Part shown: positions 1-50,459 of the stretch, piece after piece
How the letters are laid out: every line of letters begins with the position of its first letter
How positions within the stretch are numbered: position 1 is the first letter of the stretch
Assembly (NCBI GenBank): GCA_944389975.1
Contig: CALXOH010000014.1
Coordinates: 1-50,459 of the forward strand
Direction: 5' to 3'
From: an uncultured Spirochaetaceae bacterium
GTDB taxonomy: Bacteria > Spirochaetota > Spirochaetia > Sphaerochaetales > Sphaerochaetaceae
Length of the DNA stretch: 50,459 nt
Notes under the pieces: generated by a model
The model's database searches: none
The model's input: only the letters and a program-made list of their open reading frames with translations
What the model was told of the DNA's origin: nothing
Translations under genes and position numbers: made by a program

Positions 1-179
1 CCCACACGCGAGAGCGCAACCCACTGCTCCCTGTTGATGGAGGGAATGACACGGGGCGGAGTCCCCAAGGCTGCCGCTCTCATGTACGATGAGCGTGAAA
101 GGGATGTCCCTTTCCTCAGACTGTCCAGCAGGCTGATCTCCTCATCGTTCAGCCTTGTGTTCACGAAGTGTTCTCTCAT
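1..179 (-). CDS. mobC: MobC-like plasmid mobilization relaxosome protein (N-terminal part only)
   Basis: An open frame begins with ATG at 179 behind a strong ribosome-binding site (GGAGG) and runs off the left edge of the window, so only 59 residues are visible. They begin MREHFVNTRLNDEEISLLDS and continue with SRSSYMRAAALG, the N-terminal pattern of MobC/ribbon-helix-helix proteins that bind oriT and help a relaxase nick DNA. The relaxase gene usually follows MobC and would lie to the left, outside the window. Its presence next to replication and integrase genes marks the 1-8240 segment as a mobilizable element. The family call rests on sequence pattern alone, with less than half of the protein seen. 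Confidence 0.7.
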   Translation of the reverse strand, partial: MREHFVNTRLNDEEISLLDSLRKGTSLSRSSYMRAAALGTPPRVIPSINREQWVALSRV

Positions 180-280
180 TCCTGACCTCCCTTGAAAGCA
201 GTGGGACAATCTGGATGACAAGCCGACAACAGAGGCATGACATCCAGTATCGGCAACCCCCTGACCAGAGGGAACGGGGG

Positions 281-323
281 CACATGCCTGAGCATGTGGG
301 GGACAAATTTGTGAATCAAATTT
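281..323. repeat. Two adjacent short hairpins upstream of mobC (candidate oriT arms)
   Basis: CACATGC (281-287) pairs with GCATGTG (292-298) across a 4-nt loop. AAATTTG (305-311) pairs with CAAATTT (317-323) across a 5-nt loop. Both are perfect 7-bp stems about 100-125 bp upstream of the mobC start, and the second is followed by ACCCCTTGC. An inverted repeat beside a nick site is the usual plan of an oriT; which strand is nicked is unknown. Confidence 0.5.
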
Positions 324-350
324 ACCCCTTGCTGACTGAAGACGGGACAT

Positions 351-429
351 GGTTCCGGAAGACAGACAGTGATGCGCGTGTAGCGGAGAGATTTCGATTG
401 ACCAGGATGAAATCTCGTAGTCCGGAACC
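351..429. repeat. Nested inverted repeat
   Basis: The outer arms GGTTCCGGA (351-359) and TCCGGAACC (421-429) are perfect 9-bp complements. Inside them GAGATTTC (388-395) pairs with GAAATCTC (409-416). The whole unit could extrude as a cruciform or fold as single-stranded DNA during transfer or replication. Confidence 0.65.
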
Positions 430-478
430 GGCACTGGATGTCTGGAGCAACCATGGCTCATCTTCTGTCCCGATACTG

Positions 479-532
479 CTTTTCTCATACTTGAAGTATA
501 ACATTCTTGACACGAATAAGTAATGAGAAAAG
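479..532. repeat. 10-bp inverted repeat
   Basis: CTTTTCTCAT (479-488) is the exact complement of ATGAGAAAAG (523-532). The right arm abuts the next set of repeats, so the structures are packed end to end. Confidence 0.65.
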
Positions 533-648
533 CCTTATGCCAGAAGGAATTAGTGTTAAGAATTGTTAATTCCTGAGACACTTTTCCTTCTGGCTCACAT
601 GGTTCATGGGAAGCATGTGTATATGTGGGTTCATCCATGGGATAAGGC
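532..648. repeat. Three-level nested inverted repeat
   Basis: Outer arms GCCTTAT (532-538) and ATAAGGC (642-648) enclose CCAGAAGG (540-547) and CCTTCTGG (586-593), which in turn enclose GGAATTA (546-552) and TAATTCC (567-573). All arms are perfect complements. No T-run follows on either strand, so a simple terminator is unlikely. Confidence 0.65.
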
Positions 649-692
649 ATCAACAGATGCCAGTGGGAAAACTACACATATAAGCTATGAAG

Positions 693-724
693 TCTATGAA
701 CCCTGCTTACACAGGGTTCATAGA
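693..724. repeat. Perfect 13-bp palindrome beside an AT-rich tract
   Basis: TCTATGAACCCTG (693-705) and CAGGGTTCATAGA (712-724) are perfect complements with a 6-nt loop. The AT-only tract at 733-768 follows directly. Neither side has a terminator-type T-run. Hairpin plus AT-rich DNA next to the helicase gene suggests an initiation structure. Confidence 0.7.
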
Positions 725-785
725 TGACACAGTGATTATTAATAGATTAATTATTAATTATTAATAAGGGCTGTGTCGTTACGGC

Positions 786-2387
786 TCATGTGGCCTGCTG
801 ACCTGTGGTAAGTCCCCTGTTGCGGGATATCGAGTCATTCTCATTAGGAGACAGCATTGTGATTGATGCAAGCCGTCCATCCTCATCCCAGCTGATGCAG
901 ATATGTCCCGAGTCGACAAGCTCATCGAAGAAGGATCCTGTCCTGGAGAGGTTCTCGGAGAGCCAGGCTTCATCCTTCCCATACACATTCCTCATATGAT
1001 CCTCGATCGCCGAGCCGGACAGTGACCACACCCCTGTGCAACTGGGAGTTCCGTGAAGAGTCATGGCATCACGGATGGCAGAGAGCTTGGATGTTGCTTC
1101 TGCCGAGAGCATGCCAAGTCTCTTCGAGTTGCCTGAATGCTCAAGACATGCGCCGCTGACATGAAATCCGTCCTCATCCTTGCCAAGGCTCTCGATGGCT
1201 ACAGTCTTGATCCTTGCATCAACATAATCACCTTCGGGGCCGAGACGGTTCTTTGTCACGGTCTGGCGGATTCCTCCTTCCTTGTTGTAGCTGACACGCA
1301 GGGTGAAGTCTGCCATGCCCTTGATGGCTCCCGAGCCGCGCATGTCCTCGTCATTCGCCTTTGTCGTGTGGTGGAGGAATACGATGGCGCAGTCATGGAA
1401 GATCTGGAGGCGGAGGATGACATCAGCGCGGAAGCGCGCGATATCGACGGCATTGTTCTCCTCTCCTGTGAAAAAGGTGTTCCATGTGTCGAGGAAGATG
1501 ATGTCGGGCTTGAAGCCATACGGAGCGGCTTCGAGTTCTCTCAACGTCTTCTGAAGCCTCTCCATACCTTCTGCGGATGACAGCGGTGCCGACAGGGGAT
1601 AGAAGCAGAAATTCTCGAGGAAGGCGTCCGTATAGGCTTTCGCGAATGCTATTATCCTCGACCTGATTGCGGCTTCGCTCTCTCCAGCGACATAAAGCAC
1701 CTTCGCCTTGTGGCAGATGAACCCATGCCAGGAAGGGAGCCCTGATGCCATATGGAGCGCCGCATCGAGGGCGAAGAAGGTCTTGCCCACACCCGAGGGC
1801 GAGTAGATGAAGCCGAGGAAACGGCCTCTGGGGAAGAATCCCCTGATGAGCCATCTCACCGGAGTGAAGTGTCCGAGAAGGGAATTGCCGATGTAGAAGG
1901 TATCCTGGCCGCTGGATGTCGTCCTGCTGAGGAGGTCTGTCGATGCTGGCATTGCGGGTGAAGGCCATTCGGCAGGAACCTGGGATGTCTCCCTTGGCCT
2001 GATCTGATCCTCGACCGTCGGCTCCTTGATGATGCAGCCTCTTGCCTTGAGCGTCGCTTCAATCTTGTGCCTGCTGTTTCTGGATGAAGGAAGAACGACG
2101 GTCTCCTTCTGCATCGTGAAGATGGAGAGTGCCTCCCGCCAGTCCGAGCAGACATAGACGGGCTGCTTCCTTTCTATCGTCCCAAGGACGAATGTTCCAG
2201 GAAAACGGAACCGGCTGCGGATGAAGCGCTCCTTTCCGTCTATGCCGACCTTCAGATAGTTGACGATGATCTTCTTCTCATCCCTGTAGGGCAGATAGAA
2301 GCTCATGGCGTCATCCTTGCGGACGCCGCTGAGGAAGCTGACTTCCTCAGTGTTGGCTGTAATCTGATTGATGATGTCTGTGTTCAT
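786..2387 (-). CDS. RepA-type AAA/RecA-fold replicative helicase of the mobile element
   Basis: A 533-residue protein with a poorly conserved N-terminal third (residues 1-170) followed by a RecA-like ATPase. The Walker A motif SPSGVGKTFF lies at about residues 196-205 and a Walker B-like strand IIFLDTWN at about residue 295. A later segment HHTTKANDEDMRGSGAI matches the RepA/AAA_25 group, hexameric helicases of plasmids such as RSF1010 and of many phages. It would unwind the element's origin ahead of the primase encoded just upstream. Its ATG overlaps the primase stop by one base (TAATG), which points to translational coupling. The C-terminal 100 residues are unassigned. A role in regulated replication of an integrated element is inferred from context. 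Confidence 0.8.
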   Translation of the reverse strand: MNTDIINQITANTEEVSFLSGVRKDDAMSFYLPYRDEKKIIVNYLKVGIDGKERFIRSRFRFPGTFVLGTIERKQPVYVCSDWREALSIFTMQKETVVLPSSRNSRHKIEATLKARGCIIKEPTVEDQIRPRETSQVPAEWPSPAMPASTDLLSRTTSSGQDTFYIGNSLLGHFTPVRWLIRGFFPRGRFLGFIYSPSGVGKTFFALDAALHMASGLPSWHGFICHKAKVLYVAGESEAAIRSRIIAFAKAYTDAFLENFCFYPLSAPLSSAEGMERLQKTLRELEAAPYGFKPDIIFLDTWNTFFTGEENNAVDIARFRADVILRLQIFHDCAIVFLHHTTKANDEDMRGSGAIKGMADFTLRVSYNKEGGIRQTVTKNRLGPEGDYVDARIKTVAIESLGKDEDGFHVSGACLEHSGNSKRLGMLSAEATSKLSAIRDAMTLHGTPSCTGVWSLSGSAIEDHMRNVYGKDEAWLSENLSRTGSFFDELVDSGHICISWDEDGRLASITMLSPNENDSISRNRGLTTGQQAT

Positions 2388-3256
2388 TATCTTGTCTCCT
2401 CTTTTATGAGGCGCATGATATCGCCTCCGTTGTTTACATAGTCATTGGCATCCCAGCCTTCAGTCGGGATGACGACATATTCGACTCCTGCTGCAACAGC
2501 AGCTTCATGGGCTTTCATCTGCCCTGTTTCTGATTTATCGTTGTCAGCGATAATGACGATCCTCTCTGTCGGGTGGCGCTTCTTCACCATGTGTGCGACT
2601 GTTGTCAGATTGCCTGCCGAGAATGCGATATATGTGAGCATGCCTGTCTGCTCGGTCACTGACGCACCTGTTGCAAACCCTTCGACGATGAAGATGAGAC
2701 CCTTCCTCATGCCTCCGACGATGAGATGTCCTCCGTTCATCCGGCTGCCTCTCAGAAAGCGCTTGCTGCCGTCAGTAGCGATGAACTGGACGCCGACCAC
2801 CTCCGACAGGTCATTGTAGACTGGGACGATCAGGAGGCCGTCTGATGACTGTCTGAGGCTGTGAGGCATGACACGCTTCCTCTGAAGATACGGATGTTCA
2901 TAAAAGGCAGGTGCGTTGCACTGGACTATGGCGGTTGCATAGGCTTTCAGGAAGGCCTCGTCGCATGTGTCGGTCTTGCGGTTGTCACGCATGAAGAATG
3001 GAAGCATTTCGAAAACGCTCTTGAGCCTGTCATCATCGTTCCTGAAGCGATATACGTAGTGTTTGCCTCCCTCCTTCCAATCCCCGTATATTACGCTGTC
3101 ATAAACGGGATCGTAGCGGAGGAAGATATCGCTGTTTCCTCGCTTCCCGTCAAAGGATCTGATCCGCTCCATGCGGTCTGAGCGGAGATGGATGTCGCCT
3201 GCCGGATAGATGCCGTTCGAGGCCATGTCGGCCTTGAGTTCTTCGATTCTAGTCAT
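2387..3256 (-). CDS. Toprim-domain DNA primase of the mobile element
   Basis: A 289-residue protein that would make RNA primers for element replication. The Toprim core is visible: the glutamate strand LIFIVEGFATGASV (near residue 190) and the acidic motif IVIIADNDKS (near residue 235), ending with EGWDANDYVN, which is usual in plasmid and phage primases. The upstream part (PYLQRKRVMPHS, then a strand with VPVYND) also matches primase-like proteins of integrative elements. No CHC2-type zinc finger is present at the N-terminus. The start is set by GAGGAAG eight bases before ATG. It is the upstream partner of the helicase and overlaps it by one base. Confidence 0.8.
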   Translation of the reverse strand: MTRIEELKADMASNGIYPAGDIHLRSDRMERIRSFDGKRGNSDIFLRYDPVYDSVIYGDWKEGGKHYVYRFRNDDDRLKSVFEMLPFFMRDNRKTDTCDEAFLKAYATAIVQCNAPAFYEHPYLQRKRVMPHSLRQSSDGLLIVPVYNDLSEVVGVQFIATDGSKRFLRGSRMNGGHLIVGGMRKGLIFIVEGFATGASVTEQTGMLTYIAFSAGNLTTVAHMVKKRHPTERIVIIADNDKSETGQMKAHEAAVAAGVEYVVIPTEGWDANDYVNNGGDIMRLIKEETR

Positions 3257-3316
3257 TTATACTTCCTCATAAACAGAGATGGGGCCCCCTGCATGGAGCC
3301 CCATCCCGCGAAGACC

Positions 3317-3787
3317 TCAGAAGGGAACGTAGTCCTTCGCATCCTGAGTGTCTTCCTCAAATTCGCTGTCCGTATCGGCCTCACCAGCCGGTGCGGACCC
3401 GTTTTCTGCCTTTTCGTAGGCAGTGATTTCAGGCTGCCACCCCCATGAGGCGGTGTGCTTCATCCTGATGACGATGCGCACTCTCTTGCCGATGAGATCT
3501 GACGGCTCGAAGGAAGTGACTCCTCCGAGCCCGACAGCCTCCAGCAGCTGGTGGAGCTTCTTCGTGCCGTAGTAGACAGCGGCTTCACTGCTACTCGTGA
3601 GGGTGATGTGGTCAAAGACCACAGCGCCGATGCAGGCGGGGCCTGCGACACGGAGCATGTCGAAGAGCTGCGTCCCATTTCCGGAACGGGGAACTCTTTC
3701 TTCACACTTCTCGATAGCCGCATCGTAAGTGCCATCGTGCAGCTCGACATTTGCGGGCGGTGTAAGGTTATTAACATTCACTGCCAT
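3317..3787 (-). CDS. Phage/plasmid SSB-like protein (DUF669 type)
   Basis: A 156-residue protein. The start at 3787 has AAGGAG nine bases upstream; a longer frame reaching 3883 lacks such a site. The body (FDMLRVAGPACIGAVVFDHI, later KLHQLLEAVGL and IGKRVRIVIRMK) resembles DUF669 proteins, which are found in phage and element replication modules and are thought to bind single-stranded DNA. The extreme C-terminus is strongly acidic and ends AKDYVPF, much like the DDDIPF tip of bacterial SSB that docks repair and replication partners. It sits 60 bases upstream of the primase in the same direction. The function is inferred from resemblance and position. Confidence 0.65.
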   Translation of the reverse strand: MAVNVNNLTPPANVELHDGTYDAAIEKCEERVPRSGNGTQLFDMLRVAGPACIGAVVFDHITLTSSSEAAVYYGTKKLHQLLEAVGLGGVTSFEPSDLIGKRVRIVIRMKHTASWGWQPEITAYEKAENGSAPAGEADTDSEFEEDTQDAKDYVPF

Positions 3788-3872
3788 AATAATTCTCCTT
3801 CTTAGTACCTGAGATAACTGACCACAACGTGGCCATTGGTGGCGTGTTGGCGCCCTTGGTGGGCCTCGGATA

Positions 3873-4070
3873 TCAGAAGCCATGGCTCTTCACCTCCTCG
3901 ACATATGAACGAAGGATGTACGGCCTTCGGCCTTTAGGTCGGACAACTTGAATACGCCCTTGCGAGGCGTAAACACGTACTGTCCCATACGAATAACCAA
4001 GCTCGAAAGCGAACTCTTGGTATGTCATGTGCTCATCTTCATGATTTTCATGCTGTTCATTTGACCTCAT
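3873..4070 (-). CDS. Small helix-turn-helix DNA-binding protein (excisionase-like)
   Basis: A 65-residue protein. It shows the helix-turn-helix pattern MTYQEFAFELGYSYGTVRVY followed by a wing-like segment (QGRIQVVRPKGRRPYI), typical of MerR-fold excisionases and small regulators of mobile elements. The ATG at 4070 lies inside the end of the upstream gene, a 14-base overlap, with GAGGG just before it; an internal ATG at 4028 is a possible alternative start. It may act as recombination directionality factor for the integrase or as a repressor of the replication operon. The two roles cannot be separated here. Confidence 0.6.
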   Translation of the reverse strand: MRSNEQHENHEDEHMTYQEFAFELGYSYGTVRVYASQGRIQVVRPKGRRPYILRSYVEEVKSHGF

Positions 4071-4290
4071 AAAGTCCCTCATCCTCCATCTTCTCGAGTT
4101 CATCGAGCGGATACATCGCGCGATGACCTGGAATCTTGACAAACGGCAACTCTCGACGACATTTTTTCACATACACTGTTTCTACGGTGTATCCGTATCG
4201 CTCAGCGACCTCCTTCGCAGTCAGGAGAACTCGCGTCTGACGAGTGTGGTCTATCTTAAATTTGTCGGTCCTCGTTTCACTTTTATTCAC
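4057..4290 (-). CDS. Small MerR-fold/HTH_17 DNA-binding protein
   Basis: A 77-residue protein with a winged-helix core: LLTAKEVAERYGYTVETVYV is the helix-turn-helix, followed by ELPFVKIPGHRAMYPLDELE, the pattern of helix_turn_helix_17 / excisionase proteins. The frame starts with GTG at 4290, with GGAAG only a few bases upstream, so the start is less certain. It heads the operon of regulator, SSB, primase and helicase. An inverted repeat (4308-4325) lies directly in front and could be its operator. Together with the downstream gene it forms a pair of related small DNA-binding proteins. Confidence 0.65.
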   Translation of the reverse strand: MNKSETRTDKFKIDHTRQTRVLLTAKEVAERYGYTVETVYVKKCRRELPFVKIPGHRAMYPLDELEKMEDEGLYEVK

Positions 4291-4307
4291 ACTTCCATTT
4301 TTAAAGA

Positions 4308-4325
4308 TATGAGCAAAAGCTCATA
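4308..4325. promoter_or_regulatory. Inverted repeat before the replication operon, candidate operator
   Basis: TATGAGC (4308-4314) pairs with GCTCATA (4319-4325) across AAAA. It lies 18 bases upstream of the GTG of the first helix-turn-helix gene, where an autoregulator could bind, or where a 5' UTR hairpin could form. No clear -35/-10 pair was found nearby. Confidence 0.4.
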
Positions 4326-4428
4326 CACAGACTTTCCGGTTTTTCTCTTCATGTAAGTTGTTACAGGATAAGAAAAATCAGACTATTCAGGTCTGTGAAC
4401 TATCATTAAGTACGGGTGGTGGGCGGGC

Positions 4429-4456
4429 AAAAAAAGAGGGAGACAGATGCTCCCTC
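4429..4456 (-). terminator. Rho-independent terminator after radC
   Basis: On the minus strand the stem GAGGGAG/CTCCCTC with a 7-nt loop is followed by seven T residues. It begins 12 bases after the radC stop codon and separates the radC transcript from the replication operon. Confidence 0.85.
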
Positions 4457-4467
4457 AAGTGCTGTCT

Positions 4468-5145
4468 CTACTCCATCATTCCATGTTCCAGAAAGCTGTA
4501 GTAGCTCTTGTCAGTGATTATCAGGTGGTCGAGAACCTTGATTCCCAGTATGTCTCCGGCCAACCTTATCCGCTTCGTGAGCGAGATGTCATCATCGCTC
4601 GGCTCAAGCGTGCCCGATGGATGGTTGTGGGCTATGGCGATTGCCGTAGCTCTTGCCTTGATTGCATCCGAGAATACCTCTCTGGGATGGGCCAGCGTCT
4701 TATTGACAATCCCAGTTGTTATGCACTTGGTGAAGAGAATCTCGTGAGCTCCATTGAGAGCCATGACGATGAAGTGCTCCTGTTCCTCGTGCGTGAAGTG
4801 GTAGGTCTCCTTGTAGATGTCGTTCGGGCTGGTGATTGACCTTGCCGTCTTCTCTCCCTTGCGTCTGCCGACCTCAAGAGCGATGAGTATGCCGGATGCC
4901 AGCTCCTTGGATACTCCCTTGATGCCTGTCAGGTCTGTCAGCGAAGGGGTTACGTTACAATTCAATGCGTCAAGTATTTCGTTTGCTGTCCTCTTTGCAT
5001 CCGCTCTTGATGAGAGATACGGTCTGATGAGCTCAACCATGAGCTCGCAGTCTCCAAGTCCTTTGACTCCATACTGGGCAATCTTCTCTGCAATCGTCTG
5101 TGTCTTCTCGAATGTCTCGAAAAGCTCCATCTGTGTGTAGGCCAT
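4468..5145 (-). CDS. radC: RadC-like JAB/MPN-domain protein
   Basis: A 225-residue protein with a helix-hairpin-helix region in the first 90 residues (LTGIKGVSKELASG) and a C-terminal JAMM metal site: AHNHPSGTLEPSDDD gives the H-x-H-P-S-G...S-x-x-D ligand set. RadC proteins are common in mobile elements; the biochemical role is not settled, and an earlier repair assignment has been questioned. The ATG at 5145 has GGAGG and AGAGGAA upstream. The same frame stays open for about 240 bases further upstream but has no better start. A terminator follows the gene, so it is probably a separate transcript between the replication operon and the integrase. Confidence 0.88.
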   Translation of the reverse strand: MAYTQMELFETFEKTQTIAEKIAQYGVKGLGDCELMVELIRPYLSSRADAKRTANEILDALNCNVTPSLTDLTGIKGVSKELASGILIALEVGRRKGEKTARSITSPNDIYKETYHFTHEEQEHFIVMALNGAHEILFTKCITTGIVNKTLAHPREVFSDAIKARATAIAIAHNHPSGTLEPSDDDISLTKRIRLAGDILGIKVLDHLIITDKSYYSFLEHGMME

Positions 5146-5504
5146 TTCCTCTACCTCCAGAAATTCAGGATTTGCAATCTCCGTTGCGGTGATTACATCT
5201 CCCGCGACGGGGCGAGAAGAAACGAAGCCTGGGATCAGGTGGTAATGGATGTCACAGGGCACACGCAGTGTCTCGTCTTGGCCCTTGACAGGAATGTGGC
5301 TGCATCCCGAAGAGATGTCAGCAGGCGGACAGTCAAGGAAGCCTCTGGCTCTTGTCTTGTCGTTTACTTTCCGCGCTGACAGTCTCCCCGAAGGGGAAGG
5401 TGTGGTACATCCAGGAGAGGAAAGCTCCTAGATGTTGCAATGGTGGGAAAGGAGAGTCTGAGGGGAAAAGGTAACGCATATAGGTTGTCCCCTCTCAGTT
5501 TGAA
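5146..5504. other. Intergenic stretch upstream of radC
   Basis: About 360 bases without a supported gene. The minus-strand frame of radC remains open upstream to a TAG near 5430 but lacks an initiation codon with a ribosome-binding site, so it may be a 5' UTR or the remnant of a longer gene. No promoter hexamers, hairpins with T-runs or repeats stand out. Confidence 0.4.
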
Positions 5505-6713
5505 TCAGTTGCCATTCCGATTGTAATTCCATCTCTTTCTTGCATCGTAGATTGTATTTGACGGTATTGTCTTGTAGCCATCTTCATATCTGAGGTAGGC
5601 ATCGATTGCTTCGAATTTGATGTCAGGACGTTCATCGAGGATTGCAAAGAGGATCTGGTTGAGAAGGTGATCCTCTTTCTTGATGGTATAGAAGATTTGC
5701 TGACCTTTTGCATGTTTCTGAAGCCAGTCTCCATGTTCAGCCTTGTATTTCGCAAGAAACTCGCTAAGAAATCTTTTGTCCTCTTCGATTGCTTTGTAAT
5801 GGGCAAGTCTGTCTTCTTCATTGGCGAACTTGTCCTCCCAGATTTTGCTGATGTTATCGAGTGCCTCCTGAACATCATTGGCAATCTCTGTATTCTGATT
5901 GCTTATTGACTTGAGTTTCGTACTGATCTCTTTTGACGCTGTTGCAATCGTTCCACCCTGTTTAAAGATATCCTTGACTGTTTTTGAAAGTGCTTCAAGT
6001 TCTTCAAATATATTTTTGAGACTTGATTTTCCTGAATCAAGCTTTTCGCGAAGCTGCTCAAGGACTTCGATGAGAGCATCCTTTTTAGGATCATCAGGTT
6101 CTGGCTTCGGATTGAGTTCCTCTTCCGCTTCAGGGGAGAGATACGGGATACAGAAGGTCTCGACAAGAGTCCTGTAGTCTGTATCGTTGAAGAAGTCATT
6201 GAATGGATGTTCTGAGCTGAAGCGGTTTTCAATGATGTATTTTCGCAGAAGTGCCGTATTCTTCCAGTCAATCGCGTCCCCCAATACATCCTTCTCTTCG
6301 GGATGATTATCAAACCAGAGACGCATTGCGATGATGAGCCAATTCGCATTAGCGTAACGTGAGTCCAGCTCGGTTCTTCTGTCGTCGTATTTCCCGAAGA
6401 GCTTGTCCCAGAGCATTCTCTTCATCTTGATCTTTGCCTGATCCATGATAAAGAGAATGACATTCTGTTTGATGCAGTTGGTGACATCCTTGTCTGAACC
6501 TTCAATGCCTTGCCTGACCGCTTCAACCAGATAGTCGTGGAGTATCACGAAAGCTATATACTCGAAATGGAGCAATGACTCGCTCTTGGCGTTCCAACGG
6601 AACTCCTTCGAATGGGACTTGCCCATGATTTTATGATTCAGATTGCTGATTTCCTGTACCTTTTTCTCAAGAAAGGCATCTGTACGCTGTTTTGCTTCTA
6701 TGTATGTGATCAT
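5505..6713 (-). CDS. Hypothetical 402-residue protein, coiled coil
   Basis: The family is not recognised. The protein has no signal peptide and no membrane helix. The N-terminal half is helical and rich in aromatic residues (LLHFEYIAFVILHDYLV; ANWLIIAMRLWFDNHPEE). A proline-rich acidic linker (NPKPEPDDPKKD, near residue 215) is followed by about 120 residues with heptad-like Leu/Ile spacing and many Lys/Glu, a likely coiled coil. The basic tail ends RKRWNYNRNGN. The start has TAGGAG eight bases upstream, and that site overlaps the integrase stop codon, so the two genes are expressed together. Accessory cargo or defence genes often sit in this position, but nothing in the sequence proves such a role. 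Confidence 0.6.
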   Translation of the reverse strand: MITYIEAKQRTDAFLEKKVQEISNLNHKIMGKSHSKEFRWNAKSESLLHFEYIAFVILHDYLVEAVRQGIEGSDKDVTNCIKQNVILFIMDQAKIKMKRMLWDKLFGKYDDRRTELDSRYANANWLIIAMRLWFDNHPEEKDVLGDAIDWKNTALLRKYIIENRFSSEHPFNDFFNDTDYRTLVETFCIPYLSPEAEEELNPKPEPDDPKKDALIEVLEQLREKLDSGKSSLKNIFEELEALSKTVKDIFKQGGTIATASKEISTKLKSISNQNTEIANDVQEALDNISKIWEDKFANEEDRLAHYKAIEEDKRFLSEFLAKYKAEHGDWLQKHAKGQQIFYTIKKEDHLLNQILFAILDERPDIKFEAIDAYLRYEDGYKTIPSNTIYDARKRWNYNRNGN

Positions 6714-6722
6714 GTACTTCTC

Positions 6723-8030
6723 CTATTTTGTGTCCAGTATGTGTTTCGACATCACACCGAGCATAACCAGACTTGTCGGTGTGTCGTGTGTATAGATCAG
6801 TTCGTCAACAGTCTTGCTTTTGTGACCGATGGCTGCTCTGATTTCCGCCTTATAAGGTTCAAGCCGTTCCGCAGATGCCTTGCTTTCTGAATCATGGAAG
6901 TGCCTGAGGCTCTGGAAATCGATATGCCGGCTCATGCGTATTTCATTTGATATCCCCATGGCTTCAAGAGCATCATAGAAATAGTCTTGGAAAATGTTTT
7001 TGACATAAGGCTGGGAGGATTTCCCTTTGGAGAAGGAAGCGAACAACAGATCAGATTCGCTCCTGCCATATTTTTCTGCAAAGGCAATCAGCTCTTTTAC
7101 CAGGTCTTCATGGATGACTGTCGTTCTCTTGTATCGCTCTTTTGTGGGGCCTTTTTTCTTTTCAGCGTCGACCCAGCTTTCCGATACATCTACCTTGTAG
7201 AACGGTGTGGGCTCTCCGGCATCATTCATCACTCTCTTGAGCTTGTTCAGACTGAATACGCGGATTTCGGCTTCTCGCATTCCGCCATATACGGCGAGCT
7301 TTGCCGCAAGATAGGCGACGTGCCTTGATGGGGACTCCTGAGCGAAAATCTGCATGAATTCAAGAACCTGCTTCGCCTCGGCTCTTGATAGAATTTCTCT
7401 TTCACGGCGTTTGACTGAATACGGCTTGACATAAGAAAAAGGATTGAAATCCACGATGTCGGTCTGGACGGCGAAGTTGTAAGCCGTTCTCATGGCCTTG
7501 ATGGCCATGTTGATGTTGTCCGGACTTGCTCCAGCTTCGTGCATCTTGTCCTGCAATTTCTGTGCATCGAGTTTCGAGAATCCGATTATTGTTGTCTTGG
7601 AATCGATATGTGGTTTCGCATGAAGTCTGAATGCGGATTCCATGTTTTTCACGTTTGCGCGAGATAGACGGTCTATCTTTCTTCTGTTTTCAGACTGCAC
7701 CCATGGCGATTCATCATAGTTGAGTATCTTCTCCACATAGGGGATGAGGGGAGAAAGTGAACCGTCGACTTCATATTGCGACACGCCCTTGATGAGCCCC
7801 TTGCTGATTGCTTCCTGTACTATGTTCTTTGCATCAGTACCATTCATCTTGAATGTGTTCCGATATCCCAGCTGCTTTGCCAGTTTTGTAACGCTGTATG
7901 TCCTTCCTCCAGGAAACTGACCGGTGAGAGGATTCCTGAGCTGGCAATACCATGAAGGCTTTCTTTTGACCCCGTTGTATTCCTTCCTGCCTCGTTTGTA
8001 GATGCTTACATCTCCGATTGTAATTCCCAT
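6723..8030 (-). CDS. int: Tyrosine recombinase/integrase of the mobile element
   Basis: A 435-residue phage-type integrase that would catalyse insertion and excision. The first 90 residues are an arm-binding region (QLRNPLTGQFPGG; SVTKLAKQLGYR), followed by a SAM-like core-binding domain (residues 100-210). In the catalytic domain the first Arg is in YGGMREAEI, the second Arg in DFQSLRHFHDS, the later His in AIGHKSK and the nucleophile Tyr in ELIYTHD. The usual His of the H-x-x-R box appears as Gln (Q-S-L-R). The ATG at 8030 follows AAGGAG. The gene reads away from tRNA-Gly, the normal placement for an element inserted at a tRNA 3' end. Confidence 0.9.
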   Translation of the reverse strand: MGITIGDVSIYKRGRKEYNGVKRKPSWYCQLRNPLTGQFPGGRTYSVTKLAKQLGYRNTFKMNGTDAKNIVQEAISKGLIKGVSQYEVDGSLSPLIPYVEKILNYDESPWVQSENRRKIDRLSRANVKNMESAFRLHAKPHIDSKTTIIGFSKLDAQKLQDKMHEAGASPDNINMAIKAMRTAYNFAVQTDIVDFNPFSYVKPYSVKRREREILSRAEAKQVLEFMQIFAQESPSRHVAYLAAKLAVYGGMREAEIRVFSLNKLKRVMNDAGEPTPFYKVDVSESWVDAEKKKGPTKERYKRTTVIHEDLVKELIAFAEKYGRSESDLLFASFSKGKSSQPYVKNIFQDYFYDALEAMGISNEIRMSRHIDFQSLRHFHDSESKASAERLEPYKAEIRAAIGHKSKTVDELIYTHDTPTSLVMLGVMSKHILDTK

Positions 8031-8147
8031 CGTGCTCCTTCTGATGTTGTAAAACAAATGTTACCTCCTGAATTTTAGCAAATTCGGGGATTATCTCCAA
8101 ATAAGGTTGCCGATGGATTGTTTTCAGAGATGAGTTTTTCAATTTCA

Positions 8148-8169
8148 TCTGCCCATTTTTCTGCCCATT
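8148..8169. repeat. Short direct repeat between integrase and tRNA operon
   Basis: TCTGCCCATT occurs at 8148-8157 and again at 8160-8169, a 12-bp period. It lies between the integrase start and tRNA-Gly, where arm-type integrase sites are expected. The function is a guess from position. Confidence 0.4.
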
Positions 8170-8191
8170 GGATTTTCAGGCAATGCGCAAA

Positions 8192-8240
8192 TAAAAGAAA
8201 AAGCCCAACTAATTCCTTGTATCAGAATCAGTTAGGCTTT
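8192..8240 (-). terminator. Terminator of the tRNA operon
   Basis: On the minus strand AAAGCC(T)AACT pairs with AGTT(G)GGCTTT and is followed by TTTTTCTTTT. It begins right after the tRNA-Gly 3' end. If the element is inserted exactly at the tRNA 3' end, this terminator came in with the element; otherwise the junction lies further left. Confidence 0.85.
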
Positions 8241-8241
8241 A

Positions 8242-8313
8242 AGCGAAAGACGGGACTTGAACCCGCGACATCCACCTTGGCAAGGTGGAGCTCTACCACT
8301 GAGCTACTTTCGC
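8242..8313 (-). tRNA. tRNA-Gly(GCC)
   Basis: Cloverleaf on the minus strand: acceptor GCGAAAG/CTTTCGC, anticodon loop TTGCCAA giving GCC, T-arm GGGTTCAAGTCCC, discriminator T. CCA is not encoded. It is the last gene of the four-tRNA operon, and its 3' end faces the integrase, so it is the likely attachment target. Confidence 0.95.
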
Positions 8314-8326
8314 AAATAGTTGGTCT

Positions 8327-8406
8327 TGCGAGAGGCGGGACTCGAACCCGCAAGCCTAAGCACTAGTTCCTAAGACTAGCGTGTATACCAATTCCACCAC
8401 TCTCGC
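8327..8406 (-). tRNA. tRNA-Leu(UAG)
   Basis: Acceptor GCGAGAG/CTCTCGC, anticodon loop CTTAGGA giving UAG, a class II variable arm (TGCTTAGGCT) and T-loop GGTTCGAGTCC. CCA is not encoded. Confidence 0.95.
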
Positions 8407-8437
8407 AGTTTTCACCACTTTCGTAGTGATTGGTATA

Positions 8438-8510
8438 TGAGCCGCAAAGGGATCGAACCTTTGACCCGCAGATTAAGAGTCTGCTGCTCTACCAGCTGAG
8501 CTAGCGGCCC
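8438..8510 (-). tRNA. tRNA-Lys(CUU)
   Basis: Acceptor GGGCCGC pairs with GCGGCTC (one G-U pair), the anticodon loop CTCTTAA gives CUU, and the discriminator is A. CCA is not encoded. Confidence 0.95.
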
Positions 8511-8525
8511 GTTCGTTGTTGCTTT

Positions 8526-8599
8526 CGCGTCCTGTAGGATTCGAACCTACGACCTGCGGATTCGAAGTCCGACGCTCTGTCCAGCTGAGCTAAGAACGC
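8526..8599 (-). tRNA. tRNA-Arg(UCG)
   Basis: Acceptor GCGTTCT pairs with AGGACGC, the anticodon loop CTTCGAA gives UCG, and the discriminator is G. It is the first tRNA of the operon. Confidence 0.95.
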
Positions 8600-8622
8600 A
8601 TTGAAAATCATCAACGGTGACT

Positions 8623-8651
8623 ACAATACACATTTCAGAAACAAAATGCAA
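8623..8651 (-). promoter_or_regulatory. Sigma-70-type promoter of the tRNA operon
   Basis: On the minus strand TTGCAT (8646-8651) and TATTGT (8623-8628) are separated by exactly 17 bases, placing the transcript start about 16 bases before tRNA-Arg. Confidence 0.65.
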
Positions 8652-9004
8652 TAGGGTTTTAATAAATTTTCAAATTATTCGCATGGAAATACATGAGCAG
8701 ATACAAGACGATGAACCATGCGAAATGCAGGATATGCTACCATCTGATATCCTCGGTCAAATTCAGGAGAAAGCTGCTTGAGCCGATAAGGGAAGATGTC
8801 CTGGCATCATTCAGGATGGCTGAGTGGCTGAGAAGCAGCGATTCACCTTGCTGCCTGGCAGCAACTATCACTGTATTTTTTGTATAATTGCTGACTCGCT
8901 CCCTACATTCTGGCTGGAGTAGAAGACGATGTTGTTCTCCATTTTGAAATAGCTCAGGACGACATGTTCTGTACCATCCCCTTTGTGAAGATGGTACATG
9001 CGGA
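8652..9004. other. Gene-free stretch between the tRNA promoter and the TerY-P operon end
   Basis: No supported gene on either strand. A 9-bp inverted repeat TGTACCATC (8970-8978) / GATGGTACA (8990-8998) lies just beyond the last stop codon of the minus-strand operon and may end its transcript, although no T-run follows. A second short palindrome with a plus-strand T-run downstream lies near 8849-8883. Confidence 0.45.
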
Positions 9005-9175
9005 TTACAACCCCATCAATCTCGCTATTCCTGCCAGTACGAGCAATATGCCCGTAATACGAAGGATGAAATTCAGTACGATCCACCCTGCAGCCTTTAC
9101 CGTTGAGTCGGTTATGTGTATCACCTTGCCGAAAACAATGGCAACAAGGCCGAGGATTATCAAGATTATACCCAT
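9005..9175 (-). CDS. 56-residue membrane protein, last gene of the TerY-P-like operon
   Basis: The short frame starts MGIILIILGLVAIVFGKVIH and has a second hydrophobic stretch (IVLNFILRITGILLVLAGIA), so two membrane helices joined by a short polar turn. The ATG has AGAGG eight bases upstream and lies 12 bases after the TerY-C gene. No family is recognised. The tight spacing and shared direction suggest it belongs to the operon and may help anchor the complex. Confidence 0.6.
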   Translation of the reverse strand: MGIILIILGLVAIVFGKVIHITDSTVKAAGWIVLNFILRITGILLVLAGIARLMGL

Positions 9176-9187
9176 CTTGGTTACCTC

Positions 9188-9553
9188 TTACTGTCCGCTT
9201 GTTGCTTCACCTTCGAGCGTGTCGATGTATCCGGAGACTTCTCCACTGTTGCCGCAGTATGCACATGTGAATTTCCCGCTTCCGTCGTAGCACGTCAGTT
9301 TCTGACATTGCCCGCAGCGTACATAGGAAATCGATCCGCAGTCCGGGCATTTGTATTGCGGTCCGAGGCGTGCTCCTCTGATGTCCAAGGTGACGCTGCT
9401 GAGGTTTTTTGCAACTGAAACATCCGAAGGCAGGGTTTTCTCAGCTCTCGTAAGATTCCATACTCCGTCGTATGCCCTGTCATAGCGCAAATAGAATTCA
9501 TTTTTCGTCTTGGCGCACCTTATCGGCAGAAAGACCAGATCCTTGTTATCCAT
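9188..9553 (-). CDS. Free-standing TerY-C-type zinc-binding domain protein
   Basis: A 121-residue soluble protein. The N-terminal part (PIRCAKTKNEFYLRYDRAYD) and the C-terminal double Cys-pair module (CPDCGSISYVRCGQCQKLTC, then FTCAYCGNSG) match the TerY-C metal-binding domain. In TerY proteins that domain follows the vWA domain in the same chain; here it is a separate gene while the three vWA proteins of the operon lack it. It probably binds one or two zinc ions and acts as an adaptor for the vWA proteins or the kinase; that role is inferred. It overlaps the preceding membrane protein gene by 8 bases. Confidence 0.7.
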   Translation of the reverse strand: MDNKDLVFLPIRCAKTKNEFYLRYDRAYDGVWNLTRAEKTLPSDVSVAKNLSSVTLDIRGARLGPQYKCPDCGSISYVRCGQCQKLTCYDGSGKFTCAYCGNSGEVSGYIDTLEGEATSGQ

Positions 9554-9977
9554 TGAAACCTCCTAAAAATAAATTGAATCCAAAAAGCAATATGGCCATC
9601 AACAGGCAAAGATATCTGATGTACTTGGTTATTATTGCACCGTGTCGACCACCTCTGATCCTGAAACTATCAAGGATGGCGATGATTATGGATGCGAATA
9701 CGAAAAGGACGAAGAGAAACAGTATCCCTTCGATTGAAACCGAGAGGGATGATTTGATGCTCTCGTTGTTCTGGAACATTGCGTACCCGAATGATGCGGA
9801 GAAGAGCGCTATGTTCATTACCAGTGCAAAATTCATCGTTGGCAGTGCTTTTGAAAACACCTCTGCATCCCGTACCCGCTTTATTCCAAGAAGTACGCTT
9901 GTCAGGAATATCGCACAAGATAAAAGCAATACAGCCGAAGATAGCTCCGATAAAAGCAGCAGCCAGTTGAATATCAT
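9546..9977 (-). CDS. Four-helix membrane protein of the TerY-P-like operon
   Basis: A 143-residue protein with four hydrophobic segments: about residues 5-32, 45-68, 80-105 and 115-140. No catalytic motif or known family is recognised. The ATG at 9977 has GGAGG eight bases upstream and overlaps the stop of the zinc-ribbon gene as ATGA, so translation is coupled. It likely works with that neighbour as the membrane part of the system. Confidence 0.7.
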   Translation of the reverse strand: MIFNWLLLLSELSSAVLLLSCAIFLTSVLLGIKRVRDAEVFSKALPTMNFALVMNIALFSASFGYAMFQNNESIKSSLSVSIEGILFLFVLFVFASIIIAILDSFRIRGGRHGAIITKYIRYLCLLMAILLFGFNLFLGGFNG

Positions 9978-10678
9978 GGCAACAACCTCCAAAGTATGGT
10001 TAATCCTTCGTGGATGAAACCACAAAGTGCAATTATCGATTTCATTCCCGCATGAAATGCATAATCGATATATGTACGCAGATTTACTGCAACATCATCC
10101 AGCAGTGACGAAAACAGCCAAAGACTATTTCCGGTTGCATCCACGGATGTGTCGGCAAGTGATGTAATGAGTTCAGTCGACATTTTCCCAATCGCGGGAA
10201 GAGCTGACGGGATGCTTCTTTCTGCAATCAGCATAATGAATACAAGAAACAATGGAAGTGCGATCAATACAAAGAATCGGGAAAACCTTTCAAGGGCGGC
10301 TTGAATTGAGAAATCTGAGAAAAGATCATATTCAGTAACAACACCCTCTGGTTTTCTCATTACCTTCATATAGTTTCTGACATCTCTTTTTATCCTCTTG
10401 TAGTCACTTTTCGGCAACGTCGATTTACATGAGATGCATACGTTGTCTTTGTATTTTCTTTTCAAAGGATTTGTGTCTCCGCATTCATGGCATTCCCAGT
10501 ATGCGTTGTATTTGAGTTCATCGACGACAGCCGGTGACAAATCCGACTTGACGACTTTGAATACGCGGAAATCCTCATCCTCTAAAGCTTCGCAATGTCT
10601 GCATGAAATATCAGATAGATGGTTTAGCGTGCCGCATTCATGGCAGTTCCAACCTGCAAAGATCTTTGTAACCTTCAC
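9974..10678 (-). CDS. Membrane protein with two N-terminal zinc ribbons
   Basis: A 234-residue protein. Two Cys4 modules come first: WNCHECGTLNHLSDISCRHC (about residues 10-29) and WECHECGDTNPLK...CISC (about residues 61-82), both with the W-x-C-x2-C-G-x-x-N pattern of RanBP2-like ribbons. A basic linker follows, then a strong membrane helix (FFVLIALPLFLVFIMLIAE, near residue 150) and two weaker hydrophobic stretches at the C-terminus. The start is GTG at 10678, four bases after the kinase stop, with AGG/GGAA sequences before it. The ribbons would face the cytoplasm and could bind the kinase, the vWA proteins or nucleic acid; this is inferred. Confidence 0.7.
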   Translation of the reverse strand: MKVTKIFAGWNCHECGTLNHLSDISCRHCEALEDEDFRVFKVVKSDLSPAVVDELKYNAYWECHECGDTNPLKRKYKDNVCISCKSTLPKSDYKRIKRDVRNYMKVMRKPEGVVTEYDLFSDFSIQAALERFSRFFVLIALPLFLVFIMLIAERSIPSALPAIGKMSTELITSLADTSVDATGNSLWLFSSLLDDVAVNLRTYIDYAFHAGMKSIIALCGFIHEGLTILWRLLP

Positions 10679-10682
10679 TTTC

Positions 10683-11939
10683 CTACCTGCTTTCCGTTCT
10701 GACGTAACCAAGATGGATTGCAAATTTCAAATCGTAGATTTTCTTTGATCCATCTTCAAATTCAACGTCGACCTTGCTTCTGTTGTTTGTGTTGAAGGAA
10801 ACCGCTTTGACTTTCTTTCCATTAGCAGAGTATCCATCTCCGGGAGAGAGCGTCATATTCTCAGTCTCTTTTTCCTTTTCCCTCAGGAAATGGGAAAGTC
10901 TTTCTTTCTCTTCACTCCTTCTCTCCTCGATTCTGGCCTTCTGTTCAAGTATCTTTTTCGGTTCTTTTCTTTCTTCCGGTTTCCTTTGAACTTTGATGTC
11001 AGTCTCTTCCTTTTCCGGCTTTCTTGGAACATCCGGCTGTTCCTTTACTTCTTCTCGCTGCTTCTTGATAACTCCCGGCTTTCCGTTCTTCATCTCCAAT
11101 AGAGCCTTGTGGACTTGGGACATATCAGGTCGGTTGTCAGGTTCAAGGACAAGCATCGACTTTATCAGGGTTTTGATATCTTCATTGATCGAATCATCCG
11201 TTACGACATCAATACCCTTTGCAATCAATTCGAATGGGTATTTGTCATTCTTAAGCAATCCTTCTTTGGAACAATATGTGTAAAATATCAACCCTAGTGT
11301 AAATACATCGGTTTTGGGTGAAATCAAGGCCTTTGCAGGATTCTCATCTTCTTCCGAGAATCTTGTGAATATATTCATTTCCGGGCTCTGCCACTGTTCC
11401 TTGCTCATGATTGATTTTGGAATGTTGTTTTGAAAGAAGCAGTCGGTGAAGTCTATAAGCTTCGTCACGTGCCTTCCTCCGGCAGATTTCGAGATAAGTA
11501 TGTTTGTCGGATCCAGATCCCCGTGGATGATTCCAGCCTTATGCAGCTGGCTCAGACAACTGGCGACCGTGAGCATGATCGAAATCTTCTCTTCCCTGGG
11601 AAGTTTGTGAACTTCTTTCACATCCATATTGTCCGTTTCTATGAAGTGGGCAACTTCATAGCAGAACGTTCCGTGCCTTATGTATTCGATCGGTTTTACC
11701 AGAGTACCCATCCCATCCCCTGGAAGTGTGTTCATGATCTTGATTCGTTCGTTATACCACGCATTGCCTTCCTCAAGGATTTTTTTCGTTGCCATCGATG
11801 TTGGATTAATGGGAAACTTATAGCTTGTTATTTGCTTGAGAAAGAATTTCTTTCCGTTTTTTACACCTATATTGCATTTGCCATTTCCGCTTTTCTGCTC
11901 CCATTTCGTCTCATCGACTTCATAACCGTTCAAATTCAT
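10683..11939 (-). CDS. TerY-P-type Ser/Thr protein kinase
   Basis: A 418-residue cytoplasmic protein. The kinase domain fills residues 1-285: lysine in KKFFLKQI, catalytic loop IIHGDLDPTNILI (HRD read as HGD, with the catalytic Asp and Asn kept), metal loop LIDFTDCF (DFG read as DFT), and EMN/DVFTLGLIF in the C-lobe. A highly charged Lys/Glu segment of about 70 residues follows (KKQREEVKEQ onward), then a small globular end (SYSANGKKVKAV-like, VDVEFEDGSKKIYDL). The gene overlaps the phosphatase gene as ATGA. Kinase, PP2C phosphatase and vWA proteins together are the TerY-P triad known from comparative genomics; substrates are unknown, and the vWA proteins are candidates. Confidence 0.82.
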   Translation of the reverse strand: MNLNGYEVDETKWEQKSGNGKCNIGVKNGKKFFLKQITSYKFPINPTSMATKKILEEGNAWYNERIKIMNTLPGDGMGTLVKPIEYIRHGTFCYEVAHFIETDNMDVKEVHKLPREEKISIMLTVASCLSQLHKAGIIHGDLDPTNILISKSAGGRHVTKLIDFTDCFFQNNIPKSIMSKEQWQSPEMNIFTRFSEEDENPAKALISPKTDVFTLGLIFYTYCSKEGLLKNDKYPFELIAKGIDVVTDDSINEDIKTLIKSMLVLEPDNRPDMSQVHKALLEMKNGKPGVIKKQREEVKEQPDVPRKPEKEETDIKVQRKPEERKEPKKILEQKARIEERRSEEKERLSHFLREKEKETENMTLSPGDGYSANGKKVKAVSFNTNNRSKVDVEFEDGSKKIYDLKFAIHLGYVRTESR

Positions 11940-13798
11940 ACCGCCCCCATGTATATGGCATTACCTATATGACGAATATCTGCCGCAATATTTTCTGAAT
12001 ATGCTTCTTTTTCCTTTTCAAGCCTTTTGCATTCATTTTCCTGTTCGATTATCTTGGCCTGGCACTCTCTGTACCTTCCCAGTCGGGAAAGGAAATCCTG
12101 ACCGAGGGAATTCGGTGATAGAGAACATCTTTCGATGGATTCAAGTATGGAAGAAAAGAGTTGATTCCTGTTTACAAGCGTAAAAAGTGAAATCTCCTCA
12201 TCTCTTTCTTTTATATGCTTCTCATCAAGATTTTTCCTCATTTGATCAAATTCTGTTGGAAGCTTGACAAGTCTTGATATATTTTCCTTCTCGTCTTTTG
12301 GGATGTAGTCAGGTATGTCATCAACAGAAGAGAATATCTTTTCTGAGATTTCTGCAATCGCCGGGTATGCTTCATTTCTTTTCTTGTTGAAATGCGAAGT
12401 ATTGTAGAAAGCATTGAGTATCGGGAATTTGCGTGTCTTCACTTTCTCGATGTACTGGGCGAGTACGTTCTTGAATTCAGACAGGATATGAACTACACCG
12501 TTCGTGAATTCCTCGTCGTCAAGCATTTCCTCGAAAGTACTCATATCTCTTTCAAGTTTCTCCAAGGAGTACTCGGCAATATCTGTAGATGTCTCGCATT
12601 TATCCAGGTAGTAGGGGAGGATGATCCTCGCAATTCGATCTTTTGCTTCCGTAATGGCATTTCTCTTCCTTTCTGAAAGTTTGGAACACTCGATCTCGTA
12701 GGCTTTTTCCATATCCCTAAGTTTTTGGGAAAGTGTATTGTAGGCCGGAATGGTTTTCAGTATGTCGTCAAACAAGCCCGATCCGTCCCTGATTGATTGT
12801 GAAACAACATCCCGAATGGTTTTCTTCATCGATGAAGAGAGTTCATCTTTTGTAGCATTCTCCTTCATTGAGTCGCTTTTGTTCCTTTCGTAGTCGCTCA
12901 AGACCGGTAGGATGCTTTCCATATTTACCTTGACTTTCCCAACCCGTTCTGCAAAACGCGTCTTTACGTCATCTTTGGAATTCAAACCGAAGAAAATACC
13001 ACATGCGGTAGTGTCATCGCCGATTGTCGAGTAGTACTTGCCTTCAAGTTCGTTTTCAAATGCCCTCACCCAATCAACACCTTCGACAGAATTGTCCACC
13101 GAAGCAAGAAGGTGGGCTTCCAATCCCCCTTCAAGGAAAGCGGGAACCTTGAGGTACTCGAAGCAGCCGTCGCTGGAACAGAATGAAAATCCAGGTTCAG
13201 AGAACTCATACATTGCATAGTTGAGCTTGAAATCCCCATATGCGTAGATGAGGTTGCCCATGTCGCTGTCCTTGCCACCTGCGATATGGTCGTTTCCGTC
13301 TCTCGTATCATCTTTGGTCAAAAGCTTCAGCCCCGATTCTGCTCCAAGGTAATATACCCTGGAGTCTCCCGCCCAAATTACGATTATTGATATTTTCTCA
13401 TCGGTTGGAACGTACAATGCAGAAGCCAATGTCGTAGGGAATATTTTTGTTGTCACCCCGACTGGTTTTTCAATTGCATGTTCTTCTGTCTTTTTTGAAA
13501 ACATATTCATAAGCCTTTCTTTCATCGTTGATACGAATGAAGAAAGTCCTATCTCATCCCTGTCGTGTACGATCCTTTCGATTTCTTCCTTTTCGGAAGC
13601 AAAATATTCCTCAACCGCAGCAGAAACAAAACGGGCACCGAAGTAAGCACTGGTATGTTTCTCTCCACCAAGTGAGAGTATCCTGCCGCCCGATCCGCCC
13701 AGGCCATCGCATACGATCGAGTATGCTTCAGTGGAAACGGGCTTTGCATCCTCGCACTCAAGTCCTTTTGCAGACTTCTGTATTGCGTATGTCAGCAT
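11936..13798 (-). CDS. PP2C-type protein phosphatase with long coiled-coil C-terminus
   Basis: A 620-residue protein. The N-terminal 275 residues are a PP2C domain with the metal motifs intact: ECEDAKPV, SIVCDGLGGSGG, TTLASALYV, WAGDSRVYYL, FSFCSSDG and IGDDTTACG. The remaining 345 residues have no recognised domain and are strongly helical and charged with heptad-like repeats. The tail is much larger than in ordinary PP2C proteins and suggests a scaffold. It would reverse phosphorylation by the overlapping kinase. The vWA gene upstream ends 9 bases before this start. No membrane segment is visible. Confidence 0.83.
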   Translation of the reverse strand: MLTYAIQKSAKGLECEDAKPVSTEAYSIVCDGLGGSGGRILSLGGEKHTSAYFGARFVSAAVEEYFASEKEEIERIVHDRDEIGLSSFVSTMKERLMNMFSKKTEEHAIEKPVGVTTKIFPTTLASALYVPTDEKISIIVIWAGDSRVYYLGAESGLKLLTKDDTRDGNDHIAGGKDSDMGNLIYAYGDFKLNYAMYEFSEPGFSFCSSDGCFEYLKVPAFLEGGLEAHLLASVDNSVEGVDWVRAFENELEGKYYSTIGDDTTACGIFFGLNSKDDVKTRFAERVGKVKVNMESILPVLSDYERNKSDSMKENATKDELSSSMKKTIRDVVSQSIRDGSGLFDDILKTIPAYNTLSQKLRDMEKAYEIECSKLSERKRNAITEAKDRIARIILPYYLDKCETSTDIAEYSLEKLERDMSTFEEMLDDEEFTNGVVHILSEFKNVLAQYIEKVKTRKFPILNAFYNTSHFNKKRNEAYPAIAEISEKIFSSVDDIPDYIPKDEKENISRLVKLPTEFDQMRKNLDEKHIKERDEEISLFTLVNRNQLFSSILESIERCSLSPNSLGQDFLSRLGRYRECQAKIIEQENECKRLEKEKEAYSENIAADIRHIGNAIYMGAV

Positions 13799-13807
13799 TC
13801 GTCCTCC

Positions 13808-14566
13808 TCAGCTCATGGAGAATGCGATCTGACTCATTACTTCTCCCATTTCGATCGAATCACCACCGGATTGCTGTTCGATGTTTTCGATTTGGACGTA
13901 ATTGAGTGTTGCTGCCAAATCACTCCATGGATATGAGTCCGGAGCATAGATTATCAGCCTTCTGCCTGTGGGGCTCATGTTGCAAGATCCCAGCGATTCC
14001 TGGCTGTCTATGCATACCCAATCGTTGAAGAATTCATCAAGGCTTTTCGGCATGTTCTCCGGATATGACGTGACTTTGCATCCTTTGGCTTCCGCCTTGG
14101 CCTTCAATTCGTCATAATCCTCAAAAGGATGTGCAGAAGCATCTGTGAAAAGAACGATGATGTGCCTTTTTTTGGTTCCATCCTGCACCCAGTTTGTCCT
14201 CATTGCCAATGTCAGCGCTTCAAGGCTTGTCTCCGGGTCGTCACCACCGCCCTTCGCCTCGATTGATGAGACGAAATCCCTGAAAGCCTCTTCGTCCCCG
14301 GGCAGGTTGAAAAATTCCGATTCTCCGTACGCTTGGTCTCCATCGAAATAAAAATCCCTGAACCAGTTTACCTTCACTCTGAGCTTGTTCACCCTCTTTC
14401 CGGATGCTTCAAGTACTTTCGTAAGCTCTTCATGAAAGTGCATCGTGCTGTCTTTTACCATTTCGATTATCGGATCCATGCTTTTTGTTGCATCGATGAC
14501 GAAAACTATATCTACGTTTGTCTCGACGGCAGTTGCACCGCCAAGAAAATCCTGCATGTCACTCAT
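13808..14566 (-). CDS. TerY-like vWA domain protein 1
   Basis: A 252-residue protein, essentially one von Willebrand factor A domain. The MIDAS metal site is visible as VFVIDATKSM (D-x-T-x-S) near residue 20 and LFTDASAHP near residue 135, with the loop GGGDDPETSLEAL between them. The start at 14566 follows TAGGAG; a longer frame would overlap the upstream gene without a ribosome-binding site. It lacks the TerY-C zinc domain. It is about half identical by eye to the next vWA gene, so the two arose by tandem duplication. vWA domains in TerY-P systems are predicted to bind partners in a metal-dependent way. Confidence 0.82.
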   Translation of the reverse strand: MSDMQDFLGGATAVETNVDIVFVIDATKSMDPIIEMVKDSTMHFHEELTKVLEASGKRVNKLRVKVNWFRDFYFDGDQAYGESEFFNLPGDEEAFRDFVSSIEAKGGGDDPETSLEALTLAMRTNWVQDGTKKRHIIVLFTDASAHPFEDYDELKAKAEAKGCKVTSYPENMPKSLDEFFNDWVCIDSQESLGSCNMSPTGRRLIIYAPDSYPWSDLAATLNYVQIENIEQQSGGDSIEMGEVMSQIAFSMS

Positions 14567-14585
14567 CTCAATCTCTCCTATTTTA

Positions 14586-15326
14586 TCAACCCATCGAGTA
14601 GGCAAGTAATTTCCAGACAAGATCAAGTTCCAGATCCTGTCCACCATTTCCCTTGTTCATCTCTGAACGGATTGCATTGTTGAAGTTTTGTTCTATCTGG
14701 CTCCATGGATACATGGACGGGGCAAACAACACAAGGCGCTTTGTAGCTTTTGTGAATTTGACGCTCTGTGTGGTCGCACCAAGGAATTCCTGATCACCTC
14801 CCCAGGCATCTCCCAATTGATCAAAACTTTTATACATCCACTTTGGATAATTGGTGGGAATCCCATCCTTTTGCATCTCCAAAGGGTGGGCTGATGCATC
14901 TGTGAAGAGTACTATGATGTGTCTTTTCTTCGTTCCCTCTTGGACGAAGTCGGAGTTCATAGCCAAGGCAAGTGCCTCCAAACCGGACTCGGGTTCGTCT
15001 CCACCGCCTCCGGCCTTGATGCTGGAAACGTATCTGGTGAATGCATCGTTTTCTTCGGGCAGTTCGAAAAAGTCGGTTTCCTGCATTGCATACTCCGCAT
15101 CGACGTAGTAATCGCGGAAAACAATTACCTTTACCCTTAATTTTGCAATTCTTCGTTGGTTTTTTGAAAGTTCCTTCTCCAGATCGTTCCTGAATGAAAT
15201 CGTTAGTTCCTTCACTTTGTCGATCAAAGGTTGCATGCTTTGGGTACCATCGATTACGAAAACCACATCCACGTTCGTATCTATTGCCGTTGCGGCTCCA
15301 AGCATGTCTTGAATGCTGATTCCCAT
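14586..15326 (-). CDS. TerY-like vWA domain protein 2
   Basis: A 246-residue single vWA domain with an intact MIDAS: VFVIDGTQSMQP (D-x-T-x-S), GGGGDEPESGLEA and VLFTDASAHP. The ATG at 15326 has GGAG seven bases upstream. The frame remains open to 15470, where an ATG overlaps the upstream stop, so a 48-residue N-terminal extension cannot be excluded; it shows no relation to TerY proteins. The C-terminal motif RLVLFAPSMYPWSQIEQNFN is shared with both other vWA paralogues of the operon, a PW motif that may be a docking surface. Confidence 0.82.
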   Translation of the reverse strand: MGISIQDMLGAATAIDTNVDVVFVIDGTQSMQPLIDKVKELTISFRNDLEKELSKNQRRIAKLRVKVIVFRDYYVDAEYAMQETDFFELPEENDAFTRYVSSIKAGGGGDEPESGLEALALAMNSDFVQEGTKKRHIIVLFTDASAHPLEMQKDGIPTNYPKWMYKSFDQLGDAWGGDQEFLGATTQSVKFTKATKRLVLFAPSMYPWSQIEQNFNNAIRSEMNKGNGGQDLELDLVWKLLAYSMG

Positions 15327-15451
15327 GTAACTCTCCACGTTCAAAATGACTTTATCTAATTCTTCAGCAGAACAATTTTCTTGTCTAGGTTCAAATGCTT
15401 TTAATCTCTCTGATAATCGGGTTTCACTGAGCTGTCTGCGTTTATTCCAGC

Positions 15452-16144
15452 TCAGTAATAGTGGATACATGCGATGAGATTTGACAGCGGCTCGGGTTCT
15501 CCGTTGGAAAAGCGGGCGATATCCTCCGGTATTAAGTAATCAAGTGTTGTTTCAAGTTCATTCCAAGGATATTCATACGGAGAAAATACGACAAGTTGTC
15601 GGCTATACTTTCTTATGCGAGGATAGCGAATCCGTTCATCATCTTCCAAAAGCCATGCATGTTGGAATTCTTCAACTTTTTTCAAAATTGATTCATTCGG
15701 CTTTTCAGGCGAATGGACTGATGCTTTTGTGAAAAGAACAATTATGTGTCTTTTTATTCCTTCCGTCTGTACCCAATCGGCTTTCATCGCTTCCAGAACT
15801 GTGTCAATGCATTCTTCCACGCACCCTTCATCCTTACCGATTTCGATTGATTCCAGAAACCGGTTGAATTTGTTTCCTTCTTCAGGAAGGATAAGGAAGC
15901 CTGAATCACCATGTTGTTTTCCCGCTCCGCCAAACCAAATTGTCCTAACCCTTAGATTGTATTGCGATGGATCGTTTTTATAGAGATATTGGCATGTTTT
16001 CAGATTCTCTTCATAAAAATGATTGATTGCATTCTTGATGTTTCCGATTACATCTTTCATGTCAGTTGTCGTATCGATTAGAAAAACGACATCGTGGTTT
16101 CTGCTTGAAATCTTAGAGATCAGATCTTCGAATTTGAATTGCAC
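15452..16144 (-). CDS. TerY-like vWA protein 3 with degenerate metal site, first gene of the operon
   Basis: A 230-residue vWA protein starting at GTG 16144 behind CGGAGG; an alternative upstream TTG lacks such a site. Its fold follows the two downstream paralogues (RHIIVLFTKASVHS; LVVFSPYEYPWNELETTLDY), but the metal-coordinating positions are changed: D-T-T-T-D replaces D-x-T-x-S, and TKA replaces TDA, so Asp becomes Lys. The GGGD loop is also lost (GKDEGCVEECIDT). It probably no longer binds metal and may serve as a structural or inhibitory partner. The gap to the MATE gene upstream is 72 bases, so the operon may have its own promoter, but no clear hexamers were found. Confidence 0.78.
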   Translation of the reverse strand: MQFKFEDLISKISSRNHDVVFLIDTTTDMKDVIGNIKNAINHFYEENLKTCQYLYKNDPSQYNLRVRTIWFGGAGKQHGDSGFLILPEEGNKFNRFLESIEIGKDEGCVEECIDTVLEAMKADWVQTEGIKRHIIVLFTKASVHSPEKPNESILKKVEEFQHAWLLEDDERIRYPRIRKYSRQLVVFSPYEYPWNELETTLDYLIPEDIARFSNGEPEPLSNLIACIHYY

Positions 16145-16216
16145 CGATACCTCCGTTTTGCGGTCAATGGTCAAGTAATCACAGTTGACGACAAAAACAA
16201 TGCGATGTAAAGGCCT

Positions 16217-17575
16217 TTATGCCTTCGAGGGCCCTGTTTCAAGTATTTTCTTATGAACGATGAGAAATGTAGTGAAGCACGTAATTGCGGAAAGTGCGTC
16301 TGCAATCGATTCAGCTAGGAATACGCCTGTAACACCAAGTGCAGTCGATGAAAGTATGAATACCAAAGGTATGAGCAGTATTATCTTCCGGAATATTGCG
16401 AAAAACAATGAAATACGGGCTTGTCCAAGGCCGATGAACGAGTTTTGCGATGCGCACTGGAGTCCGAAAATCGAAATACCCGTGATGTAGTACTTCATGT
16501 ACGGGGATGCAAATTCCACCAAGTTTTCATCGGAAGTGAAAAACCCGATTACCACTCCCGGAACCAGATTGCAGGTAAGGGAGATGAGGAGTGTGTATGA
16601 CACTTCAGTGATTGCTGCAAATCGGAATATCTTCCTCACCCTGTCATTCAGTCGCGCCCCGAAGTTGTAGCTTACAAGAGGGGTTACGGCCTGGTTCATT
16701 CCGTTCACAGGCATCATCGAGAAATTGAGGATCGACGACATTATGGTCATCGCACCGACTGCCATGTCCCCGGAGATCACTTGCAGCCGGGAAGTGAATG
16801 AGAAGGAGATCGCAGCCTCCGTTGCACTCATTATGAAAGGGGAGACGCCCAATGAAACGATTGAGAGAAGTGTTTTAGCCTTTATCCTTGCTTTTTTCAA
16901 ATCCAGTTTCAGTTCGCTTTTCCTTCCCGATAGGAACGAAACTACGTAGATTGCCGATGCCATCTGGCTAATTACTGTGGCAATGGCAGCTCCCCGTGCC
17001 CCCATGTCGAAGAGGAATATGAACACCGGATCGAGTATGATGTTCATCACTGCTCCTATCACTACAGTCATCATGCTCTTCACTGTCTTTCCCTCTGCCG
17101 AGATGAATGGATTGAGGCCGAGTGTGAGTAGGACAAACGGCGTTCCGAGCAGGTACACTTCCATGTATTCGTTTCCGTAGGGGAACGTGACGTCCGATGC
17201 GCCGAAGAGGTATAGGATTGGGCGCTTGAACAAGTAGAAGAACGCCATCAGAATGACTGAAAGCACAATCAGGGATGATGCTGCCGTCGATAAAATCTCT
17301 TCCGCCTTGCCTTTTTTCCCTTGTCCCATGCGGATTGCAGATAGCGGCCCGCCTCCGTTTCCGATCAATGATGAAAAAGCTGTGATCAGGAGTATGATGG
17401 GGTAGGTTATACCCACTCCCGTGAGTATCGCGGCCCCTTCTTCCTCTATGTGTCCGAGGTAGATTCTGTCGACGATGTTGTACAATCCGTTGACAAGCTG
17501 GGCTATTATCAGGGGAAACGCCATCTCCGGCAGAAGACGTGAAATCTTTTTCTCCCCGAGATCCTTCTGGTTCAT
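16217..17575 (-). CDS. MATE family efflux transporter
   Basis: A 452-residue integral membrane protein with 12 predicted helices in two six-helix halves, the length normal for the family. The opening (ISRLLPEMAFPLIIAQLVNG, then YNIVDRIYLG) and the second-half signature (NFSMMPVNGMNQAVTPLVSYNFGA) are typical of MATE multidrug and toxin exporters, which use a Na+ or H+ gradient. The ATG overlaps the stop codon of the DUF3737 gene as ATGA, so the two are translationally coupled. The substrate is unknown. Confidence 0.92.
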   Translation of the reverse strand: MNQKDLGEKKISRLLPEMAFPLIIAQLVNGLYNIVDRIYLGHIEEEGAAILTGVGITYPIILLITAFSSLIGNGGGPLSAIRMGQGKKGKAEEILSTAASSLIVLSVILMAFFYLFKRPILYLFGASDVTFPYGNEYMEVYLLGTPFVLLTLGLNPFISAEGKTVKSMMTVVIGAVMNIILDPVFIFLFDMGARGAAIATVISQMASAIYVVSFLSGRKSELKLDLKKARIKAKTLLSIVSLGVSPFIMSATEAAISFSFTSRLQVISGDMAVGAMTIMSSILNFSMMPVNGMNQAVTPLVSYNFGARLNDRVRKIFRFAAITEVSYTLLISLTCNLVPGVVIGFFTSDENLVEFASPYMKYYITGISIFGLQCASQNSFIGLGQARISLFFAIFRKIILLIPLVFILSSTALGVTGVFLAESIADALSAITCFTTFLIVHKKILETGPSKA

Positions 17576-18411
17576 AGGTTTTTGATCACTACTTTCCCTT
17601 TCGCATTCTCGTCGTCGTTTATCATCTTTCCGACCGAGGGAACTTCAATGACGCCCGACCTAGGGTTCTTTATGCTCTCCACCGGGGTTGTTATCGATGC
17701 CATCACGTCAGATTTCTCGAACGAAAGGTCGGTCCCGATCATCCTGCAGTTTATAAGCTTCAGGTTCTTTGCATAGCATAAAGGCTGGGTGCCTATGATC
17801 GTGGAGTCGATCAACGTCAGACCGTCGGAGTACCATGCCAGGTATTCCCCTTTGATCGTGCTGTTCATTACCACCACGTTCTTTGCGTGCCAGAACGCAT
17901 CCTTCGTATCGAAGTTGCAGTTTTTGAATATTCCGTTCTCCATGTACTGGAATGAATATTTACCTTTGAAAGTGACGTTTTCAAAGACGATATCCTTGGA
18001 GCGCATCAAGAAGTATTCGCTTTCGGCGTTGCTGTCGATTACGTTCACGCCGTTTACAGACCATCCGAACTCCGGGGATATGATATCTGAGTTTCTGATC
18101 GTCACGGACGAGCACTCCCTGAGCGCTTTTATCCCGTGCATCTTCGTATCAGTTATCGTGATGTTTGACGAGTACCAGAGCGCAGCACGGCAGTTTGCAG
18201 TCATCGTCGAATCAGCTATCTTGAGGTTGTCCACGTGCCAGAAAGGGTATCTGAGGTCAAAGTACGTATTCTTTACAATTATGTTGTTGCATTCCTTGAA
18301 TGCGCTTTCCCCGTCTGCCGGGCCTGCAAAAGATGCATTCTCGATCATCAGGTCACTTCTGCCGTAGAAAGCACGTTCCTCGTCGTAATTTCCGCCAGTT
18401 ATATGTTCCAT
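17572..18411 (-). CDS. DUF3737 family protein, predicted beta-helix
   Basis: A 279-residue protein beginning MEHITGGNYDEERAFYG, with short repeats of the form -I-x-N-x-x-F/S- (CNNIIVKNTYF; SSNITITDTKM; SSVTIRNSDI; DIVFENVTFKG) that indicate a right-handed parallel beta-helix. The opening and the repeats match DUF3737. The start at 18411 has GGGAG nine bases upstream and a promoter (18436-18464). The same frame remains open upstream through the antisense of tRNA-His; that extension is not credible. Its coupling to a MATE exporter suggests a related role, but the activity is unknown. Confidence 0.85.
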   Translation of the reverse strand: MEHITGGNYDEERAFYGRSDLMIENASFAGPADGESAFKECNNIIVKNTYFDLRYPFWHVDNLKIADSTMTANCRAALWYSSNITITDTKMHGIKALRECSSVTIRNSDIISPEFGWSVNGVNVIDSNAESEYFLMRSKDIVFENVTFKGKYSFQYMENGIFKNCNFDTKDAFWHAKNVVVMNSTIKGEYLAWYSDGLTLIDSTIIGTQPLCYAKNLKLINCRMIGTDLSFEKSDVMASITTPVESIKNPRSGVIEVPSVGKMINDDENAKGKVVIKNL

Positions 18412-18435
18412 CGCTGTATTCTCCCGGACAGGATT

Positions 18436-18464
18436 AAAATATATTCCAATCCTACAAATGGCAA
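18436..18464 (-). promoter_or_regulatory. Promoter of the DUF3737-MATE operon
   Basis: On the minus strand TTGCCA (18459-18464) and TATTTT (18436-18441) are spaced by 17 bases. The transcript would start about 20 bases before the DUF3737 ATG. Confidence 0.55.
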
Positions 18465-18533
18465 GAGTGGGAAAGTGATTGACACTCATTAGGAAATTGT
18501 GGCAAAGTACTTTTGCTGGTTTTCCAGTGAAAT

Positions 18534-18607
18534 GGTGAGAGTAGTTCAGCTGGTAGAGCGCCAGATTGTGGTTCTGGTTGTCGAGGGTTCGAATCCCTTC
18601 TCTCACC
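18534..18607 (+). tRNA. tRNA-His(GUG)
   Basis: Acceptor GTGAGAG/CTCTCAC preceded by the extra G(-1) opposite C73, as expected for tRNA-His. The anticodon loop TTGTGGT gives GUG. CCA is not encoded. A TTGACA at 18479 may be its -35, but no well-spaced -10 is clear. Confidence 0.95.
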
Positions 18608-18610
18608 CGG

Positions 18611-18643
18611 GAGGCAAGGTCGTTTGATCCTGCCTCTTTTTTT
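18611..18643 (+). terminator. Terminator of tRNA-His
   Basis: GAGGCAAGG pairs with CCTGCCTC (one bulged A) and is followed by seven T residues on the plus strand. It also lies just beyond the convergent outer-membrane protein gene. Confidence 0.85.
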
Positions 18644-18646
18644 CTT

Positions 18647-19210
18647 TCAGAACGCGTAACCCACGCCGAGCGCAATCTGCCACCGCATCGTATTCTTTCC
18701 CAGATCGAGCGTTGCGATGCTCTCGTTCTCAAACACAGTCATGTCTATGAGGTTGTAGCCTGCGTATGCAGTAAGGTTCAGACTCAGGTGTGACATGATC
18801 ACAACTTCCGTATTCAGTGCAAGTGCGATGGTAAGCACGTTGTCAAATGCATTTCTTCCCGTGACTTTCATCGGAGTGTAGGTGTATATCAAACCACCGC
18901 CGAGTCTGAGATGTACGACATCCCCGAATCCTATGTGGAAATAGTTCAGATAGTCGACTTCAAGCCCCGTGTTGATTCCGCTGTATTTGTCCCCCTGCGG
19001 GGAGAAGAAGGCACCAGCGCCGAGTGAGAGCGAATAGCTGTTGCCGACGTCGAGCATGAGAGTTGCCTTCAGCGGTACGTTGTTCTCCATCACTTCGGGC
19101 TTTTCCGAGAAGATGTAGTCACCCGTGTAGCCCGATTCGATCATGATGCTTGATGAGAACAGGGGAGAAATGGAAAATATGATGACAAGTATTGAGATCG
19201 CTTTCTTCAT
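18647..19210 (-). CDS. Outer-membrane beta-barrel protein
   Basis: A 187-residue protein with a signal peptide (MKKAISILVIIFSISPLFSS). The rest is made of alternating hydrophobic and polar beta strands (SYSLSLGAGAFF, VVHLRLGGGLIYTY, HLSLNLTAYAGYN) and ends in a C-terminal Phe after IALGVGYAF, the usual signal for insertion by the BAM complex. Eight strands are plausible. No named family is recognised; small barrels of this kind are common in spirochaetes. It is transcribed away from the ABC importer genes. Confidence 0.78.
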   Translation of the reverse strand: MKKAISILVIIFSISPLFSSSIMIESGYTGDYIFSEKPEVMENNVPLKATLMLDVGNSYSLSLGAGAFFSPQGDKYSGINTGLEVDYLNYFHIGFGDVVHLRLGGGLIYTYTPMKVTGRNAFDNVLTIALALNTEVVIMSHLSLNLTAYAGYNLIDMTVFENESIATLDLGKNTMRWQIALGVGYAF

Positions 19211-19245
19211 GCGTATTCCTTACGGGAAATTCCAATGAATAGATA

Positions 19246-19274
19246 TTGAATAAGTATGCTCTTTTCTGTATAAA
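19246..19274 (+). promoter_or_regulatory. Promoter of the branched-chain amino acid importer operon
   Basis: TTGAAT (19246-19251) and TATAAA (19269-19274) are spaced by exactly 17 bases, about 37 bases before the binding protein gene, which has GGAGG eight bases before its ATG. Confidence 0.7.
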
Positions 19275-19310
19275 TATCAACAAAATTGTTTTTCCAATCT
19301 GGAGGTTTTT

Positions 19311-20471
19311 ATGAGAGGAAAGAAACTTGTTTTGATCTTGGCTGTAATGCTTGTTGCTTCTCTTTCCCTGTTTGCCCAGGCTAGCAGCGACTCAGATTCA
19401 TACAAGATCGGTTTTATCGGTCCTCTGACGGGAGACAACTCAGCTTATGGCGTTTTCTGCCGACAGGCAGCTGAACTTGCCGTCAATCAGGCGAACGCAA
19501 ACGGCGGTATCGATGGAAAGATGATCGAGTTGATCGCTGAAGACAGCGAAGGTTCGGTTGAAAGAGGTCTTGCAGCTATTGAAAAACTCAGCTCTTCAGA
19601 CAACATCGTCGCACTTGTAGGACCCGTTCTCACAGGTACTGCATTTGCTGTAGGCGAGAGATGCCAGAACGAGGGAATTCCGATGATCTCTCCGTCCGCA
19701 ACGCACGCTGACATTACGAACATCGGCGACTACATTTTCCGCACGATCGTATCCGACGGTCTGCAGGGACAGGTCGCTGGAACATATTTCTATGATGTTC
19801 TCGGTTACAGGAACATCGGATGCCTATACGTCATGAACGACTATTCGAAGGGTCTTTACGATGGAATGAAGGCTGCTTTCGAGGCAAAGGGCGGCACTGT
19901 AAGTGCAGTTGAGACTGGAAACGTCGGAGACAAGGACTTCAGGACGCAGCTTACCAACCTCAAGAACAGCAATGTCGAGGCTATCTACATCCCGAACTAC
20001 ACAGTGGAGATGGCACAGATGCTCGAGCAGGCTGCCCAGGTTGGAATTACTGTTCCGTTCCTCTCCTGCGACGGCTTCTCCAACCCTGACATTTATGCAC
20101 TCGCTGGGGATTTCACCGACGGCGTAATCTACGTAGCTCCGGCTCCTGCAAAGGAAAGCGATCTCCACACGAAGTTCGTAAGCGAATACGAGGCTGCATT
20201 CAACATGTCTCCTGATTCGTTTGCAACGAACGCATACGATGCAACGAACATCATCATCGAGGCAATGAGGAGCGCAGGTACCGACCGCGCTGCAGTACGC
20301 GATGAAATTGCCGCCACAAAGGATTTCGTCGGAGCATCCGGAGTGATCAACTTCGCACCCAACGGCGACCTCGTGGCTTATCAGGCGATATACAAAGTCG
20401 AAGGAACCACGCCGGTCTATCAGGGCTCCTATTCTGTCGATGCAGACGGCAACCTCGTTCAGGTCGACTGA
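19311..20471 (+). CDS. livJ: Branched-chain amino acid type ABC transporter substrate-binding protein
   Basis: A 386-residue periplasmic protein with a signal peptide (MRGKKLVLILAVMLVASLSL, cleaved near FAQA). The mature part begins with IGFIGPLTGDNSAYG and contains GPVLTGTAFAVGE and ISPSATHADIT, typical of the Leu/Ile/Val-binding (periplasmic-binding type 6) family. It delivers the ligand to the LivHM permeases encoded directly downstream. Family members also bind amides, urea or other amino acids, so the ligand is not proven. An attenuator follows, which would make this gene more highly expressed than the membrane components. Confidence 0.93.
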   Translation: MRGKKLVLILAVMLVASLSLFAQASSDSDSYKIGFIGPLTGDNSAYGVFCRQAAELAVNQANANGGIDGKMIELIAEDSEGSVERGLAAIEKLSSSDNIVALVGPVLTGTAFAVGERCQNEGIPMISPSATHADITNIGDYIFRTIVSDGLQGQVAGTYFYDVLGYRNIGCLYVMNDYSKGLYDGMKAAFEAKGGTVSAVETGNVGDKDFRTQLTNLKNSNVEAIYIPNYTVEMAQMLEQAAQVGITVPFLSCDGFSNPDIYALAGDFTDGVIYVAPAPAKESDLHTKFVSEYEAAFNMSPDSFATNAYDATNIIIEAMRSAGTDRAAVRDEIAATKDFVGASGVINFAPNGDLVAYQAIYKVEGTTPVYQGSYSVDADGNLVQVD

Positions 20472-20485
20472 TAATTAGATTCTCA

Positions 20486-20520
20486 CCTCTCCCCGAAAAG
20501 GGAGGGGAATGTTTTTTTTT
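20486..20520 (+). terminator. Partial terminator/attenuator between binding protein and permease genes
   Basis: The 8-bp stem CCTCTCCC/GGGAGGGG (one G-T pair) is followed after AAT G by nine T residues. It lies between two genes of one operon, so it probably stops only part of the transcripts and raises the ratio of binding protein to permease. Confidence 0.85.
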
Positions 20521-20533
20521 CCAGGGGTAATGT

Positions 20534-21454
20534 GTGGACTCTATATCAATGTTTTTCCAGCATTTCACTAACGGCCTGACGCTGGGCGGAATCTATGCGC
20601 TCATTGCATTGGGCTATACCATGGTCTATGGAATACTTAAATTCATAAACTTCGCCCATGGGGATATCCTCATGGTCGGCGCTTACATAGGCATGTTCTC
20701 ATTCAACTTCTTCCGGGGGGATGCGCCTCTCGGGGCATGGACGTTCTTCTCGTTTGTTCTTGCGATGATCGTCTCTGCTGCCTTCTGTGCGTTCTTGGGC
20801 ATGTTCATAGAGCGTGTTGCGTACAAGCCGTTGAGGCACGCTTCAAGGCTTGCCCCTCTATTGAGTGCAATCGGAGTTTCGTTCATCCTTTCAAACGGCG
20901 CAGCATGGCTTTGGGGCACCCAGTCGAAGAAGTTCGATTATCCGTTTGACAACACTCCGCTGATGATCGGAGGGGTTGCAATAACTCCCCACCAGATACT
21001 TATTCTCGTCGTATCGCTGATTCTCATGGTCGTTTTGAAGCTTTTTGTCGATAGGACAAGACTGGGTAAGGCGATGAGGGCCACTTCCCTCGATCAGGAT
21101 ACTGCGCTTTTGATGGGAATCAACGTGAACCAGGTCATAAGCCTTACGTTCGCAATCGGAAGTGCGCTTGCTGCAATCGGCGGTATCTTGATCGCATTCG
21201 ATTACAAATGCTACCCGACGCTGGGCATGATGACCGGATTGAAAGCATTCGTTGCCGCAGTTGCGGGGGGAATCGGAAACATCACGGGTGCAATGCTCGG
21301 TGGAATCCTTCTGGGACTTCTGGAGACATTCGGAGTTGCAATACTTGGAATCCCGATGGGATACAAGGACACAATTGCATTTGCAATACTTATACTTATT
21401 CTTCTTGTAAAGCCTGAAGGGCTTCTCGGGAAGAGGGAAAAGGAGAAAGTCTGA
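20534..21454 (+). CDS. livH: Branched-chain amino acid ABC transporter permease LivH
   Basis: A 306-residue inner-membrane protein with about eight helices. The N-terminal motif GLTLGGIYALIALGYTMVYG and NFAHGDILMVGAY are LivH signatures, and the EAA-like cytoplasmic loop is TRLGKAMRATSLDQDTALLMG. The GTG start at 20534 lies 14 bases after the attenuator. It pairs with LivM, whose ATG overlaps its stop codon by one base. Confidence 0.95.
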   Translation: MDSISMFFQHFTNGLTLGGIYALIALGYTMVYGILKFINFAHGDILMVGAYIGMFSFNFFRGDAPLGAWTFFSFVLAMIVSAAFCAFLGMFIERVAYKPLRHASRLAPLLSAIGVSFILSNGAAWLWGTQSKKFDYPFDNTPLMIGGVAITPHQILILVVSLILMVVLKLFVDRTRLGKAMRATSLDQDTALLMGINVNQVISLTFAIGSALAAIGGILIAFDYKCYPTLGMMTGLKAFVAAVAGGIGNITGAMLGGILLGLLETFGVAILGIPMGYKDTIAFAILILILLVKPEGLLGKREKEKV

Positions 21455-22365
21455 TGAGTTTTTTCCTTCTTATCCTGATTTACACCGGAATATATGCATT
21501 GATGGCCATCGGGCAGAACCTCATCACCGGATATGGTGGCATGCTCTCGCTCTGTCAGGCTGGTTTTTATGGTATCGGAGCGTACGCGACTGCGATACTG
21601 ACAGTTACGTTCGGTTGGAATTTCTGGGCGACTCTTCCCGTGGCGATCGGGCTTTCAGCTCTATTCGGGCTTCTGATCGGACTTCCGACACTCCGCCTGA
21701 ACGGAGACTACCTTGCAATAGCAACCCTGGGCTTTGGAGAGATCGTCAGGAACGTTCTCAACAACTGGGTCTCCCTTACGAACGGACCCATGGGAATACA
21801 GCGCATCCCGATGGTCGAGATCTTCGGCTTCCAGATCAATCCGTACAGGAAGGTTGCATTTGCAATCCTCGTCTGGGTATTCGTCGTAGCGCTCTATTTC
21901 ATCTTCAAACGCTTTGCAAAGTGCAGGCTCGGCAGGGCTTTGATGGCTATAAGCGAAGATGAGATTGCAGCAGGAAGCATGGGTATAAACGTCACGATCT
22001 ACAAGGTCGTTGCATTCATGCTCGGAGCATCCTCTGCAGGGCTCGCTGGTTCGTTCTTCGCCGTCTATTCGCTCTCCGTCACCCCTGGTTCGTTCCAGTT
22101 CATGACTTCCGTACTGGTTCTTTGCATGGTCGTACTCGGAGGCATGGGGAACTTCAAAGCATGCATACTGGGCGCATTCATCATCCAGTTCATCTCCTAT
22201 CTGCCGCAGCTATTGGGTGTTACGAACCTTGTACCTGCCCAGGCGAAGCAGGTCTTCTTCGGCCTTATCCTCGTAGTGATGATGGTTTGGAGGCCTCAAG
22301 GCATCCTCGGCCGTGAGAAATTCACTTATGTGAAAAAGAGTGCAAAAGGTATCCAGGAGGGGTAG
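21454..22365 (+). CDS. livM: Branched-chain amino acid ABC transporter permease LivM
   Basis: A 303-residue membrane protein of the LivM family: MLSLCQAGFYGIGAYATAI near the N-terminus, LPTLRLNGDYLAIATLGFGE, and the ATPase-contact loop SRLGRALMAISEDEIAAGSMG-like sequence near residue 155. It forms the heteromeric channel with LivH. Translation is coupled to livH (TGATG). Confidence 0.95.
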   Translation: MSFFLLILIYTGIYALMAIGQNLITGYGGMLSLCQAGFYGIGAYATAILTVTFGWNFWATLPVAIGLSALFGLLIGLPTLRLNGDYLAIATLGFGEIVRNVLNNWVSLTNGPMGIQRIPMVEIFGFQINPYRKVAFAILVWVFVVALYFIFKRFAKCRLGRALMAISEDEIAAGSMGINVTIYKVVAFMLGASSAGLAGSFFAVYSLSVTPGSFQFMTSVLVLCMVVLGGMGNFKACILGAFIIQFISYLPQLLGVTNLVPAQAKQVFFGLILVVMMVWRPQGILGREKFTYVKKSAKGIQEG

Positions 22366-22368
22366 GCG

Positions 22369-23145
22369 ATGTTGCTCGAGACTGAAAAACTTACAAGGAT
22401 ATACGGTGGCGTAGTTGCGATCAACGACGTCGATTTCCACGCATCCGAAGGGCTTATCACAGGTCTCATCGGACCGAACGGGGCTGGTAAGACGACCCTC
22501 TTCAACAACATGACCGGACTGGACGTGCCCACAAGGGGAAAGGTGTTTTTCGAAGGGAACGACATAACCGGGAAAAGCGCGCATGAGATTTCAAGGATGG
22601 GCATTGCAAGGACTTTCCAGAACATCCGCCTTTTCAAAGAGATGTCAGTGATCGAAAACGTGATGATCGGCAGGCATTTCAAGGTCGGAAACAAGGACAA
22701 AGGGAGGTTTCGACAAGCTCTCAAGAGTTACTTCTTCATGTCAAGGGAAGAGCGCTGGATATATGACAGCGCAATGGAATACCTCGAGTTCCTCGAGCTT
22801 GGGAAGTTCGCAAACGATGACGCGAAAAGCCTTCCGTACGGGCATCAGAGGGAGCTTGAGATAGCGCGTGCACTGGCTACCGAGCCGAAGCTTTTGTTCC
22901 TCGACGAACCCGCTGCAGGAATGAACCCGCAGGAGACTGAACATTTGATGGAAACCATCAGGCGCATTAGGGACAAGGGGATCAGCATCGTATTGATCGA
23001 GCACGACATGAAACTCGTTATGAACATCTGCGACGAGATCACAGTCCTTTCTTTCGGACAGAAGATAGCAGAGGGAACTCCTGAGGAGATCCAGAACAAC
23101 GAAACGGTCATAGAGGCATACCTCGGACGGGAAGAGGAGGATTGA
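22369..23145 (+). CDS. livG: Branched-chain amino acid ABC transporter ATPase LivG
   Basis: A 258-residue cytoplasmic ATPase. Walker A is GPNGAGKTTLF, the signature region LPYGHQRELEIARAL (the LivG type of ABC signature), Walker B LLFLDEPAAGMNP, and the switch His lies in IEHDM. It energises transport together with LivF. It starts three bases after livM. Confidence 0.96.
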   Translation: MLLETEKLTRIYGGVVAINDVDFHASEGLITGLIGPNGAGKTTLFNNMTGLDVPTRGKVFFEGNDITGKSAHEISRMGIARTFQNIRLFKEMSVIENVMIGRHFKVGNKDKGRFRQALKSYFFMSREERWIYDSAMEYLEFLELGKFANDDAKSLPYGHQRELEIARALATEPKLLFLDEPAAGMNPQETEHLMETIRRIRDKGISIVLIEHDMKLVMNICDEITVLSFGQKIAEGTPEEIQNNETVIEAYLGREEED

Positions 23146-23146
23146 A

Positions 23147-23875
23147 GTGGGTGAGCTGCTGACTATCGATAACATTTCGGTCGACTACGGAGCGATCAGA
23201 GCGCTCAAGAGCGTTTCGATGCATGTGAACGAGGGGGATATCGTATGCCTTATCGGTGCAAACGGAGCGGGTAAGAGCACTCTTTTGAAGTCCATAGTGG
23301 GGCTTGTTCCGCTCTCCGAAGGTGAGATTAAATACAAAGGGGAGTTGATCTCCTCTGTAAAGCACAAGGTTTCCACGGACAATATCGCAAAGCGCGGCAT
23401 TGCGCTTGTTCCTGAAGGAAGGCGCGTATTTGCGGACATGACTGTCGAAGAGAACCTTGACATGGGGGCCTTCCTCGTAAAGGATCCTGCCGTCATCGCC
23501 AAGAGAAAGAAGGAGATGTATGAGTTCTTCCCGATTCTCGAAGCTAGGAAGAAGCAGAAGACGAGGAGCCTCTCCGGCGGCGAGCAGCAGATGATGGCGA
23601 TTGCACGTGCACTCATGTCGGCCCCGACGTTGCTTCTTCTCGATGAACCGGGACTGGGCCTTGCCCCGCTGATCGTACAGGAGATATTCCGGAAGATCAC
23701 GCTGATAAACAAAGAGAACAACCTCACTGTGTTCCTTGTCGAGCAGAACGCGCGCATGGCTTTGAAGAATTCGACCGAAGGGTACGTGATGGAGAACGGG
23801 AATATCGTGCTTGAGGCTCCCAGCAAGGACCTTCTGGTCAACGAGAAGGTCAAGAGAGCATACCTCGGGTCATGA
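23147..23875 (+). CDS. livF: Branched-chain amino acid ABC transporter ATPase LivF
   Basis: A 242-residue ATPase starting at GTG 23147, one base after the livG stop. Walker A is GANGAGKSTLL, the ABC signature SLSGGEQQMMAIARAL, Walker B LLLLDEPGLGLAP, and the switch His is replaced by Gln in VEQNA as usual in LivF. PEGRRVFADMTVEENL is a family hallmark. Confidence 0.96.
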   Translation: MGELLTIDNISVDYGAIRALKSVSMHVNEGDIVCLIGANGAGKSTLLKSIVGLVPLSEGEIKYKGELISSVKHKVSTDNIAKRGIALVPEGRRVFADMTVEENLDMGAFLVKDPAVIAKRKKEMYEFFPILEARKKQKTRSLSGGEQQMMAIARALMSAPTLLLLDEPGLGLAPLIVQEIFRKITLINKENNLTVFLVEQNARMALKNSTEGYVMENGNIVLEAPSKDLLVNEKVKRAYLGS

Positions 23876-23931
23876 TAATGTTTTGAACATCTTCGTTTCC
23901 GGCATTAGAATTAGCATAGGAGGATTGAAAG

Positions 23932-24576
23932 ATGACAGTAGAATACAGGATGACGAAAAATCCGGTTACCATCGGGCCGGATGAAAGCATAGTAGAGGCA
24001 TCGGAGTTGATGAAGAAGGAGAAGGTGCACCGTCTTCCCGTCCTCGACAAGGACAAGAAGCTTATAGGCGTCATCTCCGAAAAGGACATTCTGTTTGCAA
24101 GTCCATCCCCTGCATCATCGTTGTCGATACATGAGATGGCTTATCTTCTGAGCCAGCTGACAGTCAGGAAGCTGATGACGAAGAATCCAAGGACGATCAC
24201 GAAAGACGTTCCCGTTGAGGAAGCTGCAAGGATGATGGTTGACGAAGATCTTTCGTGCCTGCCCGTGGTAGAGGGCGATACGCTTGTCGGAATAGTCTCC
24301 AAGAGCGATCTATTCAAGATTCTCATAGAGCTTTTCGGGGCAAGGAACAAGGGCGTGCGTGTCACGTTCTTCTTGGATGACAAACCCGGTCAGATTAGCC
24401 GCGTTTCAAAGCCTGTTTCGGATGCGGGGGAGGATATAATCGCGTTCGGAACGTTCATGGGCACCGATCCGTCGAACAGGCTTTGTACGATGAAGGTTGC
24501 CACCGAGGACAAGGACAAGGTTCTTGAGATCCTCAAACCGGTTGCAAAGTCGATAGAGGACATCAGGATATCCTGA
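23932..24576 (+). CDS. CBS-CBS-ACT domain protein (AcuB-like)
   Basis: A 214-residue cytoplasmic protein with two CBS motifs: residues 5-60 (MTKNPVTIGPDESIVEA ... LIGVISEKDIL) and 75-130 (LMTKNPRTITKDVPVEEA ... LVGIVSKSDL), then an ACT-like domain (residues 138-214: GVRVTFFLDDKPGQISRV). CBS pairs bind adenine nucleotides and ACT domains usually bind amino acids, so it can be read as a sensor coupling energy state and amino acid supply. It lies 56 bases after livF with its own GGAGG. A role in controlling the Liv importer or branched-chain metabolism is inferred from position. Confidence 0.85.
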   Translation: MTVEYRMTKNPVTIGPDESIVEASELMKKEKVHRLPVLDKDKKLIGVISEKDILFASPSPASSLSIHEMAYLLSQLTVRKLMTKNPRTITKDVPVEEAARMMVDEDLSCLPVVEGDTLVGIVSKSDLFKILIELFGARNKGVRVTFFLDDKPGQISRVSKPVSDAGEDIIAFGTFMGTDPSNRLCTMKVATEDKDKVLEILKPVAKSIEDIRIS

Positions 24577-26801
<2,225 letters not shown>

Positions 26802-26805
<4 letters not shown>

Positions 26806-27506
26806 TTCCAATCCTCCCAGAACACTTGATAAGGCGAGGAGGGATCGTCAAGTGGTGTGTTCTTCAGCCTCATCTCAACTTCTCTCATCGTATCAAAAAT
26901 ATTTTTCGATATCATCAACGCGAGTTCTTCTTCATCGATTCCCTTGGCATCCGGGAGTATCACGCCGTAGCCAATCGAGTTGAGGTTGTCGTAATTCTTC
27001 TTTACGTTACGGGTCTCCTCCATAAGCGCAGATAGGGATGATGAAGAGGATTCCTTGCTTTCATCAAGGCTTCCCTTGATTATCGAAAGTATCTCGTCGC
27101 TTCTGTTTTCTTCGTATTCGCTCGATACATACACTCTCAAGTCGAGGTAGTACCCGGGCTCCCGGGAAAGTGTGTATGAATCGGTTCTTATGTACTCGAA
27201 CGCGTTCCGGATGGCTTCGTTCGCCCTCTCTGCGATACTTGTTACGTACTCATGCTCCAGTTTGTCATATAGGGGGAGGTAGTCCTTGTATGTTCTCATC
27301 GAGATGGGAACAAGCGTCATGACATCCTCCCTTGTAATTACAGCCTCCTTTGAAGAAATGGATATGTCGTCGTCTATCAATACGCTTAGAGAGTGCAATA
27401 TCCTCGATGCATCCTCATCTGTGAAGAGCCTTTCGGATGATCGTTCTGTCGAGGTGCATGAGAGTATGAGTAGAATAAGGAAAAACAAAGCGGTCTTCTT
27501 CAGCAT
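26802..27506 (-). CDS. Hypothetical lipoprotein
   Basis: A 234-residue protein with a lipoprotein signal (MLKKTALFFLILLILSC, lipobox LILSC). The mature part is helical and acidic, with long charged stretches (SSEYEENRSDEILSIIKGS). The family is not recognised. An ATG 21 bases further upstream is possible, but the start used gives the normal signal length and has GGAAA before it. The stop overlaps the rarA start, so it heads a two-gene operon with rarA. Confidence 0.7.
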
Positions 27507-27596
27507 ATTTCCAAAATATATACACACTCTTTTCTTTCTGCAAGTTTGGCGCTTTGATATGTTTGTGTTATATTCCTTATAAGGAGAATTATAGTC

Positions 27597-28298
27597 ATGA
27601 GAGACAGTTCAATCCTTCAGAGTGCCGCTTCAAGGGAAAATGCGCTCCTGAAGAACGTATATCTATGGATGATATTGGGTGTGTTTGCATCCGGTGTAGT
27701 CGCATTCCTCGTAAGCGTCAGCCCGGCACTGCAGATGCTGATATTCGGAAATCCAGTTGCGCTTATCGCGATAGTAATCGCTGAGTTTGCATTGGTATTC
27801 TTCCTCTCTGCACGAACTGAAAGAATGTCTTCGGGTGCTGCAATCGCATCTTTTTTGGGTTATGCGGTCCTTACAGGTCTTACGCTCGGCTCTGTTTTCC
27901 TGGTGTTTGCCCCGACAGTGATTGCAAAAGCGTTCATTTCCACTCTTTCCGTATTCGTGGGCGCATCGCTATATGCGACCTTCTCGAAACGCGATGTTCG
28001 GTCATGGGGGCGTTACCTGTTCATGGCGCTTGTCGGAATACTGGTTGCGACTTTGTTGAATTTCTTCTTCCGCTCATCGATGCTCGATTACTTGATCTCC
28101 ATTGCAGGCGTAGTCATCTTCACCCTTCTCACTGTCTGGGATACCAAGAAGATATTGTCCATCAATGAGAACTACGGGATCATGATGACGAACGACGAGT
28201 TGACGAAGATCGGAATACTCGGCGCTTTGGATCTGTACTTGGATTTCATCAACATCTTTTTGTACTTGGTGCAGATCTTCTCCCGCCATGACAACTGA
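27597..28298 (+). CDS. BAX inhibitor-1/YccA (TMBIM) family membrane protein
   Basis: A 233-residue protein with seven hydrophobic helices. The N-terminus (ASRENALLKNVYLWMILGVF) and the C-terminal region (WDTKKILSINENYG ... GALDLYLDFINIFLYLVQIF) are typical of the BAX inhibitor-1 family, including the Asp pair of the pH/Ca2+ sensor (D in WDTKK and in LDLYLDF). Bacterial members are membrane channels or modulators of protease FtsH. AAGGAG lies eight bases before the ATG. Its end overlaps the pseudouridine synthase gene by 11 bases. Confidence 0.9.
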   Translation: MRDSSILQSAASRENALLKNVYLWMILGVFASGVVAFLVSVSPALQMLIFGNPVALIAIVIAEFALVFFLSARTERMSSGAAIASFLGYAVLTGLTLGSVFLVFAPTVIAKAFISTLSVFVGASLYATFSKRDVRSWGRYLFMALVGILVATLLNFFFRSSMLDYLISIAGVVIFTLLTVWDTKKILSINENYGIMMTNDELTKIGILGALDLYLDFINIFLYLVQIFSRHDN

Positions 28299-28938
28299 GA
28301 GGATAGTTTTCACATCGGAAGATTTTCTGATTCTCTATAAGGAGAGCGGCCTTGATACGGTGCCTTTGAAAAGAAGCACCGGGCCGACTCTCCTTTCTTT
28401 TGCAGCTGAAGAATACCCCGAAGTTGCCGCACCGTTTTCCGATAACTATTGGGAGGGCGGGGTACTCCACCGCCTCGACAGAGGCACTTCGGGCCTTGTT
28501 CTCGTGGCAAGGAAGAAAAGCTTTTTCGACAAGATGATCGAAGAGCAGAGGAAAGGGCGCTTTGAAAAGCGCTACGTTGCAGTCACTGATGAAAGGAACG
28601 ATCCCCTTCCCCCGGGCTTTCCCCATTGCCCGTTCGAGTTCACCCCATCTTTGATCTCTTCATCGTTCAGAGCGTACGGGGTAGGTCGGAAGGAAGTAAG
28701 GCCCGTTCTTTCTGATGGCAAAGTGTATTATACGAAGATTACCGGAATTGAAGGGAAACGGGTTTTCGTAACCCTTCGTTCGGGCTTCAGACATCAGATC
28801 AGGGCGCACCTTGCATGGCTTTCGCACCCGATCGACGGGGATGAATTATACAAAGGGAGATATGCAGAAAGGCTTATGCTCGAGAGCACGGGGCTTTCAT
28901 TCTTGGGCTTCACTTATGATATAAAGCCTGAAATCTGA
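28288..28938 (+). CDS. RluA family RNA pseudouridine synthase
   Basis: A 216-residue enzyme that isomerises uridine in rRNA or tRNA. The catalytic motif is GVLHRLDRGTSGLVLVAR, with the active Asp in HRLDRGTSG; later motifs are RYVAVTDE and SGFRHQIRAHLAWLSHPIDGD. It lacks an N-terminal S4 domain, so it is the short RluA/RluC-like form. Target site unknown. The start lies inside the end of the upstream gene. Confidence 0.92.
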   Translation: MTTERIVFTSEDFLILYKESGLDTVPLKRSTGPTLLSFAAEEYPEVAAPFSDNYWEGGVLHRLDRGTSGLVLVARKKSFFDKMIEEQRKGRFEKRYVAVTDERNDPLPPGFPHCPFEFTPSLISSSFRAYGVGRKEVRPVLSDGKVYYTKITGIEGKRVFVTLRSGFRHQIRAHLAWLSHPIDGDELYKGRYAERLMLESTGLSFLGFTYDIKPEI

Positions 28939-29157
28939 TTATTCTTCTTCGATCGTTTCAGTCTTCAGTACCGGGTCGTCTGCATCGCTCGTGACTTTCT
29001 CAACCCTTCGTTCAAGCTCGGTAAGCTTCTTGTTGAGCTTCTTTGCCAGCGTTGCAGCTTCCTCGTAGATTGCTATCGACTCCTCAAGCGGCGTTTTCTC
29101 ATCCTTGAGTCTCTCCGTAAGTTTCTCAAGTTTTTCAAGTTCTTCTTCAAATGTCAT
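28939..29157 (-). CDS. xseB: Exonuclease VII small subunit
   Basis: A 72-residue helical protein. TFEEELEKLEKLTERLKDEK and PLEESIAIYEEAATLAKKLN match XseB, several copies of which coat the large subunit. It follows xseA with a 4-base overlap and abuts the convergent pseudouridine synthase gene directly. Confidence 0.94.
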   Translation of the reverse strand: MTFEEELEKLEKLTERLKDEKTPLEESIAIYEEAATLAKKLNKKLTELERRVEKVTSDADDPVLKTETIEEE

Positions 29158-30563
29158 TTCCCTGTTTTCTCCTTTACCTTTATTGCTACTTTTCCTTCTT
29201 TCAGCGTCAAGAGAAGCTTTTCATCGTTTTTGATCATCTCAGGCGATATTACTACATCTCCGTTTTCATTTTGGATTATGGAGTACCCTCGTGAGAGCAC
29301 TTTCATCGGAGATAGCGCTTCCATCTCCTTCTTCAATCCCGTAAGCACGTGCCCGGCTCCGGATAGCTTCATCGATGCGGCAGAAGAGAGCGAATCGGAA
29401 TTTCCTTTGAGCCTCATCCTCATTTCTTTCAAGCGTCCTGAGAGGAAGTAGTCCTCTTCACTCCATGATGCTTCAAGGAGAAGTTTTCTTCTCTCTTTCT
29501 TCATCAGAAGAGCCCGCTTTATCTCTTCTGAGAGGGTATCGATCTCCCTCAGCCTTCCCGATATCCCGTTCTCAAGCTTTACCTTGTACTTCCCGACATC
29601 CTCGATTTTTAATCCGAATGCGTAGATCCTCTTCAAGAGAGGGGCTTCAGAGATGCTTTTCTCCTTCAGCTTCTTTTCGGACATGAAAAGCTTTTCAGTT
29701 ACTCCATGCTTCAGATCATCCCTGATCTTCGACAGCCTCTCCGCCCTGAGCCATGCCGTCTCAGTCACTATTTCGGCTGCTGCGGACGGGGTGGGTGCCC
29801 TTTTGTCTGCAACAAGGTCTGATAACGGCATGTCGGTCTCATGACCTACGGCGCTCACTACTGGGATCCTGCTTTCGTGTATCGCTTCGATCACTTCCCG
29901 CGACGAGTAGGGGAGCAGGTCCTCCTCCGATCCACCGCCGCGTCCGACGATCAAAACATCAATGACGGACGAGAACATGTTTGCGTTCCTGATTCTATTT
30001 GCAATCGATACATCAGCACCCTCTCCCTGCACCATGGAAGGAAAGAGGATTATGTTTATTCCGGGAGCGCGCCGCTTCGTCACGTTCAATATGTCGTGGA
30101 AGACAGCCCCGGATTCGCTTGTGACTACTCCGATTGTCTTTATCTCGTCCGGTATCTTCTTCTTTATGCTCTCATCGAAGTATCCGAGGCTCTGATAGTA
30201 CGCTCTTCGCTTTTCGATCTCTATACGGATATCCCCCTCTCCCTTATTCTCAAGCCTTTTGACATTGAAAGAGAGTGAACCACCTTTGGCCCAGAAAGAG
30301 AGGTTCCCGGATACTACGACGAAGTCGCCGTTCCCTGGTGGCTTGGTCCTCCAGTTATCCCCGCGGAAGAACGTACAGGAGAGGATGCTTCCATCCCTGT
30401 CCTTCAGAGAGAAATACCAGTGCTTCGACTGGTTCGTCTTGAAGTTCGCAACTTCCCCTTCTACCGAAAGTCCGAAGAAAAGTTCATCGACCGTCGATGC
30501 TATGATCTTGTCTATTTCGCTGACCGTGAATATTTTGTCTGCCAGAGGGTTTTCCAATCTCAT
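29154..30563 (-). CDS. xseA: Exonuclease VII large subunit
   Basis: A 469-residue nuclease subunit that degrades single-stranded DNA. The N-terminal OB fold is FTVSEIDKIIASTVDELFFG ... VEGEVANFKTNQSKHWYFSLKD, and the catalytic core contains GVVTSESGAVFHDILNV, RGGGSEEDL, VVSAVGHETDMPLSDLVADKRAPTPSAAAE-type sequence, with a coiled-coil C-terminus. The ATG at 30563 is the best start by family length. It lies directly after the terminator of the ferredoxin gene and has no clear ribosome-binding site, so its promoter and initiation are unclear. Confidence 0.93.
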   Translation of the reverse strand: MRLENPLADKIFTVSEIDKIIASTVDELFFGLSVEGEVANFKTNQSKHWYFSLKDRDGSILSCTFFRGDNWRTKPPGNGDFVVVSGNLSFWAKGGSLSFNVKRLENKGEGDIRIEIEKRRAYYQSLGYFDESIKKKIPDEIKTIGVVTSESGAVFHDILNVTKRRAPGINIILFPSMVQGEGADVSIANRIRNANMFSSVIDVLIVGRGGGSEEDLLPYSSREVIEAIHESRIPVVSAVGHETDMPLSDLVADKRAPTPSAAAEIVTETAWLRAERLSKIRDDLKHGVTEKLFMSEKKLKEKSISEAPLLKRIYAFGLKIEDVGKYKVKLENGISGRLREIDTLSEEIKRALLMKKERRKLLLEASWSEEDYFLSGRLKEMRMRLKGNSDSLSSAASMKLSGAGHVLTGLKKEMEALSPMKVLSRGYSIIQNENGDVVISPEMIKNDEKLLLTLKEGKVAIKVKEKTGK

Positions 30564-30564
30564 G

Positions 30565-30594
30565 ATAAAAACAAAAGGGTACCACATGGTACCC
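30565..30594 (-). terminator. Terminator of the ferredoxin gene
   Basis: On the minus strand GGGTACC/GGTACCC with a 4-nt loop is followed by TTTTGTTTTT. It ends two bases before the xseA ATG, so readthrough or a promoter inside this hairpin is needed for xseA. Confidence 0.88.
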
Positions 30595-30615
30595 TTCAAT
30601 ACCTTCTAAAAGGCA

Positions 30616-30783
30616 TTACTCCTCAACGATTGCACCTGTGGGGCAAACGCTTGCGCATGTTCCGCAAGAGATGCATACATCTGCATCAATTGAGTATGTG
30701 TCTCCCTCGGAGATAGCTCCTACCGGGCACTCACCCTGGCAAGTTCCGCATGCAACACATGTGTCAGTGATCTTGTAAGCCAT
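30616..30783 (-). CDS. 2[4Fe-4S] ferredoxin
   Basis: A 55-residue clostridial-type ferredoxin. Both cluster motifs are complete: CVACGTCQGECP (about residues 9-20) and CISCGTCASVCP (about residues 37-48), each C-x2-C-x2-C-x3-C-P. It carries low-potential electrons in the cytoplasm for anaerobic redox enzymes. GAGGAG lies eight bases before the ATG, a near-perfect promoter lies upstream and a terminator downstream, so it is a single-gene, strongly expressed unit. Confidence 0.95.
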   Translation of the reverse strand: MAYKITDTCVACGTCQGECPVGAISEGDTYSIDADVCISCGTCASVCPTGAIVEE

Positions 30784-30825
30784 AATATTACTCCTCTTGG
30801 ATTTTCATCCTTTAGCTTTTCCTTA

Positions 30826-30854
30826 ATTATAAAATCCAAGGCGCAAATCGTCAA
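30826..30854 (-). promoter_or_regulatory. Near-consensus promoter of the ferredoxin gene
   Basis: On the minus strand TTGACG (30849-30854) and TATAAT (30826-30831) are separated by exactly 17 bases, 43 bases before the ATG. This is the best sigma-70 match in the window. Confidence 0.85.
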
Positions 30855-31049
30855 TTGGAGCGGGGGGATGAAAGAGCTCGAAGAAGCAACGTAAGAAAGC
30901 GCACGAAGTGAATGTATATGATATCGAAGATATGTATAAATACATTTATATACGTACTAATATATGTATAAAATAATATAAATATTGTTTACTTTTATAT
31001 CCCATTGCATCTTCTCTTTCATGGCATTAGACTTTGCACGGGTATTCTT
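30855..31049. other. AT-rich intergenic stretch with a repeated decamer
   Basis: No gene. TATGTATAAA occurs at 30931-30940 and 30963-30972, 32 bp apart, within a run of TA-rich sequence to about 30990. It may be promoter or operator DNA for the downstream lipoprotein gene. Confidence 0.4.
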
Positions 31050-31997
31050 ATGAAAACGCTTCTAATACTTCTTTTTTCCGTTCTTTTGATTTTCTCGTCA
31101 TGCGAGATTGACAACGCCGGTAGGATAATGGACATTTCGGAACTAAACGCATCGGTTTCTTCTGCAATCGAATACGCGGGGGAGAACCCGAACGTAGTGG
31201 GAGGCGCGCTCGTTCCGAGGTTCATAGACGGGCAGTTGGTGAACATGTATGTTCATGAGATGGGTGATAGATGCAACGTGCTGTTCTCAAGCTACCTCGT
31301 CGAATATGATTCGATCAATCCGAGCTTGACACAATATGTAGAGGAGCAAGGTGTCGAGAATGCACTTTTCCATCACGAATACAACGTCGAGATGAAAGAG
31401 GATAAGAAGTACGTGGAGTTTGCAATCTACAGCGACATCGAAACAGGAATTCCACTGATCTATGAATTGAGGATCGGGTATTACCCGGGAGAAAGATTCG
31501 ACGGAAGCTGGTACGCCAAAAGCAGGGAGTTCAATTCTTCGTTCACTTACGATTATCAATCGGGGGAAACGATCGATTTGGGTTACGTTTCCGACAGCGA
31601 GAGTGACAAAGAGAGGACGAGGTTCACTTCCCGGTCCGTTTTCCTTCCGGAAGGCATCGATGATTCGATTGCATTCACCCTCGATGTGACAGCACTTGAA
31701 GAGTGCAATCTCCATGCATACTGGAAAGGGAAGGAGGCCGTATCCGAAGTTCCCGCGGGAGAATCGAAATACGCGCTTGTCGACTTTTATGACATTCAGA
31801 AAGAGGATTTGTCGAAAGACGGACAATTTATATTCCTTTTGGAGAAAGACGGGGCGATCCTGGACTCGTTCATCGTCAACCCTCACACCGATTCAGGGCT
31901 TGTGATCCTCATTCGAAAAGGTGAGATGGAGATTCCCGAAGGATACGAGATGCTTGATGCGATAGCCGTTCCCGAGGAACCTGGGGAAGGAGTTTAA
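31050..31997 (+). CDS. Hypothetical lipoprotein
   Basis: A 315-residue protein with a lipoprotein signal (MKTLLILLFSVLLIFSSC; lipobox IFSSC) followed by a beta-rich mature part with many aromatic and acidic residues (FDGSWYAKSREFNSSFTYDY). The family is not recognised. The internal ATG at 31050 is taken because it gives a normal signal peptide; an in-frame ATG at 31005 would add 15 residues. Neither has a strong ribosome-binding site. It probably faces the periplasm or the cell surface. Confidence 0.65.
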   Translation: MKTLLILLFSVLLIFSSCEIDNAGRIMDISELNASVSSAIEYAGENPNVVGGALVPRFIDGQLVNMYVHEMGDRCNVLFSSYLVEYDSINPSLTQYVEEQGVENALFHHEYNVEMKEDKKYVEFAIYSDIETGIPLIYELRIGYYPGERFDGSWYAKSREFNSSFTYDYQSGETIDLGYVSDSESDKERTRFTSRSVFLPEGIDDSIAFTLDVTALEECNLHAYWKGKEAVSEVPAGESKYALVDFYDIQKEDLSKDGQFIFLLEKDGAILDSFIVNPHTDSGLVILIRKGEMEIPEGYEMLDAIAVPEEPGEGV

Positions 31998-32033
31998 TGC
32001 TTCAGGCCCTTTCTAATCTCCTTCCACTTTTGC

Positions 32034-32039
32034 TATAAT
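32034..32039 (+). promoter_or_regulatory. -10 element directly before topB
   Basis: A perfect TATAAT ends seven bases before the GTG start of topB. Transcription would begin at or within one or two bases of the start codon. The -35 region (about 32010-32016) is weak. Confidence 0.45.
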
Positions 32040-32046
32040 CCGGCAC

Positions 32047-34278
32047 GTGAAAAAACTTGTAATTGCAGAAAAACCGTCGGTTGGAAGGGAGATAGCAAAA
32101 GCGCTCTCCCTGATGGAGAAAGGCAAGGGCTATGTCGAAGGCCCGGAGTATATAGTCACTTGGGCACTCGGGCACCTTGTGGAACTTGCAGAGCCGAGTC
32201 ATTACAGCCCTGAGTACAAAAGGTGGTCGCTTTCGACTTTGCCGATGCTTCCTGATAAGCTTGACGAAGTCGTAATAGAGGATACAAGGGAGCAATTCGA
32301 GATAATCTCATCCCTTCTACATAGAAGTGACGTCTCCTCTTGTGTCATTGCAACCGATGCAGGGCGCGAGGGGGAGCTTGTTGCCCGCTGGATACTCAAG
32401 CTTGCAGGGTACGAAGGGACGATCGAGAGGCTTTGGATATCAAGCCAGACGGAGCTTGCAATCAAAGAGGGCTTTATGAACCTCCGCCCGGGGAACGAAT
32501 ACGACAACCTATACCACGCTGCAGAGTGCAGGGCCATGGCAGACTGGTACGTGGGAATGAACGTGACAAGGGCCCTTACCTGTTTCTACGATGCAAGGAT
32601 ATCCGCAGGGCGTGTGCAGACTCCTACTTTGTCGATTCTCACTACACGAGAGGACGAGAGGGATGAATTCCTCGGATCTTACTATTACACTGCGCGCGGG
32701 AACTTCGGGCTATTCAGCGCATCATACTATCCCGAGGAGAATTCAATAAGGTTCACTGATGATGAGCGTGCTGAGAAACTTTCCGGTATGAACGGAAGGA
32801 AGGGTGTTGTCGAGAGTTTGGAAGAGGAAGAGAAGAAAGTGGAGGTTCCCCTTGCATACGATCTGACAGAGCTGCAGCGTGATGCGAACGCTACTTTGGG
32901 TTTCAGCGCAAAGGAGACTCTGGATACGTTGCAAAGCCTTTACGAGGTACACAAGGTGGTAACTTATCCGAGGACCGATTCAAGGTACATCACTCACGAC
33001 ATAGTCCCGACATTGCCAGACAGGTTGAAAGCGCTTTCGGATACAGTGTTCGGAATCCAGGTGGAGGAATACCTTTCAGTTGGGTTCAGAAAGGACAACC
33101 CGAGGTTCGTGGACGACGGAAAGGTAGGGGATCACCATGCGATAATCCCCACGGAAAAGAAGGTCGATACATCGAAGTTCTCTCCCGAAGAGGAGAAGCT
33201 TTGGAAATTGATCGCAACCCGATTTCTGGAAGTGCTCGGCGAGGATTACAGGTACAAGACCACAACTTGCACCCTTGATGTCGACGGATACAAATTCAAA
33301 ACCCGTGTCTCAGAGCCGATACTCAAAGGCTTCAGGAATGTTTCGATCTCAAGCGGGGTGAAAAGTACCGCCCCAGAGGATGACTCGAGTGACGTCAGCT
33401 ATGCGATTCTTTCGATGAAGAAAGGTGATGAAGTGACATTGGAGAGCGTGAAGGTCAGGAAGAATGCGACGACTCCCCCTGAGCGGTACACCGAGGGAAG
33501 CCTGCTATCTGCAATGGAGCATGCAGGGCGCTTTGCAGATGACGAGAAGGCGAAGGAGAACCTTTCGAACGGACTGGGGACGCCGGCAACCCGCGCAGAC
33601 ATCATCGAAAAGCTCGTTCAGAACATGTACGTGGAACGTGACGGGAAATACCTCGTGCCTACCGCAAAGGGACGGGAGGTCGTGCGCCTTGCGCCGGCTG
33701 TGCTACGCAGTCCCGATCTGACCGGGAAGTGGGAGGCAAGGCTTGAAGGGATAAAGAGCGGGAAGGAGGATCCGGAGGCATTCGTGTCAGATATCAAAAG
33801 AATGGCGAAGGACCTCGTGGTCGAAGTCGAGAAAAGCACGCTCAAGTTCTCTCCATCGTTCCCGGACGGTAAGAAGTGCCCGTACTGCGGAAGCGAGATG
33901 ATGAAGGCGAAGGACAAGGACGGCTCGATGCACTACATCTGCCAGCGCCTCTCATGCCAGTACGAAGAGAGGGAAGTGAAGATCAAGATCGCTTCAGCCC
34001 AGACCAGAAGCACCGTGAGCCAGAAGCTTCCAGACGGCAAGGTCCGCGTAGTCTTGAAGAAAAGCCAGGTGAAGGCCCCGGCTGTCTACGAGACTAGAAT
34101 CGAAGTCGTACGGGAGTCCAAGAGGAAAGGTCGCGGTGAAAGGTATGAAGAGAGAAGGCCACGCGAAAACAGCTACCAGGGAAGGGGAAGCGGCGACTTC
34201 TCCGGAGGAACGATGGCGGATTTCTTCAAGAAGAGTTTGGAAAAGCAGAAGATGCGCGATGAAAGGAAGCGCAGGTAG
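32047..34278 (+). CDS. topB: DNA topoisomerase III (type IA)
   Basis: A 743-residue enzyme that passes single strands of DNA and resolves recombination and replication intermediates. The Toprim domain shows KKLVIAEKPSVGREIAKAL and the acidic triad ATDAGREGELVARW; the nucleophile is Tyr307 in VVTYPRTDSRYI. QTPTLSIL and GDHHAIIPTEK are TopB signatures. After residue 610 a Cys4 zinc finger (KKCPYCGSEMM ... YICQRLSCQYEE) and a basic Arg/Lys-rich tail follow. The GTG at 32047 is the only start keeping the first strand. It is present in addition to the topoisomerase I expected elsewhere. Confidence 0.93.
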   Translation: MKKLVIAEKPSVGREIAKALSLMEKGKGYVEGPEYIVTWALGHLVELAEPSHYSPEYKRWSLSTLPMLPDKLDEVVIEDTREQFEIISSLLHRSDVSSCVIATDAGREGELVARWILKLAGYEGTIERLWISSQTELAIKEGFMNLRPGNEYDNLYHAAECRAMADWYVGMNVTRALTCFYDARISAGRVQTPTLSILTTREDERDEFLGSYYYTARGNFGLFSASYYPEENSIRFTDDERAEKLSGMNGRKGVVESLEEEEKKVEVPLAYDLTELQRDANATLGFSAKETLDTLQSLYEVHKVVTYPRTDSRYITHDIVPTLPDRLKALSDTVFGIQVEEYLSVGFRKDNPRFVDDGKVGDHHAIIPTEKKVDTSKFSPEEEKLWKLIATRFLEVLGEDYRYKTTTCTLDVDGYKFKTRVSEPILKGFRNVSISSGVKSTAPEDDSSDVSYAILSMKKGDEVTLESVKVRKNATTPPERYTEGSLLSAMEHAGRFADDEKAKENLSNGLGTPATRADIIEKLVQNMYVERDGKYLVPTAKGREVVRLAPAVLRSPDLTGKWEARLEGIKSGKEDPEAFVSDIKRMAKDLVVEVEKSTLKFSPSFPDGKKCPYCGSEMMKAKDKDGSMHYICQRLSCQYEEREVKIKIASAQTRSTVSQKLPDGKVRVVLKKSQVKAPAVYETRIEVVRESKRKGRGERYEERRPRENSYQGRGSGDFSGGTMADFFKKSLEKQKMRDERKRR

Positions 34279-34280
34279 GC

Positions 34281-34607
34281 TTACATCATTTCCGCTACAA
34301 GGGAGATGTATGGGCAGTTCGTGCCTAGTATCATCTCCCCTTTTTCCAGGAACATCTTCAAAAACAGCGTGATCTCCGCGATCAGGGATGCTATCTCCTT
34401 GTCCCTGAAAAAGCCCGGGTATATTTTCTCAAGCATCGAATACTCGCTTCGGACGCTGACGCAAAGTTTTTCGAAGTTTTCCTTCGTAAGGACGGTTTCG
34501 TTGTAAGAAGGAATCAGCGGGGTGATGTAGTTCTCCATCCACGTGCTGTCGAAAACGAACGTCAAACCTCCTCCGCTTAACATGCTTTTGCTTCTGATTG
34601 TTTCCAT
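34281..34607 (-). CDS. Hypothetical 108-residue protein
   Basis: The family is not recognised. The start at 34607 has AAGGAGG ten bases upstream; a longer frame lacks one. The protein has no signal peptide. The N-terminus is short and Gly/Ser-rich (RSKSMLSGGGLTFVFDSTW), and the rest is helical (LTKENFEKLCVSVRSEYSML; IASLIAEITLFLKMFLEKGE). It is convergent with topB and ends two bases after its stop codon. Confidence 0.6.
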   Translation of the reverse strand: METIRSKSMLSGGGLTFVFDSTWMENYITPLIPSYNETVLTKENFEKLCVSVRSEYSMLEKIYPGFFRDKEIASLIAEITLFLKMFLEKGEMILGTNCPYISLVAEMM

Positions 34608-34709
34608 TTTCCTTCCTCCTTGAGTAGAGCCTAAGCCATTTACTATGACGCATGGTGTCATAGAGAAGTGGATATGGCACCTTTTTTCTTTTTTTCGTAT
34701 CCTCTAGCC

Positions 34710-35126
34710 ATGGAATTCATTTTCAGAAGCAGAGTGTATTTTTCCGATACGGACGCAGGTGGAATAGTCTATCATGCGCGTTACCTCGATTATGCAGAGC
34801 ATGCAAGGACTGAGATGCTACGCACCCTCCTGCCATCCCTTAGCCAGAAGGCGATGAAGGAGACTTCATCGATGATATTCGTCGTCAAGGGACTCACGAT
34901 CGATTACGAGAAGCCCGGATACCTCGATGACGAGATAACAGTACATACAAAGGTTATATCCGTGAAGCACTTCAGCACCACCCTTGAACAGGTGATAACC
35001 CGGGGGGACGACGGGGATGAGCTTTGCCGCATCGTGGTGAAGGCCGCGACAATAGACAGCAACAGCAAGAAACTCATGATGATACCCACTGAAGTTGCGT
35101 CGACTTTGCTTTCAAGCCAGGGGTGA
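34710..35126 (+). CDS. YbgC-like acyl-CoA thioesterase (hotdog fold)
   Basis: A 138-residue hotdog-fold protein starting MEFIFRSRVYFSDTDAGGIV; the motif YFSDTDAGGIVYHARYLDYAEHAR-type sequence (catalytic Asp in DTDAGG, then HARY) is the 4HBT/YbgC signature. It hydrolyses acyl-CoA or acyl-ACP thioesters; in other bacteria a YbgC protein is linked to the Tol-Pal system. A longer frame from 34668 adds an unlikely Phe-rich leader. It lies three bases upstream of nrdG, so the two may share a transcript. Confidence 0.88.
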   Translation: MEFIFRSRVYFSDTDAGGIVYHARYLDYAEHARTEMLRTLLPSLSQKAMKETSSMIFVVKGLTIDYEKPGYLDDEITVHTKVISVKHFSTTLEQVITRGDDGDELCRIVVKAATIDSNSKKLMMIPTEVASTLLSSQG

Positions 35127-35129
35127 CCG

Positions 35130-35825
35130 ATGAAGATCAGGGGCTTTCAGAAACTTACGCTGGTCGATTATCCGAACCAGATGGCTGCAATCCTATTCAC
35201 AGGGGGCTGTGACTTCCGTTGCCCGTTCTGCCACAACGGGGAACTGGTGCTTCATCCTTCACTCACTCCGGAGATTCCAGAGAGCGAGGTCTTCTCGTAT
35301 CTGGAGAAAAGAAAGGGACTTCTAGATGGCGTTGTCGTCTCAGGCGGGGAGCCTACCTTGGCTGATGACTTGGATGAATTCCTCTCGTCTCTTAAGAAGA
35401 TGGGGTACTTGGTGAAACTCGACACGAACGGCTCGAGGCCCGAAGTGCTATCCCGCATTGTATCTGAAAAGCTCGTCGATTACGTTGCGATGGATATCAA
35501 AAACTCGTTTGAGCGCTACCCGGAGACGGTGGGTTTTCCGAAGTACGACACTTCCAACGTCTCCCGTTCGATTTCATTCCTTCTTTCAGGTCAGGTCGAC
35601 TACGAGTTCCGCACCACATGTGTAAAAGAGCTTCATGATGAAAAAAGTTTTCATTCGATTGGAAAGATTGTGGAAGGCGCGGAGAGATACTATCTGCAAA
35701 ATTTTGTTCCAAATGAAAATACGATCTCCAAAGACTGTTCTCCTTGTTCCATGGAAGATCTGGTAAAGTATAGCGAAATACTTAGAAATTATATCGGAAA
35801 CGTACAGATCAGGGATATGGCATAA
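35130..35825 (+). CDS. nrdG: Anaerobic ribonucleotide reductase activating protein (radical SAM)
   Basis: A 231-residue radical-SAM enzyme that generates the glycyl radical on NrdD. The cluster motif C-x3-C-x2-C is in GGCDFRCPFCHNGEL; VVVSGGEPTL is the GGE SAM-binding motif, and LVKLDTNGSRPEVL follows. It is the longer NrdG type, with a C-terminal Cys pair (SKDCSPCSM). It starts three bases after the thioesterase stop. The NrdR-box region begins at its stop codon, so nrdG itself is probably transcribed from further upstream. Confidence 0.93.
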   Translation: MKIRGFQKLTLVDYPNQMAAILFTGGCDFRCPFCHNGELVLHPSLTPEIPESEVFSYLEKRKGLLDGVVVSGGEPTLADDLDEFLSSLKKMGYLVKLDTNGSRPEVLSRIVSEKLVDYVAMDIKNSFERYPETVGFPKYDTSNVSRSISFLLSGQVDYEFRTTCVKELHDEKSFHSIGKIVEGAERYYLQNFVPNENTISKDCSPCSMEDLVKYSEILRNYIGNVQIRDMA

Positions 35826-35871
35826 CCCTATATATAGCGTACAGTGAAATTTGATACGCTTTATATTGCGC
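35825..35871 (+). promoter_or_regulatory. Tandem NrdR boxes upstream of nrdD
   Basis: ACCCTATATATAGCGT (35825-35840) and ACGCTTTATATTGCGC (35856-35871) both match the NrdR consensus ACACWATATATWGTGT in the palindromic core. Their centres are 31 bp apart, three helical turns, the standard spacing for NrdR repressor binding. Confidence 0.82.
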
Positions 35872-35880
35872 TCTCTCTAC

Positions 35881-35909
35881 TTGCGCGAGTTCTATTCTGA
35901 TGTTATGCT
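35881..35909 (+). promoter_or_regulatory. Promoter of nrdD
   Basis: TTGCGC (35881-35886) and TATGCT (35904-35909) are spaced by 17 bases, just downstream of the second NrdR box and 29 bases before the nrdD ATG. Confidence 0.55.
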
Positions 35910-35938
35910 GTTCATCACCGAAGGAGAGAAAACCGAAG

Positions 35939-38314
35939 ATGTATAGAGTTTCCAAAAGAGATGGAAAAGTAGTGGATTTCGACATCAGGAAGATCATAGA
36001 TGCCATCAGGAAGGCTTTCGAGGCTACTGGAGTATCGTACAATGAGAACGTACTCGATTTCATCGCGCTCAAAGTCACTTCCGACTTTCAAGAGAAGATA
36101 AAGGACGACCTTGTCCAGGTCGAATCGATCCAGGACTCGGTGGAGAAAGTGCTCGGGGAGGCAGGATACGCCCCTGTGGCAAAGTCATATATACTCTACA
36201 GGAAACAGAGGGAGAAGGCGAGGAACATGCGTTCCACGATCCTCGACTACAAGAACGTCGTCGACAATTACCTCAAGCTCAACGACTGGAGGGTTAAGGA
36301 GAATTCGACTGTCACGTATTCAGTCGGCGGACTGATTCTCTCCAACAGCGGTGCGATTACGGCAAACTACTGGCTCAGCGAAGTGTACGACGAGGAGATT
36401 GCAAACGCACACCGCAACTGCGACATCCATCTGCACGATCTGTCGATGCTCACGGGATACTGCGCGGGCTGGTCGATCAAGCAACTGATACAGGAAGGGC
36501 TTGGTGGGATTCCCGGAAAGATCACCTCATCCCCGGCAAGCCATCTTTCGACCCTTTGCAACCAGATGGTCAACTTCCTGGGAATACTCCAGAACGAATG
36601 GGCGGGGGCGCAGGCTTTCTCATCCTTCGACACCTACCTTGCACCGTTTGTGAAGAAGGACAACCTCTCGTACAGGGAAGTGAAGAAGAGCCTCGAGTCG
36701 TTCATCTACGGAGTCAATACCCCTTCGCGCTGGGGAACACAGGCGCCGTTCTCGAACATCACGCTCGACTGGGTATGCCCGGAGGATATGAAGGATACCC
36801 CTGCGATAGTCGGAGGAAAGGAGCAGGATTTCACCTATGGCGATTGCCAGAAGGAAATGGACATGGTCAACAAGGCGTTCATCGAGATCATGATCGAAGG
36901 GGACGCTGAGGGCAGGGGATTCCAGTACCCCATCCCGACTTACTCGATCACCAGGGATTTCGATTGGTCCGATACTGAGAACAACCGTCTCCTTTTTGAG
37001 ATGACTGCAAAGTACGGCACCCCGTATTTCTCGAACTACATCAACTCGGACATGAAGCCGAGCGACGTAAGGAGCATGTGCTGCCGCCTCCGCCTCGACT
37101 TGAGGGAGCTGAGGAAGAAGACAGGTGGATATTTCGGTTCAGGGGAATCCACAGGCTCTATCGGAGTTGTTACGATAAACCTTCCGCGGATCGGTTACCT
37201 TTCAAAAGACGAGGATGACTACTTCCGCCGCCTTGACAAGATGATGGACATCGCGGCGCGTAGCCTCAAGAGGAAGAGGGAAGTCATAACAAAGCTTCTT
37301 GAAGAAGGACTTTATCCTTACACGAAGAGGTACCTTGGATCGTTTGACAACCACTTCTCCACGATAGGCATAGTGGGAATGAACGAATCCACGCTGAACG
37401 CGAAGTGGCTTGGCCTCGATCTTACACATAAGGAAGCTGATGACTTTGCAGTGAAAGTGCTCAACCACATGAGGGAGCGCCTTGTGAAGTACCAGGAGGA
37501 GTACGGCGACCTTTACAACTTGGAGGCAACTCCTGCAGAGAGCACCTCGTACCGTTTCGCAAAGCACGATGTCGAGAAGTATCCAGACATCATCACAGCC
37601 TCCCGGAACGGGGATGCCCCGTACTACACCAACTCGTCGCACCTCCCGGTCGGGTATACCGATGACATCTTCACGGCCCTCGACATACAGGACCGCTTCC
37701 AGACGCTCTACACTTCAGGAACTGTATTCCATGCATTCCTCGGGGAGAAGCTTCCTGACTGGAGGAGCGCTGCAAAGCTTGTGAAGAAGATTGCTGAGAA
37801 CTACGAGCTTCCGTATTATACCCTCAGCCCGACCTACTCGATATGCCAGAACCACGGCTACATCTCAGGGGAAGTGCATAGGTGTCCGAAGTGCGGTGCC
37901 GAGACCGAAGTATGGTCGAGGATCACGGGATACTACCGCCCGGTGAAGAACTGGAACACTGGAAAGGCAGAGGAATTCAAGGAGAGAAAGACGTACAACA
38001 TCGCAACGAGCGTTCTGACCCACGAGAGAAAGAGCTTGGACGAGCCTTTGGCAAAGAACGTCGGAAAACTCTCAGGGCGCGAGAGCGTGATGCTTTTCAC
38101 GACATCCACATGCCCGAATTGCAAGATTGCAAAGAGCCTTCTTGACAAGGCGGGGCTCTCCTACGAGGTTGTTGATGCGGAGAAGGTTCCTGAGCTTGCC
38201 GTGCGTTATGAAGTGATGCAGGCGCCTACCTTGGTGGTTGCAAGGGAGAGCGGAGACGACTCTTCGTACGTCGGAGTTTCGGAGATAAAGAATTTCATAT
38301 CGCTTGCGATATGA
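35939..38314 (+). CDS. nrdD: Anaerobic ribonucleoside-triphosphate reductase with fused thioredoxin-like domain
   Basis: A 791-residue class III ribonucleotide reductase that makes deoxynucleotides without oxygen. An ATP-cone opens the protein (MYRVSKRDGKVVDFDIRKII). The ten-stranded barrel includes CDIHLHDLSMLTGYCAGWS and GINTPSRWGTQAPFSN-like sequence. Near the C-terminus come zinc ligands C-x2-H...C-x2-C (ICQNHGY, RCPKCG) and the glycyl-radical loop SRITGYYRPVKNWNTG. About 80 more residues form a thioredoxin/glutaredoxin-like domain with a CPNC active site (MLFTTSTCPNCKIAKSLLDK, then MQAPTLVV). The start at 35939 is preceded by AAGGAG. The fusion suggests reduction by a built-in thiol domain instead of formate. 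Confidence 0.94.
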   Translation: MYRVSKRDGKVVDFDIRKIIDAIRKAFEATGVSYNENVLDFIALKVTSDFQEKIKDDLVQVESIQDSVEKVLGEAGYAPVAKSYILYRKQREKARNMRSTILDYKNVVDNYLKLNDWRVKENSTVTYSVGGLILSNSGAITANYWLSEVYDEEIANAHRNCDIHLHDLSMLTGYCAGWSIKQLIQEGLGGIPGKITSSPASHLSTLCNQMVNFLGILQNEWAGAQAFSSFDTYLAPFVKKDNLSYREVKKSLESFIYGVNTPSRWGTQAPFSNITLDWVCPEDMKDTPAIVGGKEQDFTYGDCQKEMDMVNKAFIEIMIEGDAEGRGFQYPIPTYSITRDFDWSDTENNRLLFEMTAKYGTPYFSNYINSDMKPSDVRSMCCRLRLDLRELRKKTGGYFGSGESTGSIGVVTINLPRIGYLSKDEDDYFRRLDKMMDIAARSLKRKREVITKLLEEGLYPYTKRYLGSFDNHFSTIGIVGMNESTLNAKWLGLDLTHKEADDFAVKVLNHMRERLVKYQEEYGDLYNLEATPAESTSYRFAKHDVEKYPDIITASRNGDAPYYTNSSHLPVGYTDDIFTALDIQDRFQTLYTSGTVFHAFLGEKLPDWRSAAKLVKKIAENYELPYYTLSPTYSICQNHGYISGEVHRCPKCGAETEVWSRITGYYRPVKNWNTGKAEEFKERKTYNIATSVLTHERKSLDEPLAKNVGKLSGRESVMLFTTSTCPNCKIAKSLLDKAGLSYEVVDAEKVPELAVRYEVMQAPTLVVARESGDDSSYVGVSEIKNFISLAI

Positions 38315-38323
38315 GCGACGGAT

Positions 38324-38374
38324 ATGTTTTCCACTTCCTGCCCGCTTGCAAGAGGTGGAAAACATTAGTATTAT
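38324..38374 (+). promoter_or_regulatory. Hairpin after nrdD overlapping the tRNA-Pro promoter
   Basis: ATGTTTTCCAC (38324-38334) and GTGGAAAACAT (38355-38365) form a perfect 11-bp stem with a 20-nt loop, ten bases after nrdD. The loop contains TTGCAA (38346-38351), which with TATTAT (38369-38374) at 17-bp spacing makes a promoter 14 bases before tRNA-Pro. Confidence 0.6.
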
Positions 38375-38388
38375 AGTCAGCGGAATCA

Positions 38389-38462
38389 CGGGCAATAGCG
38401 CAGGGGTTTAGCGTACAAGTCTGGGGGACTTGGGGTCGGCGGTTCAAATCCGCCTTGCCCGA
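38389..38462 (+). tRNA. tRNA-Pro(GGG)
   Basis: Acceptor CGGGCAA/TTGCCCG with the C1-G72 pair usual for bacterial tRNA-Pro, anticodon loop CTGGGGG giving GGG, T-loop GGTTCAAATCC, discriminator A. CCA is not encoded. Confidence 0.95.
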
Positions 38463-38470
38463 TATACAGG

Positions 38471-38510
38471 GGGTATTTTCCATTTCACGGAATGGAAGAT
38501 TCCCTTTTTT
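38471..38510 (+). terminator. Terminator after tRNA-Pro, ahead of the V-ATPase operon
   Basis: TTCCATT (38478-38484) pairs with AATGGAA (38491-38497) inside outer GGG/CCC pairs, followed by six T residues. It lies 22 bases before the first ATPase gene, so ATPase expression needs readthrough or a weak internal promoter. Confidence 0.75.
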
Positions 38511-38531
38511 CGTTTTGGAGGGTTTCCTGCG

Positions 38532-38867
38532 ATGCATAGCAGTGTTATAGATGAAATACTCAAGGTGGAAGACGATGCCGGGAAATTGGTCTCGGATGCC
38601 GAAGAGAAGGCACGTAGGATCATATTCGATGCAGAAGCGGAGAAGAAGGCATACATCCAAAGCGAAGTAGAGAAAGTAAGAGCGGAAGGCAAGAAAAGGC
38701 TTGACGAGGAAGAGAGGATCCTCGAAGAGCATTTGAAGGAATACGAGGCGATGCGCGACGAGATCGAGCGGAAGGCGAACGAACTTCCCCGGAGCGTAAT
38801 TGAAACGGCGGCAGAGAGGGTCATCGAGCGCATTTTGAAAGTGGATGGCAACTATGGGCAAGGTTAA
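38532..38867 (+). CDS. V/A-type ATPase peripheral stalk subunit (G/H, NtpF-like)
   Basis: A 111-residue, almost entirely alpha-helical protein (SDAEEKARRIIFDAEAEKKA ... RAEGKKRLDEEERILEEHLK), matching the small coiled-coil stalk subunit that pairs with subunit E. GGAGG lies 11 bases before the ATG. A longer frame into the tRNA is spurious. It is the first gene of the ATPase operon and overlaps subunit C by 23 bases. Confidence 0.82.
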   Translation: MHSSVIDEILKVEDDAGKLVSDAEEKARRIIFDAEAEKKAYIQSEVEKVRAEGKKRLDEEERILEEHLKEYEAMRDEIERKANELPRSVIETAAERVIERILKVDGNYGQG

Positions 38868-39951
38868 TGACTACGCATTCATAAATGCAAAACTTCGTGC
38901 ACGCCTCGGGCAGATGAAGGAAAGCCATCTATTCGATGATATGATAAAGGCCTCAAGTCTCTCTGAAGCGATGGCGCTTTTGAAGGACACGAGGCATTCT
39001 TCCCTCTCTTCCGTATACGAAGCCACAGGGGATCTGGAGCAAGTGGAGCTATCGCTCTTGGAGGAGGAGATATCCACATACCGCGAGATATGCTCATACC
39101 TCAAGGGGGAGGCGAGGAAAGTAGTCGAAGTGCTTCTTGAGAAGACTGAGTGCGAGAATCTTAAGAACGCATTCCGCCTTTGGTATTCGATGAAAGTCAG
39201 GAACCACAGCATGACTTACAGGGCATCGTACATATACAAGGGCGAGATAGTGCACAAGATCGATTACGACAGGATAATCAATTCCCGTACGTACGACGAC
39301 GTGCTTTCTGCGCTTTTGAAAACGCCGTATTACGATGTCTTCAGGAAATTCACTATAGAAGATCTCTCCGAAAGCGGGCTTTTCTTTCTGGAGATAGCTT
39401 TGGACCATCTCTTCTTCGACCATCTCTTTTCGGAGTGTGCGAAACTCAGTCCGGAGGACAGGGAGGAAGCGGAGATGATATACAACGTCGATGTGGATTT
39501 GAAGAACATACTCCTCTACATCCGCTATGCATTCTACCATCATCTCGGAGCCGATGACCTTGAGAAGGTATTGATACCTTACGGCTACATTTACCAGCAC
39601 ATGCACAGGGCACACATATTCTCACTTCCCGGGAAGGGGGAGGAGAAGGTGCGTTCGATCGTCGCGGCCCGGTATGGCGACTTGCTTGATGAGATCGATG
39701 CGATCAGGAAAGGAGATGACGAGCTTACAGGCTCTGATGAGAATGCAAGCCACATACTCGCAATCGAGAACTATCTTGCAAATACGAGGAAGAAGGAGTA
39801 TGCAAGGATCTTGAGGGGCAAGCCGTTCTCAATCGGCGTAACCCTTTCATACCTTTATTCATACAAGGACGACGAGAGGATACTCCGTGCGATTTTGAGC
39901 GCAAAGTCCTATGGATGGAGGGAGGATAAGATAAGGGAGGCTCTCAAATGA
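38845..39951 (+). CDS. ntpC: V/A-type ATPase subunit C
   Basis: A 368-residue helical protein, the socket that joins the central rotor shaft to the membrane ring. KVNDYAFINAKLRARLGQM at the N-terminus, and ENLKNAFRLWYSMKVRN and VDVDLKNILLYIRYAFYH later, follow the NtpC/AtpC family. An ATG nine bases downstream is an equally possible start. Its stop overlaps the next gene by 4 bases. Confidence 0.9.
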   Translation: MATMGKVNDYAFINAKLRARLGQMKESHLFDDMIKASSLSEAMALLKDTRHSSLSSVYEATGDLEQVELSLLEEEISTYREICSYLKGEARKVVEVLLEKTECENLKNAFRLWYSMKVRNHSMTYRASYIYKGEIVHKIDYDRIINSRTYDDVLSALLKTPYYDVFRKFTIEDLSESGLFFLEIALDHLFFDHLFSECAKLSPEDREEAEMIYNVDVDLKNILLYIRYAFYHHLGADDLEKVLIPYGYIYQHMHRAHIFSLPGKGEEKVRSIVAARYGDLLDEIDAIRKGDDELTGSDENASHILAIENYLANTRKKEYARILRGKPFSIGVTLSYLYSYKDDERILRAILSAKSYGWREDKIREALK

Positions 39952-41927
39952 GCATGTTCACCCGTAAGATGCAAATGCTGACGGCTGTCGTCATGGACGA
40001 AGACAAGGACAAGGTCGTCAGAAAACTTTTGGACAAAGGGGTATTGGATTTCGTTCATCTGGATTCACTTGACAAGGATCAGATGAAGAAGCTGTTGAAG
40101 CACAAGGCATCGACTAATAGCCAGATGATCGCGGATTTGCGCTTCCGTATCGAGGGCTTGTTCCGACAGGCCGGGGATAAGCTTCCGAGGCTTACATCGG
40201 AGGATTTGGAGAGCGTTGCTGATGTCGATGTCGACGACATAAGGCTCTTTCTCGACAAGTTCTCCTCCTCGCTTCAGGACGTGAGGAACAGGCAGCAGAT
40301 CGTGAACCAGTCCCTCCTTGTCGAGAACGAGATGCTCAAGTATATAAACGACAAGAAGACGGAATACCTTGGGACACACGTCGGAAGCATCTCGGGGCGC
40401 TTTGATGATTTCGTACAGCGCCTTTCCACGCTTGGTGCGATCGTCGTAAAAAGCGATGATCAGATCCAGATCCTTTCCCTAAGCAGGGAAGAGGGAAGGA
40501 TAGGGGAGGTCTTGGACAAGTTCTCGTTCGTAGAGACTTCAGACAAGATGGCACAGCAGCGCGGGTATTCCCTCTTGAAAGACGAACTACAGAGAAGGAT
40601 AGGAAAGGACAAGGATAGCCTCAAGAGGCTCCAGGGCGAGTTCTCCGAAAGGATTGAAGAAAAGAAGGACGAACTAACACTCTATTGGAGGAACGTGCGC
40701 CTGAGGGAGTTGGCCGAGAGCGTCGAGTCGTATTTCTCATATACGAAGAACACGACTTTGTTCTCAGGTTGGGTTCCGATGGATGATGCTTCAGATGTCG
40801 CGGAAGCGATAGAATCGTGCACCGGGGGAAGGTGCATAGTGGAAGTGAGGGATCCGGAGGATGTCCCGGAAAGCGAGATACCTGTCTCTCTTACTTCCCC
40901 GCGCTTTCTAAAACCGTTCGAGCACCTTGTGAACAACTACGGAACGCCCGAGTACGGTTCGATAAACCCGACGCCCTTCACTGCAGTCGCATACATAGTG
41001 ATGTTCATGCTCATGTTTGCAGATGTAGGGCAGGGGTTGGTTCTGCTTCTTGTCGGCATTCTGGGGAATATTTGGTACAAAAACAATCCGATGGCGAAGG
41101 ACGGTTTGATCAGTCGCTACCTTTGCACTCTCCTTTTGTACCTCGGACCGGCATCGATGGTCGGCGGGGTCCTGTTCGGATCGACGTTCGGCTACCCATG
41201 GCCTGATGCGCTCTGGTTCAACTTCCATAGCGTAGTGAACGGGCACGGGGGGAACGGGTACGTCAACGACGTATACGATATCCTCGGCATCTCGATCAGA
41301 TTCGGCATCGTGATAATCTACCTTGGCTTGATACTCAACTGGATAAACCTCGTCAGGAAGAAAAGGTATTTCGAACTTGTGTTCGACAAGTACGGACTGG
41401 TGGGCGGCGTGTTGTACTTCGTGGGTATAAACGTCGGATTTGATTTCGTCGCATCCGGTTACAGGACGCTTGAACTCTCAGATCTTTCCGTTCTCTTGGT
41501 TGTAGTCTCGTTGGTCCTGATATTCCTCAAGGAGCCGGTTCATGCCGTAATCGAGATCAAAGAGGGAAAGAAGGTGCGCTTATCGACGTTCCTTATCAAC
41601 TTCGTGATGGAGTCTTTGATAGAGATACTTGAGATTTTCTCAGGGTTCCTTGCAAATACTCTTTCTTTCATGCGTGTCGCGGGGCTTGGGATTGCACACG
41701 TATCGCTTATGACTGCATTCCAGGACATGGCGATGATGACAAATGTCGTCTTCTTCCAGATCCTGATAATGATAGTTGGAAATCTTTTGGTCATCGTACT
41801 GGAGGGGCTCAGCGCGGGAATCAACTCGCTCAGGCTCAACTACTACGAATTCTTTACAAAGTATTTTACTGGCCATGGCCTTGCCTACTCCCCGATCGGG
41901 CTTTCAGGCAGAGTCAAGGCAAGCTGA
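39948..41927 (+). CDS. ntpI: V/A-type ATPase subunit I (a subunit)
   Basis: A 659-residue subunit with a long coiled-coil cytoplasmic half (residues 1-320) and a C-terminal membrane half with about eight helices. It forms the ion path against the K ring. The family motif is FMLMFADVGQGLVLLLVGIL, and the region NFVMESLIEILEIFSGFLANTLSFMRVAGLGIAH-type sequence holds the conserved arginine (SFMRVAGL) required for ion translocation. Confidence 0.94.
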   Translation: MSMFTRKMQMLTAVVMDEDKDKVVRKLLDKGVLDFVHLDSLDKDQMKKLLKHKASTNSQMIADLRFRIEGLFRQAGDKLPRLTSEDLESVADVDVDDIRLFLDKFSSSLQDVRNRQQIVNQSLLVENEMLKYINDKKTEYLGTHVGSISGRFDDFVQRLSTLGAIVVKSDDQIQILSLSREEGRIGEVLDKFSFVETSDKMAQQRGYSLLKDELQRRIGKDKDSLKRLQGEFSERIEEKKDELTLYWRNVRLRELAESVESYFSYTKNTTLFSGWVPMDDASDVAEAIESCTGGRCIVEVRDPEDVPESEIPVSLTSPRFLKPFEHLVNNYGTPEYGSINPTPFTAVAYIVMFMLMFADVGQGLVLLLVGILGNIWYKNNPMAKDGLISRYLCTLLLYLGPASMVGGVLFGSTFGYPWPDALWFNFHSVVNGHGGNGYVNDVYDILGISIRFGIVIIYLGLILNWINLVRKKRYFELVFDKYGLVGGVLYFVGINVGFDFVASGYRTLELSDLSVLLVVVSLVLIFLKEPVHAVIEIKEGKKVRLSTFLINFVMESLIEILEIFSGFLANTLSFMRVAGLGIAHVSLMTAFQDMAMMTNVVFFQILIMIVGNLLVIVLEGLSAGINSLRLNYYEFFTKYFTGHGLAYSPIGLSGRVKAS

Positions 41928-41949
41928 AAGTAATTAGGAGGGTCACAAT

Positions 41950-42294
41950 ATGACCGGAATCGGATTCAAGAGGAACGTAGGTCTTTCTTTCGTTCTCACA
42001 CTCGTGCTTCTCATCGGGACTGCCTTCATCTATTCCCCGACGCTTTACGCTGCAGCTGAAGAGGTTGCTTCCGGCAACACCTCAACTGCATGGGTATGTT
42101 TTGCGGCAGCCCTCGCTTTCGGTCTCGGGGCGATCGCTGCGGGAATTGCAATTTCGCACGTAGGAGCAGCCGCCATGGGTGCGATCTCGGAAAAGCCGGA
42201 GATAGCGTCCAATGCGCTTATCTTCATCGGCCTGGCCGAGGGGCTCGTAGTCTTCGGATTCATTACGGCACTCATGATCCTGGGTAACGCCTGA
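41950..42294 (+). CDS. ntpK: V/A-type ATPase subunit K (proteolipid)
   Basis: A 114-residue hydrophobic protein. A leader-like helix (residues 9-30) precedes one two-helix hairpin, so the ring is built of single-hairpin units. The second helix carries the ion-binding Glu in IFIGLAEGLVVFGFITAL; the first helix is Gly/Ala-rich (GLGAIAAGIAISHVGAAAMG). The Thr-Gln pair that follows Glu in many Na+-specific rings is absent, which hints at protons, but this is weak evidence. GGAGG precedes the start. Confidence 0.94.
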   Translation: MTGIGFKRNVGLSFVLTLVLLIGTAFIYSPTLYAAAEEVASGNTSTAWVCFAAALAFGLGAIAAGIAISHVGAAAMGAISEKPEIASNALIFIGLAEGLVVFGFITALMILGNA

Positions 42295-42306
42295 TCGGAA
42301 GAGAAG

Positions 42307-42606
42307 ATGGAATATTTCGTCATAGGCGATGAAGACACCGTACTCGGATTTTCCCTCGTGGGGGTTTCGGGCACTACCTGCCGCAGCGAGAGCGAGGCGA
42401 AGAGTGCCTGGAACAGCGTGCTGGAGCATCATGAGTACGGAGTTATCATCATCACCGAGGATGTGGCAGACATGATCAGGGAGACTGTCGACCGCTTCCT
42501 TTTCTCCGAATCATTTCCCCTCGTTGTCGAGATCCCCAGGAAAGGGGGGAAGTTCTCGAGGGATTTGAGGGAACTGACAAATGAGGCGATTGGAGTATCC
42601 ATATGA
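42307..42606 (+). CDS. ntpG: V/A-type ATPase subunit F
   Basis: A 99-residue protein: YFVIGDEDTVLGFSLVGV at the start and GVIIITEDVADMIRETVDRF in the middle, the hallmark of subunit F, which sits on the central shaft with subunit D. It overlaps subunit E as ATGA. Confidence 0.93.
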   Translation: MEYFVIGDEDTVLGFSLVGVSGTTCRSESEAKSAWNSVLEHHEYGVIIITEDVADMIRETVDRFLFSESFPLVVEIPRKGGKFSRDLRELTNEAIGVSI

Positions 42607-43229
42607 TGGAAAATGACAACAAGCTTGTCAGCGGCATCCTCGATGAGGCCAAGGCAAGGGCGGACAAGATCATAAGGGACGCTGAGGAAGAGGCCGGATT
42701 CATCAAGAAAGATGGCATTGAGGAAGCTGCAAGGCTGACCGAGGCCGAGTGGCGGAGCGTACGCTTACGCGAGAACCAGATCGCGATGAAGGAAGAGAGC
42801 GCGAAACGTAGCATCGACAGGCTTTCCGAGCTAAGGAACATGGATGCCTCATTCAAGAAGGTAAGGGATGAAGTTGATGCGAGGATTGAAAACCTTGCAA
42901 AGGAAGGAAAGCTCTCATCCCATCTCATCTCTTGGATTGTTGAGGCTGTCATAGGACTGGACAGGAAAAGCGCCGTCGTCTCGTTCTCACCACGGGCGGT
43001 GGTGACGAAGGAGATGCTTGACGAGGCTTCGACGATAGTCAAGAGGATGACTGGCAGCAGCGTCACTCTCTCTTTGGACGACAAGATGATCGGGGAAATC
43101 GGGGTGGTCGTGACCAGCCTCGATGGAAAGGTTTCGTATGAGAACGTCGTATCCGTGAGGATCCGCCGCTATCTGAAAGAGATCAGGAAGATCATACAGG
43201 AAGAAAATGCAAGGCAGAATAGTAGGTAA
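42603..43229 (+). CDS. ntpE: V/A-type ATPase subunit E
   Basis: A 208-residue peripheral-stalk subunit: a long N-terminal helix (SGILDEAKARADKIIRDAEE) and a globular C-terminal domain (VSFSPRAVVTKEMLDEAS; GEIGVVVTSLDGKVSYENVV). It partners the small coiled-coil subunit encoded first in the operon. It overlaps subunit A by 23 bases. Confidence 0.92.
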   Translation: MMENDNKLVSGILDEAKARADKIIRDAEEEAGFIKKDGIEEAARLTEAEWRSVRLRENQIAMKEESAKRSIDRLSELRNMDASFKKVRDEVDARIENLAKEGKLSSHLISWIVEAVIGLDRKSAVVSFSPRAVVTKEMLDEASTIVKRMTGSSVTLSLDDKMIGEIGVVVTSLDGKVSYENVVSVRIRRYLKEIRKIIQEENARQNSR

Positions 43230-44991
43230 GGTGAAGAGGGTCAACGGCCCTGTCATCCTATTAAAAGGTATAACGGATGCCCGGATGATGGAACTCGTGC
43301 ACGTCGGCGAGATGGGTATAGTCGGAGAGATCGTGAAACTCAACGGCGATGAAGCGACCGTGCAGGTATATGAGGACACTACGGGTATTGCTCCGGGGGA
43401 CAACGTATACGGAACCCAGATGAGCCTTTCGGTGGAGCTTGCTCCGGGCTTGATCGGCAACATCTACGACGGAATACAAAGGCCCCTGGAGGAGATAAGG
43501 AAGGTCTCCGGGGATTTCATCTCCAGGGGGATAAGCATCGACGCGGTCGACCATGAGAAACTCTGGCACTTCAAGCCGTCGGTTGCGGCCGGGGATGAAG
43601 TTGCACCGGGAATGGTTCTCGGCACTGTCGCCGAGACGGGACGGGTGAATCACAAGATCATGGTGCCTTCCTCGCTCGAGGGGGAGTACAGCGTCGTTTC
43701 GATTGCATCCGAAGGGGAGTACAAAGTCACCGATGAGATTGCCTTGATCGTCGACAAGAAGGGCAACAACGTTCATTTGACGATGATTCAACGCTGGCCT
43801 ATAAGGGTGCCTCGCCCTGTGAAGTCAAGGCTGAGTCTCGAAGTGCCGTTGATCACCGGCCTTAGGGTCATAGATTCCCTTTTCCCGCTTGCCAAAGGCG
43901 GCACTGTTGCAATCCCGGGAGGCTTCGGCACGGGTAAGACGATGACCCAGCATTCGATAGCGCAGTGGTGTGATGCGGACATCATCGTATACATCGGCTG
44001 CGGCGAACGGGGAAACGAGATGACGGACGTTCTCAGGGAGTTCCCGCACCTGGTCGATCCGCGGACCGGGCAATCCCTGATGGAGCGTACGATACTTATC
44101 GCAAACACTTCGAATATGCCAGTCTCTGCAAGGGAAGCGAGCATATACACCGGAATAACGATGGCGGAGTACTACCGCGACATGGGCTACAGCGTCGCTA
44201 TCATGGCTGACAGCACGTCCCGTTGGGCGGAGGCTTTGAGGGAGCTTTCGGGAAGGATGGAGGAGATGCCTGCGGAAGAGGGCTTCCCCGCATACCTTCC
44301 TACGAGGATCGCGGAATTCTACGAGAGGGCGGGGCGAATGCTCAGCCTCGGAGGATTCGAAGGTTCTGTCTCCGTAATCGGGGCGGTTTCCCCCGCCGGC
44401 GGGGACTTCTCCGAGCCGGTCACACAGCACACGAAAAGGTTTGTACGCTGTTTCTGGGCGCTTGACAGGCAGCTTGCGAATGCGCGTCACTACCCGGCGA
44501 TCTCATGGCTTGACAGCTACAGCGAATACGTCGATGAGATCAAGAAGTGGTGGAATGACAAGAGCGGGGGGCAGTGGCTTGAGAACAGGAAGAGGATCCT
44601 TGAACTGTTGCAAAGGGAAGTCAGATTGAACCAGATCGTGAAACTCGTCGGAAACGACGCCCTTCCGGACAGCCAGAATTTCATCCTTGAGGTCTGCTCC
44701 CTCTTCAAGACTGCATTCCTGCAGCAGAACGCATTCGATGAGATCGACAGGTACTGCGAGCCTGAAAAGCAACTCAAGATGCTCTCTTTGATCCTACACT
44801 ATTACGACCTCGGTGAGGATGCGATTGCAAAGGGAGTTCCGATGGTCAAGATCAAGAGGCTTTCCGTGGTTTCCGAAATCGCAAGGATGAGGTTCAACAT
44901 TCCGAACGGGAAGAGCGAAGACGTGGACAAGCTTTCCCTCAAGCTTGAGCGCTCGATGATGCAGTTGGGGAGTTTGTATGGAGAAGATTGA
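43207..44991 (+). CDS. ntpA: V/A-type ATPase catalytic subunit A
   Basis: A 594-residue catalytic subunit, the usual length. The P-loop is [19 protein letters not shown], the insertion typical of A subunits lies at about residues 110-190 ([20 protein letters not shown]), and [20 protein letters not shown] is a family hallmark. Three copies alternate with subunit B in the soluble head. It starts within the subunit E gene and overlaps subunit B by 14 bases. Confidence 0.97.
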
Positions 44992-46399
44992 CGAATCGAT
45001 TTTGAAAGTCAGCGACAAGAGCCTTTTGAAAGGCAGGGAATACATCGGCGCAAGCAGGATAGATGGATCGCTTGTATACATGAGGCATACCCATCCGGTG
45101 GGATACGGGGAACTGGTGGAGATCAAGACGCCTGACGGGAAAGTCAAGACAGGACAGGTCCTCGATACATCGGATGATGCAGTATGCGTACAGGTCTTCG
45201 AAGGAACAGACGGGCTTTCCCTTCCGGGGACGAGCATGAAGTTCCTCGGGGAGCCTTTAACGCTCGGGGTATCGGAGGAGATGCTCGGGCGGGTTATGAA
45301 CGGACTGGGAAAGAGCCGGGACAACGCGGTGACCCCGCATGCGTTCGACGAGCGTGATGTCAACGGGTCTCCTATAAATCCTACATCACGGGAATACCCG
45401 AGGGATTTCATCCAGACCGGCATTTCGGTCATCGACGGTATGACGACTTTGATCCAAGGTCAGAAGCTCCCGATATTCAGCGGAAACGGACTAGCGCACA
45501 ACCAGCTTGCAGCCCAGATAGTGAGGCAGGCGAAGGTACGCGGAGGAAAGAGCGATTTTGCGATCGTGTTTGCCGCCATGGGAGTAAAGTACGACGTTGC
45601 GAAGTTCTTCATCGACAGCTTCGAGGAAACTGGAGCGCTTGAGAACGTAGCGATGTTCCTTTCCCTTGCTGACGATCCTTCGATCGAGAGGACCATAACC
45701 CCGAAGACCGCACTCACCCTCGCAGAGCATCTTGCATTCGACAAAGGCAAGGAGGTTCTTGTTATCCTTACCGATATGACGAACTACTGTGAGTCGCTTC
45801 GTGAGATTTCGACCCTCCGGGGGGAAATACCTTCAAGGAAAGGATATCCCGGGTACCTCTACTCGAATCTTGCCGAGATATACGAACGCTCTGGAAAGAT
45901 AGCGGGGCGTTCCGGGTCGATTACGCAGCTTCCGATACTCACAATGCCCAACGATGACATATCACATCCGATCCCGGACCTCACAGGGTACATCACGGAA
46001 GGGCAGATAGTATTCGACAGGGATATGAACGGAAGGGGTATCTATCCTCCTGTAAACTGCCTTTCATCCCTTTCCCGTCTTATGAAGGACGGAATAGGCG
46101 ATGGGATGACACGCGACGATCACCCGCATCTTTCGAACCAGCTCTATGCATCCTATTCGCACGTCAAGGAGGTAAGGAACCTTGCCTCGGTAATCGGAGA
46201 GGAGGAGCTTTCCGAGGTTGATCACAAGTACATCGAGTTCGGCGATTTCTTTGAGAAGAAGTTCGTAAACCAAGGCTATGACGAAGACAGGACGATCGAA
46301 GAGACTTTGGATCTGGGCTGGGAGGCCCTGTCAAAGCTTCCGCCCGAGGAGCTTGAACGCCTTACGGAGGAAGAGATCAACGAGCATTACAAGGGTTAG
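44978..46399 (+). CDS. ntpB: V/A-type ATPase non-catalytic subunit B
   Basis: A 473-residue subunit. It keeps the B-type signature [20 protein letters not shown] in place of a true P-loop, plus [20 protein letters not shown]. It lines the head with subunit A. The stop overlaps the region just before the subunit D start. Confidence 0.97.
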
Positions 46400-46404
46400 T
46401 GTTT

Positions 46405-47064
46405 ATGGATACGAGTTTGGCACCTACGCGAAGCAACCTGATGAAAGTAAAGGACGAACTGGAGTTCAGCAAGCTTGGCTATGACCTGTTGGATCAGAAG
46501 AAGAGCATACTTGTAAGCGAGCTTCTGACCCTTGTGGACCAGGCTGTGGATTACCAGAACAGGGTTGAAAATGCGCTTTTTGCCGCAGACATGACCCTTG
46601 AGAATGCGATAATGCACATGGGAAGGCTGAAGGTCGCCAATCTAGCGGGGGCGGTGAATATCACATCTTCAATCTCGCTCGGGTCGAGGAAGGTGATGGG
46701 CGTTCCCCTTCCGAAGGTCGATACTGCGTTCTCTGGTTCAGGCCCGTACTTTTCCCCGGAGGGTACGAGCATGCTTTCGGAGATGGCGCTCGGCAAATTC
46801 AGGGAAGCATTGGAACTGATGGGGCGCATGGCGGAGCTGAAAGTCTCGATAATGCGCCTCTCAAGGGAAGTGAAGAAGACGATCAGAAAGGTCAACGCAC
46901 TCGAGAAGCTGGTTATCCCGGATAAAGAAGAGACTCTGAGATATCTTTCTGATAGAATAGAAGAGCAGGAAAGGGAATCCTTTACACAGCTGAAGGCCGT
47001 CAAGGACAAGCTGAATTCCCCGAAGGATGAGAAAAAGGAGGATGCGGATGGTTTGTCCGTTTAA
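46405..47064 (+). CDS. ntpD: V/A-type ATPase subunit D (central shaft)
   Basis: A 219-residue coiled-coil rotor shaft protein: LAPTRSNLMKVKDELEFSKLG near the start and RLSREVKKTIRKVNALEKLV near the end, the family pattern. AAGGG lies nine bases before the ATG; a GTG six bases earlier is possible. It is the last ATPase gene. The usp gene overlaps its end by 17 bases. Confidence 0.94.
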   Translation: MDTSLAPTRSNLMKVKDELEFSKLGYDLLDQKKSILVSELLTLVDQAVDYQNRVENALFAADMTLENAIMHMGRLKVANLAGAVNITSSISLGSRKVMGVPLPKVDTAFSGSGPYFSPEGTSMLSEMALGKFREALELMGRMAELKVSIMRLSREVKKTIRKVNALEKLVIPDKEETLRYLSDRIEEQERESFTQLKAVKDKLNSPKDEKKEDADGLSV

Positions 47065-47533
47065 AAAGATCCTGGTATACCTCGATGGATCGGAGGGGGC
47101 GATGAGCGCGCTGATGTATGCCATAATGCTCGCCTCTTCCACAGGAGCCAGCCTGCATGCAGTGTATGTGGTCAACACGAAAGCGTTGGGAGACCTTCTT
47201 TCGAGCCATATTTTCATTGATCAGGAGAAACTGGAGTATCTGGAGGATTTGAAGGCTGATGCCGCAAGGCACCTGAGGCATGCGAAAAAGCTTGCCGATT
47301 CAAAGGGCGTCGGCATATTGACCGAAAAACTCGAAGGCGCGCCGAACGTTATGGTATTGAAATACGCGAAGGAACACTCGGTCGATCTGATCGTTCTCGG
47401 ATCCGTGAACAAGATCCGTTCGAGGCGGGATGAGTTGATGAGTGAGAACGACAGGATGCTCAGGACATCAGCGTGCCCTGTGCTTGTAGTCAAAGACGAT
47501 GACAGCATCTGGTCGATGTTTGAAGAGGAGTAG
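47048..47533 (+). CDS. Universal stress protein (UspA family)
   Basis: A 161-residue cytoplasmic protein. The N-terminal strand KKILVYLDGSEGAMSALMYA and the C-terminal ATP-binding pattern VDLIVLGSVNKIR ... SACPVLVVKDDD follow the UspA fold; the full G-2x-G-9x-G(S/T) motif is modified (LGSVNKIRSRRDELMSEN), so nucleotide binding is uncertain. AAGGAGG lies six bases before the ATG at 47048. It overlaps the ATPase subunit D gene, so it is translated with the ATPase operon. Confidence 0.85.
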   Translation: MVCPFKKILVYLDGSEGAMSALMYAIMLASSTGASLHAVYVVNTKALGDLLSSHIFIDQEKLEYLEDLKADAARHLRHAKKLADSKGVGILTEKLEGAPNVMVLKYAKEHSVDLIVLGSVNKIRSRRDELMSENDRMLRTSACPVLVVKDDDSIWSMFEEE

Positions 47534-47534
47534 T

Positions 47535-47987
47535 ATGGGACTTTTGGATTCGCTAAAAAAAGAGTATTGCTTCTACCCCGTGGTAGGAGATGACAAGCAT
47601 TCGGTTCTCTCTGACTTGGTAAGCAAGTTCTCATCTGTCCTCGGCTACGATGGAAAACGGGAAGAGGAGATGCTTTCTGCAGTGGAGAAGAGGGAGACTT
47701 TGGGCTCGACCGGACTGGAGCAGGGGGTTGCGATCCCGCACGCCAAGATGGCAAGTTTGGAAAAACCTCTTGTGGCTGTCGGCGTTCTGGAGAAGGAGAT
47801 CGATTACGGATCGGTGGACGGAAAGGCAACGAAAGTGCTATTCCTCGTACTCGGTTCGGACGAATATCCGAATGAGCACGTGCAAGTCCTTGCGGAGATT
47901 GCCAAACTCGTGAAGAATAGTTATTTCCTCACGCGAATTCTGAACGTGAAAAGCCAAAAAGAATTACAGGATTTGTTCTTTGAGTGA
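47535..47987 (+). CDS. PTS EIIA type-2 domain protein (PtsN/fructose-like)
   Basis: A 150-residue single-domain protein. The phosphorylatable His is in GVAIPHAKM (about residue 72), preceded by AVEKRETLGSTGLEQG, the PTS_EIIA_2 signature. The rest (KVLFLVLGSDEYPNEHVQVL) also fits. It could regulate by phosphorylation state, like EIIA-Ntr, or serve a PTS encoded elsewhere; no EIIB or EIIC is nearby. It begins one base after the usp stop and closes the operon. Confidence 0.88.
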   Translation: MGLLDSLKKEYCFYPVVGDDKHSVLSDLVSKFSSVLGYDGKREEEMLSAVEKRETLGSTGLEQGVAIPHAKMASLEKPLVAVGVLEKEIDYGSVDGKATKVLFLVLGSDEYPNEHVQVLAEIAKLVKNSYFLTRILNVKSQKELQDLFFE

Positions 47988-47989
47988 TG

Positions 47990-48011
47990 AAAGGGAGCCG
48001 AGGCTCCCTTT
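47990..48011. terminator. Hairpin between the ATPase operon and the LUD gene
   Basis: AAAGGGAGCC and GGCTCCCTTT form a perfect 10-bp stem with a 2-base gap, between two convergent genes. The T-run is only part of the stem, so it may act as a bidirectional terminator of modest strength. Confidence 0.65.
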
Positions 48012-48012
48012 C

Positions 48013-48648
48013 TCAATATCCTAAATCCTCGTCTACAAGCAATATCGTTATCCTGTCCTTCACCCTTTGCTTTGACATTATCACTGCAGTAGAGCAAAGC
48101 GGATCCCGGCACTTTCCCGGGCACATCAGATGTTCTTCATCCATTTCAGGGAACATGCACTTCCCGTGGTCCTTGCAATAGCTCTCGGAGGAAAGACGCT
48201 TTGCGTTCAACGGAGTTGCAACCGTATTCAACCTTTCAATCGCTTCCTTCAAGTTTTTTACTATCTTGTTTCGACCGACAACAAGGATTACGTGCTTCGG
48301 CCCGTATATGATCGCACTTACCCTGTTGCCCGTTGCATCCACTTCATACACTTCCCCGTGCTCTGTGATTGCATTTGCGCTCGCAAAGTAATAATCGGAG
48401 AAAAATGCATCGTGGAATGCCTTATCTTTGTCGATTCCGGGTGCATAGCGATCTATGAAATCATATTCGCCGCTGCGAAGGAGATCCATGATGCCTGTTT
48501 CATTGAGAGTCATTGAGCCGCCTGATGAGCAGAGACTCATCCTCGGAACAGTCCTTTTGACGTAAGCAACCGCTTCCTTTCCGTCTTTTACTACTTCCAC
48601 TATAAAGTTGTTTCTTCTTAAGTTCTTGATGACATCTTCTTTAATCAT
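48013..48648 (-). CDS. LUD domain protein
   Basis: A 211-residue protein of the LUD (LutB/LutC, DUF162) family: SLCSSGGSMTLNETGIMDLL and YYFASANAITEHGEVYEVDATGN-type sequence (ASANAITEHGEVYEVDA) and KHVILVVGRNKIV are its signatures. LutC-type proteins take part in lactate oxidation. Here a Cys cluster near the C-terminus (C in ESYCKDHGKC, LMCPGKCRDPLC) may bind a metal or Fe-S cluster. It is a single gene with no lactate genes nearby, so its substrate is unknown. Confidence 0.85.
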   Translation of the reverse strand: MIKEDVIKNLRRNNFIVEVVKDGKEAVAYVKRTVPRMSLCSSGGSMTLNETGIMDLLRSGEYDFIDRYAPGIDKDKAFHDAFFSDYYFASANAITEHGEVYEVDATGNRVSAIIYGPKHVILVVGRNKIVKNLKEAIERLNTVATPLNAKRLSSESYCKDHGKCMFPEMDEEHLMCPGKCRDPLCSTAVIMSKQRVKDRITILLVDEDLGY

Positions 48649-48711
48649 ATAAAGATTCTAACATCCTTTTAATCGCCTTAAGAAAAATTTTAAAAAATAT
48701 TGGGAAAATAG

Positions 48712-48741
48712 TTGACAAGTAGGGAAGAAAGGGGGTAATGT
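48712..48741 (+). promoter_or_regulatory. rrnP: rRNA operon promoter with AT-rich upstream element
   Basis: A perfect TTGACA (48712-48717) is followed after 18 bases by TAATGT (48736-48741). Upstream, from about 48682 to 48711, the DNA is almost all A and T, as in the UP elements of rRNA promoters. Confidence 0.75.
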
Positions 48742-48748
48742 ATTCAAG

Positions 48749-48774
48749 CGCCGCGGGAAGCGGCGTGGATTTTT
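48749..48774 (+). promoter_or_regulatory. GC-rich hairpin at the 5' end of the rRNA leader
   Basis: CGCCGC (48749-48754) pairs with GCGGCG (48760-48765) across a 5-nt loop, starting about where transcription should begin and followed after four bases by five T residues. It resembles a short terminator or a protective 5' structure. Confidence 0.5.
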
Positions 48775-48938
48775 GAAAGGAAAAGCGAAGGGAAAGGGAT
48801 GAAGGAAAAGGAAGCGGTGCGAGGCTTCCTTGGTCAATTCCGAAGAACACGGAGAGATAAGAGAATCGAGCCGGTTCGTGAGGGATGCCGGAGAGAACTG
48901 AAGTGAAAATGATCCCGGTGCTACGGCGCCGGGAAGCC

Positions 48939-50459
<1,521 letters not shown>

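Follow-up and report, generated by a model that had tools for sequence, protein, structure and literature searches.

An operon-like vWA, PP2C and kinase gene block with zinc-ribbon and membrane partners in a Spirochaetaceae bacterium: a candidate membrane-linked phosphosignalling module apart from classical TerY-P

Genes for a vWA protein, a PP2C phosphatase and a Ser/Thr kinase occur together in the TerY-P triad (PMC11090510, PMC7699616). A similar set is found, with genes for zinc-binding and membrane proteins, in an uncultured Spirochaetaceae bacterium (contig CALXOH010000014.1; the 50,459-nucleotide stretch analysed is termed the window). The locus was originally predicted to be an expanded TerY-P operon whose zinc and membrane components are additions. 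Is it TerY-P with chance neighbours, or a module of another kind?

The nine-gene inventory predicted at 9005-16144 is borne out, in its open reading frames, spacing and protein types, by ORF analysis, Pfam, structure matches and hydropathy. All nine frames are confirmed and tightly packed on the minus strand (Table 1).

Table 1. Genes of the block, in order of transcription
Gene	Coordinates	Strand	Features
vWA1	15452..16144	-	230 aa; degenerate MIDAS; no counterpart in relatives; GTG start with GGAGG 5'
vWA2	14586..15326	-	246 aa; MIDAS-like motif intact (DxTxS, GGGDEPE, FTD); PF25106, 5e-12
vWA3	13808..14566	-	252 aa; MIDAS-like motif intact; PF25106, 4e-17
PP2C-type phosphatase	11936..13798	-	domain at residues 1-290, then predicted helical tail of about 330 residues
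Ser/Thr kinase (KIN)	10683..11939	-	PF00069, 1e-18; linker helix; small C-terminal beta domain (362-417)
ZNR	9974..10678	-	two W-x-C-x-x-C (RanBP-type) zinc ribbons and 1-2 TM helices
TM4	9546..9977	-	143 aa; four membrane helices predicted from hydropathy
Stand-alone TerY_C metal-binding protein	9188..9553	-	121 aa; PF15616 over cutoff
56-aa hydrophobic peptide	9005..9175	-	basis: ORF alone

Neighbouring frames overlap by 4-8 nt (PP2C/kinase 4 nt, ZNR/TM4 4 nt, TM4/TerY_C 8 nt) or are separated by 4-19 nt, with vWA1/vWA2 (about 125 nt) as the exception. The spacing pattern of the nine genes is operon-like. Promoter and terminator scans at the operon gave nothing beyond chance. The vWA1 start is most likely the GTG at 16144, which has CGGAGG 5' of it and fits the outer boundary originally predicted. 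Starts of vWA2 (15326) and vWA3 (14566) were set by homologue alignment, and longer ORF starts are not favoured. At the other end, membership of the 56-aa peptide in the operon is doubtful; no relative was found among 85 loci searched.

The vWA proteins are not equivalent. vWA2 and vWA3 keep the metal-site elements D-x-T-x-S, GGGD-x-PE and TD, and vWA2 also matches Integrin_beta (PF00362) above cutoff across the D-x-P-E/TD segment. The match of vWA1 to VWA_4 (PF25106) is weak (0.018). Its MIDAS is broken, with DxTxD in the first motif, TK replacing TD and GGGD absent, and in the vWA tree no other branch comes close to its own in length. Because of this loss of metal-site parts and the long branch, vWA1 may be a regulatory pseudo-vWA. 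A profile search of solved structures returned nothing for the vWA family.

The PP2C assignment is borderline by sequence, with a PP2C_2 Pfam score slightly below cutoff (22.7 vs 24 bits), and clear by predicted structure, the modelled domain matching solved PP2C structures at E about 5e-9. The motifs ED, DG, GDSR, SDG and DD are kept and the metal-site Asp residues are conserved. A coiled-coil tail of 345 residues had been proposed; a long helical tail of ~330 residues is indeed predicted, at low confidence (pLDDT 28-66), and its coiled-coil nature is unsupported. The Ser/Thr kinase looks intact: alignments show K35, HGD141, N146 and D163, the Asp of the DF(T) motif, to be kept. Hydropathy predicts no transmembrane segment in the kinase. 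Its C-terminus is modelled as a small domain of five beta strands (pLDDT about 80-90) that has no CxxC ribbon.

Of the zinc-binding partners, the TerY_C protein scores 33.5 bits against a PF15616 cutoff of 28.4 (E 5e-8) and is a separate protein; a profile search with it against solved structures found chance-level zinc fingers only. At the DNA level, the two ribbons of ZNR show as an internal 20-nt repeat.

If the locus were genuinely TerY-P, it would be a phosphorylation switch that senses metal and acts in tellurite and related stress; the same three kinds of enzyme gene and a TerY_C above the Pfam cutoff agree with this. TerY-P-like triads are present in other Spirochaetota and Clostridia genomes (L102-L105, L118, L120, L121); their TerY_C stands alone, their kinase is of the GEGGQG type and their vWA of the DTSGSM type, and they fit published TerY-P descriptions. 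Against these triads, which were picked by their TerY_C gene and gene content and are not experimentally tested TerY-P proteins, the window vWA and PP2C gave no BLASTP match at E<=10, and the kinase matches (E>=0.18) fall short of significance. TerY_C is the sole link between the two (E 8e-9). Additionally, the C-terminus of the TerY-P kinase is a zinc ribbon or OB fold (PMC11090510), and the small beta domain of the window kinase carries no ribbon. TerD (PF02342) is absent from the whole genome, which extends genome-wide what the original prediction had stated for the locus. The TerY-P identity is thus very unlikely, and by sequence comparison the core of the window module belongs to a separate, widespread triad lineage marked by the PF25106 vWA. 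This lineage spans Actinomycetota, Chloroflexota, Bacteroidota, Bacillota and one Treponema (L022).

Relatives were sought in one genome per species (84,980 species), and the best 79 loci were kept. The closest two among these are in an Erysipelotrichaceae MAG (L009) and a Lachnospiraceae MAG (L010). L009 has three vWA genes followed by genes for PP2C (629 aa), kinase, ribbon/TM, multi-TM and TerY_C proteins, in the order of the window; its third vWA is a vWA3-type duplicate and it has no vWA1. L010 carries vWA2, vWA3, PP2C, kinase and TerY_C, and both ZNR and TM4 are absent. In L117, a genome of the class Clostridia, a single vWA is followed by PP2C (641 aa), kinase, ribbon/TM, multi-TM and TerY_C, and behind this block comes a second ribbon/TM and TerY_C pair. 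The run from PP2C to TerY_C therefore has the same order in the window, L009 and L117. In L009, a PF25106-type block and a TerY-P-like triad lie side by side. YARHG, GW and L,D-transpeptidase genes are found just downstream in the same locus, and transglutaminase-like genes adjoin triads.

The proteins of these loci are related as well as their order. vWA2 is 59-60% and vWA3 53% identical to the respective proteins of L009 and L010, and this pair of paralogues stands in the same order in all three. In the vWA tree a group of 8 rows has support of 100/99, and L117 and L016 join next (100/89). Across the four genomes the kinases are 33-42% identical and the PP2C proteins 31-35%, mostly in the catalytic domain. 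TerY_C is 45-52% identical to the proteins in the equivalent 3' slot of L009, L010 and L117. HHalign gives 90% for relatedness of the ZNR ribbon region with the L009 ZNR and 40% with that of L117. The TM4 slot is filled equally in L009 and L117; the likeness is one of position and topology, and sequence homology between TM4 and the multi-TM proteins of these two loci was not detected. Membrane genes occupy the equivalent slot elsewhere too, a DUF4407 gene in Prevotella (L061) and multi-TM and metallophosphatase genes in Ruminococcus (L072).

Double W-x-C-x-x-C ribbons cluster near the triad. In the 79 loci, 86 lie no more than 5 kb from the vWA gene and 2 farther away, although many of these loci are from related Streptomyces and the 86 are not independent events. 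All 86 are on the strand of the vWA gene. Among the non-actinobacterial loci a near ribbon is present in 9 of 24 and a farther one in 0 of 24. Judged by gene neighbourhood, the PF25106 triad lineage repeatedly has the ribbon protein as a partner.

Could the membrane and zinc genes nevertheless merely adjoin a plain vWA-PP2C-kinase triad and have no relation to it? The undetected homology of TM4 and the lack of ZNR and TM4 in L010 would agree with this. The frame overlaps of 4-8 nt, the identical order in L009 and L117, the enrichment of ribbons and the conservation of TerY_C speak against it, and unrelated neighbours are highly improbable. The zinc and membrane genes do not appear to be random additions, since the gene order recurs in L009 and L117 and ribbons are enriched near the triad. 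In this respect the original view of them as additions does not hold: the ribbon recurs with the triad, and the ZNR/TM-TM4-TerY_C order is kept in two other lineages. The conserved block sought in unrelated genomes is found in L009 and L117 and in part in L010. The comparison shows a conserved putative module, consisting of one to three metal-site vWA proteins, PP2C and kinase with ribbon/TM, multi-TM and TerY_C proteins in an operon-like run; the extended block is present, whole or mostly, in three other genomes only, and the relatives are mainly MAGs. As a co-inherited gene block, the membrane-linked phosphosignalling module that was first proposed stands.

The module is sparsely distributed. 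The vWA family at E<=1e-30 is found in 1 of 393 sampled Spirochaetota genomes, that of the window. Among 139 genomes of its order, the window's genome alone has a full-length PP2C match, and two same-genus genomes have marginal partial matches (26-28% identity). This type of TerY_C was detected in one genome out of 295 from the order that includes L009 and in two out of 391 from the class that includes L010, known carriers included. The GC content of the operon is 0.437, compared with 0.494 for the window. Because the distribution is very patchy and the GC low, the module was probably horizontally acquired. Contamination is unlikely, as the MATE gene next to the operon, which shares its contig, has up to 81% identity to genomes of the same genus. 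The MATE homologues of that genus have neither the operon nor the tRNA array alongside, and no clean empty site could be defined. Cargo of an integrase element was considered for the operon and is unsupported, the integrase being on the opposite side of the tRNA array, past the 3' end of tRNA-Gly. No att-like repeats flank the operon. Viral contigs scanned with vWA3 and with the alignments of vWA, TerY_C and kinase yielded no relatives, and a plasmid search with TerY_C and a phage search with ZNR were empty. One vWA-PP2C-kinase triad is on a contig with an unverified phage label (L007).

Patchiness bears on whether the module serves general housekeeping, as a regulator of envelope or stress functions, and not defence. 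The YARHG, GW and L,D-transpeptidase genes of L009 and the transglutaminase-like genes by triads are compatible with such a role. A housekeeping system would not be expected to be so patchy and apparently horizontally acquired, and the role is unlikely. Regulation of a T7SS-like secretion machine, in the way PpkA/PppA control T6SS, is a further alternative. The L009 island holds a WXG100-like protein, FtsK/EssC-like ATPases and LXG-like repeats (read from the sequences by eye), and TerY-P triads in H. pylori are linked to WXG/FtsK genes (PMC4978471). PpkA has a vWA sensor (PMC3224232), and PppA (6jkv) is among the top structural matches of the window PP2C domain. However, the window's genome has no WXG100 gene, L010 has no secretion genes, and the T7 genes of L009 may belong to the TerY-P-like triad adjacent there. 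A secretion role is distinctly unlikely.

The favoured reading, held at a little short of an even chance, is that of a horizontally acquired, membrane-anchored phospho-switch of conflict or stress type. From the gene content we infer its function, including signalling direction, substrates and output. How far the vWA and zinc proteins are phosphorylated would be set by the kinase and PP2C. Targets would be bound by the vWA proteins through their metal site, which is similar to the integrin-beta I-like site (D-x-T/S-x-S ... D-x-P-E), and TerY_C and the ribbons would serve as adaptors, drawing the complex to the membrane. Infection, envelope damage or a comparable signal might then shift the kinase/phosphatase balance and alter the ZNR/TM-TM4 membrane part. 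No nuclease, toxin or pore domain is recognisable in the operon; since no effector enzyme is evident, the ZNR/TM4 pair is most likely the output.

This reading is suggested by the order shared with L009 and L117, the shared vWA paralogues, the ribbon enrichment, the membrane genes in the equivalent slot elsewhere, the kept catalytic residues and the Integrin_beta match of vWA2. Patchiness and low GC, the conflict theme of Kaur 2020 (PMC7159879) and the defence against phages found for TerY-P triads by Gao (PMC7699616) also favour it. It is weakened by the lack of an effector domain, the generic PADLOC matches, the lack of a strong phage association, the TM4 likeness, which is of position and topology only, and the absence of both membrane genes from L010. 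PADLOC 2.0.0 gave no system-specific match, only generic kinase-domain similarity; TerY-P-like proteins are likewise without specific matches, and the library may therefore not cover such triads. A more specific version, possible though on the improbable side, is a distinct, as yet undescribed immune or conflict switch anchored in the membrane, in which phospho-controlled vWA proteins with an integrin-beta-like metal site, one of them degenerate, drive a ZNR/TM-TM4 effector, with TerY_C an adaptor shared with TerY-P-like triads.

As with TerY-P, the window has vWA, PP2C and Ser/Thr kinase genes together, a TerY_C domain and a patchy locus, TerY-P loci being mobile or patchy. It differs in enzymes of another lineage, as seen from the lack of pairwise vWA and PP2C similarity, in three vWA copies, in a kinase C-terminus that is neither a ribbon nor an identified OB fold, in the extra ribbon/TM and TM4 genes and in having no TerD. 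To our knowledge, the mechanism of phage protection by TerY-P has so far not been explained. The comparison points to two or more lineages of vWA-PP2C-kinase triad, which are easily lumped as TerY-P, and the one with recurrent zinc-ribbon and membrane partners offers a testable gene set for the way in which such triads might produce a membrane output.

The T6SS PpkA/PppA system shares the kinase/PP2C pair, a vWA domain, a membrane link and a PP2C fold that matches PppA. In the window, by contrast, the vWA proteins are separate, the kinase has no predicted TM, zinc proteins are present and no T6SS genes are in the operon. The closest published match found is the actinobacterial kinase-PP2C-vWA set with ribbons in GTPase-centred conflict systems (Kaur 2020, PMC7159879). 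A Pfam scan found no DO-GTPase or GAP1 domain in the nine proteins. The GAP1-N2 GTPase kinase theme has in common with the window a stand-alone vWA, PP2C, an active kinase, zinc ribbons and TM segments, and actinobacterial homologues of the vWA share about 35-43% identity with the window vWA3. The window module is set apart from this theme by its extra vWA paralogues, TM4 and TerY_C, and by its place outside the actinobacteria.

Large proteins are encoded immediately upstream of vWA-PP2C-kinase triads at two further loci, L036 and L075. These proteins, of which the one in L036 is an AAA-AAA-Peptidase_M41 fusion, suggest that variable effectors accompany the triads. At the Treponema locus, L022, the PP2C tail and the zinc-ribbon protein display a similar C-terminal domain.

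In the window, a short open reading frame reaches beyond the last gene of the nine-gene operon and may be what is left of an additional gene. An apparent integrative element (window 1-8240) abuts the 3′ end of a tRNA-Gly gene and adjoins an array of four tRNAs, which separates it from the operon on the opposite side.

Features at the window and related loci
Feature	Position	Remark
PP2C tail / ribbon protein with similar C-terminal domain	L022 10679-12208 and 13260-13850	SPSGYSFSET ... GDYRVEIW
Short ORF	window 8868-9086	extends beyond last operon gene
Tyrosine integrase	window 6723-8057	within apparent integrative element
tRNA-Gly	window 8242-8313	3′ end adjoins apparent integrative element
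Transglutaminase-like protein	L117 15067-16050	adjoins triad
Transglutaminase-like protein	L009 1751-2806	adjoins triad
Transglutaminase-like protein	L123 8260-8970	adjoins triad
Large protein, AAA-AAA-Peptidase_M41 (FtsH-like) fusion	L036 5692-9174	immediately upstream of triad
Large protein	L075 4468-7941	immediately upstream of triad

The transglutaminase-like proteins in L117 (Clostridia), L009 (Erysipelotrichaceae) and L123 are related to one another. L009, L122 and L123 are spanned by a ∼49-kb island (G422:C21 38000-86887), whose genes are named from sequence reading. It carries putative WXG100-like and FtsK/EssC-like genes, six putative LXG-like repeat proteins and apparently three triad sets, of which one is TerY-P-like, another belongs to the block under study and the third is a separate vWA-PP2C-kinase set.
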